Below the pieces are notes generated by a model. That model ran no database searches. It worked only from the letters and a program-made list of their open reading frames with translations, and was not told the origin of the DNA. Made by a program: the position numbers and the translations under genes. A stretch of 64,000 bases of DNA from Hysterangium stoloniferum (taxonomy: Eukaryota > Basidiomycota > Agaricomycetes > Hysterangiales > Hysterangiaceae). Below, piece by piece: positions 1 through 64,000 of this stretch (position 1 is the stretch's first letter; every line of letters starts with the position of its first letter). The stretch covers positions 868,001 through 932,000 of the forward strand of contig WHVD01000002.1 in the NCBI GenBank assembly GCA_015178975.1, written 5' to 3'.

Positions 1-150
1 AAATCACTAGCATACCAGACGTACATTAGGGCCTTCGAACAGATCGCATTGCATCATTTAAGGAATCTTTCAAACAGGACAGCAGCTGCCTAGGGTGGTT
101 GGGTGGGTGGCATAGTCTCGCCGCGTTGTTTGTAGGCAGCCATTGTGGGT

Positions 151-250
151 GAGCGGCGAGTCTTCCCACGCATACGCGGAGAGCTAACACTCTCCCCCTA
201 CCCAACCATACAACTTTGCGCAGATCAGTCCGAATTGGACAAGGCTGGAT
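151..250 (+). repeat. Dispersed repeat, copy 1 of a close direct pair
   Basis: About 100 bases from GAGCGGCGAGTCTTCCCACG to AAGGCTGGA recur almost unchanged at 560-659. A diverged inverted copy lies near 15113-15172. The core includes CATACGCGGAGAGCT. No coding potential is convincing. It could be a fragment of a MITE or of an LTR. Confidence 0.8.
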
Positions 251-559
251 AGTGTCGAGTGTCGTACGATCCCACGCTTGCCAGGAAAGTACGACACTCA
301 ACGTCCAGCTGAGCAGATGGGGGACTCCCACGCATTCTTTTCCTGACGACGACGACAAGCGATTCGCAGTCGTTATAATTTTACTCATTACACATTATCT
401 TTCTTTAATCCTTCTGAATTAGTTTACCCACCCACCCTTGCCCTTAGGCTGAGAACAGTTTTAATACAGTAATAATCAGTTTAATATCGAGAGATATTTG
501 AATTTCGTTTATTGGATTATCTTTGCAAGGTTGTAGATGCATGGGATGCCCGCCCTCCC

Positions 560-659
560 GAGCGGCGAGTCTTCCCACGCATACGCGGAGAGCTAACACT
601 CTCCCCCTACCCAACCATACAGCTTTGCACAGATCAGTCCGAATTGGACAAGGCTGGAT
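560..659 (+). repeat. Dispersed repeat, copy 2 of the direct pair
   Basis: Near-identical to 151-250; the few differences include G/A changes. It abuts the fragment at 660-745 that matches the upstream flank of the F-box genes near 21.0 and 29.4 kb, so the segment is a mosaic of repeat pieces. Confidence 0.8.
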
Positions 660-745
660 TGACGCATAGCCACCAGACGCAAGTAACGACGGCACGAGGA
701 CGATGATAGGCTCAACAAAAAAACAAAGAAACTTGAAGGATTACG
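660..745 (+). repeat. Fragment of the F-box-unit upstream flank
   Basis: The stretch with CATAGCCACCAGACGCAAGT and GGCACGAGGACGATGAT matches 21004-21085 almost exactly and 29434-29510 more loosely. Those copies lie upstream of F-box units 2 and 3. This piece is therefore a displaced remnant of the same duplicated unit, about 16 kb away from the array. Confidence 0.75.
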
Positions 746-848
746 ATTTTACACAGTACAGGGGATTGACAATACAGATTTCATTGGCATTGAACTCCTC
801 ACCGTTACTCCCCTCGCCTTCGCCCGTCATCTTATTCTATTTATTAGA

Positions 849-2077
849 CTATTCGTCAGACTCATCACCCTCGCTGTCACCCTCGCCATCACCGTCAATG
901 CCACCATCGTCGCCATCGCCGTCACTATCATCCTCGGCCTCGAGTTCTTCCAATACAAGCGAGATCTGATGACGAGCAATTTCAACTTTCAAAGCCTGCT
1001 CAAATTCGGTTCTATGGTCCAGACTTTCTGTTAGTCTCTCCAGTGTAGCTTCATCCTGCAAAGGGCTTCCAGAGGGGTATTTAATACCCTTCAGGGCAGT
1101 TTTCCAGACTTCCCTTTCGTTCATTAATGTATAAAAGTTCTCATAGGTGAAAAAAGGGTAGGTAAGAAAAGAGGGGAAAGGCACGGTGGTCCCAGGGAAA
1201 TCTATTATCCCTGTGATGTTGAAGTCATCATCCACCTGAATCATAATTGAACCATTGAGTTCGATTGAGAGAAATCATGGTCACATGTTGACTTACAAGA
1301 ATGTTGGCGCTGCTCAAATCGTCATGTTCAATAACAAATGGTCCAGTCTCAAATTCGGGGAGGGCAAGCAGGTCTGCCACCTGACGGCACTGGCGTACGG
1401 ATGATAGATATTTGGAATCACTGTCCGCGCTGGCATAGTGCAGACCCACTGTCTCATTAAAATCCATGATTGCGGAATAGAAACTCGAGGCTCGGGTGTA
1501 TGGTCCTTTCAATGGGAGTGGTGGTGCATTCCAAACCCTCTGACGCGCCTCACTACTCACCAAGGTGTGGGAGTGACATACTCTTCAACCACAATGTATT
1601 GAGCCAATTTTGTCAAAAGGGTGTGAAGCTATGCACTTAATCAGTAGCAATTGGTAAATAATACTGCAGACAATTACCTAGCTCCATCAAATATTCAGAA
1701 AGTTGGCGATGGAAACTTCTGGCTGTCGGTAGAAGGCGAACAAAGGCTTCACTAACCAATCTGGAGCGGTCCTCAAGGCTGATTTCCTCCGTCGGCTTAT
1801 TATCTGAACGATCAAGGCGAATATCGCTTAGACTGTCAACATTCGTAAGGAGAACGCTATGTCCCGGTAAACGTTCCATCAACATGTAGGACACTCTGAC
1901 CCTATTATCCGGCTCTGATTTGAGATGGCACGCAAAACAAACAAAAATATTAATTACCACCCCATATTTTCTCGCCGATTGTACAGTGTAAGTGTAGCCC
2001 ATTTCGGAGGCGTGATGCGTTGGCACCAAGTTCGCCTGTATGAACTGAAGATTCGACAAAGTTAAGTAGCTCTTCAA
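849..2077 (-). CDS. APH/choline-kinase-like phosphotransferase, multi-exon host gene
   Basis: At least three coding segments (2077-1637, about 1563-1297, 1235-849) read on the minus strand. Visible motifs are YMLMERLPG (hinge of a kinase-like fold), IEHDDLSSANIL (APH-family catalytic loop H-x-D-x4-N) and GIIDF (the metal-binding Asp position). These are characteristic of the aminoglycoside phosphotransferase/choline kinase superfamily expanded in fungi; the substrate cannot be told. An intron at 1296-1236 is clear: GTAAGT to TTCAG, 61 nt, joining NIL to VDDDFNITG in frame. A second intron likely lies between 1640 and 1570, but I could not settle its borders, and the frame there does not close cleanly, so a break is possible. 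The segment near 1975-1925 may hide another short intron. The C-terminus is a long Asp/Glu/Gly/Ser acidic tail (about 30 residues). The first exon, with an N-lobe, is not evident. Confidence 0.6.
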
Positions 2078-2079
2078 TT

Positions 2080-2834
2080 TCTCGACATCCAGAGGACAGC
2101 AATGAGTCGTTTTATTTACGTATATTATCGTTCAAATAATAGCAAATAGTGGAGGAATACAGGTGTTGGATTATATCGCGATGTGTCTGTGTCACACGTC
2201 CACAACTGTCGCATTTATGCGATGTCAAAAAAGCATTATATTCTATTAGTCTGAGTTGGAAAAGTTTTTCCTCAGTTCTCGTTTACTTTATACGAGACTG
2301 AGATTAGTGGATATTCTAGAAATAATGATCCCTAACTAATGCTGATCTGTTATTAGTATATTTGCTATAGGTTCAAACTACTACAACAGAAAGACCGTCC
2401 GGCCTTAGCTAGCTATGCCTGTAATTAACCGCGTGTCCGTAGGATTAATCTCAATTTTCTCTGTCAGAGCTCCTTAGCACTAATATTGCATCGTTCACAG
2501 GATAATGCGATGTCTGTCCCAACGTGATGTACGAGTGTCCTCTTCCCATAATCCTATTATATCGTGTTGTTTGTGTTACGACGACCATCATGCACTTTTT
2601 GTGTATAACTTCACCATCTCGCCACATTCCTCTCAAACTCAAAGTACCGATGTGCTTGCTCTCTCAGAAATCGAAAGATCGTGCAATTACATAATGGCCA
2701 TCATGAGCGGAGTCCATAGCTTCTGCGGTTCAGATCTTGGTGTCTTGAATTTACCAGAATGTCCCTCACGCCGGTTCAAAGTAAATATATACCAAATTGG
2801 AGGTAATCTGATATATTTTCCCTATCACTACCTA
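2080..2834. other. Intergenic stretch without a recognised gene
   Basis: AT-rich sequence upstream of the APH-like gene. Short open frames on both strands here lack domain motifs or plausible composition. Any promoter or first exon of the APH-like gene should lie in this stretch, but none can be pinned down. Confidence 0.4.
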
Positions 2835-3535
2835 TTACAGCTGTTTCGGGTACGTAGTGCGGAATTTGAAAATCAATAAAAAAATTCCGCTTTGGTCCCA
2901 AAAATAAATTGCCATGTAACTCCATAACGGGGAGAATGTAAGATATAATACTTTGTATTCACCATATATATATATGGGGCAAGCTATTCTGATACTCAGA
3001 ATTTCTTATTTCCTGCTATTTAACATTCGGACCTCTGTCAAAGAATCAGCTCCCCTGCCACAATTACACCCTTTTTCGGTTTGAAGCTTGGGGAGAATAA
3101 TATTATATATTATATATAAAAGTATAAACAAGAATGGATGCTTATACTGTACAGAATGTAGGGAACAGTGACAATTGTATGCTGCATTAGTGTATGTCTG
3201 CCCTTTCCCTACATTCTGCGCTGTATAGGCATCCATTCTTATTTATAGTTTTATATATAATATATAATATTATTCTCCCCAAGCTTCCAACCCAAAAAGG
3301 GTGTAATTGTGGTGGGGGAGCTGATTCTTTGACAGAGGTCCGAATGTTAAATAGCAGGAAATAAGAAATTCTGAGTATCAGAATAGCTTGCCCCATATAT
3401 ATATATGGTGAATACAAAGTATTATATCTTACATTCTCCCCGTTATGGAGTCACATGGCAATTTATTTTTGGGACCAAAGCGGAATTTTTTTATTGATTT
3501 TCAAATTCCACACTACGTACCCGAAACAGCTGTAA
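2835..3535. mobile_element. Foldback element: 0.7-kb near-perfect inverted repeat, Tc1-like MITE candidate
   Basis: Two arms of about 330 bases (2835-3167 and 3208-3535) are reverse complements with few mismatches, around a loop of about 40 bases. The outer ends read TA-CAGCTGTTTCGGGTACGTAG and its inverse, so the element begins with CAG and is flanked by TA, as expected for Tc1/mariner-type insertion. The arms carry ATATATATAT runs and no transposase. Open frames inside only reflect the palindrome. It would fold into one very long hairpin in single-stranded DNA or RNA. Confidence 0.85.
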
Positions 3536-5690
3536 CATCGAAATCCTATGTTTGGGAAACCTCTTACTGACCTAAACAGGGCGCAACATTGTAATCTAAT
3601 GCCGCTCATGGCAAATTATCTAAAACAGTGTTTTGCGACACAGCCTATCTGAGCCCAAGTGACTATGTCACTGCGACAATGTACAGATGTCCGATTCTTG
3701 CATCTCGCTTGTTGTTAGAAGATCAGTTTTAACGTTAAAATCATGTTACATACTTTTCATGTTTTGGCAGCTGATGGGTCAGGGCGGTGTGAAGACTTCT
3801 GATACTAACGGAATAGAATGACCGCAGACCCCGTCTATTAGTGGAAAAACAACCAACATCCACTTCGGGAAAGTCAATTCAGACTTAACACAATCATAGG
3901 TTATCCAAATGAGAAACGGACTCAACTAGTTTACCTTAGTCTTCCGGAATTCGGATGCACATAGCTGTTCATATATATAATATGGCACATCAGTCGTCTG
4001 CAGAGTAAATGAAAGAGTTAGAAGCCTGGCAAACAACATACATTTTCAGGGGCATCCTAATTCAAAGCCATCTGTTAAATTTGATGATGAAACACACCTT
4101 TTTATAGGGGGAGTCCACCAATTATTGCAACTTTTCATATGAAGATGCTAATTGTGGACCATGCATTTGGAGGTTAATGTGTGTCAGAACCACTATACAC
4201 CTCCCAGAGCATCCAACCTATATTGTCAGAAGGTGCTACACTAACTGACACAAGATATTGAGACACAAGTACTTTTATTACAAGCTTATTAAACCCTTGT
4301 ATATTGTGTATTGCAATAGAGTCAACTCATACTATTCATGGTAGTAGATGCAGGAAGTGCACCTCGATAGCAGAGACTGAAGCGCGAGCACTCGCGCAAA
4401 GGCAGAGAGGGGAGGGTATGTAATCCCATCGTCAATTGGGATCACTGGCGGTCATACAAGTTGACAGGACCACGGTGTATTGTCCAGAGCAGAACAAGAT
4501 ACAGGCAAGTGCAGCGTACGGTAAGATCTAAGGTCCTGAAAACTTCCCGGCTACTTATACTGTACAACACGGTGATTATGTAATCATGTAAAACTAAAGG
4601 GTCCATGCGTAAGACTGGGGGCACCAGGATTACAGGGTAGCACCTCTCCAGATCAGTCGAGTGGAAATCGCAAAACTAAATTGGGTGCTCCCAAGAGGAG
4701 GTAATGTGTAGAAAATTGACCTATGCGGAGAAGACCTCAAACAATACCTGTAACATCACATTCAACGATTCAAGTGATTCATGCCAATGCTAGACTGCGA
4801 AACGCCACTTTGTGGCCATGTAGTACCTATCAGAAACTACACCATGTCTGTAAACTTCTGAAGTAGTTCAGACGCCTTTTAATTGTCAAGTTCTGCAGGG
4901 ATATGCAATTAATTTGAAATGGATTATTGAAAACTAACGGGGACGTGCAATTGTTTACATGGATATATCCATGACACTCTAGTACTGTGCCTTCACAAGC
5001 AGATGTGCTTTTTATAGCTCAGAATGCAGTACACACTGACACGCTGACACGCTTAATTTGTAGTTCGAGGTTAGGCAATTCCCAGTGAGCTCAGAACACA
5101 ATTTCAACAAAAATGGTTATGTAGTGCAACAACCAAAGAAGGATTAGTGTATGCTCACTTATGATAACCCTTTGTTGGGGTCTCGGCATGCCAATTCAGG
5201 TAGGGTAAGATGATTGTTATCATCGGCTCTGTCATATCAAATATCAGGAGGGGACACAACGGGGTTGCTGATCGCACTGGCAACCGGATAATGCATACCA
5301 TGTCCTTAGGCAGTTGCAGAAACAGTCTGTTATCGGCACTGACAGAAAGCTTCACTTCATCATTGGATGGGTCATAAGAAAATTCCGATGAAAAGAAGAG
5401 TTCGAGTCAATATATTTGAAATAATACAAGGAAAGAATCTTTTCAATGCCAAATCTTTCCTGACTTCTCAGACCATGGAGTCAACGGGAGGATACCACGA
5501 GCGGTAAGGAAGGCAGGGAACGCCATATTCACACAAGGCCGTTGCCGTGTCCGATTTACACCCGGTGCTCTTGAATGCTTCAAGCTATGAAAGGTTGTGC
5601 TGAACCCCCATTGATATAGGAAGAGAAATAACGACATTGTGAAATTTCAAATTGGCTGAAAACCAATGCTGTGAAGGTAATTACAGTAAA
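3536..5690. other. 2.1-kb stretch with no recognised gene
   Basis: No frame longer than about 66 codons shows a domain or convincing composition. The piece 4436-4640 is repeated at about 14185-14335. A 66-codon frame at 5355-5155 (minus) has no recognised match. Confidence 0.4.
4436..4640. repeat. Dispersed non-coding repeat, copy 1
   Basis: Shares blocks such as GACCACGGTGTATTG and, further on, ACTAAAG-GTCCA with 14185-14335 in the same order. The identity of the element is unknown. Confidence 0.6.
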
Positions 5691-5699
5691 TCCAAACTC

Positions 5700-6408
5700 T
5701 TGTCAGAAAGAATATATGTATTTGGACCAGCGGTCAAGAGTTTAGTGGTTGAAAAGTAAACCAAATTTTTGTGGTTGGTTATAACATCTATTGGATGAGC
5801 CGATCTTTCTAGATAATGTCACCATGTATTGAAAGCTTCAAATATTGCGAGTAGGTCCTTGTTGTGAACATCATAGTTGAGTTTGGGTGCTGAGAACATG
5901 TGAGACAAGAAGGCTACTGGGTGAACTTCACTGTCGGTGTCCAGAATGGACAATATCGCATTAAGCACATAATCCGAGGTGTCAGTTTCCACAATGAGTT
6001 GAACATTGGGCTTCCAGTGTGACAAAATAGGGGCAGATGTAAACACACTTTTCAATTCTTGGCATTCCTTGGAGAAATTCCATGGGGCATCTTTACAAGT
6101 AAGACAAGTGAGTGGAATGGTAAATTTTGAGTAGTTGTGAATGAAACAACGATAAAAATTGGCAAAGCCTAAAAAGGACTGAATGTCCTTAACCTTTCAG
6201 GGTTCCAGCCAATCTTGAATGGCTTGAATTTTAGCATCATCCATGCAGAGACCATCAGGTCCCATCATGAAACCTAAATATTCAACTGTGTCAACATCAT
6301 AAGAACATTTTTTCCATTTGCAAAAAGACCATGTTTTCAAAGTCTTTGGAGAACTTCATAGACATGTTTGTCATGAAGTGTAGGGTGTTCTGAAAATATG
6401 AGGATGTC
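5700..6408 (-). mobile_element. Ty3/gypsy pol fossil (reverse transcriptase end plus RNase H)
   Basis: Minus-strand translation shows a Ty3-type RNase H start (TSAPILSHWKP, VETDTSDY) followed by LNYDVHNKDLLAIFEAFNTW. At its upstream edge lies a DILIFSE-like end of the polymerase palm motif. This corresponds to the pol segment at 56.4-55.6 kb in the family B element. It is a broken, 5'-cut fragment bordered by the LTR-like block at 6409. There are several breaks and no LTRs of its own. Confidence 0.85.
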
Positions 6409-7500
6409 TGTTATGTATTTTTAAAGGTTTTTCTATTTTTCGCAATTTCCCCAAAACGAATTTCTTAACAAAGGCTTTAAATGTACTTATATCGTGATTA
6501 TTAAATTGTACAATATTCTCTCGATTTATATTGAATTTATGCAATTTAGTTTGTATTTTTATCTTATAAATTGAGGGGACTACGAAATTTCTACTTTTAT
6601 TCTTTTTTAACTATATATCTACAAACTGGCCACCTGGCGCTTATTACACAACGTGCGGAATATTCGTCACAATAAGTGACCGGTAGTCACAACAAGTGAC
6701 CAGTCATCACAACAAGTGACCATCGTCACAACGTGTGATAGTCACAAGGGCGCGTGACAGTCACAAGGGCGCGTGACAGTCACAAGGGCGCGTGACAGTC
6801 ACAAGGGCGCGTGACAGTCACAAGGCGCGACAGACATCACACGTGCACTAGCGCGGGAATATTATGTCATACTCCATGTCATCTAGGAATATTATGTCAT
6901 ACATTATGTCATCTGGGAATACATGTCATATATTATGTCATCATATATGCTACAACAGAGAATGGTGGAAATGTCTAAAACATTCCAAGTAAAATAGCTA
7001 AAATAGGATAGAAATAAAGTTCAATATGTCTCTAAATGTCTCAGATCTCAGTGTATATAAGGAGCTCTGCTCCAGCCATGAAATATAACCAATTTTATCA
7101 ACCCATTTACACCACATCTGTGTGTCACTGCAGCAAGCAGCCTACTCCACCCCAATCTGGGCAGTTGGACATCTAATTCCACCTCTATCAGAGCTGTTGG
7201 AAACCCTTGCCACCTCTATCAGAGTTGTTGGCCCAATCAGATCCCTTGTCACCTCAATCTGAGCTGTTGACTGATCTGTTGTTCACCTTGTCACCTCAAT
7301 CTGAGTTGTTGACTTATTTGTTCCCCCTTGCCACCTCTTAATTGAGTAGCTGGCTTTATTACTTTTTCTGACTTCTATTTAAGTTGTTGGAATCCATTGC
7401 CACCTCGGTTAGAGTTGTTGGCTATCAACCAAGTAATAAATAAATTGTTTGTTTGATTGTTTGAAATTAGAATTATATTCCAATTGTTCCATTCCTAACA
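6409..7500 (+). mobile_element. LTR-like block with internal minisatellite and TATA box (fossil)
   Basis: Bounded by TGTTA at 6409 and TAACA at 7500, as in the LTRs of this window. It contains GTGTATATAAGGAGCTCTGC near 7052, a good TATA box, then a degenerate CCACCTC-AATCTGAG-TTGTTG repeat (about 7170-7410). No clean target duplication is seen. The right edge resembles an internal part of LTR family A (CATTCCTAACACCAA), so this may instead be the diverged 5' part of the LTR that continues to 8556. Confidence 0.5.
6665..6832 (+). repeat. Minisatellite, 19-bp unit GTGACAGTCACAAGGGCGC
   Basis: Five near-identical 19-bp units (about 6740-6832) follow a looser array of GTCACAACAAGTGACC units. Each unit contains the small palindrome GTGACAGTCAC. 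It sits upstream of the TATA box in the LTR-like block, a position where enhancer-type repeats are common; that role is inference. Confidence 0.9.
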
Positions 7501-8556
7501 CCAATTATGGTGTTTACTTATCTCATTTCATGATTACTAGTTTGGATTTCATTATTACTGGATTTGGTATAACATACATTCCACAGTCTATATAGTCTGG
7601 CAGATGTTGTACATACAATCCAGTCAGAAAATCAGCTTAGATTCCCCCAGTAATCTCAGTACATTTTCCACTCTATTCCTCTCTTTGAAACGCACCACTA
7701 TTTACCTCATTGGAGCCCACAGGCTCTGACCTATCCATCACTTGACCTCTGACTCATCACTGCCTGACCCCTCAACCTCCATGGGCTTCCCACAGTCAAT
7801 CCTCTGACCTCTCAACCCACTAACCACTCCCAGACTCCCTGGGCTTCCTGTCTGCCTGTCTGAAATTGGACAACAGGATCTCACAAGGGCACAGCCTATT
7901 GTTAAGTGCCATGTCGGGAACTTATTCCGGAACTATCGGGAAGCAACCGGGAAGTCGGAAACTACTAGATAGGGTCAGGACGTTGGCTTCAGCTCATGTG
8001 CTGCGCCTCTACGCAAACGCTCAATGTCCTTGATTTCGGAGGTGAGGCTTATGATGGAAGATACGGATATTCAGAGTTCCGGAGAGTTCCGAATATCGAG
8101 CATACAGAAAGATGGGAGAAGGAATAAGAAACTAAGTCGATATCAGATCTAAGGTAAAGTACAAATTCGCGGAAACTAATATAAGTCTGCTCATTATTGT
8201 ACTACAAACTAAGACCATAATAAGACGGAAATGGAAGTGTTCTTAAAACAGAAATACAATAAGACACATTAGGAAGACAATATTCCAAAACGGGAATATA
8301 ACAAACAAACGAGTGAATACTTGTCAATGGACAAATTACCAAATGCAGAACAAGGGAAGAATGCGGATGATACGGTAACTATGATGTTCCGTAGTCGGAG
8401 ATTGGAAGTCGGAAGTCGGAAGTGGGAGATCGGAAGTCGGATATTGAAACATCCAGGAATGGGTCGTAACACCTATAAGCTGAAGCCAAGTCCTACTGGC
8501 TTTCCCATAGGTTTCTCCAGAAACCCTCCGATAAGCTCCACCCACACTCCTTAACA
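7501..8556 (+). mobile_element. LTR family A copy (fossil), interrupted by a family B solo LTR
   Basis: Matches the solo LTR A at 40564-41267 from the GGTGTTTACTTATCTCAT block through the TATA region (CTATATAGTC), the AGCCCACAGGCTCTGAC palindrome and the end CACTCCTTAACA. A family B LTR sits inside it at 7900-8471. The left part is replaced by, or merges with, the block at 6409-7500. Confidence 0.75.
7900..8471 (-). mobile_element. Solo LTR, family B (Ty3/gypsy), inside LTR A
   Basis: Runs from TGTTAAGTGCC to GTCGTAACA and matches both LTRs of the chromodomain element at 52.1-59.6 kb, in the same orientation. Perfect 5-bp target duplication CCTAT (7895-7899 and 8472-8476) shows a clean insertion followed by LTR-LTR recombination. 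Confidence 0.95.
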
Positions 8557-9800
8557 AGAGGTTCTTACAGATTGTTGGCATAGGTTTTCAATCCCATGAT
8601 GTCATCAATGGGTTGGCCTTCCAGTAGGTAAAGCTATTCTGTAGGTAGAGTCAAGATCAAACAATGTGTTTCTTCCTTCCAGTCTTGATGGAACATAGAG
8701 GAAGTGATACAGCTTAATTCTTCATTGGATATATTGTACTGGAGTTTCATGATTGTGATAGTTGGTGAAATCTCATTTCTTCCCATTCCAAGACTAAAGA
8801 TTCATGCCATTTAGTTCCAAACAGACCTTTGACAATACCCCAAAGGAAGGACCCCATGAGATCAACTGAAATCAGTCCCATGATCACAGTCCCAAGCACT
8901 CCACCAGATCGTAGCATTGCCCATGAGTTGTCTAGGGAGAGTGACCCCTACTAGTGAGCTCATTGATTCTGAAATTTCCAAAAGACTCATAATGTCCAGG
9001 TTACATATACTCTAACACTTTGGAATGACTTCCATCATATTCAGGGAGATCAGACCATTTTATCTTGATGTCATTAGTATTCAGGGTAAGTGCCTTATTC
9101 TTTGGTAACTCATTGTCTTTAGTGCTAGCTCAAGATGAGTTTGGCAGTCCAGGAGTTCTGGGGTTCTGCCCCCCACATCCCTGGTTTCCATTAGGACCGT
9201 CTGAGCTTCCAGATGAGTTGGTCAGTTCTCCTCCTGGAGGAAGGAGCAGGTTAATCCTCATAGGCAAGGGACAGTGAGTTTCATCTGGGTCCAGTGATCC
9301 TTGACTGAATACTCGACCTGCTATTCCTTCAACAAATGCAGTCAAAAAAGATGGTCAACCTTTATTGGTGATCAGTCTGTCTAGAGTCCAGTGGGAGTCG
9401 TCAAAGGGGTTCAGAGTGTTAGGGGTGGTGTCAAAAGTTACTCAAGCACAGGGGTTTTATGTTGGGAGTTGTTTATCATTCCCTTGAAGCTTCCCTTTCC
9501 AGTTCAGCCACGCCGAGAAGGTGATGTGGTTGGTGAAGGGAAGGGGTGACTGAGGTGTTCCATCACTTCAATCCTTATGTCTGTCAGAACATCTTGCAGG
9601 ATCAGTGGATGATTGAGTGAATGGAGGAAGCAAGTATCAGGGGAACCATTGAGCTCTCGTACAAATGGGTCAGTCATAGAAGCTGGAGACCAGGGTATTT
9701 GCATCATCTCATCATAGTCATGCAGTAATTCCATCATCATTTCTTTGTGTTTTCTTTGGTTGTGCATGAGTCTAGACTGGAGGCTGAAATACAATAGCTG
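8557..9800 (-). mobile_element. Gag-like retroelement fossil
   Basis: Minus-strand pieces include LTAFVEGIAGRVFSQGSL, a Gly/Pro/Asn-rich linker, and WSDLPEYDGSHSKVLEYM, which resembles the start of a Ty3/gypsy gag (x-P-x-YDGS). The stretch 9794-9504 gives a 96-residue acidic, His-rich segment. It is heavily broken and no LTR can be assigned. The assignment rests mainly on the YDGS motif and context. Confidence 0.4.
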
Positions 9801-10198
9801 AGGTGATGCTAACTAGGATGGCGTGTATTTAAGGTATATTGGGTGACTTTTCATAAAGAGAATACTCTACAGATATTCAGTAGTCAATATTGGGAAGAAC
9901 ATGATTACATATGATCAATATGTGCAAAATCTGCAATGTGTCATTGTGTATGCTTGTTATGACTGTGTTGTAACTGTGTCACAACCTGACAGTCCCCAAG
10001 GATATTACCATCTACTGACGTTCCAAGTTATTGATCAAGTCTTCATTTCAGCAACCATTGGAACACCAACACTGATGTATACCTTCATGGTGATCAAACC
10101 CTGTTTACACCCCTGTCAAAATATACTTGTACCATCTGGTTATGCTTTGATACATCCCCTTTCACTATAATGATCTGTTCTACTCTATGTTTCACCTA

Positions 10199-11787
10199 CA
10201 GTGACCCAAAAAAGCATCCGGATGTTTGGTGAAATTGGAAAGATGGGTTTACAGCTCCAGAAATAAAATAGATAAAATTCTGAATAACTCAGAGGTAAGA
10301 GGTATACATCTGACCTACATGATGACATAAGCATGACATCATAACTTTCCTTATCAGGAAAGTAGGAAATTAATAATGGACATGGTGCATCTGGACACTT
10401 TTTTTGCTCTTGTAATTAATTACTAGTTTTTACCAGTTTCAGTATTTAGCGTACCCCCCCTTGGCCTTTAGTACTGCAGCAACCCTTCTAGGCATGCTCT
10501 TGATCAATTCAAGGCATTTCTCCCTTGGAATACCCTCCCATTCCACCTCCACTCTCTCCCAGAGCTCCATTATGCTCTTGGGTGCCTCAGGGTATGTTCC
10601 AAGCCTTCTCTTCAACTCCCACCATAAGTGTTCTATTGGATTCAGGTCTGGAGACTGTGCAGGCCAGTCTAAAACCTCCACCTGATGGTCCTTGAACCAA
10701 TCCTTGGCCAACTTGCAAGTATGTTTAGGGTCATTGTCCTGCTGGAAGACAAACCTTTCCCTGTCCATCCCATAATACTCCACTGTTTTGAAGATATAGT
10801 CCTCCAATATGTCCTTGTACATCTCCCCATCCATCCTCCCATCTATCTTGCACATGTACCCCACACCATGTGCTGTCATACATCCCCAAATCATTAGACT
10901 CCCCCCTCCAAATTTGATAGTTCCATTGATATGCTGCTGAGTGAGTGCAGAACCTGGTCTATTCCATACCCACAACCTCCCATCAGAGCCCAAACGATTG
11001 ATTTTGGTCTCATCTGAGAAGATAACCCTAAACCAGTCCTCCTCAGTCCAATGCTGGTACTTGATAGCAAACTCATATCAAGCCTTGATGTGTCAACAGG
11101 CAAGAAGAGGTCTTTTGGCCTTCACCACAGCCTTCAAATTCTCTTTCTTCAATGCATTTCTAATTGTCTGTGTGCAGACATTGAGGGAGAGGTGGGACTT
11201 GGCTTGGGAGGCCAACCTGTCCAGAGGTGATAGAACGAGCCAGGTGGTGATGATCCCTGGGGGAGAGTTTGGGAGGACAACCTCTGGAAGGTGTTGGAAG
11301 TGGACCAGGGAGTTGGGAGCGAATTTCTGATACTGTAGAGTGCCCAATATGAAGTTTAGAAGCAATTGTTCTGCAGGAGTGACCTTCCTGGAGAAGAGAA
11401 ATGACAGAGAGCCTTGTTTCAGTAGAGTGCTTCTTCATCATGTGGTGGGGTGGTGAATTGAGGCAAAGGTTCATGTAAATGTGTTATTTAAACATGTGGT
11501 CACATGACATTGTTGAACCTAACCAGAAATTCCCACAGTTATATGAACCTTATTGAGTTTCATGTATCAGTTGACAGAGCAAAAAAAATGTCCGGATGCA
11601 CCATGTCCATTGTTCATTTCCTACTTCCCTGATAAGGAAAGCTATTATGTCATGCTTATGTCATCATGTAGGTCAGATGTATACCTCTTACCCCTTATTT
11701 ATTCAGAATTTTATCTATTTTATTTCTAGAGCTGCAAACACATCTTTCCAATTTCACCAAACATCCGGACGCTTTTTTGGGTCACTG
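10199..11787 (-). mobile_element. Tc1-like DNA transposon 1, inserted in LTR D
   Basis: Starts CAGTGACCCAAAAAAGC and ends with its inverse, flanked by TA (10197-10198, 11788-11789). Terminal inverted repeats run about 215 bases. Their inner ends repeat the tip motif in opposite orientation (GCATCTGGACAC near 10390; TGTCCGGATGCACC near 11590). It encodes one transposase on the minus strand. At 1589 bp it has the usual Tc1 size. Confidence 0.95.
10439..11441 (-). pseudogene. DD34E Tc1-type transposase, broken
   Basis: The N-terminal paired-like helix-turn-helix starts at MMKKHSTETRLSVISLLQEG (11441 downward) with a GCPPKLSPRD linker. A middle piece near 11200-11093 reads LKKENLKAVVKAKRPLL. The catalytic half 10993-10439 has KFGGGSLMIWGC, FQQDNDPKHT and SPDLNPIEHLW. 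Exactly 34 residues lie between the second Asp and the Glu, so the family is DD34E. The C-terminus MPRRVAAVLKAKGGYAKY is the usual Tc1 end. The three parts lie in different frames, with breaks around 11200 and 11100-11000, so no full-length enzyme is made. The catalytic half itself is open over 184 codons. Confidence 0.92.
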
Positions 11788-13282
11788 TATGCCCATATAT
11801 ACTTATAGCCCATGGACTATTCCCTTTTCTTGTAATCCTGCTCTCGGTTAATCATGGCCTCTGATCGTATTGTAACCTTCCAGTTTCCAGTCAAGTTTAT
11901 TTGTCAGTAGTACTTCTGCTCTTCCCTTAGTTAGTAGTTTCTAGATGCCAATAACTTGTAGATAAACCCCCTGTAATGTAGCTACTAGGCAATCAGAATA
12001 TCGACTCAGAACACTCATATACATCTCTCATAGTCTCACTCTAAGTATCCCGCTCTCCACCTCTGCTTGCGCTCGCTCACCTCCAGTCTCTGACCCTTCA
12101 ACCCAACATGCAACTTATCCCTCGGTTTCCGATCAGTAACTCACCGAGAGGTTTCACTGATAGGACTAGTTTTTGCCTGCCTGAAATTTAAGGACACCTG
12201 ACAGTAACTTGTGAGGGCACAGCATATAAGCTGAAGCAAGTCCTTCCATTCGGTCCCCATCAGTCTACCAATATCAGTCAGTTTTCTGTTCTTAACACTA
12301 GTTCTCATCATTCTGGCAATAGTTCAGCAGGCACTGTAAGTTTGTTACTAGGAATATACCTAATAACATGCACATAATGGTCAGGTCATTATGACAGTCA
12401 CTAACATAGTTGTTCGATAACCAGTCTATACATAACTGAACACACTCAGAGTGTGAGGATTAAGATTGGACCTTGGATGATGTAGATGAAGATGTGTACA
12501 AAAGGCTGATATACATAAGCTCAATGTCGTAGAATGTAAAACTTCAACAAGTCTGCTGGGCGCCTGCTCAGATCCTGGGCAGCCGGGATCAGGCAAACCG
12601 GCACCTAGTCGGGCCGACAGGCCTGATTAGGATTTTCGGATTGTTCCGACATAGCAGACAGACTTTTTTCATTAAGAGGCGACGTACACTCTTGAGAATA
12701 ATGCCACCTAGGCTATGCGCAATGAAGATTATTGGGCGTTCCTACGGCAAATAGGAAGAAATTATCAGGACGCAACACAAACAACAGTGATTATCAGTCA
12801 GTGAACCTTAGTTTCTCCTGTTTCCCTAGACATGGAACGTTTTGCAAGGAAGTCCTTGACATGACCATGAAGATTTTGCTTAGACAATGAACCGGTTGTG
12901 TGGGCATCGTAACCATACGACAAAATGCGCTGTAGGTAAGGTGTGAGGGAGAAAGTCCCGCAGCCAAAGCTTCCCATTATCGGCTATCCAGGAGTCTTCG
13001 TGATCCCATCGAACCCATGAATAGCGACAATACTATAAATGCGAATTTTTTACGAATCGGACACTGATACGTTTGAGCTCGATCACTCACTCGACAGCAG
13101 GGGCCGTCCCTGGTACAAGCTCTGTAAATCCAAAACCGGGATCATTGTATGTATCCCCCGGTTGGTTCACTACATGGGGAGAGTTAGCACTTGTTATTTT
13201 TCTTTGGCAAAAGGATAGCGCAGGTTTGAAAAGAACGGCATGCTGAGATCGTATGGCGGTAGTAAGTAGGTGCTAAGGACGC

Positions 13283-13636
13283 GTGGCAGACGTGCGATAC
13301 GTTGGTCACTCCATGACTCGCTTCTCTGTACCCGAGGTGCACAGCCAGTACCTTGTTATTGAAGTATTAGTATTACGTTGTTTAGGGCCGAAGGTTGACC
13401 CTGATACATGTATGTATACACATATGCGCGGTGTCTTTTTTCCTCCTTTCGGACTGGTCAATACACATACAAGTAGACCACATGTCAATAGAATAATTCC
13501 CAGGAGTGTGGGGTACGTAGTGCAACAAGCTCTAGCTGCGGTTCAAAAGCTATTCGTTGAAAGAGGTTATCAGGCTCTGATCATTTTTCCAATCGTAAAG
13601 TTTATATTCAATTGTAATGCAGGGGGGGAAAGGTGA
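13283..13636 (+). CDS. Hypothetical 117-codon frame
   Basis: Open from a start at 13283 to 13636. The C-terminal part RSVGYVVQQALAAVQKLFVERGYQALIIF is amphipathic and could be helical, but no domain is recognised, and no introns, promoter or homologous copy in the window support it. A chance frame is quite possible. Confidence 0.2.
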   Translation: MADVRYVGHSMTRFSVPEVHSQYLVIEVLVLRCLGPKVDPDTCMYTHMRGVFFPPFGLVNTHTSRPHVNRIIPRSVGYVVQQALAAVQKLFVERGYQALIIFPIVKFIFNCNAGGER

Positions 13637-14184
13637 AGAAGACGGTGCGTCGTCGCGTCCTAGTGGCTTACAACCGCCTAAAAGCACGGAAAGTAACGAA
13701 TTTGCCATTTCAACCTCTTCCTCAGCGTCGACATTGTCCAGGTCGAAGAAGTGTGGATGTTATTGTCTGTTTCCAGGCACTTCCTCCTCGAGAGCCCCCT
13801 AACGTCCGAATAAATCGATGTTTGACAAGTCAGAATTCAACAATGAGCTGCAAGACCTGACTATGGAGAGATATCATCCGGGTTGAGATGTAGCATTCGC
13901 AGCATATCCATATGGGTGCTTTGGTGGGAATACTTGTGCGAGTCCTGGCGATGCCTACGTTGATTTTATTAAGCGGATGTCCAACCGCATGCTCAATGCA
14001 CCATTGTAACACCCAACGAACGAAGGATTGGACCGGTCGAGGAATGGGACACGCCGACGCATACGGTGGTGAGTTGCCAGAACCCACCATAATATGTATA
14101 TTAGGGTTATTAGGAAATTTTCCTGCTAGTAATGCTTTCCCTGGTGCAACTTATTGGAAGCCTGTCGTCAAATAGGCTCACTGG

Positions 14185-14335
14185 GTCCGGGTCATACGGG
14201 TTGATAGGACCACGGTGTATTGCTCGATGAACTAACGAACAGGATACATGGCTGGGCAGCGGAGAAAAACAGGATGATTACATAAGTAACTAAAGGTCCA
14301 CTGGTATGCCTGGGGCGCCAGGCTTACACTTATGC
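14185..14335. repeat. Dispersed non-coding repeat, copy 2
   Basis: Same block order as 4436-4640, including GGTTGATAGGACCACGGTGT and CTGGGGCGCCAGG (against CTGGGGGCACCAGG). It is diverged and carries no coding potential. Confidence 0.6.
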
Positions 14336-15769
14336 GCAATTCCACAGCCGTGATACAAGCGTAATGAGTCATGTACGAATTGCAGAGACAGCTAACATAT
14401 TTTCTTATGGCCTGTCTCGAAGGGAGTAGAGGGAGGGAGGATGACCGGTGAGGATTTGGAAAGCAATGCAAAAGATCAATTATTTCGTTAGGCTCAGTAA
14501 TAATTCAAGCTTCGACACATGCCTCCATCTACCTTTCCCTAATTTAAATAATAATAATAAATCTCGTTCGCATCATGTTGCATCTCTTTCGAAAAGGGAA
14601 CAAACAGAACAAAAAGAGAAAATTTGATTCCGAGCAAATACCACAACCCTCTCATTCTTCGCAACACACTTAATCCAAATGTCCCCAGGCGTACTCCTCG
14701 CCGTCAAATTCCTAAACGACTTCCCAGCAGAAACCATGCTGTTTATTCGCTTCTGGTATTGGACGCCTGGAACGATCGTTATACCAGAGCCGAAGCACCA
14801 CAGACCCACAAACATGTTTTTTTATGAGTACGGTTCATTTAGCATTGGACAAGATCATGGTCCCAATTCATTTTCTAATTTCTGACCACACGCATACGTG
14901 TGCAGGGAGTATTCAGATTCATTCCCACTTTTATACCTAGTCGGGGCTTTCTATAGTCTTGTGGTCGAACAAAAAAGATATCATTACCACCGACCCTTAG
15001 CGTTTCGAGTTTAAGTCTTCTTACCAGCAAAAACCGAGAAGCACTGTGAAGGTATGAATGGTGTCATCCAGCTTCGTCTAATTCGGAATATCTCCATGCG
15101 AAGAGCTGCATGGTTGGTAGTGGGAGAGCGTGAGCTCTCCGCGTATGCGACTCGCCACTCGGGAGAGCGGGTTTCCTTGTGGATTTACAACTTTCGCTCT
15201 ACTATTCCGCTATATTCACTCCTTTCCATTAATCCTAAGAATTATTTTTGCTTTACTACTAGTGTCATCAACCTGAGGGCGACGGTGGGTGGGTAAACTA
15301 ATTAGATAAACTTTATACGAATGTGAAGACCTTAGTGAACGAACTATTAGAGTAAACTGCAAGCCGGGGAACCACAGTATAAAATTTAACGACCCTTACA
15401 TTCTGTAATAAAACCACCTTTGATTAGACAATTTTCAGGCCAGATTGAATTCCCGAAGTAGCTATAGGAATCGCAGGATGAGGAGTTGTTGCGCGTACCA
15501 TACTAATATATATATATTAAGTTAATTTCCATATCCCATCCGTCTAAAAAGGGGTCCAAGCGCCATTATGCAGGCTACCTAGATTCGCTAGACTACCTCG
15601 TAAACTTTTGAAATCGGCCAGTATATAACGATCATGAAAAAGTAGCAGGCGAAGTCTCGCCGAACTCGCCAACACTCCTAGATGGTTTTAGACAGCATAT
15701 TTACTCATCTTCCCCTATTTCTGGTGTTGCACGGAACACGAGGAAAGTAGCTGATCTCGACAAGCCACA

Positions 15770-16097
15770 TGTAATCCTGGCCGTCTTACCACAGGCACAC
15801 ATTACCAATAGGATCCCCATTGTTCCACACAACTCTCTTTTGTTTTACCTAATCGCCTTTGTCTTCCGCCAAGCTGTCCCTTTGTTCTCTTACCTCGTGT
15901 CATCACCTCCATTGTCCTTTTGTTTCCCCCTATGTCTCTGATGCCACTCCTTTGTTCTGCCAAGATATATTAACCCATGATTAATGTAGTTACAAGCAGA
16001 AGCTTCTACCTGTATCTTTCGCATACTCTAACGACTCGAACAGAGAAAACTTAGTCCTGTCCGTACCGACCGAGTGAGGTCAATCGACGACCTTACA
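15770..16097 (+). mobile_element. Solo LTR, family E (fossil), copy 1
   Basis: TGTAATCCTGGCC at the start and GACCTTACA at the end, flanked by a perfect 5-bp duplication CCACA. The 3' part (GAAAACTTAGTCCTGTCCGT) matches the second copy at 29608-30006. No internal region exists in the window, so Ty1/copia and Ty3/gypsy cannot be told apart. Confidence 0.88.
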
Positions 16098-16284
16098 CCA
16101 CACCTGTTAGCTATGTGGACCAAATGGGATTGTTGCGCTGGTACAGGCAACGCACTCTCGTCGTTACATCTGTCATTTTTGTCACGGTCTTCCCTCCGCA
16201 ACCCTTCCGGATGGTTGACATGAAGAGATTGCTTCATCTGTTCTCCTTTACTAATGACACTAGGTTAGACACTACATGTACAGG

Positions 16285-16990
16285 GGCGGAACATACATAT
16301 TCAGGAGTATGGATTTAGGGTTCTGAGTGATGTGTGTTTTAATGAAGGTGACGAGTTGCTTCAAATGGGAAGTGGGTCCTCTGGTGCCCCATTCTCGACC
16401 AATTAGTGCGTGTGCGTGTGCGCGTGCCGGCACCATGGTAGCGTGTGAATCACACGTCCCTAAGCATTTACTCGCCAACATGTAATGCACGAAGTTGTGC
16501 TAAAGCAGCTTTTTGAGAAGACGGTAGCCACCCTTGTTAGAATCACGGTGCGCGAGCTATCATATCTACCCCCGCACAGGGCTAATTCTCCTAAAGACTA
16601 CCGCATTCCCACAATGTATATATAAGTATGCATAAGAATATTTTTCTTATTTTATCACTAAATGAGCCAAGAAAGCAATGTACCAACACACGACTACGAA
16701 ACGCAGATAGCACCGCCACAAGGGAGACGCTAGGGTGTATGAAGATACGCTCAGACAAAAACAAAAAACCTGAAGGATTGCGAGGCTTAAATAAAAGATA
16801 GTGAATATGAGGCTCCACCGGTGTATCCAAGGTGATGGTGTGGAGTAATCAAAGGACTCGGGCGATTTCTGAACGTTGAAGCCTCGTATTAACCAAAAAA
16901 TGGATGCACTCAGGGGTGTGGCTGTGGTTTACGACCTGACACTAGCATAATACCCATCAATGTTCATAACAATCATATTTTAAATGCGAT
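16285..16990 (-). repeat. Upstream flank of a lost F-box unit (unit 0)
   Basis: Blocks GGAACATACATATT, GGGTTCTGAGTGATGTGT, CGACCAATTAG and the CTGAAGGATTGCG stretch follow the same order as 20735-21200, upstream of F-box unit 2, and 29157-29600, upstream of unit 3. No F-box gene lies on its low-coordinate side. The array therefore once extended further left and lost a gene. Confidence 0.7.
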
Positions 16991-17006
16991 ACGCATGAAC
17001 TCAGTA

Positions 17007-17237
17007 TTACGTTTGACAATCACTATCACGTGGTTCGTCGACACCCTCGCATGACAGGGAGCGTTTCAAGTTGTAAAAAAATAGTTGAGTGGCCACTCGT
17101 CTCTGGCCACTTATGCCTGTTGGTTTTTCCCCAAGAATAGCATATATATCTCGTCGTAACGCTAGCCCAGACCCCACTCTCTCTTTGATGTTCGGAATTC
17201 GTGTTATGATTTCCTTGCTAGTGACACGCTTCGCCAT
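17007..17237 (-). CDS. Small conserved frame in the F-box-unit downstream flank
   Basis: A 76-codon frame starting MAKRVTSKEIITRIP and containing LRRDIYAILGEKPTGISGQ. Diverged, frame-broken copies of the same DNA lie at 21251-21530, and the start region alone at about 18713-18765. It is duplicated together with the F-box units. Function unknown; it may be an exon of a neighbouring gene or a chance frame in a duplicated flank. Confidence 0.3.
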   Translation of the reverse strand: MAKRVTSKEIITRIPNIKERVGSGLALRRDIYAILGEKPTGISGQRRVATQLFFYNLKRSLSCEGVDEPRDSDCQT

Positions 17238-17541
17238 TAAGCAAGGGGAGGTTTATTAACACTACAGTTTAGTAATTCTAATACCTTATAACGTCTTTAT
17301 TAGATATCCTTATTTCACCTATGCTTTGGCCATAAATACTAACAGAAGAATTAATTGTCACACCCTCAGTGCGTAAATCGGAATTCCCGAAGTACTAGTC
17401 GGCGAAATCGTCATACAAATATTGCCAAAGAAACCTCAATACAAACAGTTGGTATAATGCGACATGGGTGATAATTTATAGAATTGTGCGCAGCACTTTC
17501 GTTCTGATGGGAACGATGCCGCATATCGCAAGGTTGGCATC

Positions 17542-18545
17542 CTAGCGGTGCCTTAACCCGCCGTAATAAAAATCATCAGAGTACTTCATTCCCGTCCACA
17601 TCTCAAACGACTTCCTAGTGTCGTTACCTGAACCTCCGCCTCTTCTCTCGACTGTCGTATATCTGCGCGTGTTCTGGTCATGAACCCTCTGTATTTCGAT
17701 AATTTTTCTCTCCTCATTGAAATCATTCTCATCGTCATAAAATTCGACCCTGAGGCCTTCCAAAATGGATAGTATCGTGGTGACCTTTTCGCGTACAATA
17801 CTAGCGTCGGGTAACCGGAGTAAATCAGTGGACAAATAAAGGTATCGCAAGTTAGGAAATTTGTATATAACTGGCCGAACTAGAACGGAGGGGTTTGTCG
17901 GCGGAAACAGATGATAGGCTATTACCAACATACGTACAAATTGGTCTAAATCATGCCATTTCCCATGTAAGCGTATGGACGTCAAGTCCAAAACTCGGCA
18001 GCACTCCCAGTTCCATCAACGAGGAATAGCACTTTATCAAGACTTCAAGATAACTAATTCAGTCATGTGCAAGAGCAGAGAAAAGCATTTTGCGTCTAGT
18101 GGGGAGGTAAGCTCGAGGTGGCGAAGTTGTTTAGCGAAGCCAACGGGCAAAAGGTCTAATACCCCGGCTTGATACGGCCATATACTCAGGCTTTTCAAGC
18201 ACGGGAGGCTGTTTGGATGGAAAATACCCGTGAAACAAGTGATCTATTCAACGAAAGACTCGTTAACTCGTTATGCCTTCTGAAGAAGTTGAACATGATG
18301 TCTTGTGATTCATCGCCGCTAACCGGATGTATGCCTCCTCCGCCGTGAAGGGTAAGGCGTAAGAGTTCTGGTAAATGGACTTCGCGGGGTGTCGCAACTA
18401 AACTGCAAGGCATAAATCTCGTAGTTGTGGAGTGAGACGAAGGATAGTCAGGAGGTTCTCATCAAAATCTGGGCAGGAGTAGACCATGATAGATTCGGAG
18501 GTATACATTGGGTTAAAACGACATACAACCCACACCCATATTCAT
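17542..18545 (-). pseudogene. F-box protein gene, unit 1 (N-terminus missing)
   Basis: Minus-strand segments match units 2 and 3: ELLRLTLHGGGGIHPVSGDESQDIMFNFFRRHNELTSLSL (18370-18250 area), then 17991-17542 ending EMWTGMKYSDDFYYGGLRHR. This is the C-terminal leucine-rich-like part of an F-box protein. The F-box itself is absent: homology stops near 18545, and at 18713 the downstream flank of unit 2 starts. The reading frame is interrupted more than once. A product that recruits substrates to an SCF ubiquitin ligase would need the lost F-box, so this copy is a remnant. Confidence 0.8.
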
Positions 18546-19067
18546 ACCCAACGGTGAAAACAATGACGAGAACTGTGTCTTTGACTTTGACTTCGTACAT
18601 TTCCATCCGGATCCTGGCCGTGTAATAGGGGATGTCTTCTCAACGTCAATTTCCTGGTCTTCGTTTCGGTCTTGCTCATGATTGTTCAAGCTCGTTCCGA
18701 TACTCCCCACTTGATGTTCGGATTTCGTGTTCTGATTTCCTTGCTAGTGACACGTTTCGCCATTGGGCAAGGGGAGGTTTATTAACACTACAGTTTATTG
18801 ATTCTAATGCCTTATAACGTCTTTATTAGATATCCGTATTTCACCTATGCTTTGGTTATAAATACTAACTGAGGAATCAATTGTTACACCCTCAGTGCGT
18901 AAATCGGAATTCCCGAAGTACTAGTTGGTGAAATCGTAATATAAATATTGCCAAAGGAACTTCAGTACAAACAGTTGGTACAGTGCGACATGGGTGATAA
19001 TTTATAGAATTGTGGGCAGCACTTTCGTTCTGATGGGAACTATACTGCATATCGCAAGGTTAGCATC
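18546..19067. other. Junction between F-box units 1 and 2
   Basis: 18546-18712 is unassigned. From 18713 the sequence repeats the flank at about 17190-17540 (GATTTCCTTGCTAGTGACAC, ACCTTATAACGTCTTTATTAG-like blocks), which marks the tandem-duplication joint. It is downstream flank of unit 2 and non-coding as far as I can see. Confidence 0.65.
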
Positions 19068-20650
19068 CTAGCGGTTCCTTAACCCGCCGTAATAAAAATC
19101 ATCCGAGTACTTCATTCCCGTCCACATCTCAAACGGCGTCCTAGTGGTGTCCCGAGGATTTGATCTTCCACCGTTCCTCTCATTTGTGGTATATCGACAC
19201 ATGCTCTGGTCATGAATCCACTGTATTTCGATAGTTTTTGTGTCCTGCCCATCATGAAATTTGACCCTGAGGCCTTCCAAAAGGGTTAGTATCTCAGTAG
19301 CCCTTTTGCAGATAACACTAGAGCTGAATAAATTGTTGTACATAGAGAGATATCGCAGGTTGGGAAATTTGTATAACTGGCTGAGCTAGAACGCAAGCTT
19401 TGTCAAAGGAAACGGATCACAAGTTATTATCAGCATACGTACAAATTGGTAATCATGCCTCTCCTTATATAGGAGGTAACACATCAAGTCTAAAACTTGA
19501 AGATTCGGCAGCACGCTCAGTTCCATCAACGAGGAATAGCACTTTACCGAGACTTTCAAGATAACTAATTCAGCCATGTGCGAGAGCAGAGAACAGCATT
19601 TTGCATCTAGTGCCGCGGTAAGCTCGAGGTGGCGAAGTTGTTTACCGAAGCCAACGGGCAAAAGGTCTGATATCCCGGCTTCATACGGCTATATATCCAG
19701 ACTTCTCAAGCCGGGGAAGCTGTTTGTATGGAAAATACCGCGTGCAAGAAGTGGACCCGTCAATGAAAGGCTCATTAACTTGTTATGCCTTCTGAAAAAG
19801 TTGAACATGATGTCTTGTGATTCATCCTCCCTGAGAACCTCATTTCGGCCTTTTATGCTTTGAATGGTAAGGCGTAAGAGTTCTGGAAAATGTACATTGC
19901 GGAGTGCCGCAAGTAAAGGTTGTGCGTAGGGTATCCCGATATATAAATCACGTAGCCGTGGGGCGAGACAAAGAATGGTCAGGAGGTTCTGGTCGGCATT
20001 TGGGACCGGCTCCCAGGGGTAGACCGCAATGGAGAGTTGAGTAAGATATGAAAAGTGGAAGATCAAATCGAAATGTTATTATTTTATTATTCGCCATTCC
20101 GTCACAAAGCCCACCTGGAGCCATTCATTTAAACTATTGGAGGACACATCAAATTCATGAAGACACAGTTCTCGAATATGTCTGGGAACTATTTGCTTCA
20201 ACGTGTTTGCAAAATCCAGTGGTGATACAAAGTCGGTTTTGAAACCCGATGATATAAAGAAACGATGTAGGTTAACCATTAACCGCGTGGAAGGTAGCTA
20301 GACACGAGGCCTTCTCCTCTTTGCTTAGTTCCATTGCAGAATATGACTGATCATCTCGAAGGTACCTGCGTACTAAAATCTGACGTCCCGGCGACTCCAT
20401 TGAATGTTCCCCTGTGGTTATATCCAGCATGTGAACACGGGATGCGAGATCCCGTCGAGAAGCGATGTGTTCCCAAAGGCCCACATCCGAGAGCTGAGCA
20501 AAGATGACTCGATACCGGATATGCCACGGAATTATCAAATCTCTAAAACGTTTTTGAGTTACTGCCAAGTGTAATAAATCGCAGGGATTTTCAATTTCTG
20601 ATACAATGGCGTCCAAAATCTCTTGTGGTTGAGCACATAGCGTAGCAGCA
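19068..20650 (-). pseudogene. F-box protein gene, unit 2 (most complete copy, decayed)
   Basis: The F-box reads PQEILDAIVSEIENPCDLLHLAVTQKRF then IIPWHIRYRVIFAQL (20645-20500), the form common in basidiomycete F-box families. Then come a His/Leu-rich region with irregular leucine-rich repeats (LRDLYIGIPYAQPLLAAL, FPELLRLTIQS, MSLSLTGPLL, LRHLELTAAL, LEGLRVKFHD) and the C-terminus FEMWTGMKYSDDFYYGGL. By analogy it would bring a substrate to an SCF ubiquitin ligase. Compared with unit 3, a short deletion near 20283 shifts the frame (unit 3 stays open), and the acceptor of the intron near 20065-20125 reads TTTG where unit 3 has TTAG. Another frame change occurs near 19670-19690. The start is uncertain; an upstream exon may exist beyond a TTTAG near 20665. 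An intact gene is unlikely. Confidence 0.82.
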
Positions 20651-21250
20651 GCGATGTGAAAATACCTAAAGAATAGGAAACACGTTAGAAGCTGAATATA
20701 CAGCGGTGATATATTCTTAAATATGCAGCAGTGGAACATACATATTAAAGAGTAAGGCGTTAGGGTTCTGAGTGATGTGTTGAAGGGTGATGTGGGTTGC
20801 TTGTGGGCTCTCGGGTGCCCCGACCAATTAGCACGTGTACCTGTGCACGGATACTGGCTGACATGGTATTGCACTGAGATTTTCTAATAGGTTTTCGAGA
20901 AAAGGCTAGCTATTATTGTTAGAATCGCTCAGTTATTATCATGCATATGAAATATTTTTCTTATCTCATGAACCAGATGAAGAGATAAGCCGAAAAACAA
21001 TTTATTGACGCATAGCCACCAGACGCAAGTAACGACGGCACGAGGACGATGATGGGCTCAACAAAAAAACAAAGAACTTGAAGGATTACGCGTTTAAAAA
21101 AGTAAAGGGTGTTGGGTTTAAGGTGATAGTGTCTAAGGACTCGACTCGCCTAAATTCTGAACGTTTAACCAGAAAAATCATGAATGGTTTATGACGTACG
21201 TCCCACTAGCAGATCAATACCCTAATCAGTCACGTTTTATAAAAAATTTA
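20651..21250. repeat. Upstream flank of F-box unit 2
   Basis: Duplicated with the array: shared with 16285-16990 and 29091-29600, and in part with 660-745. A frame continues upstream of the F-box to about 20874, but its composition does not look coding. The promoter of unit 2 would be expected here; no clear TATA box can be assigned. Confidence 0.65.
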
Positions 21251-21809
21251 TTATAAATGCGAGATCCATGAGTTCAGTGTTATACAATCACTATCACGGT
21301 TTCGTCGACACCCTCGCATGACAGGGTGTGTTTCAAGTCGTAAAAAAATAGTTGAGTGGCCACTCGTCTCTGGCCACTGATACCTGTTGGTTTTTTCCCA
21401 AGAATAGCATGTATATCTCTTTGTAACGCCAGCTCGGACCCCACTCCCCACTTGATGTTCGGAATTCGTGTTCTGATTTCCTTGCTAGTGACACGCTTCG
21501 CCCATTAAGCAAGGGGAGGCTTATTAACACCAGAGTTTATTACGTCTAATACCTGATAACGTCTTTATTGGATATCCTTATTTCACCTATGCTTTGGTTA
21601 TAAACACTAACTGAGGGATCCATTGTCACACCCTCAGTGCGTGAATCGGAATTCCCCCAGTACTAGTCGGCGAAATCGTAATATAAATATTGCCAAAAGA
21701 ACTTCAGTACACGCAGTTGGTATGGTGCAACATGGGTGACAATTTATAGAATTGTGCTCAGCACTTTCGTTCTGATGGGAACGAGACTGCATATCGCAAG
21801 GTTAGCATC

Positions 21810-23527
21810 CTAGCGGTACCCTAACCCGTAATATAAATCATCGGAGTACTTCATTCCCGTCCACATCTCAAACGGAGTGCCCTGTCTCTCACTTGTGGTA
21901 TATCGGCACATGTTCTGGTCATGAATCCACCGTATTTCGATAACTTTTATGCCCGTCCCATCATAAAATTTGACCCTGAGGCATTCCAAAAGGTATCTTG
22001 GTAACCTTTTTGCAAATAATACTAGGATCGGATGATTCGAATAAATTGTTGTAAACAGAAAGATATCGCAGGTTGGGAAATTTGTATAACTGGCTGAGCT
22101 AGAACGCAAGCGTTTGCCAAAGGAAACGGATCGCAAGGTATTACCAACATACGTACAAATTGGTCTGGACCATGCCCCTTCCTATATGGGACGAAACACT
22201 CCAAGTCCAAAGGTTGAAGACTCGGCAGCACTCCCAGTTCCGTCAACGAGGAATAGCACTCTATCGAGACTTTCAAGATAACTGATTCAGTCATATGCGA
22301 TGTTGTGAGAAGGGAACAATAACGGTCGAATTACCTCCGAGCACAATGACTACTTGAATCTATTATTAGATTCCTATTCTGCCCCTTATTCTAAGTGGCA
22401 CATGACTGTGGATATATACGCCCATTGTTATACTCATTTAGATAGAACAATGGACGTAGATTAGTATAAAGTAAATAGGTATTGTACAATAGTAAAAACA
22501 ACAGAGTCAGTTACACTCGCACTCCTCTACTCGCACTCAGGAGTTTCCTGAGTGGCACTGCGCATACAAGTTGCGACCTTTTACAATATGCGAGAGCAGA
22601 GAAAAGGATTTTGCGTCTAGTGTGGCGGTAAGCTGGAGCTGGCGAAGTTGTTTAGCGAAGCCACCGGACAAAAGGTCTGATATCCCCGCTTCATACGGCC
22701 ATATATTCAGACTTCTCAAGCTCGGGAGGCTGTTTTTATGGAAAATACCACGTGCAAGAAGTGGACCCAGCAATGAAAGGCCTATTAATTTGTTATGCCT
22801 TCTGCAAAATTTGAACATGATACTTTGTGATTCATCGCCGCTGAAAACTTCGTTTAGGCCTTGTCCGCCGTCAAGGGTAAAGCGTAAGAGTTCGGCAAAT
22901 GTACATTGCGGAGTATCGCAAGCAAAGGTTGTGGGTAGGGTACCTCGATATATAAATCACGTAGTTGTGGTGCGAGACAAAGAATGGTCAGGAGGTTCTG
23001 GTCGGCATCTGGGGGCGACTTCCAGGAGTAGACCGCAATGGAGAGTTGAGTAAGATATGAAAAGTGGAAGATCTAATTGAAATGTTATTATTTTATTATT
23101 CGACATTCCGTGCACAAAACCCACCTGGAGCCATTCATTTAAACTATTAATGGACACATCAAATTCACGAAGACACAGTTCTCGAATATGTCTGGGAACT
23201 ATTTGCTTCAACGTGTTTGCAAAACCCAGTGGTGATACAAAGTCGGTTTTGAAACCAAATGATATAAGAAACGATGTAGGTTAACCATTGACCTTAGAGC
23301 CGCGCGGAAGGTAGCTAGACACGAGGCCTTCTCCTCGTTGCTTAATTCCACTGCAGAATATGACTGATCATCTCGAAGGTACCTGCGTACTAAAATCTGA
23401 CGTCCCGGCGACTCCGTTGAATGTTCCCCTGTGGTTATATCCAGCATGTGAACGCGGGATGCGAGATCCCGTCGAGAAGCGATATGTTCCCAAAGGCCCA
23501 CATCCGAGAGCTTAGCAAAGATGACTC
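21810..23527 (-). pseudogene. F-box protein gene, unit 3, C-terminal part (split by two insertions)
   Basis: Closest to unit 2. From the right: RVIFAKLSDVGLWEHIASRRDLASRVHMLDITTGEH, then HIRELCLREFDVSINSLNEWLQ, an intron with donor GTGGGT and acceptor ATTAG that unit 2 has lost, LLARGIFHKNSLPSLRSLNIWPYEAG, and the end FEMWTGMKYSDDLYYGLGYR. The F-box itself lies 5.4 kb away at 28930-29090 because a copia-containing insertion separates them. A second, 285-bp insertion sits at 22301-22585. Several frame changes also exist, for example near 21990. Before the insertions this copy was apparently the best preserved over 23208-23527. Confidence 0.85.
22301..22585 (+). mobile_element. Short solo-LTR-like insertion in F-box unit 3
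   Basis: Unit 2 lacks this piece. It begins TGTTGTGAG and ends TTTTACA, flanked by ATATGCGA on both sides (22293-22300, 22586-22593). The TGTTG...TTACA ends resemble the copia LTR ends in this window, which suggests a solo LTR of another Ty1/copia family. The 8-bp repeat is longer than the usual 5, so a hAT-like origin is the alternative. Confidence 0.7.
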
Positions 23528-23596
23528 TAATGGCGTTACGTAAGCCATATTTGGTAAGCTGGAACATAGTACATTGTATAGTCCCCACTACGCGAG

Positions 23597-23930
23597 TGTT
23601 GAATATTACGCTCTCGCACTCTGACCAACGGCTACCTCACACCGTATTCGGATATACCACCCCGTATACGGTTATACCAAGCCGCATTATCCCCTGTCTA
23701 ATATACCACAACTTACTACCATCATCTATATAATTTAGATATTTTACTATTTAGTCTCGAACGTTTCAATACCCATACCTCAGTCGAGTCACTATCTGTG
23801 TCAACTGAGGTACGTTACCACAACTATATCTCGTTTTCAGACTCTTATCTTAATGTAACATAGCGTATTTCTTACAGGTAGTAAATATTAGTCGAGTCAC
23901 TATCTGTGTCGATTGAGCATATTTCTTACA
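23597..23930 (+). mobile_element. 5' LTR of the Ty1/copia element
   Basis: 334 bp from TGTTGAATATTACG to TTTCTTACA. It differs from the 3' LTR (28385-28718) at about 8 sites, 7 of them CpG transitions. Left target duplication GCGAG against GCAAG at the right is again a single CpG transition. It contains a hairpin at 23776-23812. Confidence 0.95.
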
Positions 23931-23943
23931 GGTTATGGGCCCC
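23931..23943 (+). promoter_or_regulatory. Primer-binding site of the copia element, half-tRNA(iMet) type
   Basis: GGTTATGGGCCCC follows the 5' LTR directly. Its complement, GGGGCCCATAACC, is the anticodon stem-loop sequence of initiator tRNA-Met with CAU in the middle, not the tRNA 3' end. Some Ty1/copia elements (for example Drosophila copia and yeast Ty5) are known to prime from a cleaved iMet 5' half. Here that is inferred from complementarity. Confidence 0.75.
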
Positions 23944-23993
23944 GTCCAAAGCTGTTAATCACAATTGACTGATCAAACCAACTGACCCGACAT

Positions 23994-24090
23994 TGACCAA
24001 CTGAACCTGACCCTGACCAACTGAACCTGACCCTGACCAACTGAACCTGACCCTGACCAACTGAACCTGACCCTGACCAACTGAACCTGA
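23994..24090 (+). repeat. 20-bp tandem repeat in the copia leader
   Basis: About five copies of CCAACTGAACCTGACCCTGA lie between the primer-binding site and the gag start at 24117. Units are nearly identical, so the array is young or homogenised. Its role is unknown; it lies in what would be the untranslated leader. Confidence 0.92.
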
Positions 24091-24116
24091 CCCCGACCCA
24101 CCTGACTAAAACGAAC

Positions 24117-27100
24117 ATGGCGTCGAACCAACCAGCACTATTCATGTTGCAACCTGAGGATCACCTCTATGGACACAATTGGTTCGTGTGGCATGACACT
24201 ATCTGGTCTGCAGCGGGTGCACATCTGAGGGTATATGGATGGGACCATAAAGAAACCTTCCCAACTTGCCCTCAATACTACACCTGTACCAACGACTTAC
24301 TGGGGATCACATATGTAATCCTTCACCCGAGGAATGGGAACAGCACGATGCGTATGCAAAGGCAATGATTGACCTGAACGTCAAAAATCCTATCAGCAAT
24401 GGCATGGCATTCAACCGTCAGATACCGCAAGTGAGGCTTGGTCTGCCCTGAAAGCAATACACAGCGCAACCTCTGATATAGGATTGCTTAATACCGATAA
24501 TGATTTGCGTGCAATCAAACATATTGATGGCATGGACATCATATCCCATTTCACACGACTGCATCAAGGATGGGCAAAAGTCAACGCGCAAGGGGGAAAA
24601 ATGAACAACTCTACCTTCCACACAATCGTCATTGCGTCGATGCCTAAGGAGTGGGATCTAGTAATTGGAACTCTTTTTTAACTGAAGACCTCCAAGGAAG
24701 TAATATCAAACCTCACTTTATATGACAAAACAATCGCACAAAACAGGAAACCCACACCTCAAACCTCACAAGCTCTCACAACCACTAAATCCAATTGGTC
24801 TAGTGATGTCTGCTCCAACCCCAACTGTAAACATGTAGGACACACAATTGAGAAGTGTTTCAAAGTCAGAGGAGGGATGGAAGGTCAGTTTCCTGATTGG
24901 TGGAGAAAGAAGGGGACCAGTACTGGTGGAAGTCAAGCTGTGCAGCAGCAAAAACCATTGACCGACGCCATACCTACCAAATCGACAGTTAACGTGGCGG
25001 TCGCACCCTCTACTCCCTTCATGCCCGGATATGGAGAATTCTGCACTCTTATGATGCAGGTAGATCCAACGGTATCCACTATTGGCACTATTGTCACCTA
25101 TGCTGACTCCACAGCGAGTGATCATTTTTTTATTGATATAAATGATTTTCAAACTTACAAGAATTATAATGGGAAGAACGGGACTATGGCTAACAATGGT
25201 AGCACCTTTTCAATCTGCGGAAAGGGGACAGTTAGCAAGCGCTGCGTATATGATGGACATGTTGTCAATATTATATTTTGGGACGCACTTCATTGCCCGA
25301 CCTTGTCTCACAATCTCGTGTCCATCGGAAAACTCGATAACAGCAGATGTTACGTGATTTTCGGGGGCAGTGGCATTACCTTTATCAACTCAGATGGTCA
25401 CCCATTTATGTATGGGAGGGGAGAAGGGACAATGTACAAGATCGACATCTTTCCACCAGCTGGTCCCCTCCCAGATAATGTGCAATTATCCCCGGACATG
25501 GCAAAGCGCCCAACAACTGTAGTCAAGACAACTACACATGCTTTCGCCGCCAAATCCCACAACCGACCAACCGACATAGATACCTGGCATCGACGCCTTG
25601 GTCATGCTAGATATGATACTGTACAACAAATGGCCAAGCATAATGTCGTCCGTGGTATGCAGGTAACCACAATGACGCCCCAACCGGGGACATGTGAAGG
25701 ATGTATAATGGGGAAGCACACACGCCACCCATTCTACATTAATGATGAGCGTGAAACAGAAATTGGGGAATGGACCTAAGTTGACTTGTGGGGACCATCC
25801 CGAGTCCAGTCCATCGGTGGGAGAAGTTACATGATGCCATGTGTCGACGGGTACAGCGGTCACCCGGAAGTTTTCTTCCTGTCCAGTAAGGAAGCCAAAG
25901 GAACCCTAGCCGCGTTGAAGCACTATACAGTGCTCACTGAACGTCAGACAGGGATGAAGGTGTGCATGATACGTACCGACGAAGGCACAGAAGTCTCCAA
26001 TTCCTTGTGGACCACATATCTCAATGAACAGGGGATTATACATGAGACCACCACTGCGTACTCATCTTGCTCCAATGGTGTTGTTGAACGGTGTCATCGC
26101 ACCATTATCGAGCAAGTGCACATTTGCCTGTACGAGAATAAGTTACCCACTGCGCTGTGGTGCGAAATTGCAGCGGCGATCGTATATGTGATGGATTTTA
26201 TCCCTACTACCAGAAACTCCAATCTAACTCCTTTTGAGTTGTGGCATGGGAAGAAACCTGATATTTCTCACCTGCATCCCCTTGGCTGTGTAGCTTACAC
26301 TAAGATTCCCATCGAAACAGGAGGTGGGCTCAGTAAACTGGACCCAAGATGCATCAAAGGGGTGCATATCAGATATTTTGGACATGACACTTACAGAATT
26401 TATGATCCAGAAACGCGTCGTATCTTTCACTCGTGTGACGTCATATTCGAGGAAGGTTGCAGTTGCAAGACACTAACTGAGATATCGGGAGAGGAGGAAA
26501 CACAGAATCTTGACCATGTTACACCTGCCACACCGGTTAACGAGACTCAAGAGGTTTGGCACCAATACAAGATCACACTCCTTCAATCGCCCCGACCAAT
26601 ATCTCATCCCCACTCGTCACTGAACCGACCGGCATGGAATCTGTGCCACGTCGCTCCACACACATATCTGTCCCAACACAGGCACTTAAGGACTCTCTCA
26701 ACTCAGAAATGAATATACAGCAAGCCCAACTCACGGGGGAGGCATGGGCTGATAACAGAGTACATAGTGCATTCCATACTGACACCATGACAGTGCCAGA
26801 CCCAACAAATATGTGGCTACCCAATACATATAGCGAGGCGATGATGCATCCCGACATATGGGCAGGCCCTATCCACAAAGAATTAGCGGTCATGAGGAAA
26901 CACGGGGTGTGGACAGTTGTGGATTGTCCTGAAAATGTTAGACTGGTAAAAACATGTTGGACCTTTGCACACAAATACAACGGTAACAGCGAACTTATTG
27001 CCTGCAAGGCAAGACTTGTAGCTAAAGGATTTACAAAAATTCCCGGCGTCGATTTTTTCGAAACATACGCCTCTGTCATCCGGTATGAGTCATTGTGGAT

Positions 27101-28384
27101 GAATTTGGCCATTGCAGCTGCCAAAAACATGGAGTCATGGAAAATAGACTATGTTGCAGCATACCTCAACTCAGTTCCACAAGCCACTACATACATCGAA
27201 CTCCCTGATGGTGTGAAGGAGGCAGGGAAGGTTGGGTGACTGGAAAGGACATTATATGGCACCATGGATGGTGCCAATAACTGGTGGAGGACGTTGGACA
27301 GAGAAATGGGTGAGTTGGAATATTACCGGTCAAAAGCCGACCCATCAGTACGCTCCCGCCATGCGAACGGTAGCACCACGATAACATCCACATATACTGA
27401 CGACACAACTGGGATCTCGTCAATCTGAAGAAGAGGCAAATAGAGCCAAGGAAGAACTAGGCTGGACCTATGAGACCAAGGATATGGGGGATGCAAACTT
27501 AGTTCTTGGAATCCAAATCGACCGAGACAGGGAACGTGGCACAATCAGGCTATCACAATGCGCATACCTTGAACGCATTCTTGAGTGTTTTGGAATGACA
27601 GAGTCAAACCCTCGTGGCATGCCACTACCCCTGGGCATTATACTGAACAGGGAGCAGGGACCTTAGACGACTGTAGACCACATCTTCATGGCTGATAAGC
27701 CATATCGAGAGTTACTAGGATCGATTATGTATGCACAAATCACAACGCATCTAGACCTCCCATATGCCATATCCACACTGAGCAAGTTTGCTTCAAACCC
27801 CAGGAAGGCTCACTGGAACGCATTGACCCACGTCTTACGATATATCAAAGGGACACTCGACTATGGCATCACATACAGGGGTTCACTCCAGGATGTCAGG
27901 CCAGTCAGGTACGTCGATGCTGAGTTTTTCAGGGGACACTGACACACGCTGATCTTGTTCTGGGCACGTTTTTATTCAGGCAGGGGGACCTACTGCTTGG
28001 GGATCAAAGTACCAGCCGACAGTCGCTCTATCAACAACAGAGTCGGAATATATGGCACTCACCCGAGCCATGAAGCAGATCTTGTGGATGTACGCTGCAA
28101 TGGACGAAGTCAGTTTTCCACAGCCGAAGCCAGCAATCCTCTACAATGATAATTCAGGCGCAGTTCTTTTAACCAAGAATACGAAAGACAATGCACGTGT
28201 TAAGCATATTGATATATGGTATCACTACATACGAGAACTGGTCGAGGAGGGGGACATCGAAGTCCGTCGCATCACATCATCTGACAACCTCACCGACATG
28301 TTCACAAAACTGTTGCCCAAATCAACGTTCACTCAGCAATGTATTGCACTGCGACTCTGTGAGAGTGCATCGAGCCAGGGGGAG
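24117..28384 (+). mobile_element. Ty1/copia internal region (gag-pol fossil)
   Basis: In copia order: a gag from 24117 (MASNQPALFMLQPEDHLYG), a zinc-knuckle stretch near 24810-24860, a protease region (YADSTASDHFF, about 25100), the integrase HHCC zinc region (TWHRRLGHARYDTVQQM ... CEGCIMGK), integrase core (25790-26250), reverse transcriptase (ACKARLVAKGFTKIPGVDF, about 27000) and RNase H ending near 28390 (IDIWYHYIRELVEEG). A purine run CCAGGGGGAG precedes the 3' LTR. The element is complete in layout but broken in roughly eight to ten places. LTR divergence of about 2.4% indicates a recent insertion. Confidence 0.95.
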
Positions 28385-28718
28385 TGTTGAATATTACGCT
28401 CTCGCACTCTGACCAACAGCTACCTCACACCGTATTCGGATATACCACCCCATATACGGTTATACCAAGCCGCATTATCCCCTGTCTAATATACCACAAC
28501 TTACTACCATCATCTATATAATTTAGATATTTTACTATTTAGTCTTGAACGTTTCAATACCCATACCTCAGTCGAGTCACTATCTGTGTCGACTGAGGTA
28601 CATTACCACAACTATATCTCATTTTCAGACTCTTATCTTAATGTAACATAGTGTATTTCTTACAGGTAGTAAATATTAGTCGAGTCACTATCTGTGTCGA
28701 CTGAGCATATTTCTTACA
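28385..28718 (+). mobile_element. 3' LTR of the Ty1/copia element
   Basis: 334 bp, the partner of 23597-23930, ending TTTCTTACA. It is followed by the duplication GCAAG. Confidence 0.95.
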
Positions 28719-28929
28719 GCAAGGCATACTATATATAGTTATACCTCCAAATGCATAACCTCTTAGTGGAGTTATCACTCACTAAGAGGTATGTAAAGGA
28801 TTATTTTATTATTTACTAGTCATGTTACTTACTCTACCTCTAGTTCTTATTAGGTAGATACTTATATATACTTAGTGGAGTTATCACTCACTAAGAGTTC
28901 TTATTAGAACTGCGCATTTTGCATTAACA
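28719..28929. other. Right arm of the host element, with two hairpins
   Basis: Contains CCTCTTAGTG ... CACTAAGAGG at 28759-28789 (10-bp arms, 11-base loop GAGTTATCACT) and a second version of the same hairpin, ACTTAGTG ... CACTAAGAG, near 28870-28900. No coding potential. Confidence 0.7.
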
Positions 28930-29090
28930 GACTCAATACCGGATATGCCACGGAATTATCAAATCTCTAAAATGTTTTTGAGTTAATGCCAAGTGTAATA
29001 GATTGCAGGGATTTTCAATTTCTGATGCAATGGCGTCCAAAATCTCTTGTGGTTGAGCACATAGCATAGCAGCAGTGATGTGAAATTACC
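28930..29090 (-). pseudogene. F-box of unit 3, detached N-terminal part
   Basis: The DNA matches 20500-20650 of unit 2: the minus-strand PQEILDAIASEIENPCNLLHLALTQKHF-like segment and the PWHIRYR end next to GACTC. It is separated from the rest of unit 3 by the composite insertion, so it is non-functional as a gene. Confidence 0.85.
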
Positions 29091-29607
29091 TAAAGAATGG
29101 GAAACACATTAGACGCTGAATATACAGCGGTGACATATTCCTAAATATGCAGCAGTGGAACATACATATCAAAGAGTAAGGTGTTTGGGTTCTGAGTGAT
29201 GTGTTGAAGGTGATGTAGGTTCCTTGTGGGCTCTTGGGTCCCTCAAACCAATTAGCACGTGCACCTGTGCACTCCCATGTGGATACTGCCTGACATGATG
29301 TTGGACTGAGATTTTACAGGTTTTTGAGGAAAGGCTAGCTACCGTTGTTAGAATCCCTGAGCTATTGTCATGCATACAAAATATTTTTCTTATCTTATGA
29401 ACCAGATGAGGAGATAAGCCAAAAAACAATTTATTGACACATAGCCACCAGATGCAAATAACGACAGCACGAGGACAATGATAGGCTCAACAAAAAACAA
29501 ACAACGTTAAGGATTACAAAAGTAAAGGGTGTTGGGTTTAAGGTGATAGTGTCTAGTAATCAAAGGACTCGACTCGCCCAATATCCTGAACGTTTAACCA
29601 TGAATGG
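29091..29607. repeat. Upstream flank of F-box unit 3
   Basis: Follows 20651-21200 block by block, with C-to-T type changes. It ends in AATGG, where a solo LTR (family E) was inserted; the same flank continues after it at 30007 (AATGGTTTACAATGTACATAC). Confidence 0.75.
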
Positions 29608-30006
29608 TGTAAGCCTGGCCACCTTACCACATACATCATCACCAAGCTCTCCCATCAACCACTCATTTTTCCGCCACTTGATTGTTAAGTAGCACCCTTG
29701 TGCCTTATTATGCGGTTGCCATCACCAACCTCTCCCATCAACCACTCATTGTTCTGCCACTTGATTGTTAAGTAGTGCCCCTGTGCCTGATCATGCAGTT
29801 CTTTGTTCTCCCGCCACATTCACCTTGACTCCATATAAAAGCCCATATCCTATATTGATAGAATATCTTCTCTTTGACCATTAATTCTTTCCCCACTCTT
29901 CCCTAGGGAACCTCGCATTCACCTTGTATCCTACTGATATTTACAAATAAAGAAAACTTAGTCCTGTCCGTGTTGACTGAGTGAGGCTGATACCGACAGC
30001 CTTACA
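29608..30006 (+). mobile_element. Solo LTR, family E (fossil), copy 2
   Basis: 399 bp, TGTAAGCCTGGCC to CAGCCTTACA, with a perfect 5-bp duplication AATGG (29603-29607, 30007-30011). It contains CCATATAAAAGCCC near 29832, a TATA box. A direct repeat of CTCTCCCATCAACCACTCAT lies within it, which partly explains its greater length than copy 1. Confidence 0.9.
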
Positions 30007-30109
30007 AATGGTTTACAATGTACATACATCCCATCGGCAGAGATACCCTAGTCAGTCAGGTTATATAACAATTTTATAAATGCGAGGCCCATGAGTTCAA
30101 TGTTATACA

Positions 30110-31296
30110 ATCACTACAAGGCTGTGACCTGTGGGGGGCAAGCCCCCACCATGCTACCACCCCACAACTTTACTTGGTCGCTTCATGACCTGGTGAATCA
30201 ATAATAATGTCTTAAAACACTACATCAGCATCTTATTTAGACACTTATTTTAAAGTGATTAAATTTTACATTATTTAGAATTATATACATTATATACATT
30301 TGTAAATTCACTGAACCTAAAAAACATAAGTCAATCTCCTTTTGGAACCTTGCTGAATACTTATTCATGGATCAATAATAACATTTTTAAACACTATGTA
30401 TTTGGCTTGGAATAGTATTTATATTCTTCCTCAGTTTGTTTCTCTTGAAGTGTCAGGTTTTTTATTCCACATTGGACTTCCAACTTCCCATATGGCTGTG
30501 ATTACCCTTCTACCCTTCCCCCATGTCATATTGGGGATTTCTGCAAATTCTATCTTCCCAATTATTCTTTTTCATATTCATACCCCACTTTCCTTCCATT
30601 CCACTCATCTGTCTGTCATTGAATCTTTTAGGATAAATTATTGTCTTGTATTCTACTAATCTCCAGTTCAAACATTGATTTAGAACCTTTCTGTTAAGAA
30701 CCACATTGTTCAGGCCCCTGGATTTTCAACCTACAGTACATATACTGTCCTCTGGCATTGTAATACCCAAGAACACATCACTTAATTATTTCCTTTTCCA
30801 GCCACTCTATCTCAGTTCTGTTCTAATGACATTCCATTATTCCTTGCATCACTTCACCATATCAGTTGCCACCTCAGAATATTTATCTTTTTTCTGTTGT
30901 CTTGCATTCCTTTTCTTAATGTCCTGTTCTGTTTCCCAATTTCCTTTGTTCTGCTAATATCAAATCTCCACTTTCAGCTCTGTGCTTCCATTCACTTTAG
31001 TATAAAACCCCATCATGTACACTACTATCTTTCAGTTTGAATATTGACTTAGAACACTCATTTAGAGCCCCCTCTCATGTTTGCTAAGTGCCATAATCCA
31101 TCCTGTAATATACTTTCTTGCTTGTTTCAAAGTATCAGAGCATCTGACAATTTTGTGTAAAGGCACAACACATGTTAAAGCCAAGCTCCACTTGTTTTTA
31201 GAAATGGAGTTGCTGGTTAAGTATACAATGACCTTTTGGTCTCCCATTTTCCCCTTTCCCATGTTGTCCCACTCTTAACACTTATATTTTGGTATA
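30110..31296. other. AT-rich spacer with decayed LTR traces
   Basis: No gene recognised. 30120-30190 (AAGGCTGTGACCTGTGGGGG) resembles short pieces near 38030 and 48330, so it is a dispersed repeat. Toward 31280 the order GTGTAAAGGCACAACACATG, AAAGCCAAGCTCC, then ACTCTTAACA mirrors the 3' part of LTR families A and D, which suggests an old diverged LTR ending at 31280. Confidence 0.45.
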
Positions 31297-32880
31297 CAGT
31301 GAGGGACAAAACCCTTTCAATGATTTTTAGTTGTGCAAACATTCTTGAATAACTCAAGAACTATTGTACATACAGACCTGAAATTTGGAGGTTGGTTAGG
31401 TCTATATGTTATCTATGTGCCCTTAAAATATTATGACATAAACATTAGTATTTCCCACGCTATAAATAAAACACTAATAAAATCACATTGGAAGGGTTTT
31501 GTCCCTGGTATAAAACAAATACAAATTAAACACTCTAGTACTTGGGATAGCCTCCCTTGGCCTTCAAAACAGCTTCAACCCTTCTAGGCATACTCTCTAT
31601 CAAGTTCTGACAAGTAGAGGCAGGGATCTTCTCCCACTTTGTCTGAACCCTCTCCCACAACTCATGAATACTCTTGGGTGCCACCCAGCCTCCTTTTGAG
31701 GTAATACCAGAGGTGTTCAATTGGATTAAGGTCAGCAGACTGAGGTGGCCATACCATGACCACAAATCCATTGTCTTTAACCAATTGGTGGCCTTTTTGC
31801 TCTTGTGTTTGGGGTCATTGTCTCACTGAAAGACCACATCTCCTGTGTTCTTGCCATAATACTCCATTATTTCTTGAATTTCATCCTCCATAATGCTAAC
31901 ATAAAGGTCAGCATCCATCCTTCCATCAATTTTGGTGGAATATCCTGGTCCTTCCCACAACATACAGCCTCACAACATCACATTTCCCCCTCCAAACCTG
32001 CTTGTACCCTCAGCCATCCTATCACTGAGCCCCTCTCCTGCCCTTTTCCACACCTACTTCCTCCCATCTGACTCCAAACAATTGATTTTTGTCTCATCTA
32101 ACCAAACAGCCCTCTTCCAATCATCCACAGTCCAGTCCTTGTGTGCCAGAGCAAAGTCCATCCTTGCCTTCCTATGCCTCTTTGTGAGTAAAGGCCTTGT
32201 CTCTCCACCACAGCCCTCATTCCAGCCTTCTTGAGTGCTCTATAAACAGTCTTCACTGAAATGGATCATATTTTGAAGGATTTTGGTCACCTCAGTGGCA
32301 TGTTCTGCCTTTCTGAGAAGTGATTTGTTAGAGGGAATAATGAATATCTGAGGGAGAAAGCTTGCATGGATGGCCACCAGGTGCTTTGGCAAGTGATGGG
32401 CAATGGATAAAGTGAATTCTGGATATAGTAAATAGGTCTCTGCCACTGATTTCAGAGATCTGAGAAGTAGACTTGCCCTCATTGAGCAAAATGAGAATGT
32501 GGCTAACCTGAGGAGGAGTAAGAGCTTTCATGGTGTAGAATGTTGAGTTGTGAGGACGTTATTGAACTAGAAAGTGAACAGCTATATATATATCTAATTT
32601 TGACAGGTCACATGATTAAACAAAACCTTATTTGCTGATAATCAATAAGGTTTTGTGTTAATCATATGACTGGGACAAAAACCTTCCAATGTGATTTTAT
32701 TATTATTTTATTTATAGCATGGGAAATACTAATGCTTATGTCATAATATTTTAAGGGCATATAGATAACATGTATACCTAACCAACCACCAAATTTCAGG
32801 TCTGTATCTACAGTGGTTCTTGAGTTATTCAAGAATGTTTGCACAACTAAAAATCATTGGAAGGGTTTTGTCCCTCACTG
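31297..32880 (-). mobile_element. Tc1-like DNA transposon 2
   Basis: 1584 bp between TA dinucleotides (31295-31296, 32881-32882), starting CAGTGAGGGACAAAACCC. Terminal repeats of about 215 bp; the inner end of each carries the tip motif inverted (CATTGGAAGGGTTTTGTCCC near 31487). A broken transposase fills the interior. Confidence 0.95.
31535..32531 (-). pseudogene. Tc1-type transposase of element 2, heavily broken
   Basis: N-terminus MKALTPPQVSHILILLNEGK (32531 downward) with a helix-turn-helix and the GGHPCKLSP linker; C-terminus MPRRVEAVLKAKGGYPKY at 31535. Between them the DNA still aligns with the DDE core (the SDETK region near 32090, the DNDPKH region near 31820), but frames change repeatedly. 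It is the most decayed of the four transposases. Confidence 0.88.
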
Positions 32881-32882
32881 TA

Positions 32883-33187
32883 ACCTTTTGTCATTCAGTT
32901 GTTTCATTCCATATTGCTCTTCTATTCCTTCCACATGAGTCTTTTTATATGGTCACATCACATTGATAGCTCCTGTATACTCTGGATCCCCATTTAGTTT
33001 GTATAGATATTCCATTGACCTCTTCCCCATTCCACTCACCTCTTTGATATTGAGTTTTTTAGTATAAATTATTGTTTTGTGAACTATGTATCTTCAGTGT
33101 GAATATTGACTTGTAGTTTCCTTTATTGCCCTTCAAGCTTGCATGGATTATCTTTTGGCTCCTGGAATATTATTTTGTATCACTATA
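32883..33187. other. AT-rich spacer between two Tc1-like elements
   Basis: 305 bases; pieces such as ATTCCACTCACCTCTTTGATATTGAG parallel 30595-30640, so it belongs to the same decayed repeat as the left spacer. No gene. Confidence 0.5.
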
Positions 33188-34787
33188 CAGTAGGCAACAA
33201 AACCCTTACAATGTTTTGTACTTTTTGAAAGACATGGCTATTCCTCCAGCAATAAATTCTGTAAAATGCTGAAAATATTATGTAAGATACTTCAACATCA
33301 CACCTTCCAGAAATGCACAGCCACAAGGCACCACATCCTTATTTGGTAAGTCCACATCACACACAAACCAATAGCTCATTGTAAGGGTTTTGTTGCACAC
33401 ATTTTTAAAGTTCAAAATGGGTCCTAGTCACATGACTTTGTTTATAAAGTTCAACAAAGTCATGTGACCACTCTTCCTCAATGTATATAAGATGAAACCA
33501 ACCAGTTGGAATCCTACAATTACCCTACTCACAATGAAAAAGCTCTCCTCCAGCCAAATCCAACATGTTCTTACTCTACTTGACTCTGGCATTTCTGGAG
33601 CTCAAATATGTTACCAAACTCATCTCAGCAGTACCACCATCAGTTGTATTCACTCTGAGCATTGCCCTGACCTCCCCAAATGCTCTGGTGGCCATCCTAC
33701 AAAGCTTACCACAGCCAATATTGCCTATGCTAGAAGAATAATTTGTATGGGGAAGGTTGATAATGCCACACAGGCAACCAAGAAACTTATAGACATCATC
33801 AACACTCCTATTACTTCACAAAAAGTGTGTTGCCACCTCAAAACCATAGGCATGAGGGCTGTGGTAAAGAAAAAAAGGCCACTTCTCAAACCTCATCATC
33901 GGAAATCTCAATTGGAGTTTGCAGAAAGGCATTTGGAATGGACCTGGAGGACTGGAAGAGGGTCATATGGTCTGATGAGACTAAGGTTAATAGGCTGAAA
34001 TCAGATAGAAGGAAATATGTGTGGAAAAATATGGGTGAGGGGTTAAATGATAGATTAGTAGAGGGAACAGTCAAGTTTGGAGGAGGAAACCTGATGATGT
34101 GGGGATGCGTGGGCTGGGATGGGTTGGGTTTGCAACCAAAATTGACGGGAGGATGGATGCTGAGCTTTATGTGGAGATCCTGGATAATGAACTCCAGCAA
34201 ACCCTCGAATATTACAACAAAACAGTGGCTGACATTGTGTTTCAATAAGACAATGACCCCAAACACACCAGCAAAAAGGCCCAGAAATGGTTCACTGACC
34301 ATGATGTTACAGTCCTCAAGTGGTCTGCACAATCTCCTGACATGAATCCTATTCAACATCTGTGGAATCATGTCAAAAAGAAGCTGGGAGAGTATGAACA
34401 GCCTGCAAATAGTGTTCATGAACTGTGGGAGAGGATGCAGAAGGTGTGGGAAGAGATTCTAAAGGAGGAGTGTCAGAAGCTTATTGAGAGTATGCCTAGA
34501 AGACTTGCAGTAGTGATTAGAGCAAAGGGGGGCCATACTAAATACTAATTTCTTGTAATAATAGTCTCAAAATAGTGTGCAACAAAACCCTTACAATGAG
34601 CTATTGGTTTGTGTGTGATGTGGACTTACCAAATAAGGACATGGTGCCTTGTGGCTGTGCATTTCTGGAAGGTATGATGTTGAAGTATAGTACATAATAT
34701 TTTCAGCAATTTTCAGAATTTATTTCTGGAGGAATAGCCATGTCTTTCAAAAAGTACAAAACATTGTAAGGGTTTTGTTGCCTACTG
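33188..34787 (+). mobile_element. Tc1-like DNA transposon 3
   Basis: 1600 bp between TA dinucleotides (33186-33187, 34788-34789), starting CAGTAGGCAACAAAACCC. Terminal repeats of about 220 bp whose inner ends repeat the tip exactly in inverted form (CATTGTAAGGGTTTTGTTGC near 33385 and its mate near 34575). It encodes one plus-strand transposase. Confidence 0.96.
33534..34548 (+). pseudogene. Tc1-type transposase of element 3, catalytic Glu replaced
   Basis: Start MKKLSSSQIQHVLTLLDSG at 33534, with a helix-turn-helix, GGHPTKL linker and AVVKKKRPLL, open to about 33998; then SDETKVNR, KFGGGNLMMWGC and the end MPRRLAVVIRAKGGHTKY at 34548. The region 33890-33960 changes frame, another frame change lies near 34140, and an in-frame stop sits just before the DNDPKHT motif (about 34247). 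The expected Glu of NPIEHLW is Gln (NPIQHLW, about 34350), so the DD34E triad is lost even apart from the stop. It is an inactive copy. Confidence 0.92.
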
Positions 34788-34869
34788 TATGTAGCTGCCA
34801 GTAACAAAGCAAAATATTATATTTTGGTCTCTACATATTTAATCCCAGTCTTTGAACTAAGGAAGCACT

Positions 34870-36560
34870 TGAACTTTTTATTTTTATTTATTGTATTTTA
34901 TTTTTATTTTTCCAATTTTCTTTTATTTTGAAGCATTTTACTTTCATTTACTGTATTTTATTTTGATTCAAACAGCAGTGGGAGCAGGATGGAGAGAGAG
35001 GGAAAGAGTACATGCACTTCCTGGAGGAAAGAGAAAGGAGCCTGATCAGAGCAGGATGGAGAGAGAAGGAACAGGTACATGCACTGCTGTCTGGAGGAAA
35101 GAGGAGGCCGATCAAAGCAGGATGAAGAGAGAAGGAAAGGGGACATGCACCTCTGGAGGAAAGAGAGAGGCTGAAGGGAGACGAAGGGGGACATGCACAC
35201 CCTGGAGGAGAGAGCAGGCTGATCAGAGGAGGAAGAAGAGAAAGGAAAGGGGACACGCACATCCTGGAGGACAGAGAGGAAGTCAATCAGAGGAGGATGA
35301 AGAGAAAGGAAAGGGGATATGCACATCCTGGAGGAAAGAGAGAGGAGACTGATCAGAAGGGGACAAAGAGGAGGAATGGGTACATGCACATCCTGGAGGA
35401 AAGAGGAGGTCAATCAAGGGGATGAAGAGTGGAGGAAAGTGTAACACACGACCTAGAGGAAAGAGAGAGGAAGCCAATCAGAGCAGGAAGGCCAATCAGA
35501 GCAGGATGGACAGAGCAGGAAATGGTACACACACCAACTGGAGGAAAGAGAAAGGAGGTTGATCAGAGACAAAGAGAGAAGGAAACGGTGCACACCAACT
35601 GGATGTTTTAAAAGGGAAACTGTTAGAACAGAAAGTTGCATTAGAAAGGAAAGTGTTCAGGGAAAGGAAAGTGTTCAGGGAATGGAAAGTGTTCAGGGAA
35701 TGGAAAGTGTTCAGGGAATGGAAAGTGTTCAGGGAATGGAAAGTGTTCAGGGAATGGAAAGTGTTATAAAGGAAACATTGTTACAAAGGAAACATTGTTA
35801 CAAAGGAAACACCCATTACAATGGAAGGAAACAATGGACACAAAGAAAACACTGGTTCCAAAGAAGATACCAGTGCCAAAGGAAGGATACAATGGTTACA
35901 AAAGAAATCAACAGTTACAAAGGAATCAATGGTTACAAAAGAAATCAATGGTTACAAAAGAAATCAACAGTTACAAAGGAAATCAACAGTTACAAAGGAA
36001 ATCAACAGTTACAAAAGGAATCAACGGTTACAAAGGAATCAATGGTCACAAAGAAATCAACAGGTACAAGAGAAATCAACAGTTACAAAAGAAATCAACG
36101 GTTACAAAAGAAATCAACGGTTACAAAGGAATCAAAGGTTACAAAGGAATCAATGGTTACAAAGAAATGAACGGTTACAAAGGAATCAAAGGTTACAAAG
36201 GAATCAACGGTTACAAAAGGAAAAATAGTTCCAAAGGGAACAATATACAAAAGATTGAAGGGTTACAAAAGGAAACATAGTCACAAATGGAACAAAGGTT
36301 ACTAAAGGAAGAACAGTTCCAATGGTTGAATTGACTGTCAACTGCAAGTAATTACTGTGGTCACCTGATTTATTTATTTTATTTCATTTTGATTTATTGT
36401 ATTTTATTTTGATTTATTGTATTTTATTTTGATTTACTGTATTTTGTTTTGATTTACTGTATTTTATTTTGATTTATTTTATTTTATTTTGATTTATTAT
36501 ATTGTTTTTTGGATTTATTGGATTTTATTTTCAATTCTTGCTTGTTCTCCTTGATGGATC
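34870..36560 (+). repeat. Compound minisatellite, array 1
   Basis: Four arrays follow one another: a degenerate unit of about 60-65 bp with GCAGGATG-AGAGA, GGACATGCAC and CTGGAGGAAAGAG (34975-35600); the 18-bp unit GTGTTCAGGGAATGGAAA (about 35655-35770, seven copies); a roughly 19-bp unit GTTACAAAGGAAATCAACA (35775-36290); then, after a unique block GGTTGAATTGACTGTCAACT, an AT-rich roughly 20-bp unit TGTATTTTATTTTGATTTAC (36365-36540). Long open frames here (up to 203 codons) are a by-product of the repeats and not genes. Confidence 0.93.
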
Positions 36561-36569
36561 ATATTTCTT

Positions 36570-37560
36570 TTTGAATGGAAAATCTTCAAAGAACAGAAAT
36601 TCTGTTAAAAAGAAAACCATTTAAAGAACAGAAACAATGTTCACAATGTTCACAAAGAGAAACAACAGTGACAAAAGGAACCAACAGTTACAAAAGGAAC
36701 CAACAGTTACAAAAGGAACCAACAGTTATAAAAGGAACCAACAGTTACAAAAGGACTAACAGTTACACAAAAGGAATAATAGTGTTAAGTGCTGTGTCGG
36801 GAACTTATTCCGGAACTATTGGAAAGTCACCGGAAAGTCGGGAACTATTGGATAGGGTCAGGATGTTGGCTTCAGCTTATGTGCCGCGCCTCTACGCAAA
36901 CGCTCAAAGTCCTTAATTTCAGAGGTGAGGCTTACAATGGAAGATACGGATATTCAGAGTTCCGAAGAGTTCCGAATATCAAGCGTACAGAAAGACGGGA
37001 GGAGGAATAACAAACTAAGTCGATATCAGATCTAAGGTAAAATACAAATTCGTGGAAACTAATACAAGTCTTCTCGTTATTGTACTACAAACTAAGACCA
37101 TAATAAGACGGAAATGGAAGTGTTCTTAAAATGGAAATACAATAAGACATATTAGGAAGACAATATTCCGAAACGGGAATATAACAACAAACGAGTGAAT
37201 ACTTGTCAACAGACAAATTACCAAATGTGGAACAAGGGAAGAATGCGGATGATACAGTAACTATTATGTTCCATAGTCGGAGATCGGAGGTTGGAAATCG
37301 GAGGTCAGAAGTCGGATATTGAAACATTCGGGAACGGGTTGTAACAAATAGTTGCAAAAGGAAGAACAGTTCCAATGGTTGAATTGACTGTCAACTGCAA
37401 GTAATTACTGTGGTCACCTGATCTATTTAATTAGGTATTTTATTTTGATTTACTGTATTGTATTTGATTTATTGTATTTTATTTTGATTTATTGTATTTT
37501 ATTTTGACTCATTGTATTTTAATTTATTGTACTTTATTTCAATTTATTCTCTGATTTTAT
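36570..37560 (+). repeat. Compound minisatellite, array 2 (interrupted by a solo LTR)
   Basis: Short copy of the same design: GTTACAAAAGGAACCAACA units (36660-36780), then, after the LTR, GAAGAACAGTTCCAATGGTT, GACTGTCAACTGCAAGTAAT and the TATTTTGATTTATTGTA units (37440-37550). The order is identical to array 1. Confidence 0.9.
36783..37346 (-). mobile_element. Solo LTR, family B, inside array 2
   Basis: TGTTAAGTGCTGTG to GGTTGTAACA, flanked by a perfect AATAG duplication (36778-36782, 37347-37351). Fossil of a Ty3/gypsy insertion. Confidence 0.95.
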
Positions 37561-37604
37561 TGTGATTTTCCTGGAAATCCTACTAGACCTCCCAGGGATA
37601 TGTA

Positions 37605-37925
37605 ATCCTTCTCCAGGCACTGGCTTTGAAATGCCTCCGTGAAGGGCATGGGAAGTGCGTATGCAAGGGGCATGGGAAATATCTGCACGTAGGGCATGGA
37701 AAATGAGTCATGGGAAATCTGTTGGTGAGAGGCATGGAAAATTCTTCTGTGCCACTGGAAATGCTCCCGCACATGTCTAAAGTAATTCTGCACAGGTGAA
37801 AATGCTCCCATGTGTGCATAACATAATTCCATGCAGGTGAAAATGCCCCTGCGGCATGCCAAATATTCCTGCGATCGCATAATTGCTTCTGTGGTGGCTG
37901 AAATGCCTCTGTGCTGATATAAGAT
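37605..37925. repeat. Degenerate tandem repeat, about 33-36-bp unit
   Basis: Loose units with GGGCATGGGAAAT, GGCATGGAAAAT, GGTGAAAATGC repeat across about 300 bases. All three minus-strand frames are partly open as a result (up to 124 codons, Pro/His/Phe-rich), which I do not take for a gene. Confidence 0.65.
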
Positions 37926-38094
37926 GGGCACCTGCCAGTGCTAAATTTCTAAAAAAGGCAACATGGACCCACAACCCACCAAGCAAAATTCATATATATG
38001 GATGACAAGCCTGGGAACCTGCTACGCTGCAGGGCAGTCACTTCGTGACCTGCCCCACTGTCACTGCAGGCTCCAGCTTGTTGGGGGGTGAAGC

Positions 38095-39323
38095 TGTTAC
38101 GACCCATTCCCAGATGTTTCAATATCTGACTTCTGAGCTCTGACTACGGAACATCATAGTTACCGTATCTTCCGCATTCTTCCCTTGTTCCGCATTTGGT
38201 AATTTGTCCATTGACAAGTATTCACTCATTTGTTTATTATATTCCCATTTCGGAATATTGTCTCCCTGATATGTCTTATTGTATTTCCGTTTCCATCTTA
38301 TTATGGTCTTAGTTTGTAGTACAATAACGAGAAGACTTATATTAGTTTCTGCGAATTTGTACTTTACCTTAGATCTGATATCGACTTAGTTTCTTATTCC
38401 TTCTCCCATCTTTCTGTACGCTTGATATTCGGAACTCTTCGGAACTCTGAATATCCATATCTTCCATCGTAAGTGTTACAACTGTGTCGCGACCCTTCGC
38501 ACACCAACAGTCCCCGATGGTATATCATCATATTTGTCTGTCTTCAATCAAGACGATATCTCGGAAGCCATCGGTTCCCCGATGCTGACATATGCCCTTC
38601 TGGTCATTCAAACCCGACTACGCCTTTTCTGTCTGGTTATGCTTTGATACGTCCCCTTTCATTATGTTGATCCGTTCTATCCTATGTTTCATATATGTCT
38701 ATCTATATTTGTAGTCCTCGAACTATTTCCTTTTATCGTAATTCCGCTCTTGGTTATCATCGGCCTCTGAACTAATCATAAACTTCCCGTTCCTAGTCAA
38801 GCTTATTGTTAATACCGTTTTCCACCCTTCTCCCCATTAGTACTTTCTAGACGCCTGTCACTTGTATATGAACCCACTGTAGTTGTAGTTACTAGGCAAT
38901 CAGAATATCGACTCAGAATACCCTCATACGTCTGTAACAGTCTCATACTAAGAATCCCCCCATCCGCCTTCACGTGCGCTCGCCCACTCCCGGCCCCAAC
39001 CCCTTGGCCAGACACTCGACTTGTCCTTCAGTTCCAATCGGTATCTCGCCGAAAGGAACTCTTTAGGATTAGTCTTCGCCAGTCTGAAATCTAAGGACAC
39101 CTACAGATATTTGTGAGGGCACAGCACATAAGCTGAAGCCAAGTCCTTCAGATCAGTCCCCGTTGGCCACTGACATTAGTCAGTTTCCAGTTCTTAACAG
39201 TAAGTCTTACTTCTGAAATTAAGGACTTTGAGCGTTTGCGTCGAGGCGCAGCACATAAGCTGAAGCTGACGTCCTGACCCTATCCAATAGTTCCAGAATA
39301 AGTTCCCAACATGGCACTTAACA
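38095..39323 (+). mobile_element. Solo LTR, family B, interrupted by LTR D
   Basis: TGTTACGACCCATTCC to ATGGCACTTAACA, orientation opposite to the copies at 7.9 and 36.8 kb. Perfect target duplication GAAGC (38090-38094, 39324-39328). A complete family D LTR lies inside at 38474-39199, so B arrived before D. Confidence 0.95.
38474..39199 (+). mobile_element. Solo LTR, family D (best-preserved copy)
   Basis: 726 bp, TGTTACAACTGTGTCGCGAC to CAGTTCTTAACA, flanked by a perfect GTAAG duplication (38469-38473, 39200-39204). It serves as the reference for the copies at 9.97 kb and 63.8 kb. It is CpG-richer than the 9.97-kb copy, fitting a younger age. Confidence 0.95.
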
Positions 39324-39473
39324 GAAGCCCCCCAAACCCTCCCACCCCCACAACTCTTAAGTATTTCTGAGGCCCATTGTTTTAAAAGGGAAATTGTTAG
39401 AATGGAAAGTCATGTTAGAACAGAAAGTCGCATTAGAATGGAAAGTGTTCAGGGAACGGAAAGTGTTATAAAG

Positions 39474-40080
39474 TGTTACGACCCGTTCCCGGATGTTTCA
39501 ATATCCAACTTCTGATCTCCCACTCCCGACTTCCGATCTCCCACTCCCGACTTCCAATCCCTGACTTCCGACTTTCGACCTCCAACTACGGAACATCATA
39601 GTTACCGTATCATCCGCATTCTTCCCTTGTTCCGCATTTGGTAATTTGTCTGTTGACAAGTATTCACTCGTTTTGTTTGTTATATTCCCGTTACGGAATA
39701 TTGTCTTCCTAATATGTCTTATTGTATTTCCGTTTTAAGAACACTTCCGTTTCCGTCTTATTATGGTCTTAGTTTGTAGTACAATAATGAGCAGACTTAT
39801 ATTAGTTTCCACGAATTTGTACTTTACCTTAGATCTGATATCGACTTAGTTTCTTATTCCTTCTCCCGTCTTTCTGTACGCTCGATATTCGGAACTCTTC
39901 AGAACTCTGAATATCCGTATCTTCCATCATAAGTCTCACCTCTGAAATTAAGGACATTGAGCGTTTGCGTAGAGGCGCAGCACATAAGCTGAAGCCGACG
40001 TCCTGACCCTATCTAGTAGTTTCCGACTTCCGGTGACTTCCCGATAGTTCCGGAATAAGTTCCCGACACGGCACTTAACA
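39474..40080 (+). mobile_element. Solo LTR, family B, inside array 3
   Basis: TGTTACGACCCGTTCCCGG to ACGGCACTTAACA, with a perfect TAAAG duplication (39469-39473, 40081-40085). Slightly longer (607 bp) because a CTCCCGACTTCCGATC-type motif near the start is repeated. Confidence 0.95.
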
Positions 40081-40563
40081 TAAAGGAAAGTCACCTTAGA
40101 AAGGAAAGTCATGTTAGAAAGGAAAGTCACATTATAATGGAAAGTCACATTGGAACGGAAAGTCATGTTAGAATGGAAAGTCATGTTAGAATGGAAAGTC
40201 ACGTTAGAGTGGAAAATGTTCAGGGAACGGAAAGTGTTATAAAGGAAACAATTGTGACAAAGGAAACACCCATTACAAAGGAAACACCAATTACAAAGGA
40301 AACACCAATTACAAAGGAAACACCCTTTACAAAGGAAGGAAACACCCATTACAAAGAAAGGAAACAATGGTTACAAAGAAGATACCAGTTACAAAGGAAG
40401 GATACAGCAGTTACAAAAGAAATCAACAGTTACAAAAGAAATCAACGGTTACAAAAGAAATCAGTGGTTACAAAAGAAATCAACAGTTACAAAAGGAATC
40501 AATGGTTACCAAAGGAATCAAAGGTTACAAAGGAATCAACAGTTACAAAGGAATCAATGGTTA

Positions 40564-41267
40564 TGTTACGACCAGAAATCCTGCCAGACTCCAGGCAGTA
40601 ACTTATACGCACCAGCACCCTGTATGCACCAATTGTCAATTTACCGGAATGCCTCCATCCGTCAGACCTGTCCATGCTCAACCTCCATTACTTCATGTAT
40701 CAGTCACGGGAATACCTGCCGGACTCCACTCCTGACTATCTCTGACCCTGTCCCATGTACCAGTCACCAGACTTCTCTCAGAATACCTGTCAGCTCTCTA
40801 ACTGAGCCCTGTTCCCGTGGACTCCACTCCGCTCCATTCCGTTCCTAACACCAAATCTGGTGTTTACTTATCTCATTTTATGTTTGCTAGTTTCATTTTC
40901 ATTATTACTGGATTTGGTATGTTATTCATTCCACAGTCTATATAGTCTGGCAGATGTTGTACAGTCAGAAAATCAGCTTAGATTCTCCCCAGTAATCTCA
41001 GTCTATTTTCCTCTCTAATCTCCTCTTTGAAACACACCGCTCTTACTCATCAGAGCCCACGGGCTCTGACTCATCTATCTCTCGACCTCTGACTTGACCC
41101 TCGACCTCCGACATATCACCTACTCCCCGGACTCCCTGGGATTCCCATCTGCCTGTTTGAAATTGGACAAGATGATCTCACGAGGGCACAGCCTATAAGC
41201 TGAAGCCATGTCCTACCAGAACATCCACGGGTTCCCCAGAACCCTCCATTAAGCTCCATTCTTAACA
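40564..41267 (+). mobile_element. Solo LTR, family A, inside array 3
   Basis: TGTTACGACCAGAAATCC to CCATTCTTAACA, flanked by GTTA on both sides (40560-40563, 41268-41271). It has the TATA box CTATATAGTC and then CAGTCAGAAAATC about 34 bases on, the proposed RNA start of this family. Confidence 0.92.
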
Positions 41268-41600
41268 GTTACAAAGGAAACAACAGTTACAAAGGAGACA
41301 ATGGTTACAAAGGAGACAACAGTTACAAAAGGAAACAACAGTTACAAAAGAAAGAACAGTTCCAATGGTTGAATTGACTGTCAACTGCAAGTAATTACTG
41401 TGCTCATCTGATTTATTTATTTTGATTTAATGTATTTTTGATTTACTGTTCCTCGTTGCTACGCTCATCACTCGCGAGATGGGTATCGGGTGATCCTTCG
41501 CGAAGTTGGACGATGCTTTTCGAGAGCGGACTGCGGCTTGGTTGGCCCTTGCGGATTTACGGGCTGAAGTGAGAACGGGAGCGGCTGGGGGATACGCCGG

Positions 41601-42107
41601 GTGTACGCGGTGCGAGGCGAGAGTGAGAAGCTGGATGGTGCGTTCAGGTTTTTAAAGAATGGTGTAGAGCGGGTATCGGTGGTGAAGGATGATGTGTGGC
41701 TTGCAGGAAGTGAGGACTCCATGAATGAAGATGATATTCCAGGGGTTTCTTCGAATTGGATACGTCCCGTCCGTCGCCTACAGAATGGCCTTTCCTACAC
41801 TCTCACTACTATAGACGTAATATTTGTCGTCGTTATCGCTTCAACTCTCGCTCTCTGGTTCATCCAGCGCGCCGCCGCCAGTGTAGGCAGAGCGACGGAC
41901 ATCCGCCTGAAGTCGGGTCTCGCAGCGGCCGATCGAGTGTTCACAGCCGTCAATAGTCGCGGTGAGATAATGGAGGAGCCTCTCGCTACACGTTTGCATC
42001 AAGTTCAATCACAAAGTTATGGTCATTGTAAAAAAAAAACGTCATTAAAAAAAAACGTCATGTACCTGAATATGTTCCGGGACCCTAGCTTGATGCACCC
42101 TTGCTAG
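41601..42107 (+). CDS. Putative single-span membrane protein (unrecognised)
   Basis: A 168-codon frame. Residues around 65-87 (TTIDVIFVVVIASTLALWFI) form a plausible membrane helix followed by basic and small residues (QRAAASVGRATDIRLKSGLAAADRV). Third positions in the span favour C, as in fungal genes, and the region is GC-richer than the repeats around it. The last residues after SYGHCKKKTS run into an A-rich stretch and are doubtful, so the true end, or an intron, may lie near 42000. The N-terminus may also be wrong: a splice into the frame near 41743 is possible. No family recognised. Confidence 0.4.
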   Translation: MYAVRGESEKLDGAFRFLKNGVERVSVVKDDVWLAGSEDSMNEDDIPGVSSNWIRPVRRLQNGLSYTLTTIDVIFVVVIASTLALWFIQRAAASVGRATDIRLKSGLAAADRVFTAVNSRGEIMEEPLATRLHQVQSQSYGHCKKKTSLKKNVMYLNMFRDPSLMHPC

Positions 42108-43420
42108 AGACAGACGCGTCATACATGGACTCGGGCGATGTTTGTGGCCCATATGGAAGAGGGATTGTGTTAGATAGAAGAGACGAGGGTGTCCGACGTG
42201 GTAATGAAGAGTCGGAATGGGAGGATAGTTGGACACGCGCAGAACGATGGCTAGCATGTGGGCTCGACAGGAGGGTAGATTGCAGATGACAAAGATGGAG
42301 GGTCCCCACAGCGGCAGTTTCCTCTTTGCTCTCTGTCAGACAGTGTCTTCGTCTCCCGCTATTATGTATGTCCCAATTGAATCTGAGCGCAGAGACATAG
42401 ATACCCGCCAATTTTGTTGAGCACGTGCACGAGACTACGACCGGGGTTTGCAGGGCGACTTTGCTTGCTAGGCGGCGTATTCGTTCATGGTGTTTCGAAC
42501 CCACCCAGATTCTTCCTGTTCCCGTGAACGGAGTGGCGATCAGACATATGAGGGACTGAGAAACACTTGTGAGATGTGCAAAATATGGCAGACTATCGGG
42601 ACGGATGTGATCTGGGGTATCAGAACAACTCCGCCATTTGAGGATTCGATGTGCATTCTCAGGGGGGCCACAACACTCTGCGGGAATATTTTGGTGTGCA
42701 GCAGAATATTACATATCCTCAACAAGAGCCACGATAGCGACAGCCGTGCTTGCTGAATTCCATAACAATATATGTCTGTGTAGCTACAATTCTACCTGAA
42801 TCCTATCATTATTATTCTTTTGATTTCTGGAGATTTTACAGTAACCAGTACATTGCTTACCTTCGAACAAATGAAGATTAGTGTTCCCCCACACAGGCGG
42901 TTGGATGCTGGATGAGACTTGAGGCTCTCGTTTGAAGGGAAACAATAAGGCTGTCAATCTGCAGAGCCAGTAGGCTTTGGTTAACACGAGGAGGGACCAT
43001 TTTTGTTCAAAAGTTCCAAAGTGATATACATAGTGGTGTCCAAATTGCACCTGGTATCCTTGTTTTAGCTCTCATTTTTTAGCCGAGTTCATAGACTTCG
43101 CTACAGTTCCTGCGTGACGTTCGGCAAGGAAAGGAATCTATTGCGTCGCTACTCCTCTTTCATACAACCTGCCAGGGGATCAGGCCGTGCTCAAGCCAAA
43201 GAACGAATGAGCCAGAGGTCCAGGGGACTGAGAGGTTGAGTGCTGGGAACAGTCCAAGGAAGTGCAGCAAGGTTGAGGACGCGTTAATTGGAGGAGCCAA
43301 TGTAGAATAGGTAAGCCTCATTGCCAGAACCCCTGAGGTCAATTGTCGGTTGGGGGGAATGCAGGAGTGGGATGTGGCCATGGGACCTTGAAGTCGGAAT
43401 GTTGCTGTACATGTAAACTA
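42108..43420. other. 1.3-kb GC-rich stretch without a recognised gene
   Basis: Several 60-139 codon frames exist on both strands (for example 42504-42085 minus, Ser/His-rich), but none shows a domain. The base composition is closer to that of genes than in the AT-rich spacers, so an intron-rich host gene could be hidden. Confidence 0.35.
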
Positions 43421-43424
43421 GGAA

Positions 43425-43865
43425 GGGGGCACCGGGGAGTTGAGTGTGAGGAGCAGGGGCTCAATGCCAAGTATAGTAAGGATGAATTTTAGCGCACAGT
43501 CAGAGCCTGTCATGAGGCGGATTAGTAAGTAAGTCCAGCGTCGGTTGGAGGAGCAGTTGTTCGACGCCACGTGTAGTAGAGATAAATTGCATTGGTCAAT
43601 CGAAGGCTGTCAAGGATAAGTCATTATTATGTCCAGCGTCGGCTTTCAGGAGCAGCGGCTCGATGCTCATCGTCGCAGTGATGGGTTTAAGCGGCCAATC
43701 GAAGACTGTCAAGGTACAATTGTGTCCAGCGTGGCATTGGAGGAACAGTGACTCGGTGCCAATCGTAGTAGTAATGAATTTGAGTCGACTAATGAAGACT
43801 GTGAAGGGACAAAGCAGTGTGTCCAGGATTGTGTTTGAGGGGAAGCAGCTCGGAGTCATGAATTT
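43425..43865 (+). repeat. Degenerate tandem repeat, unit about 90-105 bp
   Basis: Four to five units share the order GTCCAGCGT, AGGAGCAG, CTCGATGC, GTAGTA-GATGAATTT, CAATCGAAGACTGTCAAGG. Starts are near 43435, 43535, 43632, 43718 and 43818. Units differ by about a quarter or more of their bases. A frame at 43663-44124 runs through the repeat into an acidic tail (CDLDETVGDWDNDKLIESVL). Confidence 0.75.
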
Positions 43866-44124
43866 CAGCGAGCGAGTACTCGATAGGCATGGGATACACA
43901 ATTGGATGGAGGGGCCGAGCCCAAGATATAGTGATACCACGTGCGATTTAGATGAGACTGTTGGTGATTGGGATAACGACAAATTGATAGAATCTGTATT
44001 ACATGATGTGGACATTGCTAATAATTTTGAAGATGCAATTGATGGCATGACCAAAGAATCAAATGGGGATAGACGGTCTCTTCAGGCGAGGTTGGCGCGG
44101 AAGGGCATCATGCGCCAGACATGA
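43663..44124 (+). CDS. Hypothetical 153-codon frame partly made of the tandem repeat
   Basis: The first 65 residues come from the repeat (QSKTVKVQL, LMKTVKGQSSV). The rest, VMNFSERVLDRHGIHNWMEG and VGDWDNDKLIESVLHDVDIANNFEDAIDGM, has an acidic, protein-like composition. No domain recognised. It could be a real small gene or an exon. Confidence 0.3.
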   Translation: MLIVAVMGLSGQSKTVKVQLCPAWHWRNSDSVPIVVVMNLSRLMKTVKGQSSVSRIVFEGKQLGVMNFSERVLDRHGIHNWMEGPSPRYSDTTCDLDETVGDWDNDKLIESVLHDVDIANNFEDAIDGMTKESNGDRRSLQARLARKGIMRQT

Positions 44125-44409
44125 GAGTCTGCGTTTGATATGTCCTGCACGATTTCCCCACGCATTCTCAGGGAACTCGAGCCTACCTGAATGGGAAAGT
44201 GTTCACCGTCGGTAGCCAGGGTGGGAGAAGGTTGGCGGGAACGTGAGATAGCAATGCGAAAAATGAACTAACTCGAACGCCCCGAAGACTATCGAGGGCG
44301 AATTGAGACAAGACGAGATGAAGGGAAAGGGCGGAGTGAGAAGTGACACATCACGACATCAAAAGGGAAACACAAAGTGGCTTTGTCTGTCATGTCACGT
44401 GCCTCCATC

Positions 44410-45159
44410 TTTTTTTTTTTGTTATATTTGTATCCCGCTTCAAGCAACAATGGCTAACTGCGGCTAGGGGGTGGAAAGGCCCCCAGCTCAACTATGCTTA
44501 GTAAGAAGTTCCGAGTGAGCTACGTGGCTACGATGGATTTTAGAGGGCTCGAGTCAGGGTGGGGACGGCGTAAGTCGGCGTACGGAGTCGGATGTAGCTG
44601 GAAGGAGAAAGGAAAGAGAAGACCGGGAGAGGGATATGTACATCGGCCATGCCGTTCAGGGACAATCTGTTGTGGAGGGATTGGGGGAGAGGTGTGGGGC
44701 GAGCGGGGGAGTCGGTGTCGCAACGGAACGAGGAGGCTCTATTCGTAGGGGCGTGGTGCAAAGGCAGAGGTTTGGCAGATAAATTTTGCAACTGCTCTGA
44801 GCCCAGACTTTTACCCAGCAGAAAGGCCAGGTCGAGACCGCGTGGGACCTTCCGTAGGGGCCCACGCCAATCTTCGTAGAGGGGGCAGCTCTTTAAGATG
44901 TGGTCGCGCGTTTGGAGGGGTGCATATCCACAAAGGCATGCAGTGGGCAGGTTGGGGAGGAAGCGGTTGTAGTATTCCCCAAGGAAGCCGTGCCCAAAGA
45001 TTGCTTGAATGAAGCGAGTGTGCTGTGCACGGGAACCGGTGAAACCTTTGTGGATGGCAGCGAGTTTGAGTGAGGGTGGTTTGGTGAGGACGAGAGCGGA
45101 AGCATTAGTGTGTGGCTTGGCTGCCCACTCTTTGCCCCATTCTTTGACTGCGTGGAATT
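44410..45159 (-). mobile_element. LINE (non-LTR retrotransposon), 5'-truncated
   Basis: Minus-strand reading gives the end of a LINE polyprotein: RFIQAIFGHGFLGEYYNRFLP, then a C-x-C ... H-x4-C finger (CLCGYAPLQTRDHILKSC) and PLYEDWRGPL, typical of the tail behind the RNase H domain in fungal Tad/I-like LINEs. It is cut at the 5' side, as usual for LINEs, and ends in an 11-base A run at 44420-44410. Flanking 17-base duplications TGTCACGTGCCTCCATC (44393-44409) and TGTCATGTGCCTCCATC (45160-45176) differ by one CpG transition. The frame stays open through 44540. Confidence 0.88.
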
Positions 45160-45506
45160 TGTCATGTGCCTCCATCAGAGAACCTGGACAAATAAATTCG
45201 TCCAAACTAAGCTACATCGTTAAAAATATTTCACGTGGAAGGAAAAAGAGATATGTATCTAATTCACTAGGAACTTGGTCGGAAGTGTTGGTAATCAACC
45301 TGACATCCCTAGAATATTATAGGATATTTTGGAATATACTTAACATAGCTTTAGTAATATCTCTGTCATCCCTTCCAGAACCTTCTTCCCTGTAGATATA
45401 TATCATCCCCAGTAGTTCACTCATAGATAGAAGCCAAGTTATATCTACTGTGGTCTCCGCAAGTTCCCAATAGGAAGGACCCCGTGATTTAAGAAGATAA
45501 AAGTGT

Positions 45507-45593
45507 AGCCTCAAGCAGGAATTGAACCTGCAACCTCACGACTCTTACCCGGTAAGTAAGAGTCTTATACTCTACCGATTGAGCTACCAAGGC
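45507..45593 (-). tRNA. tRNA-Lys(CTT) with a short intron
   Basis: Acceptor arms GCCTTGG and TTGAGGC pair (with G-T pairs), D arm GCTCAATCGGTAGAG, T arm GCAGGTTCAATTCCTGC. The anticodon loop has CTT at positions 34-36 after TAAGACT; an intron of about 14 bases (CTTACCGGGTAAGA) follows position 37, the standard place. The anticodon stem has one A-G mismatch in this reading. The internal A and B boxes for RNA polymerase III look intact. It is probably functional, though a member of a small duplicated family with pseudogenes next door. Confidence 0.82.
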
Positions 45594-45720
45594 ATGAGAT
45601 CCACATCGTGACACATGTTGCACCACGACACCACCGTTGTTACGTTCTGCATTTGAATCTGCTATCTTTTCCCCCATTCCAGGCTTATTTGTCATATTAC
45701 ACCTTGACTTTGATGTACTA
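45594..45720 (-). repeat. tRNA-Lys upstream flank, repeated unit
   Basis: The bases upstream of the tRNA (TCTGCATTTGAATC-GCTATC-TTTTCCCCCATTCCAG and TACACCTTGA-TTTG) recur at 46745-46830. The part touching the tRNA (GAGCTACCAA-GCA, then CACATGTTGCACCAC) recurs at 46328-46395. Together they show the tRNA plus flank was copied two or three times. Confidence 0.7.
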
Positions 45721-45912
45721 GTATTCACAGTGTGAAAAGGATAAAGTCATAAGGTTAACTCAATATATCTTGGGATGTGAATCTTAACTTCTATATAGTC
45801 CTGCATATGCATGTTTAGTACTTAATGGCTTGTTCCATAATTCTTAAAATATTTCATGCATTTCAAAAAAAAAAGATATATGTAGGAAGTGATTTGACTG
45901 GATAAAAGCACA

Positions 45913-46000
45913 GCCTTAGACAGGAATCGAACCTGCAACCTTAAGACTCTTACAGTAAGAGGGACTGTAAGAGTCTTACACTTATAGTACCTGTATATGC
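45913..46000 (-). pseudogene. tRNA-Lys pseudogene
   Basis: The 3' half (AAGGTTGCAGGTTCGATTCCTG then TCTAAGGC) and the anticodon region GTAAGACTCTTAC match the tRNA at 45507-45593. The 5' acceptor and D arm are replaced by unrelated sequence and the intron region is longer, so no cloverleaf can form. Confidence 0.7.
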
Positions 46001-46051
46001 GGCTACAAGATGTTTCATAAGTAATAGGATAATAGTAAATGATTGCACACA

Positions 46052-46085
46052 TACCTCAGTGAGTGAATAACTTTCACTGAGGTAT
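46052..46085. other. Hairpin ACCTCAGTGA ... TCACTGAGGT
   Basis: Arms of about 11 bases around GTGAATAACTT. The same kind of hairpin occurs in the copia LTRs (23776-23812, 28564-28600) and in the small element at 28759-28789. Confidence 0.7.
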
Positions 46086-46509
46086 ATGGCGAATTTTGTG
46101 TCCTTTTATTTACTTTGTAATTATTTAGGGGAGTCTTTAGGAGAGTAAAAAAGAAGAAATTTAGATACTCGAAGTTTCTAGCTAATTGCATCATTAAAGG
46201 AGAGATATATAATCAAAGGAGTTAGTTCCCCCTTATGGCACCATAGTATATGTGCATATATGCGCATACACTCGTCATTGCGGATTCAATCCCAGTCTCG
46301 GTTTATGTGAAGACTTGTATTATTAACATGAGCTACCAAAGCACAGTTGATAAGGTCCACATGGTAACACATGCAGAACCACAGCACTACTGTTGTGATG
46401 TTCACTGGGATAACCCCCCTCTCCAAAAGAAATTCAGGATCCTTAGTAGAGCCTTATTTTATATAACCTCCAACAATCGTCCATTGAATTGTCATAAGAG
46501 TTAAAATTG

Positions 46510-46640
46510 ATAAGGGATCTTTTGAGGATCCAAACGTTTGTTGAATTCGAAACCCTGCAATCACATGTTTGGTTATGGATCTTTAAGGATCCAAAAGCTT
46601 ATTGGATTCTAAACCTGCCAATCACATGTTGGATCCTTAA
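46510..46640 (+). repeat. Tandem duplication, about 62-bp unit
   Basis: Two units with GGATCTTT-AGGATCCAAA, TTGGATTC-AAACC and GCCAATCACATGTT (46515-46570 and 46577-46637), with a partial third (GGATCCTTAA). Non-coding. Confidence 0.75.
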
Positions 46641-46859
46641 CTGAGTTAAACTTGCTCAAGGATCCGATGAGTGATTGGCAAAGTTTATATAACATAAACA
46701 TCTACTAAAGATGCTAAATAATTTTGGAACAAGGGCTTTTCCCAGTGGTTCTGCATTTGAATCAGCTATTTTTTCTCCCATTCCAGACTGATTTGTCCTA
46801 CTACACCTTGATTTTGTTGTACTTCCACCAAGCCTGAGGATTGAGCATTCTTTGGTCAT

Positions 46860-48351
46860 CCCCCATACTCATCTATGTATAATGCCTGATGGTATTTTTG
46901 TGAGGTTAGAAATGAGTAAACAATACTTCATCTGGGAAACTTTATAATTCTCCTTGGCTAGATATCTGTTTTCATAGGCTCAGAGTGTGGGGGCAACTGT
47001 CAACACTGCTGAATGTAGATGTTCACACAAACATGGACTGCCATGACACCGAGTCAGAAGTCTGTTTAAAGGGGAGGGCTTCTCTGTGAGGGAAAATCTA
47101 GCATGAGGGAACACCCAGCCTAGACAGCATGGGATTAGATGTGTAGGTTTTTGGTTCTAGGGATTATATTAAATGGAAACCAATGAAAGTAGATAAAGGT
47201 GTTTGGATACAGCATCCAGCTCTCACACTTTTTCAGCTCTTCCCCCAGGAGAATCTATGAATTACATGGTAATGGCCCAATGCAGCATCGAACTGAATTT
47301 GAGATGCACATTGGATGCAAATTGGGATTACAGATGGTGCATGATCTTGGATGAGGTTAGACAAATTCCAGGTACACCAAGCCTTTCTGGACTATCAAGC
47401 CAAGCCCCAATATTCATAGCTCTCTTCTTTGGGACCATCTCTATAACTCTACAGACAGGCATAAGTCTGATACATACATATATCTGCTATCAACCTGTCA
47501 AGCTGGGTTGATCAATGATCATGCCATTATAGATCCACATCATGAAGCTAACACCAACACTGGATCTGCTCCCTGCTGTTTCTGGTGAAGCAGAATCATC
47601 AATGGCATATGTCATATGGAATGCCTAGCTACATCTCCCTTCAGCTCATTGAATGGATACTCTAAGGAATTTGGATTCAGTGGTGAGGGAAAAGTATCTT
47701 AGAGGATGAATCAATGACAAGGAGGGAGCCTTCCCAATATCTGCCTATCTTTAACAATTCAAACATCACACGCACTGCTCTATTCCCCACATGCATGCCA
47801 CTGAATGTATAAGGATATTTATCACCCCAAGTTTCCAGAACAACCCTAATGCATGGTATCCTCCATGGAGTGCTAGGCATGGCTTCAGTGGTATATTCGA
47901 ATTGCTCAGAGAATATGGAAGTGAAAGAGGCCATGAGTTCAGCAGGAGGAGAGACAGCATACTAAGCTTGTAGGTTCAGGCACAGATTGGCCTGACATTG
48001 GTGAATGAGGTAATGAGGATGACATGTTAAATTACAGAGGTGATTGGGATAGTGCTGGTCCTGTGTGTTGGATGAGTGGATAAGCTTTGATGGCTGCTTC
48101 AAGATTTGGTGTCATGCACTGGGGCATGGCATACCAGGTAGAGAGGTTAACAAGGAAACTGATGTTATCAGAAAGAATTGTATGAACATGAGAAAAATGG
48201 ATTGTTTGGGAGAATCAAAGTGTATGTAGTTTGTGAAATAGACCAATAGCATCTATAGAGGATATTCACAATTTATTACATAAATATACAAAATGTTATG
48301 GAAATGTCCTCATATTTTAGGAGTTTACAAGGCTATGACTCATGGGGGGGG
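46860..48351. other. 1.5-kb stretch without a recognised gene
   Basis: Frames of up to 102 codons (47203-47511 plus) lack recognisable motifs. The last 30 bases (CAAGGCTATGACTCATGGGG) belong to the dispersed repeat also seen at 30115 and 38010-38090. Confidence 0.4.
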
Positions 48352-49204
48352 GGTTATGACTGGAAACCCCACCAGACTCCGGGCATTACCCTATACACAC
48401 CCACACCCTACACACACTAGTTATCAGTTTACTGGAATACCCACTGGGACCTGGACATCAATCCTGCTCATGCCTGACCTTCCCTGTCTCATGTATTAGT
48501 CACCAGAATACCCACCTGGGACCCGTGCATGTCTGTCCTGTCTATCCCCGACCCTGTTCCATGCATCAGTCACCAGACTCCTCTTGGAGAACCCATCAGC
48601 TCTCTAACTGAGCCCCATTCCTGTTATGGACAAATGACCTATCACATTTTGGACTCCACTCCTGCTCCATTCCCATTATGGTCTAATGACCTGTCATGTT
48701 TCGGACTCCACTCCACTCCGTTCCATTCCTAACACCAAACTTGGTGTTTACTTACCTCATTTCATGATTACTTGTTTGGATCTCATTATTCCCAGATTTG
48801 GTACTGCATACACTCAACAGTCTATATAAACTAGCTAATGTTGTACATACAATCCAGTCAGAAAATCAACTAAGTTTTCAGCTTAAGATTTCCTGCTCTA
48901 TTCCTCTCTTTGAAACACACCACTATTTATCCTGTCAGAGCCCACAGGCTCTGACCTATCTATCTCTACCTCTGACTCTACCTGTTACTTGACCCTCAAC
49001 CTCCAACCCTCAACCTCCGACTCGACCTGTTACTCGACCTCTGACTTATCACCTACTCCCAGACTCCCTGGGATTCCCATCTGCCTGTCTGAAATTGGAC
49101 AAAATGATCTTGCGAGGGCACAGCCTATGAGCTGAAGCAACATCCTACTGGAATATCTGTGGGTTCCCCAGAACCCTCTGCTAAGCTCCGTGCACTCCTT
49201 AACA
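48352..49204 (+). mobile_element. 5' LTR of the partial Ty3/gypsy element, family A
   Basis: Matches the solo LTR at 40564-41267 throughout and ends GTGCACTCCTTAACA. TATA box TATATAAA at 48823-48830. Its element continues into gag-pol, which ties family A to Ty3/gypsy. Confidence 0.9.
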
Positions 49205-49206
49205 GT

Positions 49207-49216
49207 ATTTTCTGAC
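49207..49216 (+). promoter_or_regulatory. Proposed self-primer binding site, family A
   Basis: ATTTTCTGAC starts two bases after the LTR. Its exact complement GTCAGAAAAT lies in the LTR at 48857-48866, 34 bases downstream of the TATA box, just where transcription should start. This is the layout of Tf1-type self-priming, in which the RNA 5' end folds onto the site. No match to a tRNA 3' end is apparent. Confidence 0.65.
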
Positions 49217-49239
49217 CAAGACTTGCAGATTGTGTCAAT

Positions 49240-51480
49240 ATGCCACCAAGAAGAAAAGCGCACGTACAAGAATCATTACTTGGACCATCGACTCTTCATT
49301 GCCCACTTACTTTGTATACCAGCCAGACACTCACAAACCAGCCAGACACCATGGAAGAGGCCCATATCGAAGAAGTCCTGGAAAACCCAGATGAATCCAA
49401 GCACAAGGAGAAGTCTGTGGCCCCCGACAAGGGCAAAGGTGTTGAAAATTCCCCATCTAATGATTGACGGCCACTTTCAGATCCCACTTCTGAGTATTTA
49501 GCAATCACCTTAGAAATATTGATGAATCACATGCTCAGAGAGGGTAAAAAGAAGGATCCGGAACCTCCACGGTCAAAAGTCAATGCTCCAGAACCCTTCA
49601 TGGGTTCCAACCCCAACAAAATTTCCACTTTCCTCATGCAATGTCACTTCCATTTCCGCAATCAATCTGCCACATTCTCCACAGACTCCCGAAAAGTCAA
49701 TTATGCACTCTCATACCTCTCGGGATCCATGTTGAAATGGTTTGAACTGGCTTTTAGCAGACTTTCCGAGGAAGAGCCACTCTGGCTTGAAGACTGGACG
49801 TGTTTGTTGAAGAGCTAGAAACCAACTTTGGCCTGTATGACCCTACCGGAGAAGCCGAGAATAGTCTCACCAATCTTCATATGAAGGACACCCAGCGCAT
49901 CATGGACTACATTGTCCAGTTCAACAATCTTGCAGCTTGTTGTCAGTGGGGCAATCCCGCTCTCTGCAACCAGTTCTATGCTGGTCTGCCATCCCACCTT
50001 AAAGATGAAGTCTCAAAAGGAGAAGATGGCAAGCCAAAAACATTGTTCTGTATGCACCTCAAGGCTCAAAATGTGGATGCATGCTATTGGGAACATCATG
50101 TGGACGTTGCCTGCGAGACCTCCATGGACAAGGTCAACAAGTCCACAGCTAATAAAACCAACAACAACACTCCATCCACTAGCAACCAAAATTCCATGCA
50201 ATCTGACAAGAAGAACAATAAAAAGTCTTCTAACAACAACAACAACAACAACAACAACAAAGGTCAACAGTCTGGCAAGCAAACTGGAAAACCCGACCTC
50301 ACAGGCAAGCTCAGACCCAATGACAAACTGACCCCACAAGAAAGACAATGTTGTATGGACAATAACCTTTGTCTCTTGTGTGGAAAACCCAGTCATCGAG
50401 TTCCAGAATGTCCATTGGCGAAGCAAACTATACAAAAGGTCAAACAGCCAAAGCCTCCTCCATGGAAACTCCATTGAAGGACAAACCGGCTTCTGACTCG
50501 AAAAAAGAGTAAGCAATCCCATGGACTCTGCAAAAAGCTGACCGGCTTCTGGCCCACAGAGAGTACGACTTAAAAATCGACCTTGAAGAAGGCACCCAGC
50601 CACCCCTTGGACATATCTACCCACTTTCCTCCACGGAACTTTCCACAATCCCCGATTTCCTGGATGAACATTTGTCCATAGGTTTTATCAGACCCTCTAA
50701 ATCTCCTTTTGGAGCACCTGTTCTGTTTGTCAAGAAAAAAGATGGATCCCTTAGACTATGTGTTGATTTCAGAGGACTCAACACTGTCACAAAAAAGGAT
50801 AAGTATCCACTCCCACTTATACCTGATCTGCTCCATGCTCCATGGAATTCTCGGATTTACACCAAAATAGACCTTAAACATGCCTACCATTTGGTCCGGA
50901 TCTCCATGGGAGACGAGTGGAAAACCACTTTCAGAACCCGTTATGGGGCCTTTGAGTGGTTGGTGATGCCCTTCAGGCTCACCAATGCTCTGTCTGTTTT
51001 TCAGCATTTTATTAATGATATTTTCTCTGACATGCTCGATGTATGCATCATTGTTTACTTGGATGACATTCTTATCTACTCCGAGGACCCTGTGGAACAT
51101 GACAAACAAGTCCATGAAGTTCTCTGGAGACTCAGACAACATGGTTTATTCATGAATGGTAAAAAATGTACTTTTGACATGGACTCTGTGGCATGGATGA
51201 AATGAAAGTACAAGTCATTAAAGATTGGGCAGAACCCAGAAAAGTCAAAGATATACAATTTTTCCTCAGCTTTGCCAATTTTTACAGAGGGTTTATCTGT
51301 GGATATTCCGAAATCATGGTCCCCCTTACTCGTCTTACTTGCAAGGGCACTCCATAGAATTTTAACGATAAGTGTCAAAAACCTTTCAATCTTTTGAAAG
51401 ATTCTTTTTCTTCAGCTCCAATTTTTTTGCATTGGAAACCGGACTTTCCGCTCATTGTTGAGATGGATGCCTCAGACTAC
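49240..51480 (+). mobile_element. Ty3/gypsy gag-pol fossil, family A (partial)
   Basis: In order: gag N-terminus (MPPRRKAHVQESLL), the gag core (NAPEPFMGSNPNKISTFLMQ, DSRKVNYALSYL), an Asn-rich linker, a zinc knuckle (CLLCGKPSHRVPEC, about 50375), reverse transcriptase ([19 protein letters not shown] ... [10 protein letters not shown]) and the start of RNase H. It stops near 51480, where AT-rich foreign sequence begins; no integrase or 3' LTR follows. Broken in several places. Its protein is close to the family B element, so A and B are sister chromovirus-like lineages. Confidence 0.93.
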
Positions 51481-51900
51481 TTTCAGCAATATTTCATGCA
51501 AATCTAGTGTGCACCTTACATAATGCAAAGTGCTGTAATAGATAGTGCCCTGACAGAAACTGCCAATGGAGGGTGTTTATAATTACTATAATCTCAAATA
51601 TTTACTAATAAAAGTCTTATTTTTACAAAACTCCATCTTTAAATATGATATCTATTCTGAAACAATTATACCATCAAAAAACAACCATCAGAAATAGTTC
51701 TCTGTATTACATTTTATACAACCCATAGTTATTTAACAAATTCCATTGCATATAATTTCCTTCCTTTTACAGATGCCTACTAATAGTTTTTTATTAGTAC
51801 TTTGTTTTTTAAAAGTTGTAATGTAGTTATTTCCATGTAAAATATGCAAAATATTATTGGAAATTTTTCATACCACAGCTGTCTTTATTAAGTAAAACCC
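51481..51900. other. AT-rich sequence, probably flank of the Helitron fragment
   Basis: No gene seen. The LTR at 51901-61947 has matching AACCC duplications at both ends, so this stretch was once contiguous with 61953 onward, which leads into the Helitron helicase. It may be the 3' part of that Helitron. Confidence 0.4.
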
Positions 51901-52078
51901 TGTTAGGATATGTACAGGGTGGGTCTCCAGAGAAACCTGTGGGATATCGGGCAGGACTTGGCTTCAGCTTATAGGCTGCGCCCTCACTAGATCGTGTTGT
52001 CCAATTTCAGATGGGCAGATGGGAATACCGGGGAGTCCGGGCAGGGGTCGTGGGTCGAGGGGTCATAGGTCAGAGGTC

Positions 52079-52664
52079 TGTTAAGTGCCGTGTCGGGAAC
52101 TTATTCCGGAACTATCGGGAAGTCACCGGAAGTCGGAAACTACTAGATGGGGTCAGGACGTCGGCTTCAGCTTATGTGCTGCGCCTCTACGCAAACGCTC
52201 AATGTCCTTAATTTCAGAGGTGAGACTTATGATGGAAGATACGGATATTCAGAGTTCTGAAGAGTTCCGAATATCGAGCGTACAGAAAGACGGGAGAAGG
52301 AATAAGAAACTAAGTCGATATCAGATCTAAGGTAAAGTACAAATTCGTGGAAACTAATATAAGTCTGCTCATTATTGTACTACAAACTAAGACCATAATA
52401 AGACGGAAACGGAAGTGTTCTTAAAACGGAAATACAATAAGACATATTAGGAAGACAATATTCCGTAACGGGAATATAACAAACAAAACGAGTGAATACT
52501 TGTCAACAGACAAATTACCAAATGCGGAACAAGGGAAGAATGCGGATGATACGGTAACTATGATGTTCCGTAGTCGGAGGTCAAAAGTCGGAAGTCGGGG
52601 ATCGGAAGTCAGGAGTGGGAGATCGGAAGTCGGATATTGAAACATCTGGGAATGGGTCATAACA
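52079..52664 (-). mobile_element. 3' LTR of the family B element
   Basis: 586 bp, TGTTAAGTGCCGTG to GGTCATAACA on the plus strand. The adjacent plus-strand GTACCCCCC corresponds to the polypurine tract next to a 3' LTR. Confidence 0.95.
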
Positions 52665-52844
52665 GTACCCCCCTGTTAGGCCGAAATCCCATAGAGGCGA
52701 TTAGGTACTAAGTGTTTGAAGCGACAGCTGATTGTTATGTGTCGTGAAATTTACGCAAATATGGAGGTGAGAGTTTCGGCTGTTATTCTGAGTATAAAAA
52801 CCTCCAAATATTCGAATTAATGTTTTTGTTTCTTCAACCACAAC

Positions 52845-53984
52845 TTGTATGTCGATTCGTTGTTCATCACTACCCCGGAAAACTCAGATACCGAAATATC
52901 CATACTTCAAAAGATGTCGAAGGTTGCAGAACTTCAACAAAAATGCCAGAAAATGGAGGAGTTGAAGCGACGACAGGAGGAGGAGGAAAGAGCGTTGATG
53001 CAGGAGTTGAAAGATGTGGAAGAGGCGGAAAAACGGGAATTGGAGCGGGCGAAGGCGGAAAAAGAAGCGTGGATACGGAAAATGGTGGAGGCGCAGAAAA
53101 AGAAAGAAGAGGTGGAAAGATTACAGCGGGAGTTGGAGGTGGCGGAAAAACTGAAGGAGATAAGGGAAGGAAAGGTAAGTTTGACCCATACATTCCGTGA
53201 TTCCAACCGATAACTATTGATGCAGCGAAAAGCCGTGGAGGTGGAAGTAGAGGGAAAAGCTGGACCTTTGAGTCCTAAAGTAAGTGCATCTGTAAAGGAA
53301 ACGGTAGTTGTTTAACTTCCGAAACAGAAACCAAAGGTCAAAGCTCCGGAACGAATGGAAGTTGTCCACGAAACTCCGTGTTATCGATGTTCCATACGGA
53401 ACATGACTTGTTGGAAGCAGAAGGTAAAATGGGGTGTAACTTGCTATCCCTGCGCGGTTCTCAAACTTCCGTGCACCCTTGCCTCAAAAAGGGTTCCAAA
53501 AGGTGAGAAGACTCCGAAAACTAACGACGTGGGAATTTCAGGAGTGGCCAAAGCTACGGAAACTGAAGCGTCGAAAACGGATAGTACGGGCATTGAGCTT
53601 CTCAAGGAAACCGTCGACGCATTGGTTTTTATCGGGACAGAAGTCATGAAAATGCGGGATACAATGGATCACCATAATGATATCCAGGAGAAAGGTTTCC
53701 GTTCGTTGATCCGGAATTTCCGGAGGCAAAACAATTTCCTGGAGAAGATAATGGTTAGCATTGGTGTAATCACAGTATCCGAGGGGTTTTCCGATAAGGC
53801 ACGGGAAAAACCTAATGATTCGTTGGTGGAATGTGTTGAAAAGAGGTGGGCATCGGGAAAAGGGCCGGAAGAATCAGAGAGTGAGGATGAAGAGGTGCAG
53901 GATATGGGGGAAAGTGCGGAAATTGCTGAAGAGCCAGAAGTTGGGATGGAAGGTGGATTTGGGGTGTCAGAGACTTTGAGATAG
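52845..53984 (+). CDS. Accessory ORF, antisense to gag-pol: coiled coil plus Cys-rich protein
   Basis: Three plus-strand open segments lie between pol and the 3' LTR. The first (ATG likely at 52914, MSKVAELQQKCQKMEELKRR) is a continuous Glu/Lys/Arg heptad coiled coil of about 80 residues. Two short intervals with GTAAGT donors and CAG acceptors (53175-53225, 51 nt; 53280-53327, 48 nt) separate the segments and look like spliceosomal introns. The last segment holds CYRCSIRNMTC then CYPCAVLKLPC, a six-Cys cluster loosely like a Zn2Cys6 finger, a helical middle and an acidic tail (EESESEDEEVQDMGE). It belongs to no standard retrotransposon part. It may be a captured host gene or a lineage-specific accessory protein. 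Function unknown. Confidence 0.7.
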
Positions 53985-54071
53985 ATTTAATAATATTTTT
54001 TTTGACTTGCAAAACCTAAAGTGAGTGTGAACATGGAAGTGTCGGAAACTGAACAGAAAAGAACAGAAAGA

Positions 54072-57000
54072 TTAGAATGATGATAAAGGTCCGGGTTTGC
54101 CTGGATAAGCCGTGTGGAAGTCAGTAACAATTTCCATAGCGTGTCCAAGTTCCGTGGCCAATATCCATGAAGTTTCCTCGTCAGTACCTTCATAACCTGC
54201 CCATTTGACTAAATAGAGCAGTTTACATGTACATCGGCGATTGTCGATTTTAGAATCCAAAATTTCGGAAACTTCGAATTCAGGTTCTCCATCAATGATG
54301 ACCGGAGGGGACGGAGGTTGAGTACGTCCCGGGAATGAGTTAGGAACACAAGGTTCTAACATGGAAACGTGGAAAATGGGGTGGACTGCTCGCATACTGT
54401 CGGGAAGACGGAGAGTCCATGAAAGTGAACTGGCTTGTGCTATAATTTCGAAAGGGCCTAAAACTTTCTCAGCGAGTTTTTTAGAAGGTCGGGTAGTACG
54501 GAAGAATTGAGCTTTTACAAAAACCTGATCACCAATTTTAAAATTAGGAGGTGGGATCCTGTTTTTGTCCATGGAACATTGATAATATTCCTGTGCGGAA
54601 GAAATTGCTTTCCGAAGTTCTTGATGTAATTCGTCGAGGTCAGTAATAAATTCTTGAGCACGGACAGAAGCCAAATCTCGTTCGGAATGTACTGTGAGAT
54701 TCGGATTATAGCCTTTATTGGCGAAGAAGGGAGATATGCTGGTGGTTGCATTCAGAGAGTTATTGTAGGCGAATTCTGCGATCGGAAGAAGGGATTTCCA
54801 GTTGTCCTGTTGATAATTACAATAGATGCGGAGATATTGTTCCAGTGTTTGATTAACATGTTCCATTTGTCCATCACCTTCCGGGTGATATCCCGAGGTG
54901 AAGTGTAGTTTCATGTCGAGGGCTTTTCCGAGGGCCTGGAAGAAATGGGAGACGAACTTGGAGCCTCGATCGGAAGTTATGTGAGATGGAACTCCGTGTT
55001 TGGAAAATACGTGAATAATGAAAAGTTCCGCTAATTGTAAGGATGTGATTGTATCATGAGTGGGTATGAAAATGCCTTGTTTCGAGAATCGGTCCACAAC
55101 AACTAGAATGGATGTAAAGCCTTCAGATGTCGGAAGTTGTTCGATGAAATCCATGGAAATTGAATTCCAGGGTTTTTCCGGTATCGGGAGTTGCTTGAGA
55201 AGGCCGTATGGCTTATGCCTCTGGGTCTTAGAGCGTAAGCAGGTGGTGCATGACTTAGAGAACTGAGTTACGAAATCTCAGAGGTTGGGCCAAGTATATT
55301 CTCTACGGATTAAACCAAGAGTATTGTTGATGCCGTAATGTCCGGAGATTGGATGATCGTGTTTATACTGAAGTACGCAGAGTCGGAGATTGTTGGAATC
55401 TGGAACGTAGATACGTCCATCGAGACGGATAAAACCTTGAGAGTCTTGTGACCATCGGGGTTGGTCGGGATTGTCGGGAACTTCTAAATGTGGCTTGAGG
55501 GCTGGGTCGGAAGTGAGTGCGGAAAGGATATCTTGATGTAATTGCTCAATGTCCATAATCATGATGCTATGCATAATTGGATAGGAAAGGGAAGTTGCTT
55601 GGATAGATGCGGAAAGTTGTTGCGTTGTAAAAACCGGTTTCAAGTTATGCAGATTAACAACAGCGTAGTTACTTTCCCCTCGTTAGGATAGACATCCCAT
55701 CGTCGAGTCATGGCATCTGGTTTTCCACCAAGACGTCCAGGTTGGAAATGGATAATCATGTTGAAAGCAGAAAGGAATTCAGACCAACGGGCCTGCTGGC
55801 GGGTTAAAAGTTTAGTGGTAGAAAAATATTTGAGATTTTTGTGATCGGTAACAACGTCAACGGGAGTTGTGGAACCTTCGAGATAATGGCGCCAATGTTT
55901 GAAAGCTTCGAAAATTGCCAAAAGTTCCTTATCATGAACGTCGTAATTGAGTTCGGATACTGAAAGTGTCCGAGAAAGAAATGCAACCGGATGAATTTCA
56001 CCGTCGGAATCTTGAATGGAAAGAATTGCGGCAATTGTATAATCGGAAGCATCAGTTTCCACAATGATCGGAACATCAGGTTTCCAATGGGAAAGAATCG
56101 GGGCAGAAGTGAAAGCATTTTTTAAAGTCTGGAAGGTGGAGCGGCATTTGTCGTCAAAAACCCATGGTTGAGTTTTACGGGTAAGACGAGTGAGCGGTAC
56201 TGTAATATCCGAGTAGTTCCGAATAAAACGATGGTAAAAGTTGGTGAAACCTAAAAATGATTGAATGTCCTTGACCTTCCGTGGTTCGGGCCAGTCACGG
56301 ACAACTTGAACCTTGGTTTCATCCATATGGAGACCATCAGGGTCGATGATGAAACCTAAGTATTCAATAGAATCCATGTCGAAAGACCGTTTTTACGGAG
56401 TCTTCAGAAAACTTCACGGACCTATTCATCGTGAAGAGTGGGATCCTCGGAAAATACCAAAATGTCATCCAAATAGACTATAACACATACGTCAAGCATG
56501 TCGGAAAATATATCATTAACAAAACATTGAAAAGCGGAAGGGGCGTTGGTAAGGCCGAACGGCATAACCAACCATTCAAAGGATCCATAGCGAGTCCGAA
56601 AAGCAGTTTTCCATTCGTCGCCCTCGGCAATTCGGACCAAATGATAGGCGTGTTTGAGATCTATTTTGGTGTAAATCCGAGCTTTCCGTGGGGCATCGAG
56701 TAAATCGGTAACGAGTGGCAGTGGATACTTATCTTTCCGTGTGATGGAATTTAATCCTCTGAAATCGACGCAGAGTCGAAGAGAGCCATCCTTCTTTCGG
56801 ACGAAGAGGACGGGTGCTCCATACGGAGACTTTGAGGGATGGATAAAACCTATCGACAAATGTTCATCCAGGAACTCCCGAATAGACAAAAGTTCTGATT
56901 GGGATAATGGGTAAATAGGTCCTAACGGAGGGTTTGAACCGGGCTCAATATCGATTTTTAAGTTGTAGGGCCCATGTGGTGCAAGCCTGTCAGCTTTTTG

Positions 57001-57657
57001 CTTACTGAAAATGTCCGCGAAATCATGGTATTTTTCGGGAACTCCTTCCAGGTCGACTTTTAGCTCAGATAATTCTGGAGTCGCAAAACGACCAGATGCT
57101 TCATCAACTTTTAAGCTGATCAAAAAACATTGCGAACCATCCAGTTTACTCACCCTAACAAATGCCGAAGCATTGATGAGAGAGATTTTTGGAGGCTCGG
57201 AAGTTTCAGTAGAAGCTGGAGGTGCCGTTGATGCCGAAAAGGCGTTGGCCGGACAAGACGCTGCAGGAGGAATGAAAGTGTCGGGAATTTGGAAAGTAAT
57301 ACTGCCCAATACCCAGTCAATCAATGGATTATATCCGGTGAGCCAGTTGTATCCAAGAACTACCGAACAGCTAGAGTCCAACTGTGTTACGAAAGAAGTA
57401 ACCGTCTGGGATGTTCCACAAGGAAACTGGATAGACATGTCACAGGCTTGAGTAATTGCCATATTGCTAGTGCCGTCAAACAAACGTAAGGAAATTGCGG
57501 GAACAGAATGGAGTTTCAGATTATGTTTCGTGGCAAAGGTGGTATCTACAAAACAGTGTGTGGAGCCAGAATCTATTAGAGCTTGGAACACTAAATTTCC
57601 AAGAAAGTCAGAGACGAGTTTTACAAATAATGAATCGGGATTAGAGAGAGCGGACAC
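54072..57657 (-). mobile_element. Pol region of family B: protease, RT, RNase H, integrase, chromodomain
   Basis: From 57657 downward: aspartic protease (FQALIDSGSTHCFVD), reverse transcriptase ([17 protein letters not shown] ... [13 protein letters not shown]), RNase H (IVETDASDYTIAAILS; 56.1 kb), integrase zinc region (HDHPISGHYGINNTLGLIRR; 55.3 kb), integrase core (DFIEQLPTSEGFTSILVVVD; 55.15 kb) and a chromodomain (YLVKWAGYEGTDEETSWI; 54.2 kb). Chromodomains of this clade are known to target insertion to heterochromatin. Confidence 0.96.
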
Positions 57658-57731
57658 GTTGAGACGGATAACCTCGGATACACGGAGAGAGTCAACGCAA
57701 CCCTCTGACCGTGCAGATTCCGGAGGGTTGC

Positions 57732-58963
57732 TTACTCTTTTTTCGACTCCATGGTGGGTTTTTCCTTAGACGTTGTAGTTGTAGTGGAAGTTGCCGCGCG
57801 AGCCTTGGAAGAGCTAGATTTAACAGTACAGTCGGAAACCTTGTGTCCGCCTTTCCCCCAGAAAAGGCAGAGATCGTTGTCCATACACCGTTGTTTCTCC
57901 TTCGGGGTGAGTTTACCGTCGGTACCCAACAAATGGGAAATGTCAGGTTTGTCAGAAGTTGACTGTTTTTCCTTGTTGGATTTCTTGTCTTTCTTCCGGT
58001 CGGAATTTGATTTGCCAGTATTAGTGCCAGAGCCGGTGTTATTGCCTGAGTTGTTGCCGGAAGACTTGCTAGTCGACGCCTTGTTGTTCTGAGAATGTTC
58101 CGTCAGGTTCTCTCGAGAAACCTCGGCTTTTCGTTCCCAATAACGGGCATCGGATGTTTGAGCTTTAATCCACATGAGTTGGAGAGTTTTAGGCTTCCCA
58201 TCTTTGCAGATTTCGTCTTTACAGTAAGGCATGATGGAAGTCCCATATAGAAATGGTGCCTGAGGGCGGAATCGTCCCATCCACATCGTGCGGCGAGGGT
58301 ATTGAACTTGACGAGATAATCGGAAACTCGTTGATTGTCCTTCATCTTGAGCGTCATTAGTTCATTTTCTGCTTCGCCGGATTGATCGTAAGGTCCAAAA
58401 TTAGTTTCCAGTTCTTCCATGAAAGCATCCCAGTCATCGAGCCATACAGGTGTCTCGTCAGATATTCCGGATAGTCCGGGTTCGAACCAATCCTGAGCGG
58501 TATCCTTGAGATATGAGAGCGCAAAATTGACTTTTCGACTGTCGGATTGAAAAGCATTGGGTCGATCACGGAAACTGAAATGGCATTGGAGAAGGAAATT
58601 CTTCAATTTTTTCGGATCCTTGCTGGTAAATGGCTCGGGTTCTTCGACTCCGGTGCGGGATGATTCTTTACTATCCTCAGCGGATTTCAAATAGTCAGCG
58701 AATTTCACAATGGAGTTGATAAACAACATTTCAGTCGGTTCGTCGGAAGATTTCTTTTTCGATGTCTCCGGCTGATCTTCTGCTTCGTTGTCGGAAGTGT
58801 GGGGAATATTGGAATCCTTTGTTACCTCGGTAACCTCCTCGGTAACTTCTTCGACTGAAGCTGATGTTGTCGGCTGAATTGGGGTTTCAGGTTGAGTGGT
58901 GTAAAGTTGCAACGGGGATTGAAGTTGGGATGGTCCTTCGGCAGCTTTGCGTTTGGGACCCAT
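57732..58963 (-). mobile_element. Gag region of family B
   Basis: Starts MGPKRKAAEGPSQLQSP at 58963. Thr/Glu-rich N-terminus, gag core (NFLLQCHFSFRDRPNAF, SDSRKVNFALSYLKDTA), a Ser/Thr/Asn/Lys-rich linker and a zinc-knuckle region near 57860. It aligns with gag of the family A element at 49.5-50.5 kb. Confidence 0.93.
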
Positions 58964-58984
58964 GATGAGCGAGTCGCAGAGTTG

Positions 58985-58995
58985 AGATCTGATAT
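58985..58995 (-). promoter_or_regulatory. Proposed self-primer binding site, family B
   Basis: On the sense strand ATATCAGATCT begins two bases after the 5' LTR. The complementary 11-mer AGATCTGATAT occurs once in the sense LTR (59247-59237), about 27-33 bases beyond a TATATTAG box (59280-59274). An 11-base pairing between the RNA 5' end and the site just behind the LTR is exactly the Tf1 self-priming layout. Confidence 0.7.
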
Positions 58996-58997
58996 AC

Positions 58998-59583
58998 TGT
59001 TAAGTGCCGTGTCGGGAACTTATTCTGGAACTATCGGGAAGTCACCGGAAGTCGGAAACTACTAGATAGGGTCAGGATGTCAGCTTCAGCTTATGTGCTG
59101 CACCTCTACGCAAACGCTCAATGTCCTTAATTTCGGAGGTGAGACTTATGATGGAAGATACGGATATTCAGAGTTCCGAAGAGTTCCGAATATCGAGCGT
59201 ACAGAAAGATGGGAGAAGGAATAAGAAACTAAGTCGATATCAGATCTAAGGTAAAGTACAAATTCGTGGAAACTAATATAAGTCTGCTCGTTATTGTACT
59301 ACAAACTAAGACCATAATAAGACGGAAACGGAAGTGTTCTTAAAACGGAAATACAATAAGACATATTAGGAAGACAATATTCCGTAATGGGAATATAACA
59401 AACAAAACGAGTGAATACTTGTCAACAGACAAATTACCAAATGTGGAACAAGGGAAGAATGCGGATGATACGGTAACTATGATGTTCCGTAGTCGGAGGT
59501 CGAAAGTCGGAAGTCGGGGATCGGAAGTCGGGAGTGGGAGATCGGAAGTCAGATATTGAAACATCCGGGAACGGGTCGTAACA
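58998..59583 (-). mobile_element. 5' LTR of the family B element
   Basis: 586 bp; partner of 52079-52664. It holds the TATA-like TATATTAG and the proposed RNA start. Confidence 0.95.
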
Positions 59584-60152
59584 AGGTCGTGGGTCGTGAG
59601 TCGAGATTGGTGAGAGATAGATGCGCCGGAGCCTGTGGGCTCCGACTAGTGTGAGTGGTGTAATTCAAGTAGGAGTTTAGAGTGGAAAATGTATTAGATT
59701 ACTGGGGGGAATCTAAGCTGATTTTCTGACTGGATTGTATGTACAACATCTGCCAGTTTAAATAGACCATGGAGTGAATGTCATACTGAATCCAGTAATA
59801 ATGAAACGGAACGAGCAAAACATAAGACAGGAATAGTAAACACCAAATTGGTGTTAGGAATGGGACGGAACGGAGCGGAGTCCGAATAGTGACAAATCAT
59901 AAACCATAATGGGAAATGGAGCAGGAGCGGAGTCCAAATTGTGACAGGTCATTTGACTAAAATGGGAATGGGGCTCTGTTAGAGAGGTAATGTGTTTTAC
60001 TGAGCAGGGTCCTGTGACTGACGTGCAGATGAGGTCGGACATAGACAGAACAGATTCCGGTGGGTTTTCTGGTGACTGAAACACAATGTAACGAAGATGA
60101 ACGTAGATGAGTCTGATGGACGGAGTCCGGTGGGAATTCTGGTAAACTGATA

Positions 60153-60284
60153 ACGGGTGCGTATAGGGTGTGGGTGCATATAGGGTGTGGGTGCATATAG
60201 GGTGTGGGTGTGTATAGGGTGCAGGTGCATATAGGGTGTGGGTGCATATAGGGCATGGGTGCATATAGGGCACGGGTGCATATA
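60153..60284 (+). repeat. 17-bp minisatellite GGGTGCATATAGGGTGT
   Basis: About eight units in the family A LTR. Other family A copies have only one to three CACCCTATAC-type units at this place (40600, 48390), so the array expanded in this copy. Tc1-like element 4 jumped into a TA of its last unit. Confidence 0.92.
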
Positions 60285-61905
60285 CAGTGACCTCAAAAGC
60301 CCTTTCCATGTTGACCCCAAATGCAGTGTTTGAAGAACACCGCCTTACAGCATGGGAATTACACTTAGCTTTGGTGGAGTCATACATAGTACATCCTCTT
60401 GGCTACAATATTGCTCCCTGGGTCACGTGATTCCAATCACAGGGTGTAGAGATATGATTAATTTAAAACAGCAATACCATGGAAAAGGTTTTTGCACTTT
60501 TGAACTGATGACTAGGATCTCAGTCAAATCATAGAATAATGGCTATTATTTGTTGGTACAAATAGATATATACATGTAAATAGTATGTCTGAGTTTAAAA
60601 AAGTTCTCACACTTCCACACTTCTTGATTCCTAACCACCATCATGGTCAGATCCCTCTCTCTTACTCAACAAAATACCATCCTCTCCTTACTTGATTCTG
60701 GCCACTCTGGTGAAGCTATTGCCAAGAGAACTGGTGTTGGCCCATCTGCCATATCCAAACTTCACTCCAAACATTGTTCTCCCCTTCCCAAAGCTGTTGG
60801 GGGTTGTCCCTCAAAGCTTTCTCCTACAAATATTCAACATACTCAGCATCCCATCACCTCTGGCAAAGCTGAAAATGCTGTCCAAGTGACCAAAGCCCTT
60901 ACCAACATTATCAACCATCCCCTCTCTGCTAGTACAGTTTGCCTCCACTTGAAGAAAGCTGGTATGAAGGCTGTGGTCAAGTCAAAACGCCCCCTTCTTC
61001 CACTAGGCATTGCAAAGCTCGCTTGGACTTTGCCTATGCTCACAAGGATTGGACTATGGAGGACTGAAATAAGGTTATATGGTCTGATGAAACCAAAATC
61101 AATCGCCAAGGGTCAGATGGACATAAATGGGCATGGAAAAGGGCAGGTGAAGGCCTGAATGATAGGCTGGTAGAGGGAACTCTGAAGTTTGGAGGAGGTT
61201 CTCTTATGATGTGGGGTTGTATGACTTGGGAGGGAGTTGGCTTTGCTAGCAAGATTGATGATAGGATGGATGGGAGACCTCTATCTTCAAATTTTGAAGG
61301 ATGAGCTCCAGCAAACCCTGGAGTATTATGGTCTCAATCCTTCTAACATCATCTTTCAGCAAGATAATGACCCTAAGCATACCTGCAGGCTGGTCAAGAA
61401 CTGGCTAAAAGACCAAGAATTCAGGACTATGGTTTGGCCTGCACAGTCCCCAGACCTGAATCCTATTGAAGATCTCTGGGATTGTCTCAAGAGAAGGCTT
61501 GCAGAGTATGAAAACCCCCCCAATGGAATTCATGAATTGTGGGAAAGGATTCAAGTGGAGTGGGATAGAATACCAGTTGAGGAGTGTCAGAAATTGATTG
61601 AAAGCATGCCTAGAAGGGTTCAGGCAGTGCTTAAAGCAAAAGGTGGTTATACCAAGTACTGATAATATGTAAATACCCTGTTCAGTTCAAAAGTGCAAAA
61701 ACCCTTTCCATGGTATTGCTGTTTTAAATTAATCATATCTCTATACCCCGTGATCAGAATCACGTGACCCAGGGAGCAATATTGTAGCCAAGAGGATGTA
61801 CTATGTATGACTCCACTAAAGCTAAGCGTAATTCCCACGCTGTAAGACGGTGTTCTTCAAACACTGCATTTGGGGTCAACATGGAAAGGGTTTTTGAGGT
61901 CACTG
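60285..61905 (+). mobile_element. Tc1-like DNA transposon 4, inside LTR A
   Basis: 1621 bp between TA dinucleotides (60283-60284, 61906-61907), starting CAGTGACCTCAAAAGCCC. Terminal repeats of about 230 bp, their inner ends carrying the tip motif inverted (CATGGAAAAGGTTTTTGCAC near 60480; its mate near 61700). Confidence 0.96.
60643..61662 (+). pseudogene. DD34E Tc1-type transposase of element 4, few breaks
   Basis: Start MVRSLSLTQQNTILSLLDSG at 60643, helix-turn-helix with GVGPSAISKLHSKHC, GGCPSKLSP linker, SASTVCLHLKKAGMKAVVKSKRPLL. The catalytic part 61237-61662 keeps IIFQQDNDPKHT and SPDLNPIEDLW with 34 residues between Asp and Glu, and the end MPRRVQAVLKAKGGYTKY. Frame changes near 61005 and near 61250 (plus a TGA near 61066) separate the parts. 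It is the best preserved of the four and keeps the DNA-level D, D and E codons. Confidence 0.92.
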
Positions 61906-61952
61906 TAAGTTAGTGCCCGGAGTCTGGCGGGATTTCTGGTCGTAACAAACCC

Positions 61953-62270
61953 CGTATATATGTATTCTGGATATGTTGAATCAAGTAGAAATCTGTTCAG
62001 ATTGACAGATCCATTTCAAAGTAATACATATGTATTTAGAGGTGCCAATGATATACATATGCATGGAATGAACTATCTAAAGGTATCTATTTTTTAAAAG
62101 TATTAGTGTTTCAAACTACTAATTTTTTTTATTGTCTACTTGTGTCCAGAAAGATTCTTTAGTTTGTAATGTATGAGAGAGTTTAAATCTTTCAAAAAGT
62201 TTTAAAAACCAAATTATGTTTGAATCACATCCCAGATGTTTAAATGACCTTTAGAGTATATTAGAATTTG
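61953..62270. other. AT-rich flank of the Helitron fragment
   Basis: No coding signal; continuous with 51481-51900 before LTR A arrived. Confidence 0.4.
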
Positions 62271-63785
62271 GTATACTTAAAAGTTTTCAGATATCCTCCA
62301 ATGATGCAGTTCAAATGACACTTGTTTTGTAGTTGGAATAATTTTTATTTGAGGGGTGAATGCCAGCTCTCCTGCTGATGGTCCTGCAATGATCTTTACT
62401 TGAAGTACTCTGTGAGTCATTTGTATTAACCACAGTCTTGTTCCATTAAAGAGTCCTTGTCCTGGATCCAAATTATGAAGAAGCATCAATGGACTCCAGG
62501 TTTCAAATGCAATTGACTTGGTGACAATCCTCCAAAGTTGATTCAGTTTAAGTACTCAGGAGGATATAATGTCAGACATTATATCATTGCCTCCATCTTT
62601 GACACTGTCTGCACTGTAGTAGGTTTGCCCAATCCCTGAATCATTGATTCAATCTACATCTGAATTTTGAGAACAAAGAATAGCCTGCTCCAATAAAAAC
62701 TCCATCAGTAAGAACCTCAGGATCATGTATGTTTGGATAAATAGTTGAGACTAAATTATCCACTGTTGGTCCACATAGCATGTGTTCAGGGACTTCATAT
62801 GATCAAGAAGTATGTCCTTTCCATGTCCAATATCCAAAAGCCACTGAACAAAAACAGCACTCTCTTGATCATAGGATTTACATACATATTCTCAGTCAAA
62901 AAAAGAATCTTGACATTGTTCCAAAGGTGAGCCCATGAGATACATGCACCAATAATATATTCATTGAATCTTTAGGAATCACAGGCAATGTTGAAAGTTA
63001 CTACCCCATGCTACTGTAATACCTCCAAAATAAATGACCTTGGTAAGCATATCTCTAAGGCTCTGATCTACTGCCTCACAGGCAAAGCAATTCTGCATTA
63101 GAACCTCATCCCAAATAATAAGGCTGACCTCTTTCATTAGATTGGCCTTATCTGAGCCTTTCTTCATTGTACAGATGGATTTCTCATCAACCTCAAGGGG
63201 AATTTGAAACATGCTGTGAGATGTCTGCCCACCACTCAGAATAAGTGAAGCAATCCCAGAGGAAGCAACACAGAGTACAATGAGTCCTTTCCCTCTGCAG
63301 GTATGTGTCAAAGTATTCCACACAATTAATTTTCCAGTACCCCCAGGTCCATTCAAAAAGAAAAGTTTTCCATCTACTCCAGTTTCATGCCTTGCAATGA
63401 CCACATCCATAATTTCATTGTATGCAACTCTCTGGCCCTCATTCAACTTTTCAATATTCATATCTACTTTCATTTGCTCAGTTGTCTGGTCATAAGCCCT
63501 CTGTTCATTGATTAATCAATTTCCCACACTCTCTTCCCCTGACTCTGTATATTGAGGCATATGAGGGTACTCTGAGAGTGGTTTCCCACTTTTACAAGAA
63601 TTTCATCAAGCTTAAAGAGGCCAAAGTCATGGACTGTCTCATCAGATGGGTCTGGCTGATGAAGATGTATCTGAAGAATGTATTTCAAGTTATCACAAAT
63701 GTCTGCTTTGAATCCATGCCAGAGTGCAGCTGGATCAGAAGAAAGGCATTGGCTGAGAATAATAGAAAACATTCTCCATAATTGA
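62271..63785 (-). pseudogene. Helitron Pif1-like helicase fragment, broken
   Basis: Minus strand: FSIILSQCLSSDPAALWHGFKADICDNL (63772-63690), then LNEGQRVAYNEIMDVV, Walker A FFLNGPGGTGK (about 63350), Walker B LIIWDEVLMQN (about 63100) and, further down, FGGLSPSQLHLKPGV ... LHNLDPGQGLFNGTRLW (62520-62415), the C-terminal motif of Helitron helicases. Such helicases unwind DNA during rolling-circle transposition. The frame is broken after 62979 and between 63512 and 63473, and the Rep domain would lie beyond the window. The segment is cut at 63793 by LTR D. Confidence 0.9.
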
Positions 63786-63792
63786 GCTCCAG

Positions 63793-64000
63793 TGTTAAGA
63801 ACTGGAACAGGAGTTTTGGGGAACTGATGGGGACCAAACAGAAGGACTTGGCTTCAGCTTATGTACTGCGCCCTCACAAAGGTACTTGTCAATCATCCTT
63901 AAATTTCAAATGTATAGGGTAATACTCAGTGATTGGAAACTGAGCTGTATGTGAACAGTCAGAAACTGAAGTGACAAATATTGAAGTTGATATTGAAGTT
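63793..64000 (-). mobile_element. LTR family D, partial at the window edge
   Basis: TGTTAAGAACTGGAA and CTTGGCTTCAGCTTATGTACTGCGCCCTCAC match the reverse complement of the end of LTR D (39199 backwards). It continues past the window, so a full element cannot be excluded. Confidence 0.85.

Follow-up and report, generated by a model that had tools for sequence, protein, structure and literature searches.

A Ty3 retrotransposon of Hysterangium stoloniferum carries, between its pol region and its 3′ LTR, an open reading frame on the opposite strand. Two questions arise from this locus. Is the frame a gene that belongs to the element, and what could such a gene do for the family that carries it? 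The locus lies in a stretch of 64,000 nucleotides, hereafter the window, to which all coordinates refer unless stated otherwise. An earlier sequence-only reading of the window had proposed an antisense, intron-bearing accessory gene of the element family. Linkage to the element, splice sites, reading frame and dN/dS bear this proposal out.

Results

The host element

The element is a Ty3/Gypsy chromodomain retrotransposon on the reverse strand (Table 1). Trimming of the single outer aligned base at its borders gave TG..CA ends. The last pol ORF encodes an integrase core (rve, E 1.3e-10, Pfam), followed by a chromodomain, the order seen in Ty3 chromoviruses. The chromodomain match is barely over its cut-off (Chromo, 25.2 bits versus 25.1). 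The element had been described as young and near-complete. The description fits the LTRs, which agree at 570 of 587 aligned positions, and the GACCT duplications on both sides, but not the pol region, which in this copy is broken across several frames.

Several other repeats were observed in the window. Four structures of about 1.6 kb (10197-11789, 31295-32882, 33185-34790 and 60283-61907) have inverted end repeats of 214-231 nt that are 91-96% complementary, and are possibly a family of non-autonomous DNA transposons. A near-perfect palindrome is located at 2835-3535 (331-nt arms, 96%, 39-nt spacer). Degenerate minisatellite-like arrays of 18-19 bp occur in several places (35600-36310, 39395-41350), and duplicated segments are found in 17034-29210, many of them at a spacing of about 1.5, 3.0 or 4.3-4.8 kb.

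Table 1 Coordinates of the Ty3 element and of its antisense gene in the window
Feature	Position	Strand	Basis or remark
Ty3/Gypsy chromodomain element	52079..59583	-	LTR alignment and flanks; Pfam domains
Target-site duplications GACCT	52074-52078 and 59584-59588		Both element flanks
3′ LTR	52079..52664	-	LTR alignment
5′ LTR	58998..59583	-	LTR alignment
Last pol ORF	54072..55277	-	Integrase core, Tf2-1-like SH3, chromodomain (Pfam)
Antisense accessory gene, three exons, 323 aa	52914..53984	+	Spliced translation, copy alignment, dN/dS
Leader, 3′ LTR to antisense ATG	52665..52913	+	Purine-rich run of the element next to the LTR
Exon 1, 87 codons, charged, coiled-coil-like	52914..53174	+	Composition
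Intron 1, 51 nt, GT-AG, phase 0	53175..53225	+	GTAAGT...CAG
Exon 2, 54 nt	53226..53279	+	Length kept in 58/59 copies
Intron 2, 48 nt, GT-AG, phase 0	53280..53327	+	GTAAGT...CAG
Exon 3: six-Cys cluster, linker, second helix-like region, acidic tail, stop	53328..53984	+	
Cluster C-x2-C-x6-C-x10-C-x2-C-x6-C, residues 123-154	53379..53474	+	Kept in 29/29 intact copies
Acidic C-terminal tail, residues 284-323, net charge -14	53862..53981	+	Composition
Hypervariable block, introns included	53050..53900	+	60-bp-bin divergence, window copy versus 12 class-2 copies

Layout of the antisense gene and its protein

The gene sits tail to tail with pol, between the end of the last pol ORF and the 3′ LTR. The LTR alignment and the pol end thus confirm the position proposed earlier. 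The same position, antisense to gag-pol in the interval from pol to the 3′ LTR, characterizes the antisense ORFs known as aORF-3R. The spliced frame runs from the ATG at 52914 to the stop at 53984 and encodes 323 residues with zero internal stops. The start had been placed at 52845; the ATG at 52914 is more likely, as it is aligned in 23 of the 25 rows of the copy alignment. The leader upstream of this ATG is presumed to be the 5′ UTR of the antisense transcript.

The two short introns, the six-Cys cluster and the acidic tail of the sequence-only reading were all recovered (Table 1). Its long coiled coil is coil-like by composition: residues 1-87 include 49 charged residues, one glycine and zero proline, and the N-terminus therefore looks like a coiled coil. 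A basic, NLS-like stretch (PKKPKVKA) spans exon 2 and the beginning of exon 3, and the run KK-x-KVKA is present in 28 of the 29 intact copies. We read the basic run as a putative NLS and the six-Cys cluster as a putative zinc cluster.

The fungal Zn2Cys6 binuclear cluster has the consensus C-x2-C-x6-C-x(5-12)-C-x2-C-x(6-8)-C. Profile searches of the Cys-rich part gave a divided answer. The six cysteines fit the spacing of one such cluster in all 29 intact copies, but PF00172 (Zn_clus), the sole Pfam match of the window exon 3, remained at 8.7-8.9 bits, well under the gathering cut-off of 21. Any match at all to PF00172 was obtained for 3 of the 5 family members scanned, each below threshold, and three exon 3 sequences of a sister family (see below) gave 10.1 bits, 7.6 bits and no match. 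Fungal Zn2Cys6 transcription factors also carry a middle domain, to which the antisense gene has no Pfam match. No match was found in a scan of viral contigs with the exon-3 alignment, and a profile search of the PDB returned a designed helical repeat (E 3.3) as its sole match. A structure predicted from one sequence had a mean pLDDT of 40.6 and gave no information on the fold.

The spliced frame is conserved and under purifying selection

Copies were searched in the 111-Mb genome from which the window derives. The best 40 copies at the DNA level are 87-100% identical, and the best 150 places of a protein search with exon 3 are 71-100% identical; the copies studied, drawn from these best matches, are skewed towards better-preserved ones. 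Ten loci that were short, deleted or truncated were dropped and duplicates were removed, giving an alignable set of 59 copies.

Both introns are GT-AG in 55 of the 59 copies. Relative to the window copy, divergence is 0-1.8% at the four splice dinucleotides, versus 14% and 22.5% in the intron interiors. The lengths of all three exons are divisible by 3 in 48 copies, and 30 copies read through without a stop. Of the exon length changes, multiples of three make up 26 of 33 in exon 1, the single one in exon 2 and 19 of 25 in exon 3. The introns keep to threes less often: 27 of 41 changes in intron 1, in which related copies repeatedly show a +3 form, and 2 of 11 in intron 2. The six cysteines are retained in 47 of the 48 in-frame copies, and random decay without conserved cysteines was not seen among them.

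The 29 uninterrupted copies (a 30th, L029, cut by a contig end, was excluded) give a dN/dS of 0.29 in the frame, with 0.22 for the Cys region; the in-frame estimate may be slightly depressed by this choice of copies. As controls, the two other forward frames have values of 1.17 and 1.12; for the three reverse frames, the values are 0.93, 0.35 and 1.42. The low reverse value is explained by third positions facing third positions in that frame. In 14 copies with both parts, dN/dS is 0.285 for the antisense gene (dS 0.151) and 0.240 for the integrase-chromodomain part (dS 0.066), three of the 14 integrase copies containing one or two stops. Hence, the antisense gene, present in most copies of the family, is conserved to a degree similar to pol. 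Overall, the spliced frame is conserved and under purifying selection.

Clean intron loss was found in none of the 59 copies, two of which (L036 and L075) have larger deletions that reach into an intron. Such retention is what one would expect of splice sites that are not presented by the sense genomic RNA, and it agrees with the earlier proposal that introns in antisense orientation survive retrotransposition.

Decay of a particular type is visible in the copies. Among the premature stops of in-frame copies, 19 of 22 are TGA at positions where the commonest codon elsewhere is CGN. Such CG to TG decay, seen for example in L043, L047, L048, L050 and L052, fits DNA methylation or a RIP-like process.

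The gene travels with the element

Other copies of the family carry the antisense gene, as had been asked of them. The gene or a remnant of it lies beside 98 integrase places, that is, all those examined among 103 listed. An opposite-strand gene is found 87-164 bp from the integrase at 75 of the 103 places. From the remaining 28 places, 20 were fetched, and all 20 carry the gene in complete, truncated or internally deleted form. Two further linked places came from the DNA copy search and one, at a distance of 785 bp, from the protein search. On the side of the gene, 75 of the best 150 places are without a partner among the 103 listed integrase places.

Five copies (L059, L061, L065, L066 and L069) have clean internal deletions of the antisense gene. 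The alignments that flank the breakpoints overlap by 5-29 nt, as from template slippage. Three of the five junctions were searched genome-wide (best 40 places per search). Each has one full-identity match, and one of them matches another of the five deletions at 82%. The existence of amplified derivatives lacking the gene was therefore rejected for the three junctions searched. The absence of visible multiplication of these deleted forms hints, if weakly, that the gene matters for spread.

A sister family shares the gene and its introns

A fragment of a sister Ty3 family adjoins the element at 49468-51411 (+) and includes an RT fragment at 50513-51205. Relatives of this RT fragment have an open frame of exactly 1304 codons at 17 of the best 150 places. 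The integrase of six fetched sister copies is 81-83% identical to that of the window element.

These sister elements carry, at the same place, an antisense gene of the same plan. It has a charged N-terminus and, after GK, a first phase-0 intron; the next exon is 57 nt long and begins with RK, and a second phase-0 intron follows it, after SPQK in 5 of the 6 copies. The C-terminal part has the cluster C-x2-C-x6-C-x9-C-x2-C-x6-C and then an acidic tail. Both introns are present in 6 of 6 copies and the protein is unbroken in 4 of 6; all four unbroken proteins show the Zn2Cys6-type spacing with x9 in the middle. Although the window protein and that of sister copy L079 are 33% identical over 255 aligned columns, the intron positions are identical between the two genes. 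Unless the gene later passed between the two families, the introns are thus older than the family split. The sister gene has a dN/dS of 0.22 (4 copies). An identical sister exon 3 occurs at 19 or more places, query included, which implies recent movement or duplication; the sister family looks recently active.

The antisense gene is the hyperdivergent part of the element

A crude identity threshold divides the antisense genes into classes, with 10 pure class-1 and 4 pure class-2 copies among the 29 intact ones. Twelve copies of class 2 (L085-L096) were compared with the window copy; they were picked for a diverged antisense gene and a close integrase, and the contrast describes these copies rather than a random sample. 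Their divergence from the window copy is 3-11% in the LTR, 2-9% in the leader, 1-6% in the integrase, 5-12% in the spacer between the two stops and 12-24% in the gene. Within the hypervariable block, mean divergence is 9-32% per 60-bp bin. Outside the block, divergence peaks at 18%, in the AT-rich spacer with its alignment gaps. The gene itself is not divergent throughout: roughly its first 45 codons and the last part of the tail remain close to the window copy. Four class-1 copies differ from the window copy by 0-10% all along, and the leader stays within 2-9% across the 20 copies compared.

In gag-pol, seven elements (five of class 2, one of class 1 and one mosaic) diverge by 1-10% per 200-bp bin. 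Exceptions are a single bin of L102 (13-14%), those bins in which an alignment ends, and L098 past 59020, where the match stops. Hence, among the parts compared, the antisense gene is the only hyperdivergent part of the element. This allele-like variability, which could not be noticed from the window alone, is its most unusual property.

Synonymous divergence follows the same pattern. Over the gene, dS is 0.47 between classes, versus 0.08 and 0.06 within them. By part, the between-class value is 0.13 for codons 1-45 and 0.24-1.17 beyond codon 45. The between-class dN/dS is 0.31 and exceeds 1 solely in a short linker, residues 159-190 (1.25). With values above 1 confined to this linker, adaptive residue change is not established.

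Mosaic forms were identified. In L018 and L030, exon 1 resembles class 2 and exon 3 is of class 1, and L033 and L037 revert close to the end of the gene. Class 2 occupies at least 23 full-length places at 93-100% identity, after which identity drops to 82%; such a group followed by a gap suggests that class 2 is one recent acquisition.

The sister family behaves alike. Between L083 and three other copies (L079, L081 and L082), dS is 0.56-0.61 in the gene and 0.13-0.18 in the integrase. Relative to L079, L083 and L084 diverge by 11-30% in the gene, but less in the integrase (3-7%), the leader (2-6%) and the following 400 bp (1-8%); the spacer reaches 12-15%, and a value of 15% is found in the final bin (4101-4300 of L079). 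L083 and L084 are close in the 5′ half of exon 1 (7%) and 17-28% apart in exon 3. Deep alleles and mosaics are thus present in the antisense gene of both families and are not found in the adjoining integrase, gag and pol/RT having been checked in the first family.

Divergence of the LTR together with the class of the antisense gene, expected for an LTR-binding repressor that changes its specificity, was not clearly seen. The third of the LTR beside the leader reaches 10-11% in 5 of the 12 class-2 copies.

Discussion

Relation to known antisense genes

The sequence-only reading had called the gene an undescribed system. This was too strong, since antisense ORFs at the pol-3′ LTR site are known in plants and in Botrytis Boty. 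In plants, aORF-3R are described between pol and the 3′ LTR of the Ty3 elements Grande, RIRE2, Retand/TRP28 and PvRetro13 (PMC7264820, PMC11963269). The window gene has this position in common with them but has no match to TRP28 PF04195 among Pfam results up to E 10, the exons being scanned separately. It also differs by its two conserved introns, the word "intron" being absent from the main text of the two papers, and by its Zn2Cys6-type spacing and allele-like hypervariability. One fungal antisense case is brtn of Botrytis Boty, reported in 2011 (Virology 417:248, as cited in PMC8365987, PMC4227169 and PMC7264820), and the likeness to it is one of description. No report of a basidiomycete antisense retrotransposon gene appeared among the top literature matches, a set with most subscription papers outside its scope. 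New relative to the known antisense ORFs is that this one is spliced, has Zn2Cys6-like spacing and is hypervariable.

Further parallels concern possible roles. HBZ of HTLV-1 is described as a spliced antisense nuclear regulator expressed from the 3′ LTR (PMC10186651). The likeness, antisense, spliced and near the 3′ LTR, is read from the DNA alone for the window gene. HBZ is a bZIP protein whereas the antisense gene has no Pfam match to bZIP, and homology is not claimed. In the copy number control of Ty1/Ty1′, as outlined in PMC7055915, exchange of a divergent element-encoded module by recombination sets the restricted subfamily. The module is gag in that case; here it would be a separate antisense gene, and restriction is putative. 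Finally, the VANC proteins of Arabidopsis VANDAL transposons are presented as element-encoded, sequence-specific anti-silencing proteins (PMC5735166, PMC10398659). With these, the window gene may share the idea of counter-silencing; homology is not claimed.

A possible regulator of its own family, and its rivals

We lean, with slightly less than even confidence, towards a resident antisense gene of Ty3 chromoviruses that most likely regulates its own family and whose exchanged block sets recognition. The coil, the basic run, the Cys cluster and the acidic tail suggest an oligomeric protein of the nucleus, in contact with nucleic acid or chromatin, and the reading as a nuclear regulator leans in addition on the analogy with HBZ. 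We infer antisense expression because the splice sites are conserved and the gene lies beside the 3′ LTR. An antisense promoter in or beside this LTR would drive the mRNA. The protein would reach the nucleus via its basic stretch and oligomerise via its coil; the six-Cys cluster may contact DNA or chromatin, and the acidic tail may recruit or mask partners. The protein would then control transcription or copy number of its own family, either through self-repression or as an activator that counters silencing, while the exchanged block would determine which relatives or host factors are recognised.

On what is recognised, the LTRs give an indication. They do not clearly follow the classes, which argues against an LTR-binding repressor with allele-dependent DNA specificity and makes a protein partner, such as other copies of the antisense protein or a host factor, more likely than LTR sequence. 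A new allele, acquired by template switching, could escape the old control and spread. Such escape and spread would explain why gag-pol is uniform while the antisense gene falls into allele classes and mosaics. Phages have exchangeable immunity regions, and by analogy the middle part of the gene might be an exchangeable self/non-self or escape module, whose recombined alleles free the element and drive its spread. This more specific proposal we consider doubtful.

A serious rival to the regulator, compatible with a function of the gene, is that chance recombination with diverged lineages was followed by amplification and that the diversity is unselected. We regard this as a real possibility, while leaning against it. 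Introns diverge together with exons, pointing to the exchange of whole blocks, and the apparently single recent acquisition of class 2 is what such a history would leave. However, the deep block coincides with the antisense gene in two families, sparing the adjoining integrase in both and gag and pol in the first, and there is more than one mosaic form.

One form of regulator, an anti-silencing factor that counters chromatin or RNA silencing by the host and whose variable block tracks a host factor or motif, appears rather unlikely. The protein is element-encoded and nuclear-looking, the two families differ far more in this gene than in the integrase (33% versus 81-83% identity), and the TGA stops at CGN positions fit methylated, silenced DNA. 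Yet positive selection at the residue level is not seen save in the short linker, and the comparison with VANC rests on VANDALs, which are DNA transposons. Less probable still is a partner for integration targeting or tethering that acts with the integrase chromodomain: the gene adjoins the integrase-chromodomain end, and coil and Cys modules would suit protein or chromatin binding, but neither the integrase nor the chromodomain varies by allele class.

The captured host gene that had also been suggested, carried as recent cargo, is very improbable. It would account for the introns and for the fungal-type Cys spacing. Two diverged Ty3 families nevertheless share the gene at the same place with the same intron positions, and no host homologue was seen among the best 150 places, 75 of which are paired with an integrase; recent capture was rejected as unlikely on these best matches. 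A chance antisense ORF in purine-rich DNA, to which the purine-rich exon 1 and the one low reverse frame might have pointed, can practically be dismissed given the conserved splice sites and frame, the sister-family homologue and a dN/dS well below the 0.93-1.42 of the four other control frames.

Surveys have listed antisense accessory genes of retrotransposons, giving their function as unknown (PMC7264820, PMC11963269). In the present case, the conserved introns make antisense expression directly testable with ordinary strand-specific RNA data, and the allele classes, set on an otherwise uniform element, offer a natural comparison for finding the recognised target. If the diversity is selected, retrotransposons would maintain a recombining specificity locus of their own.
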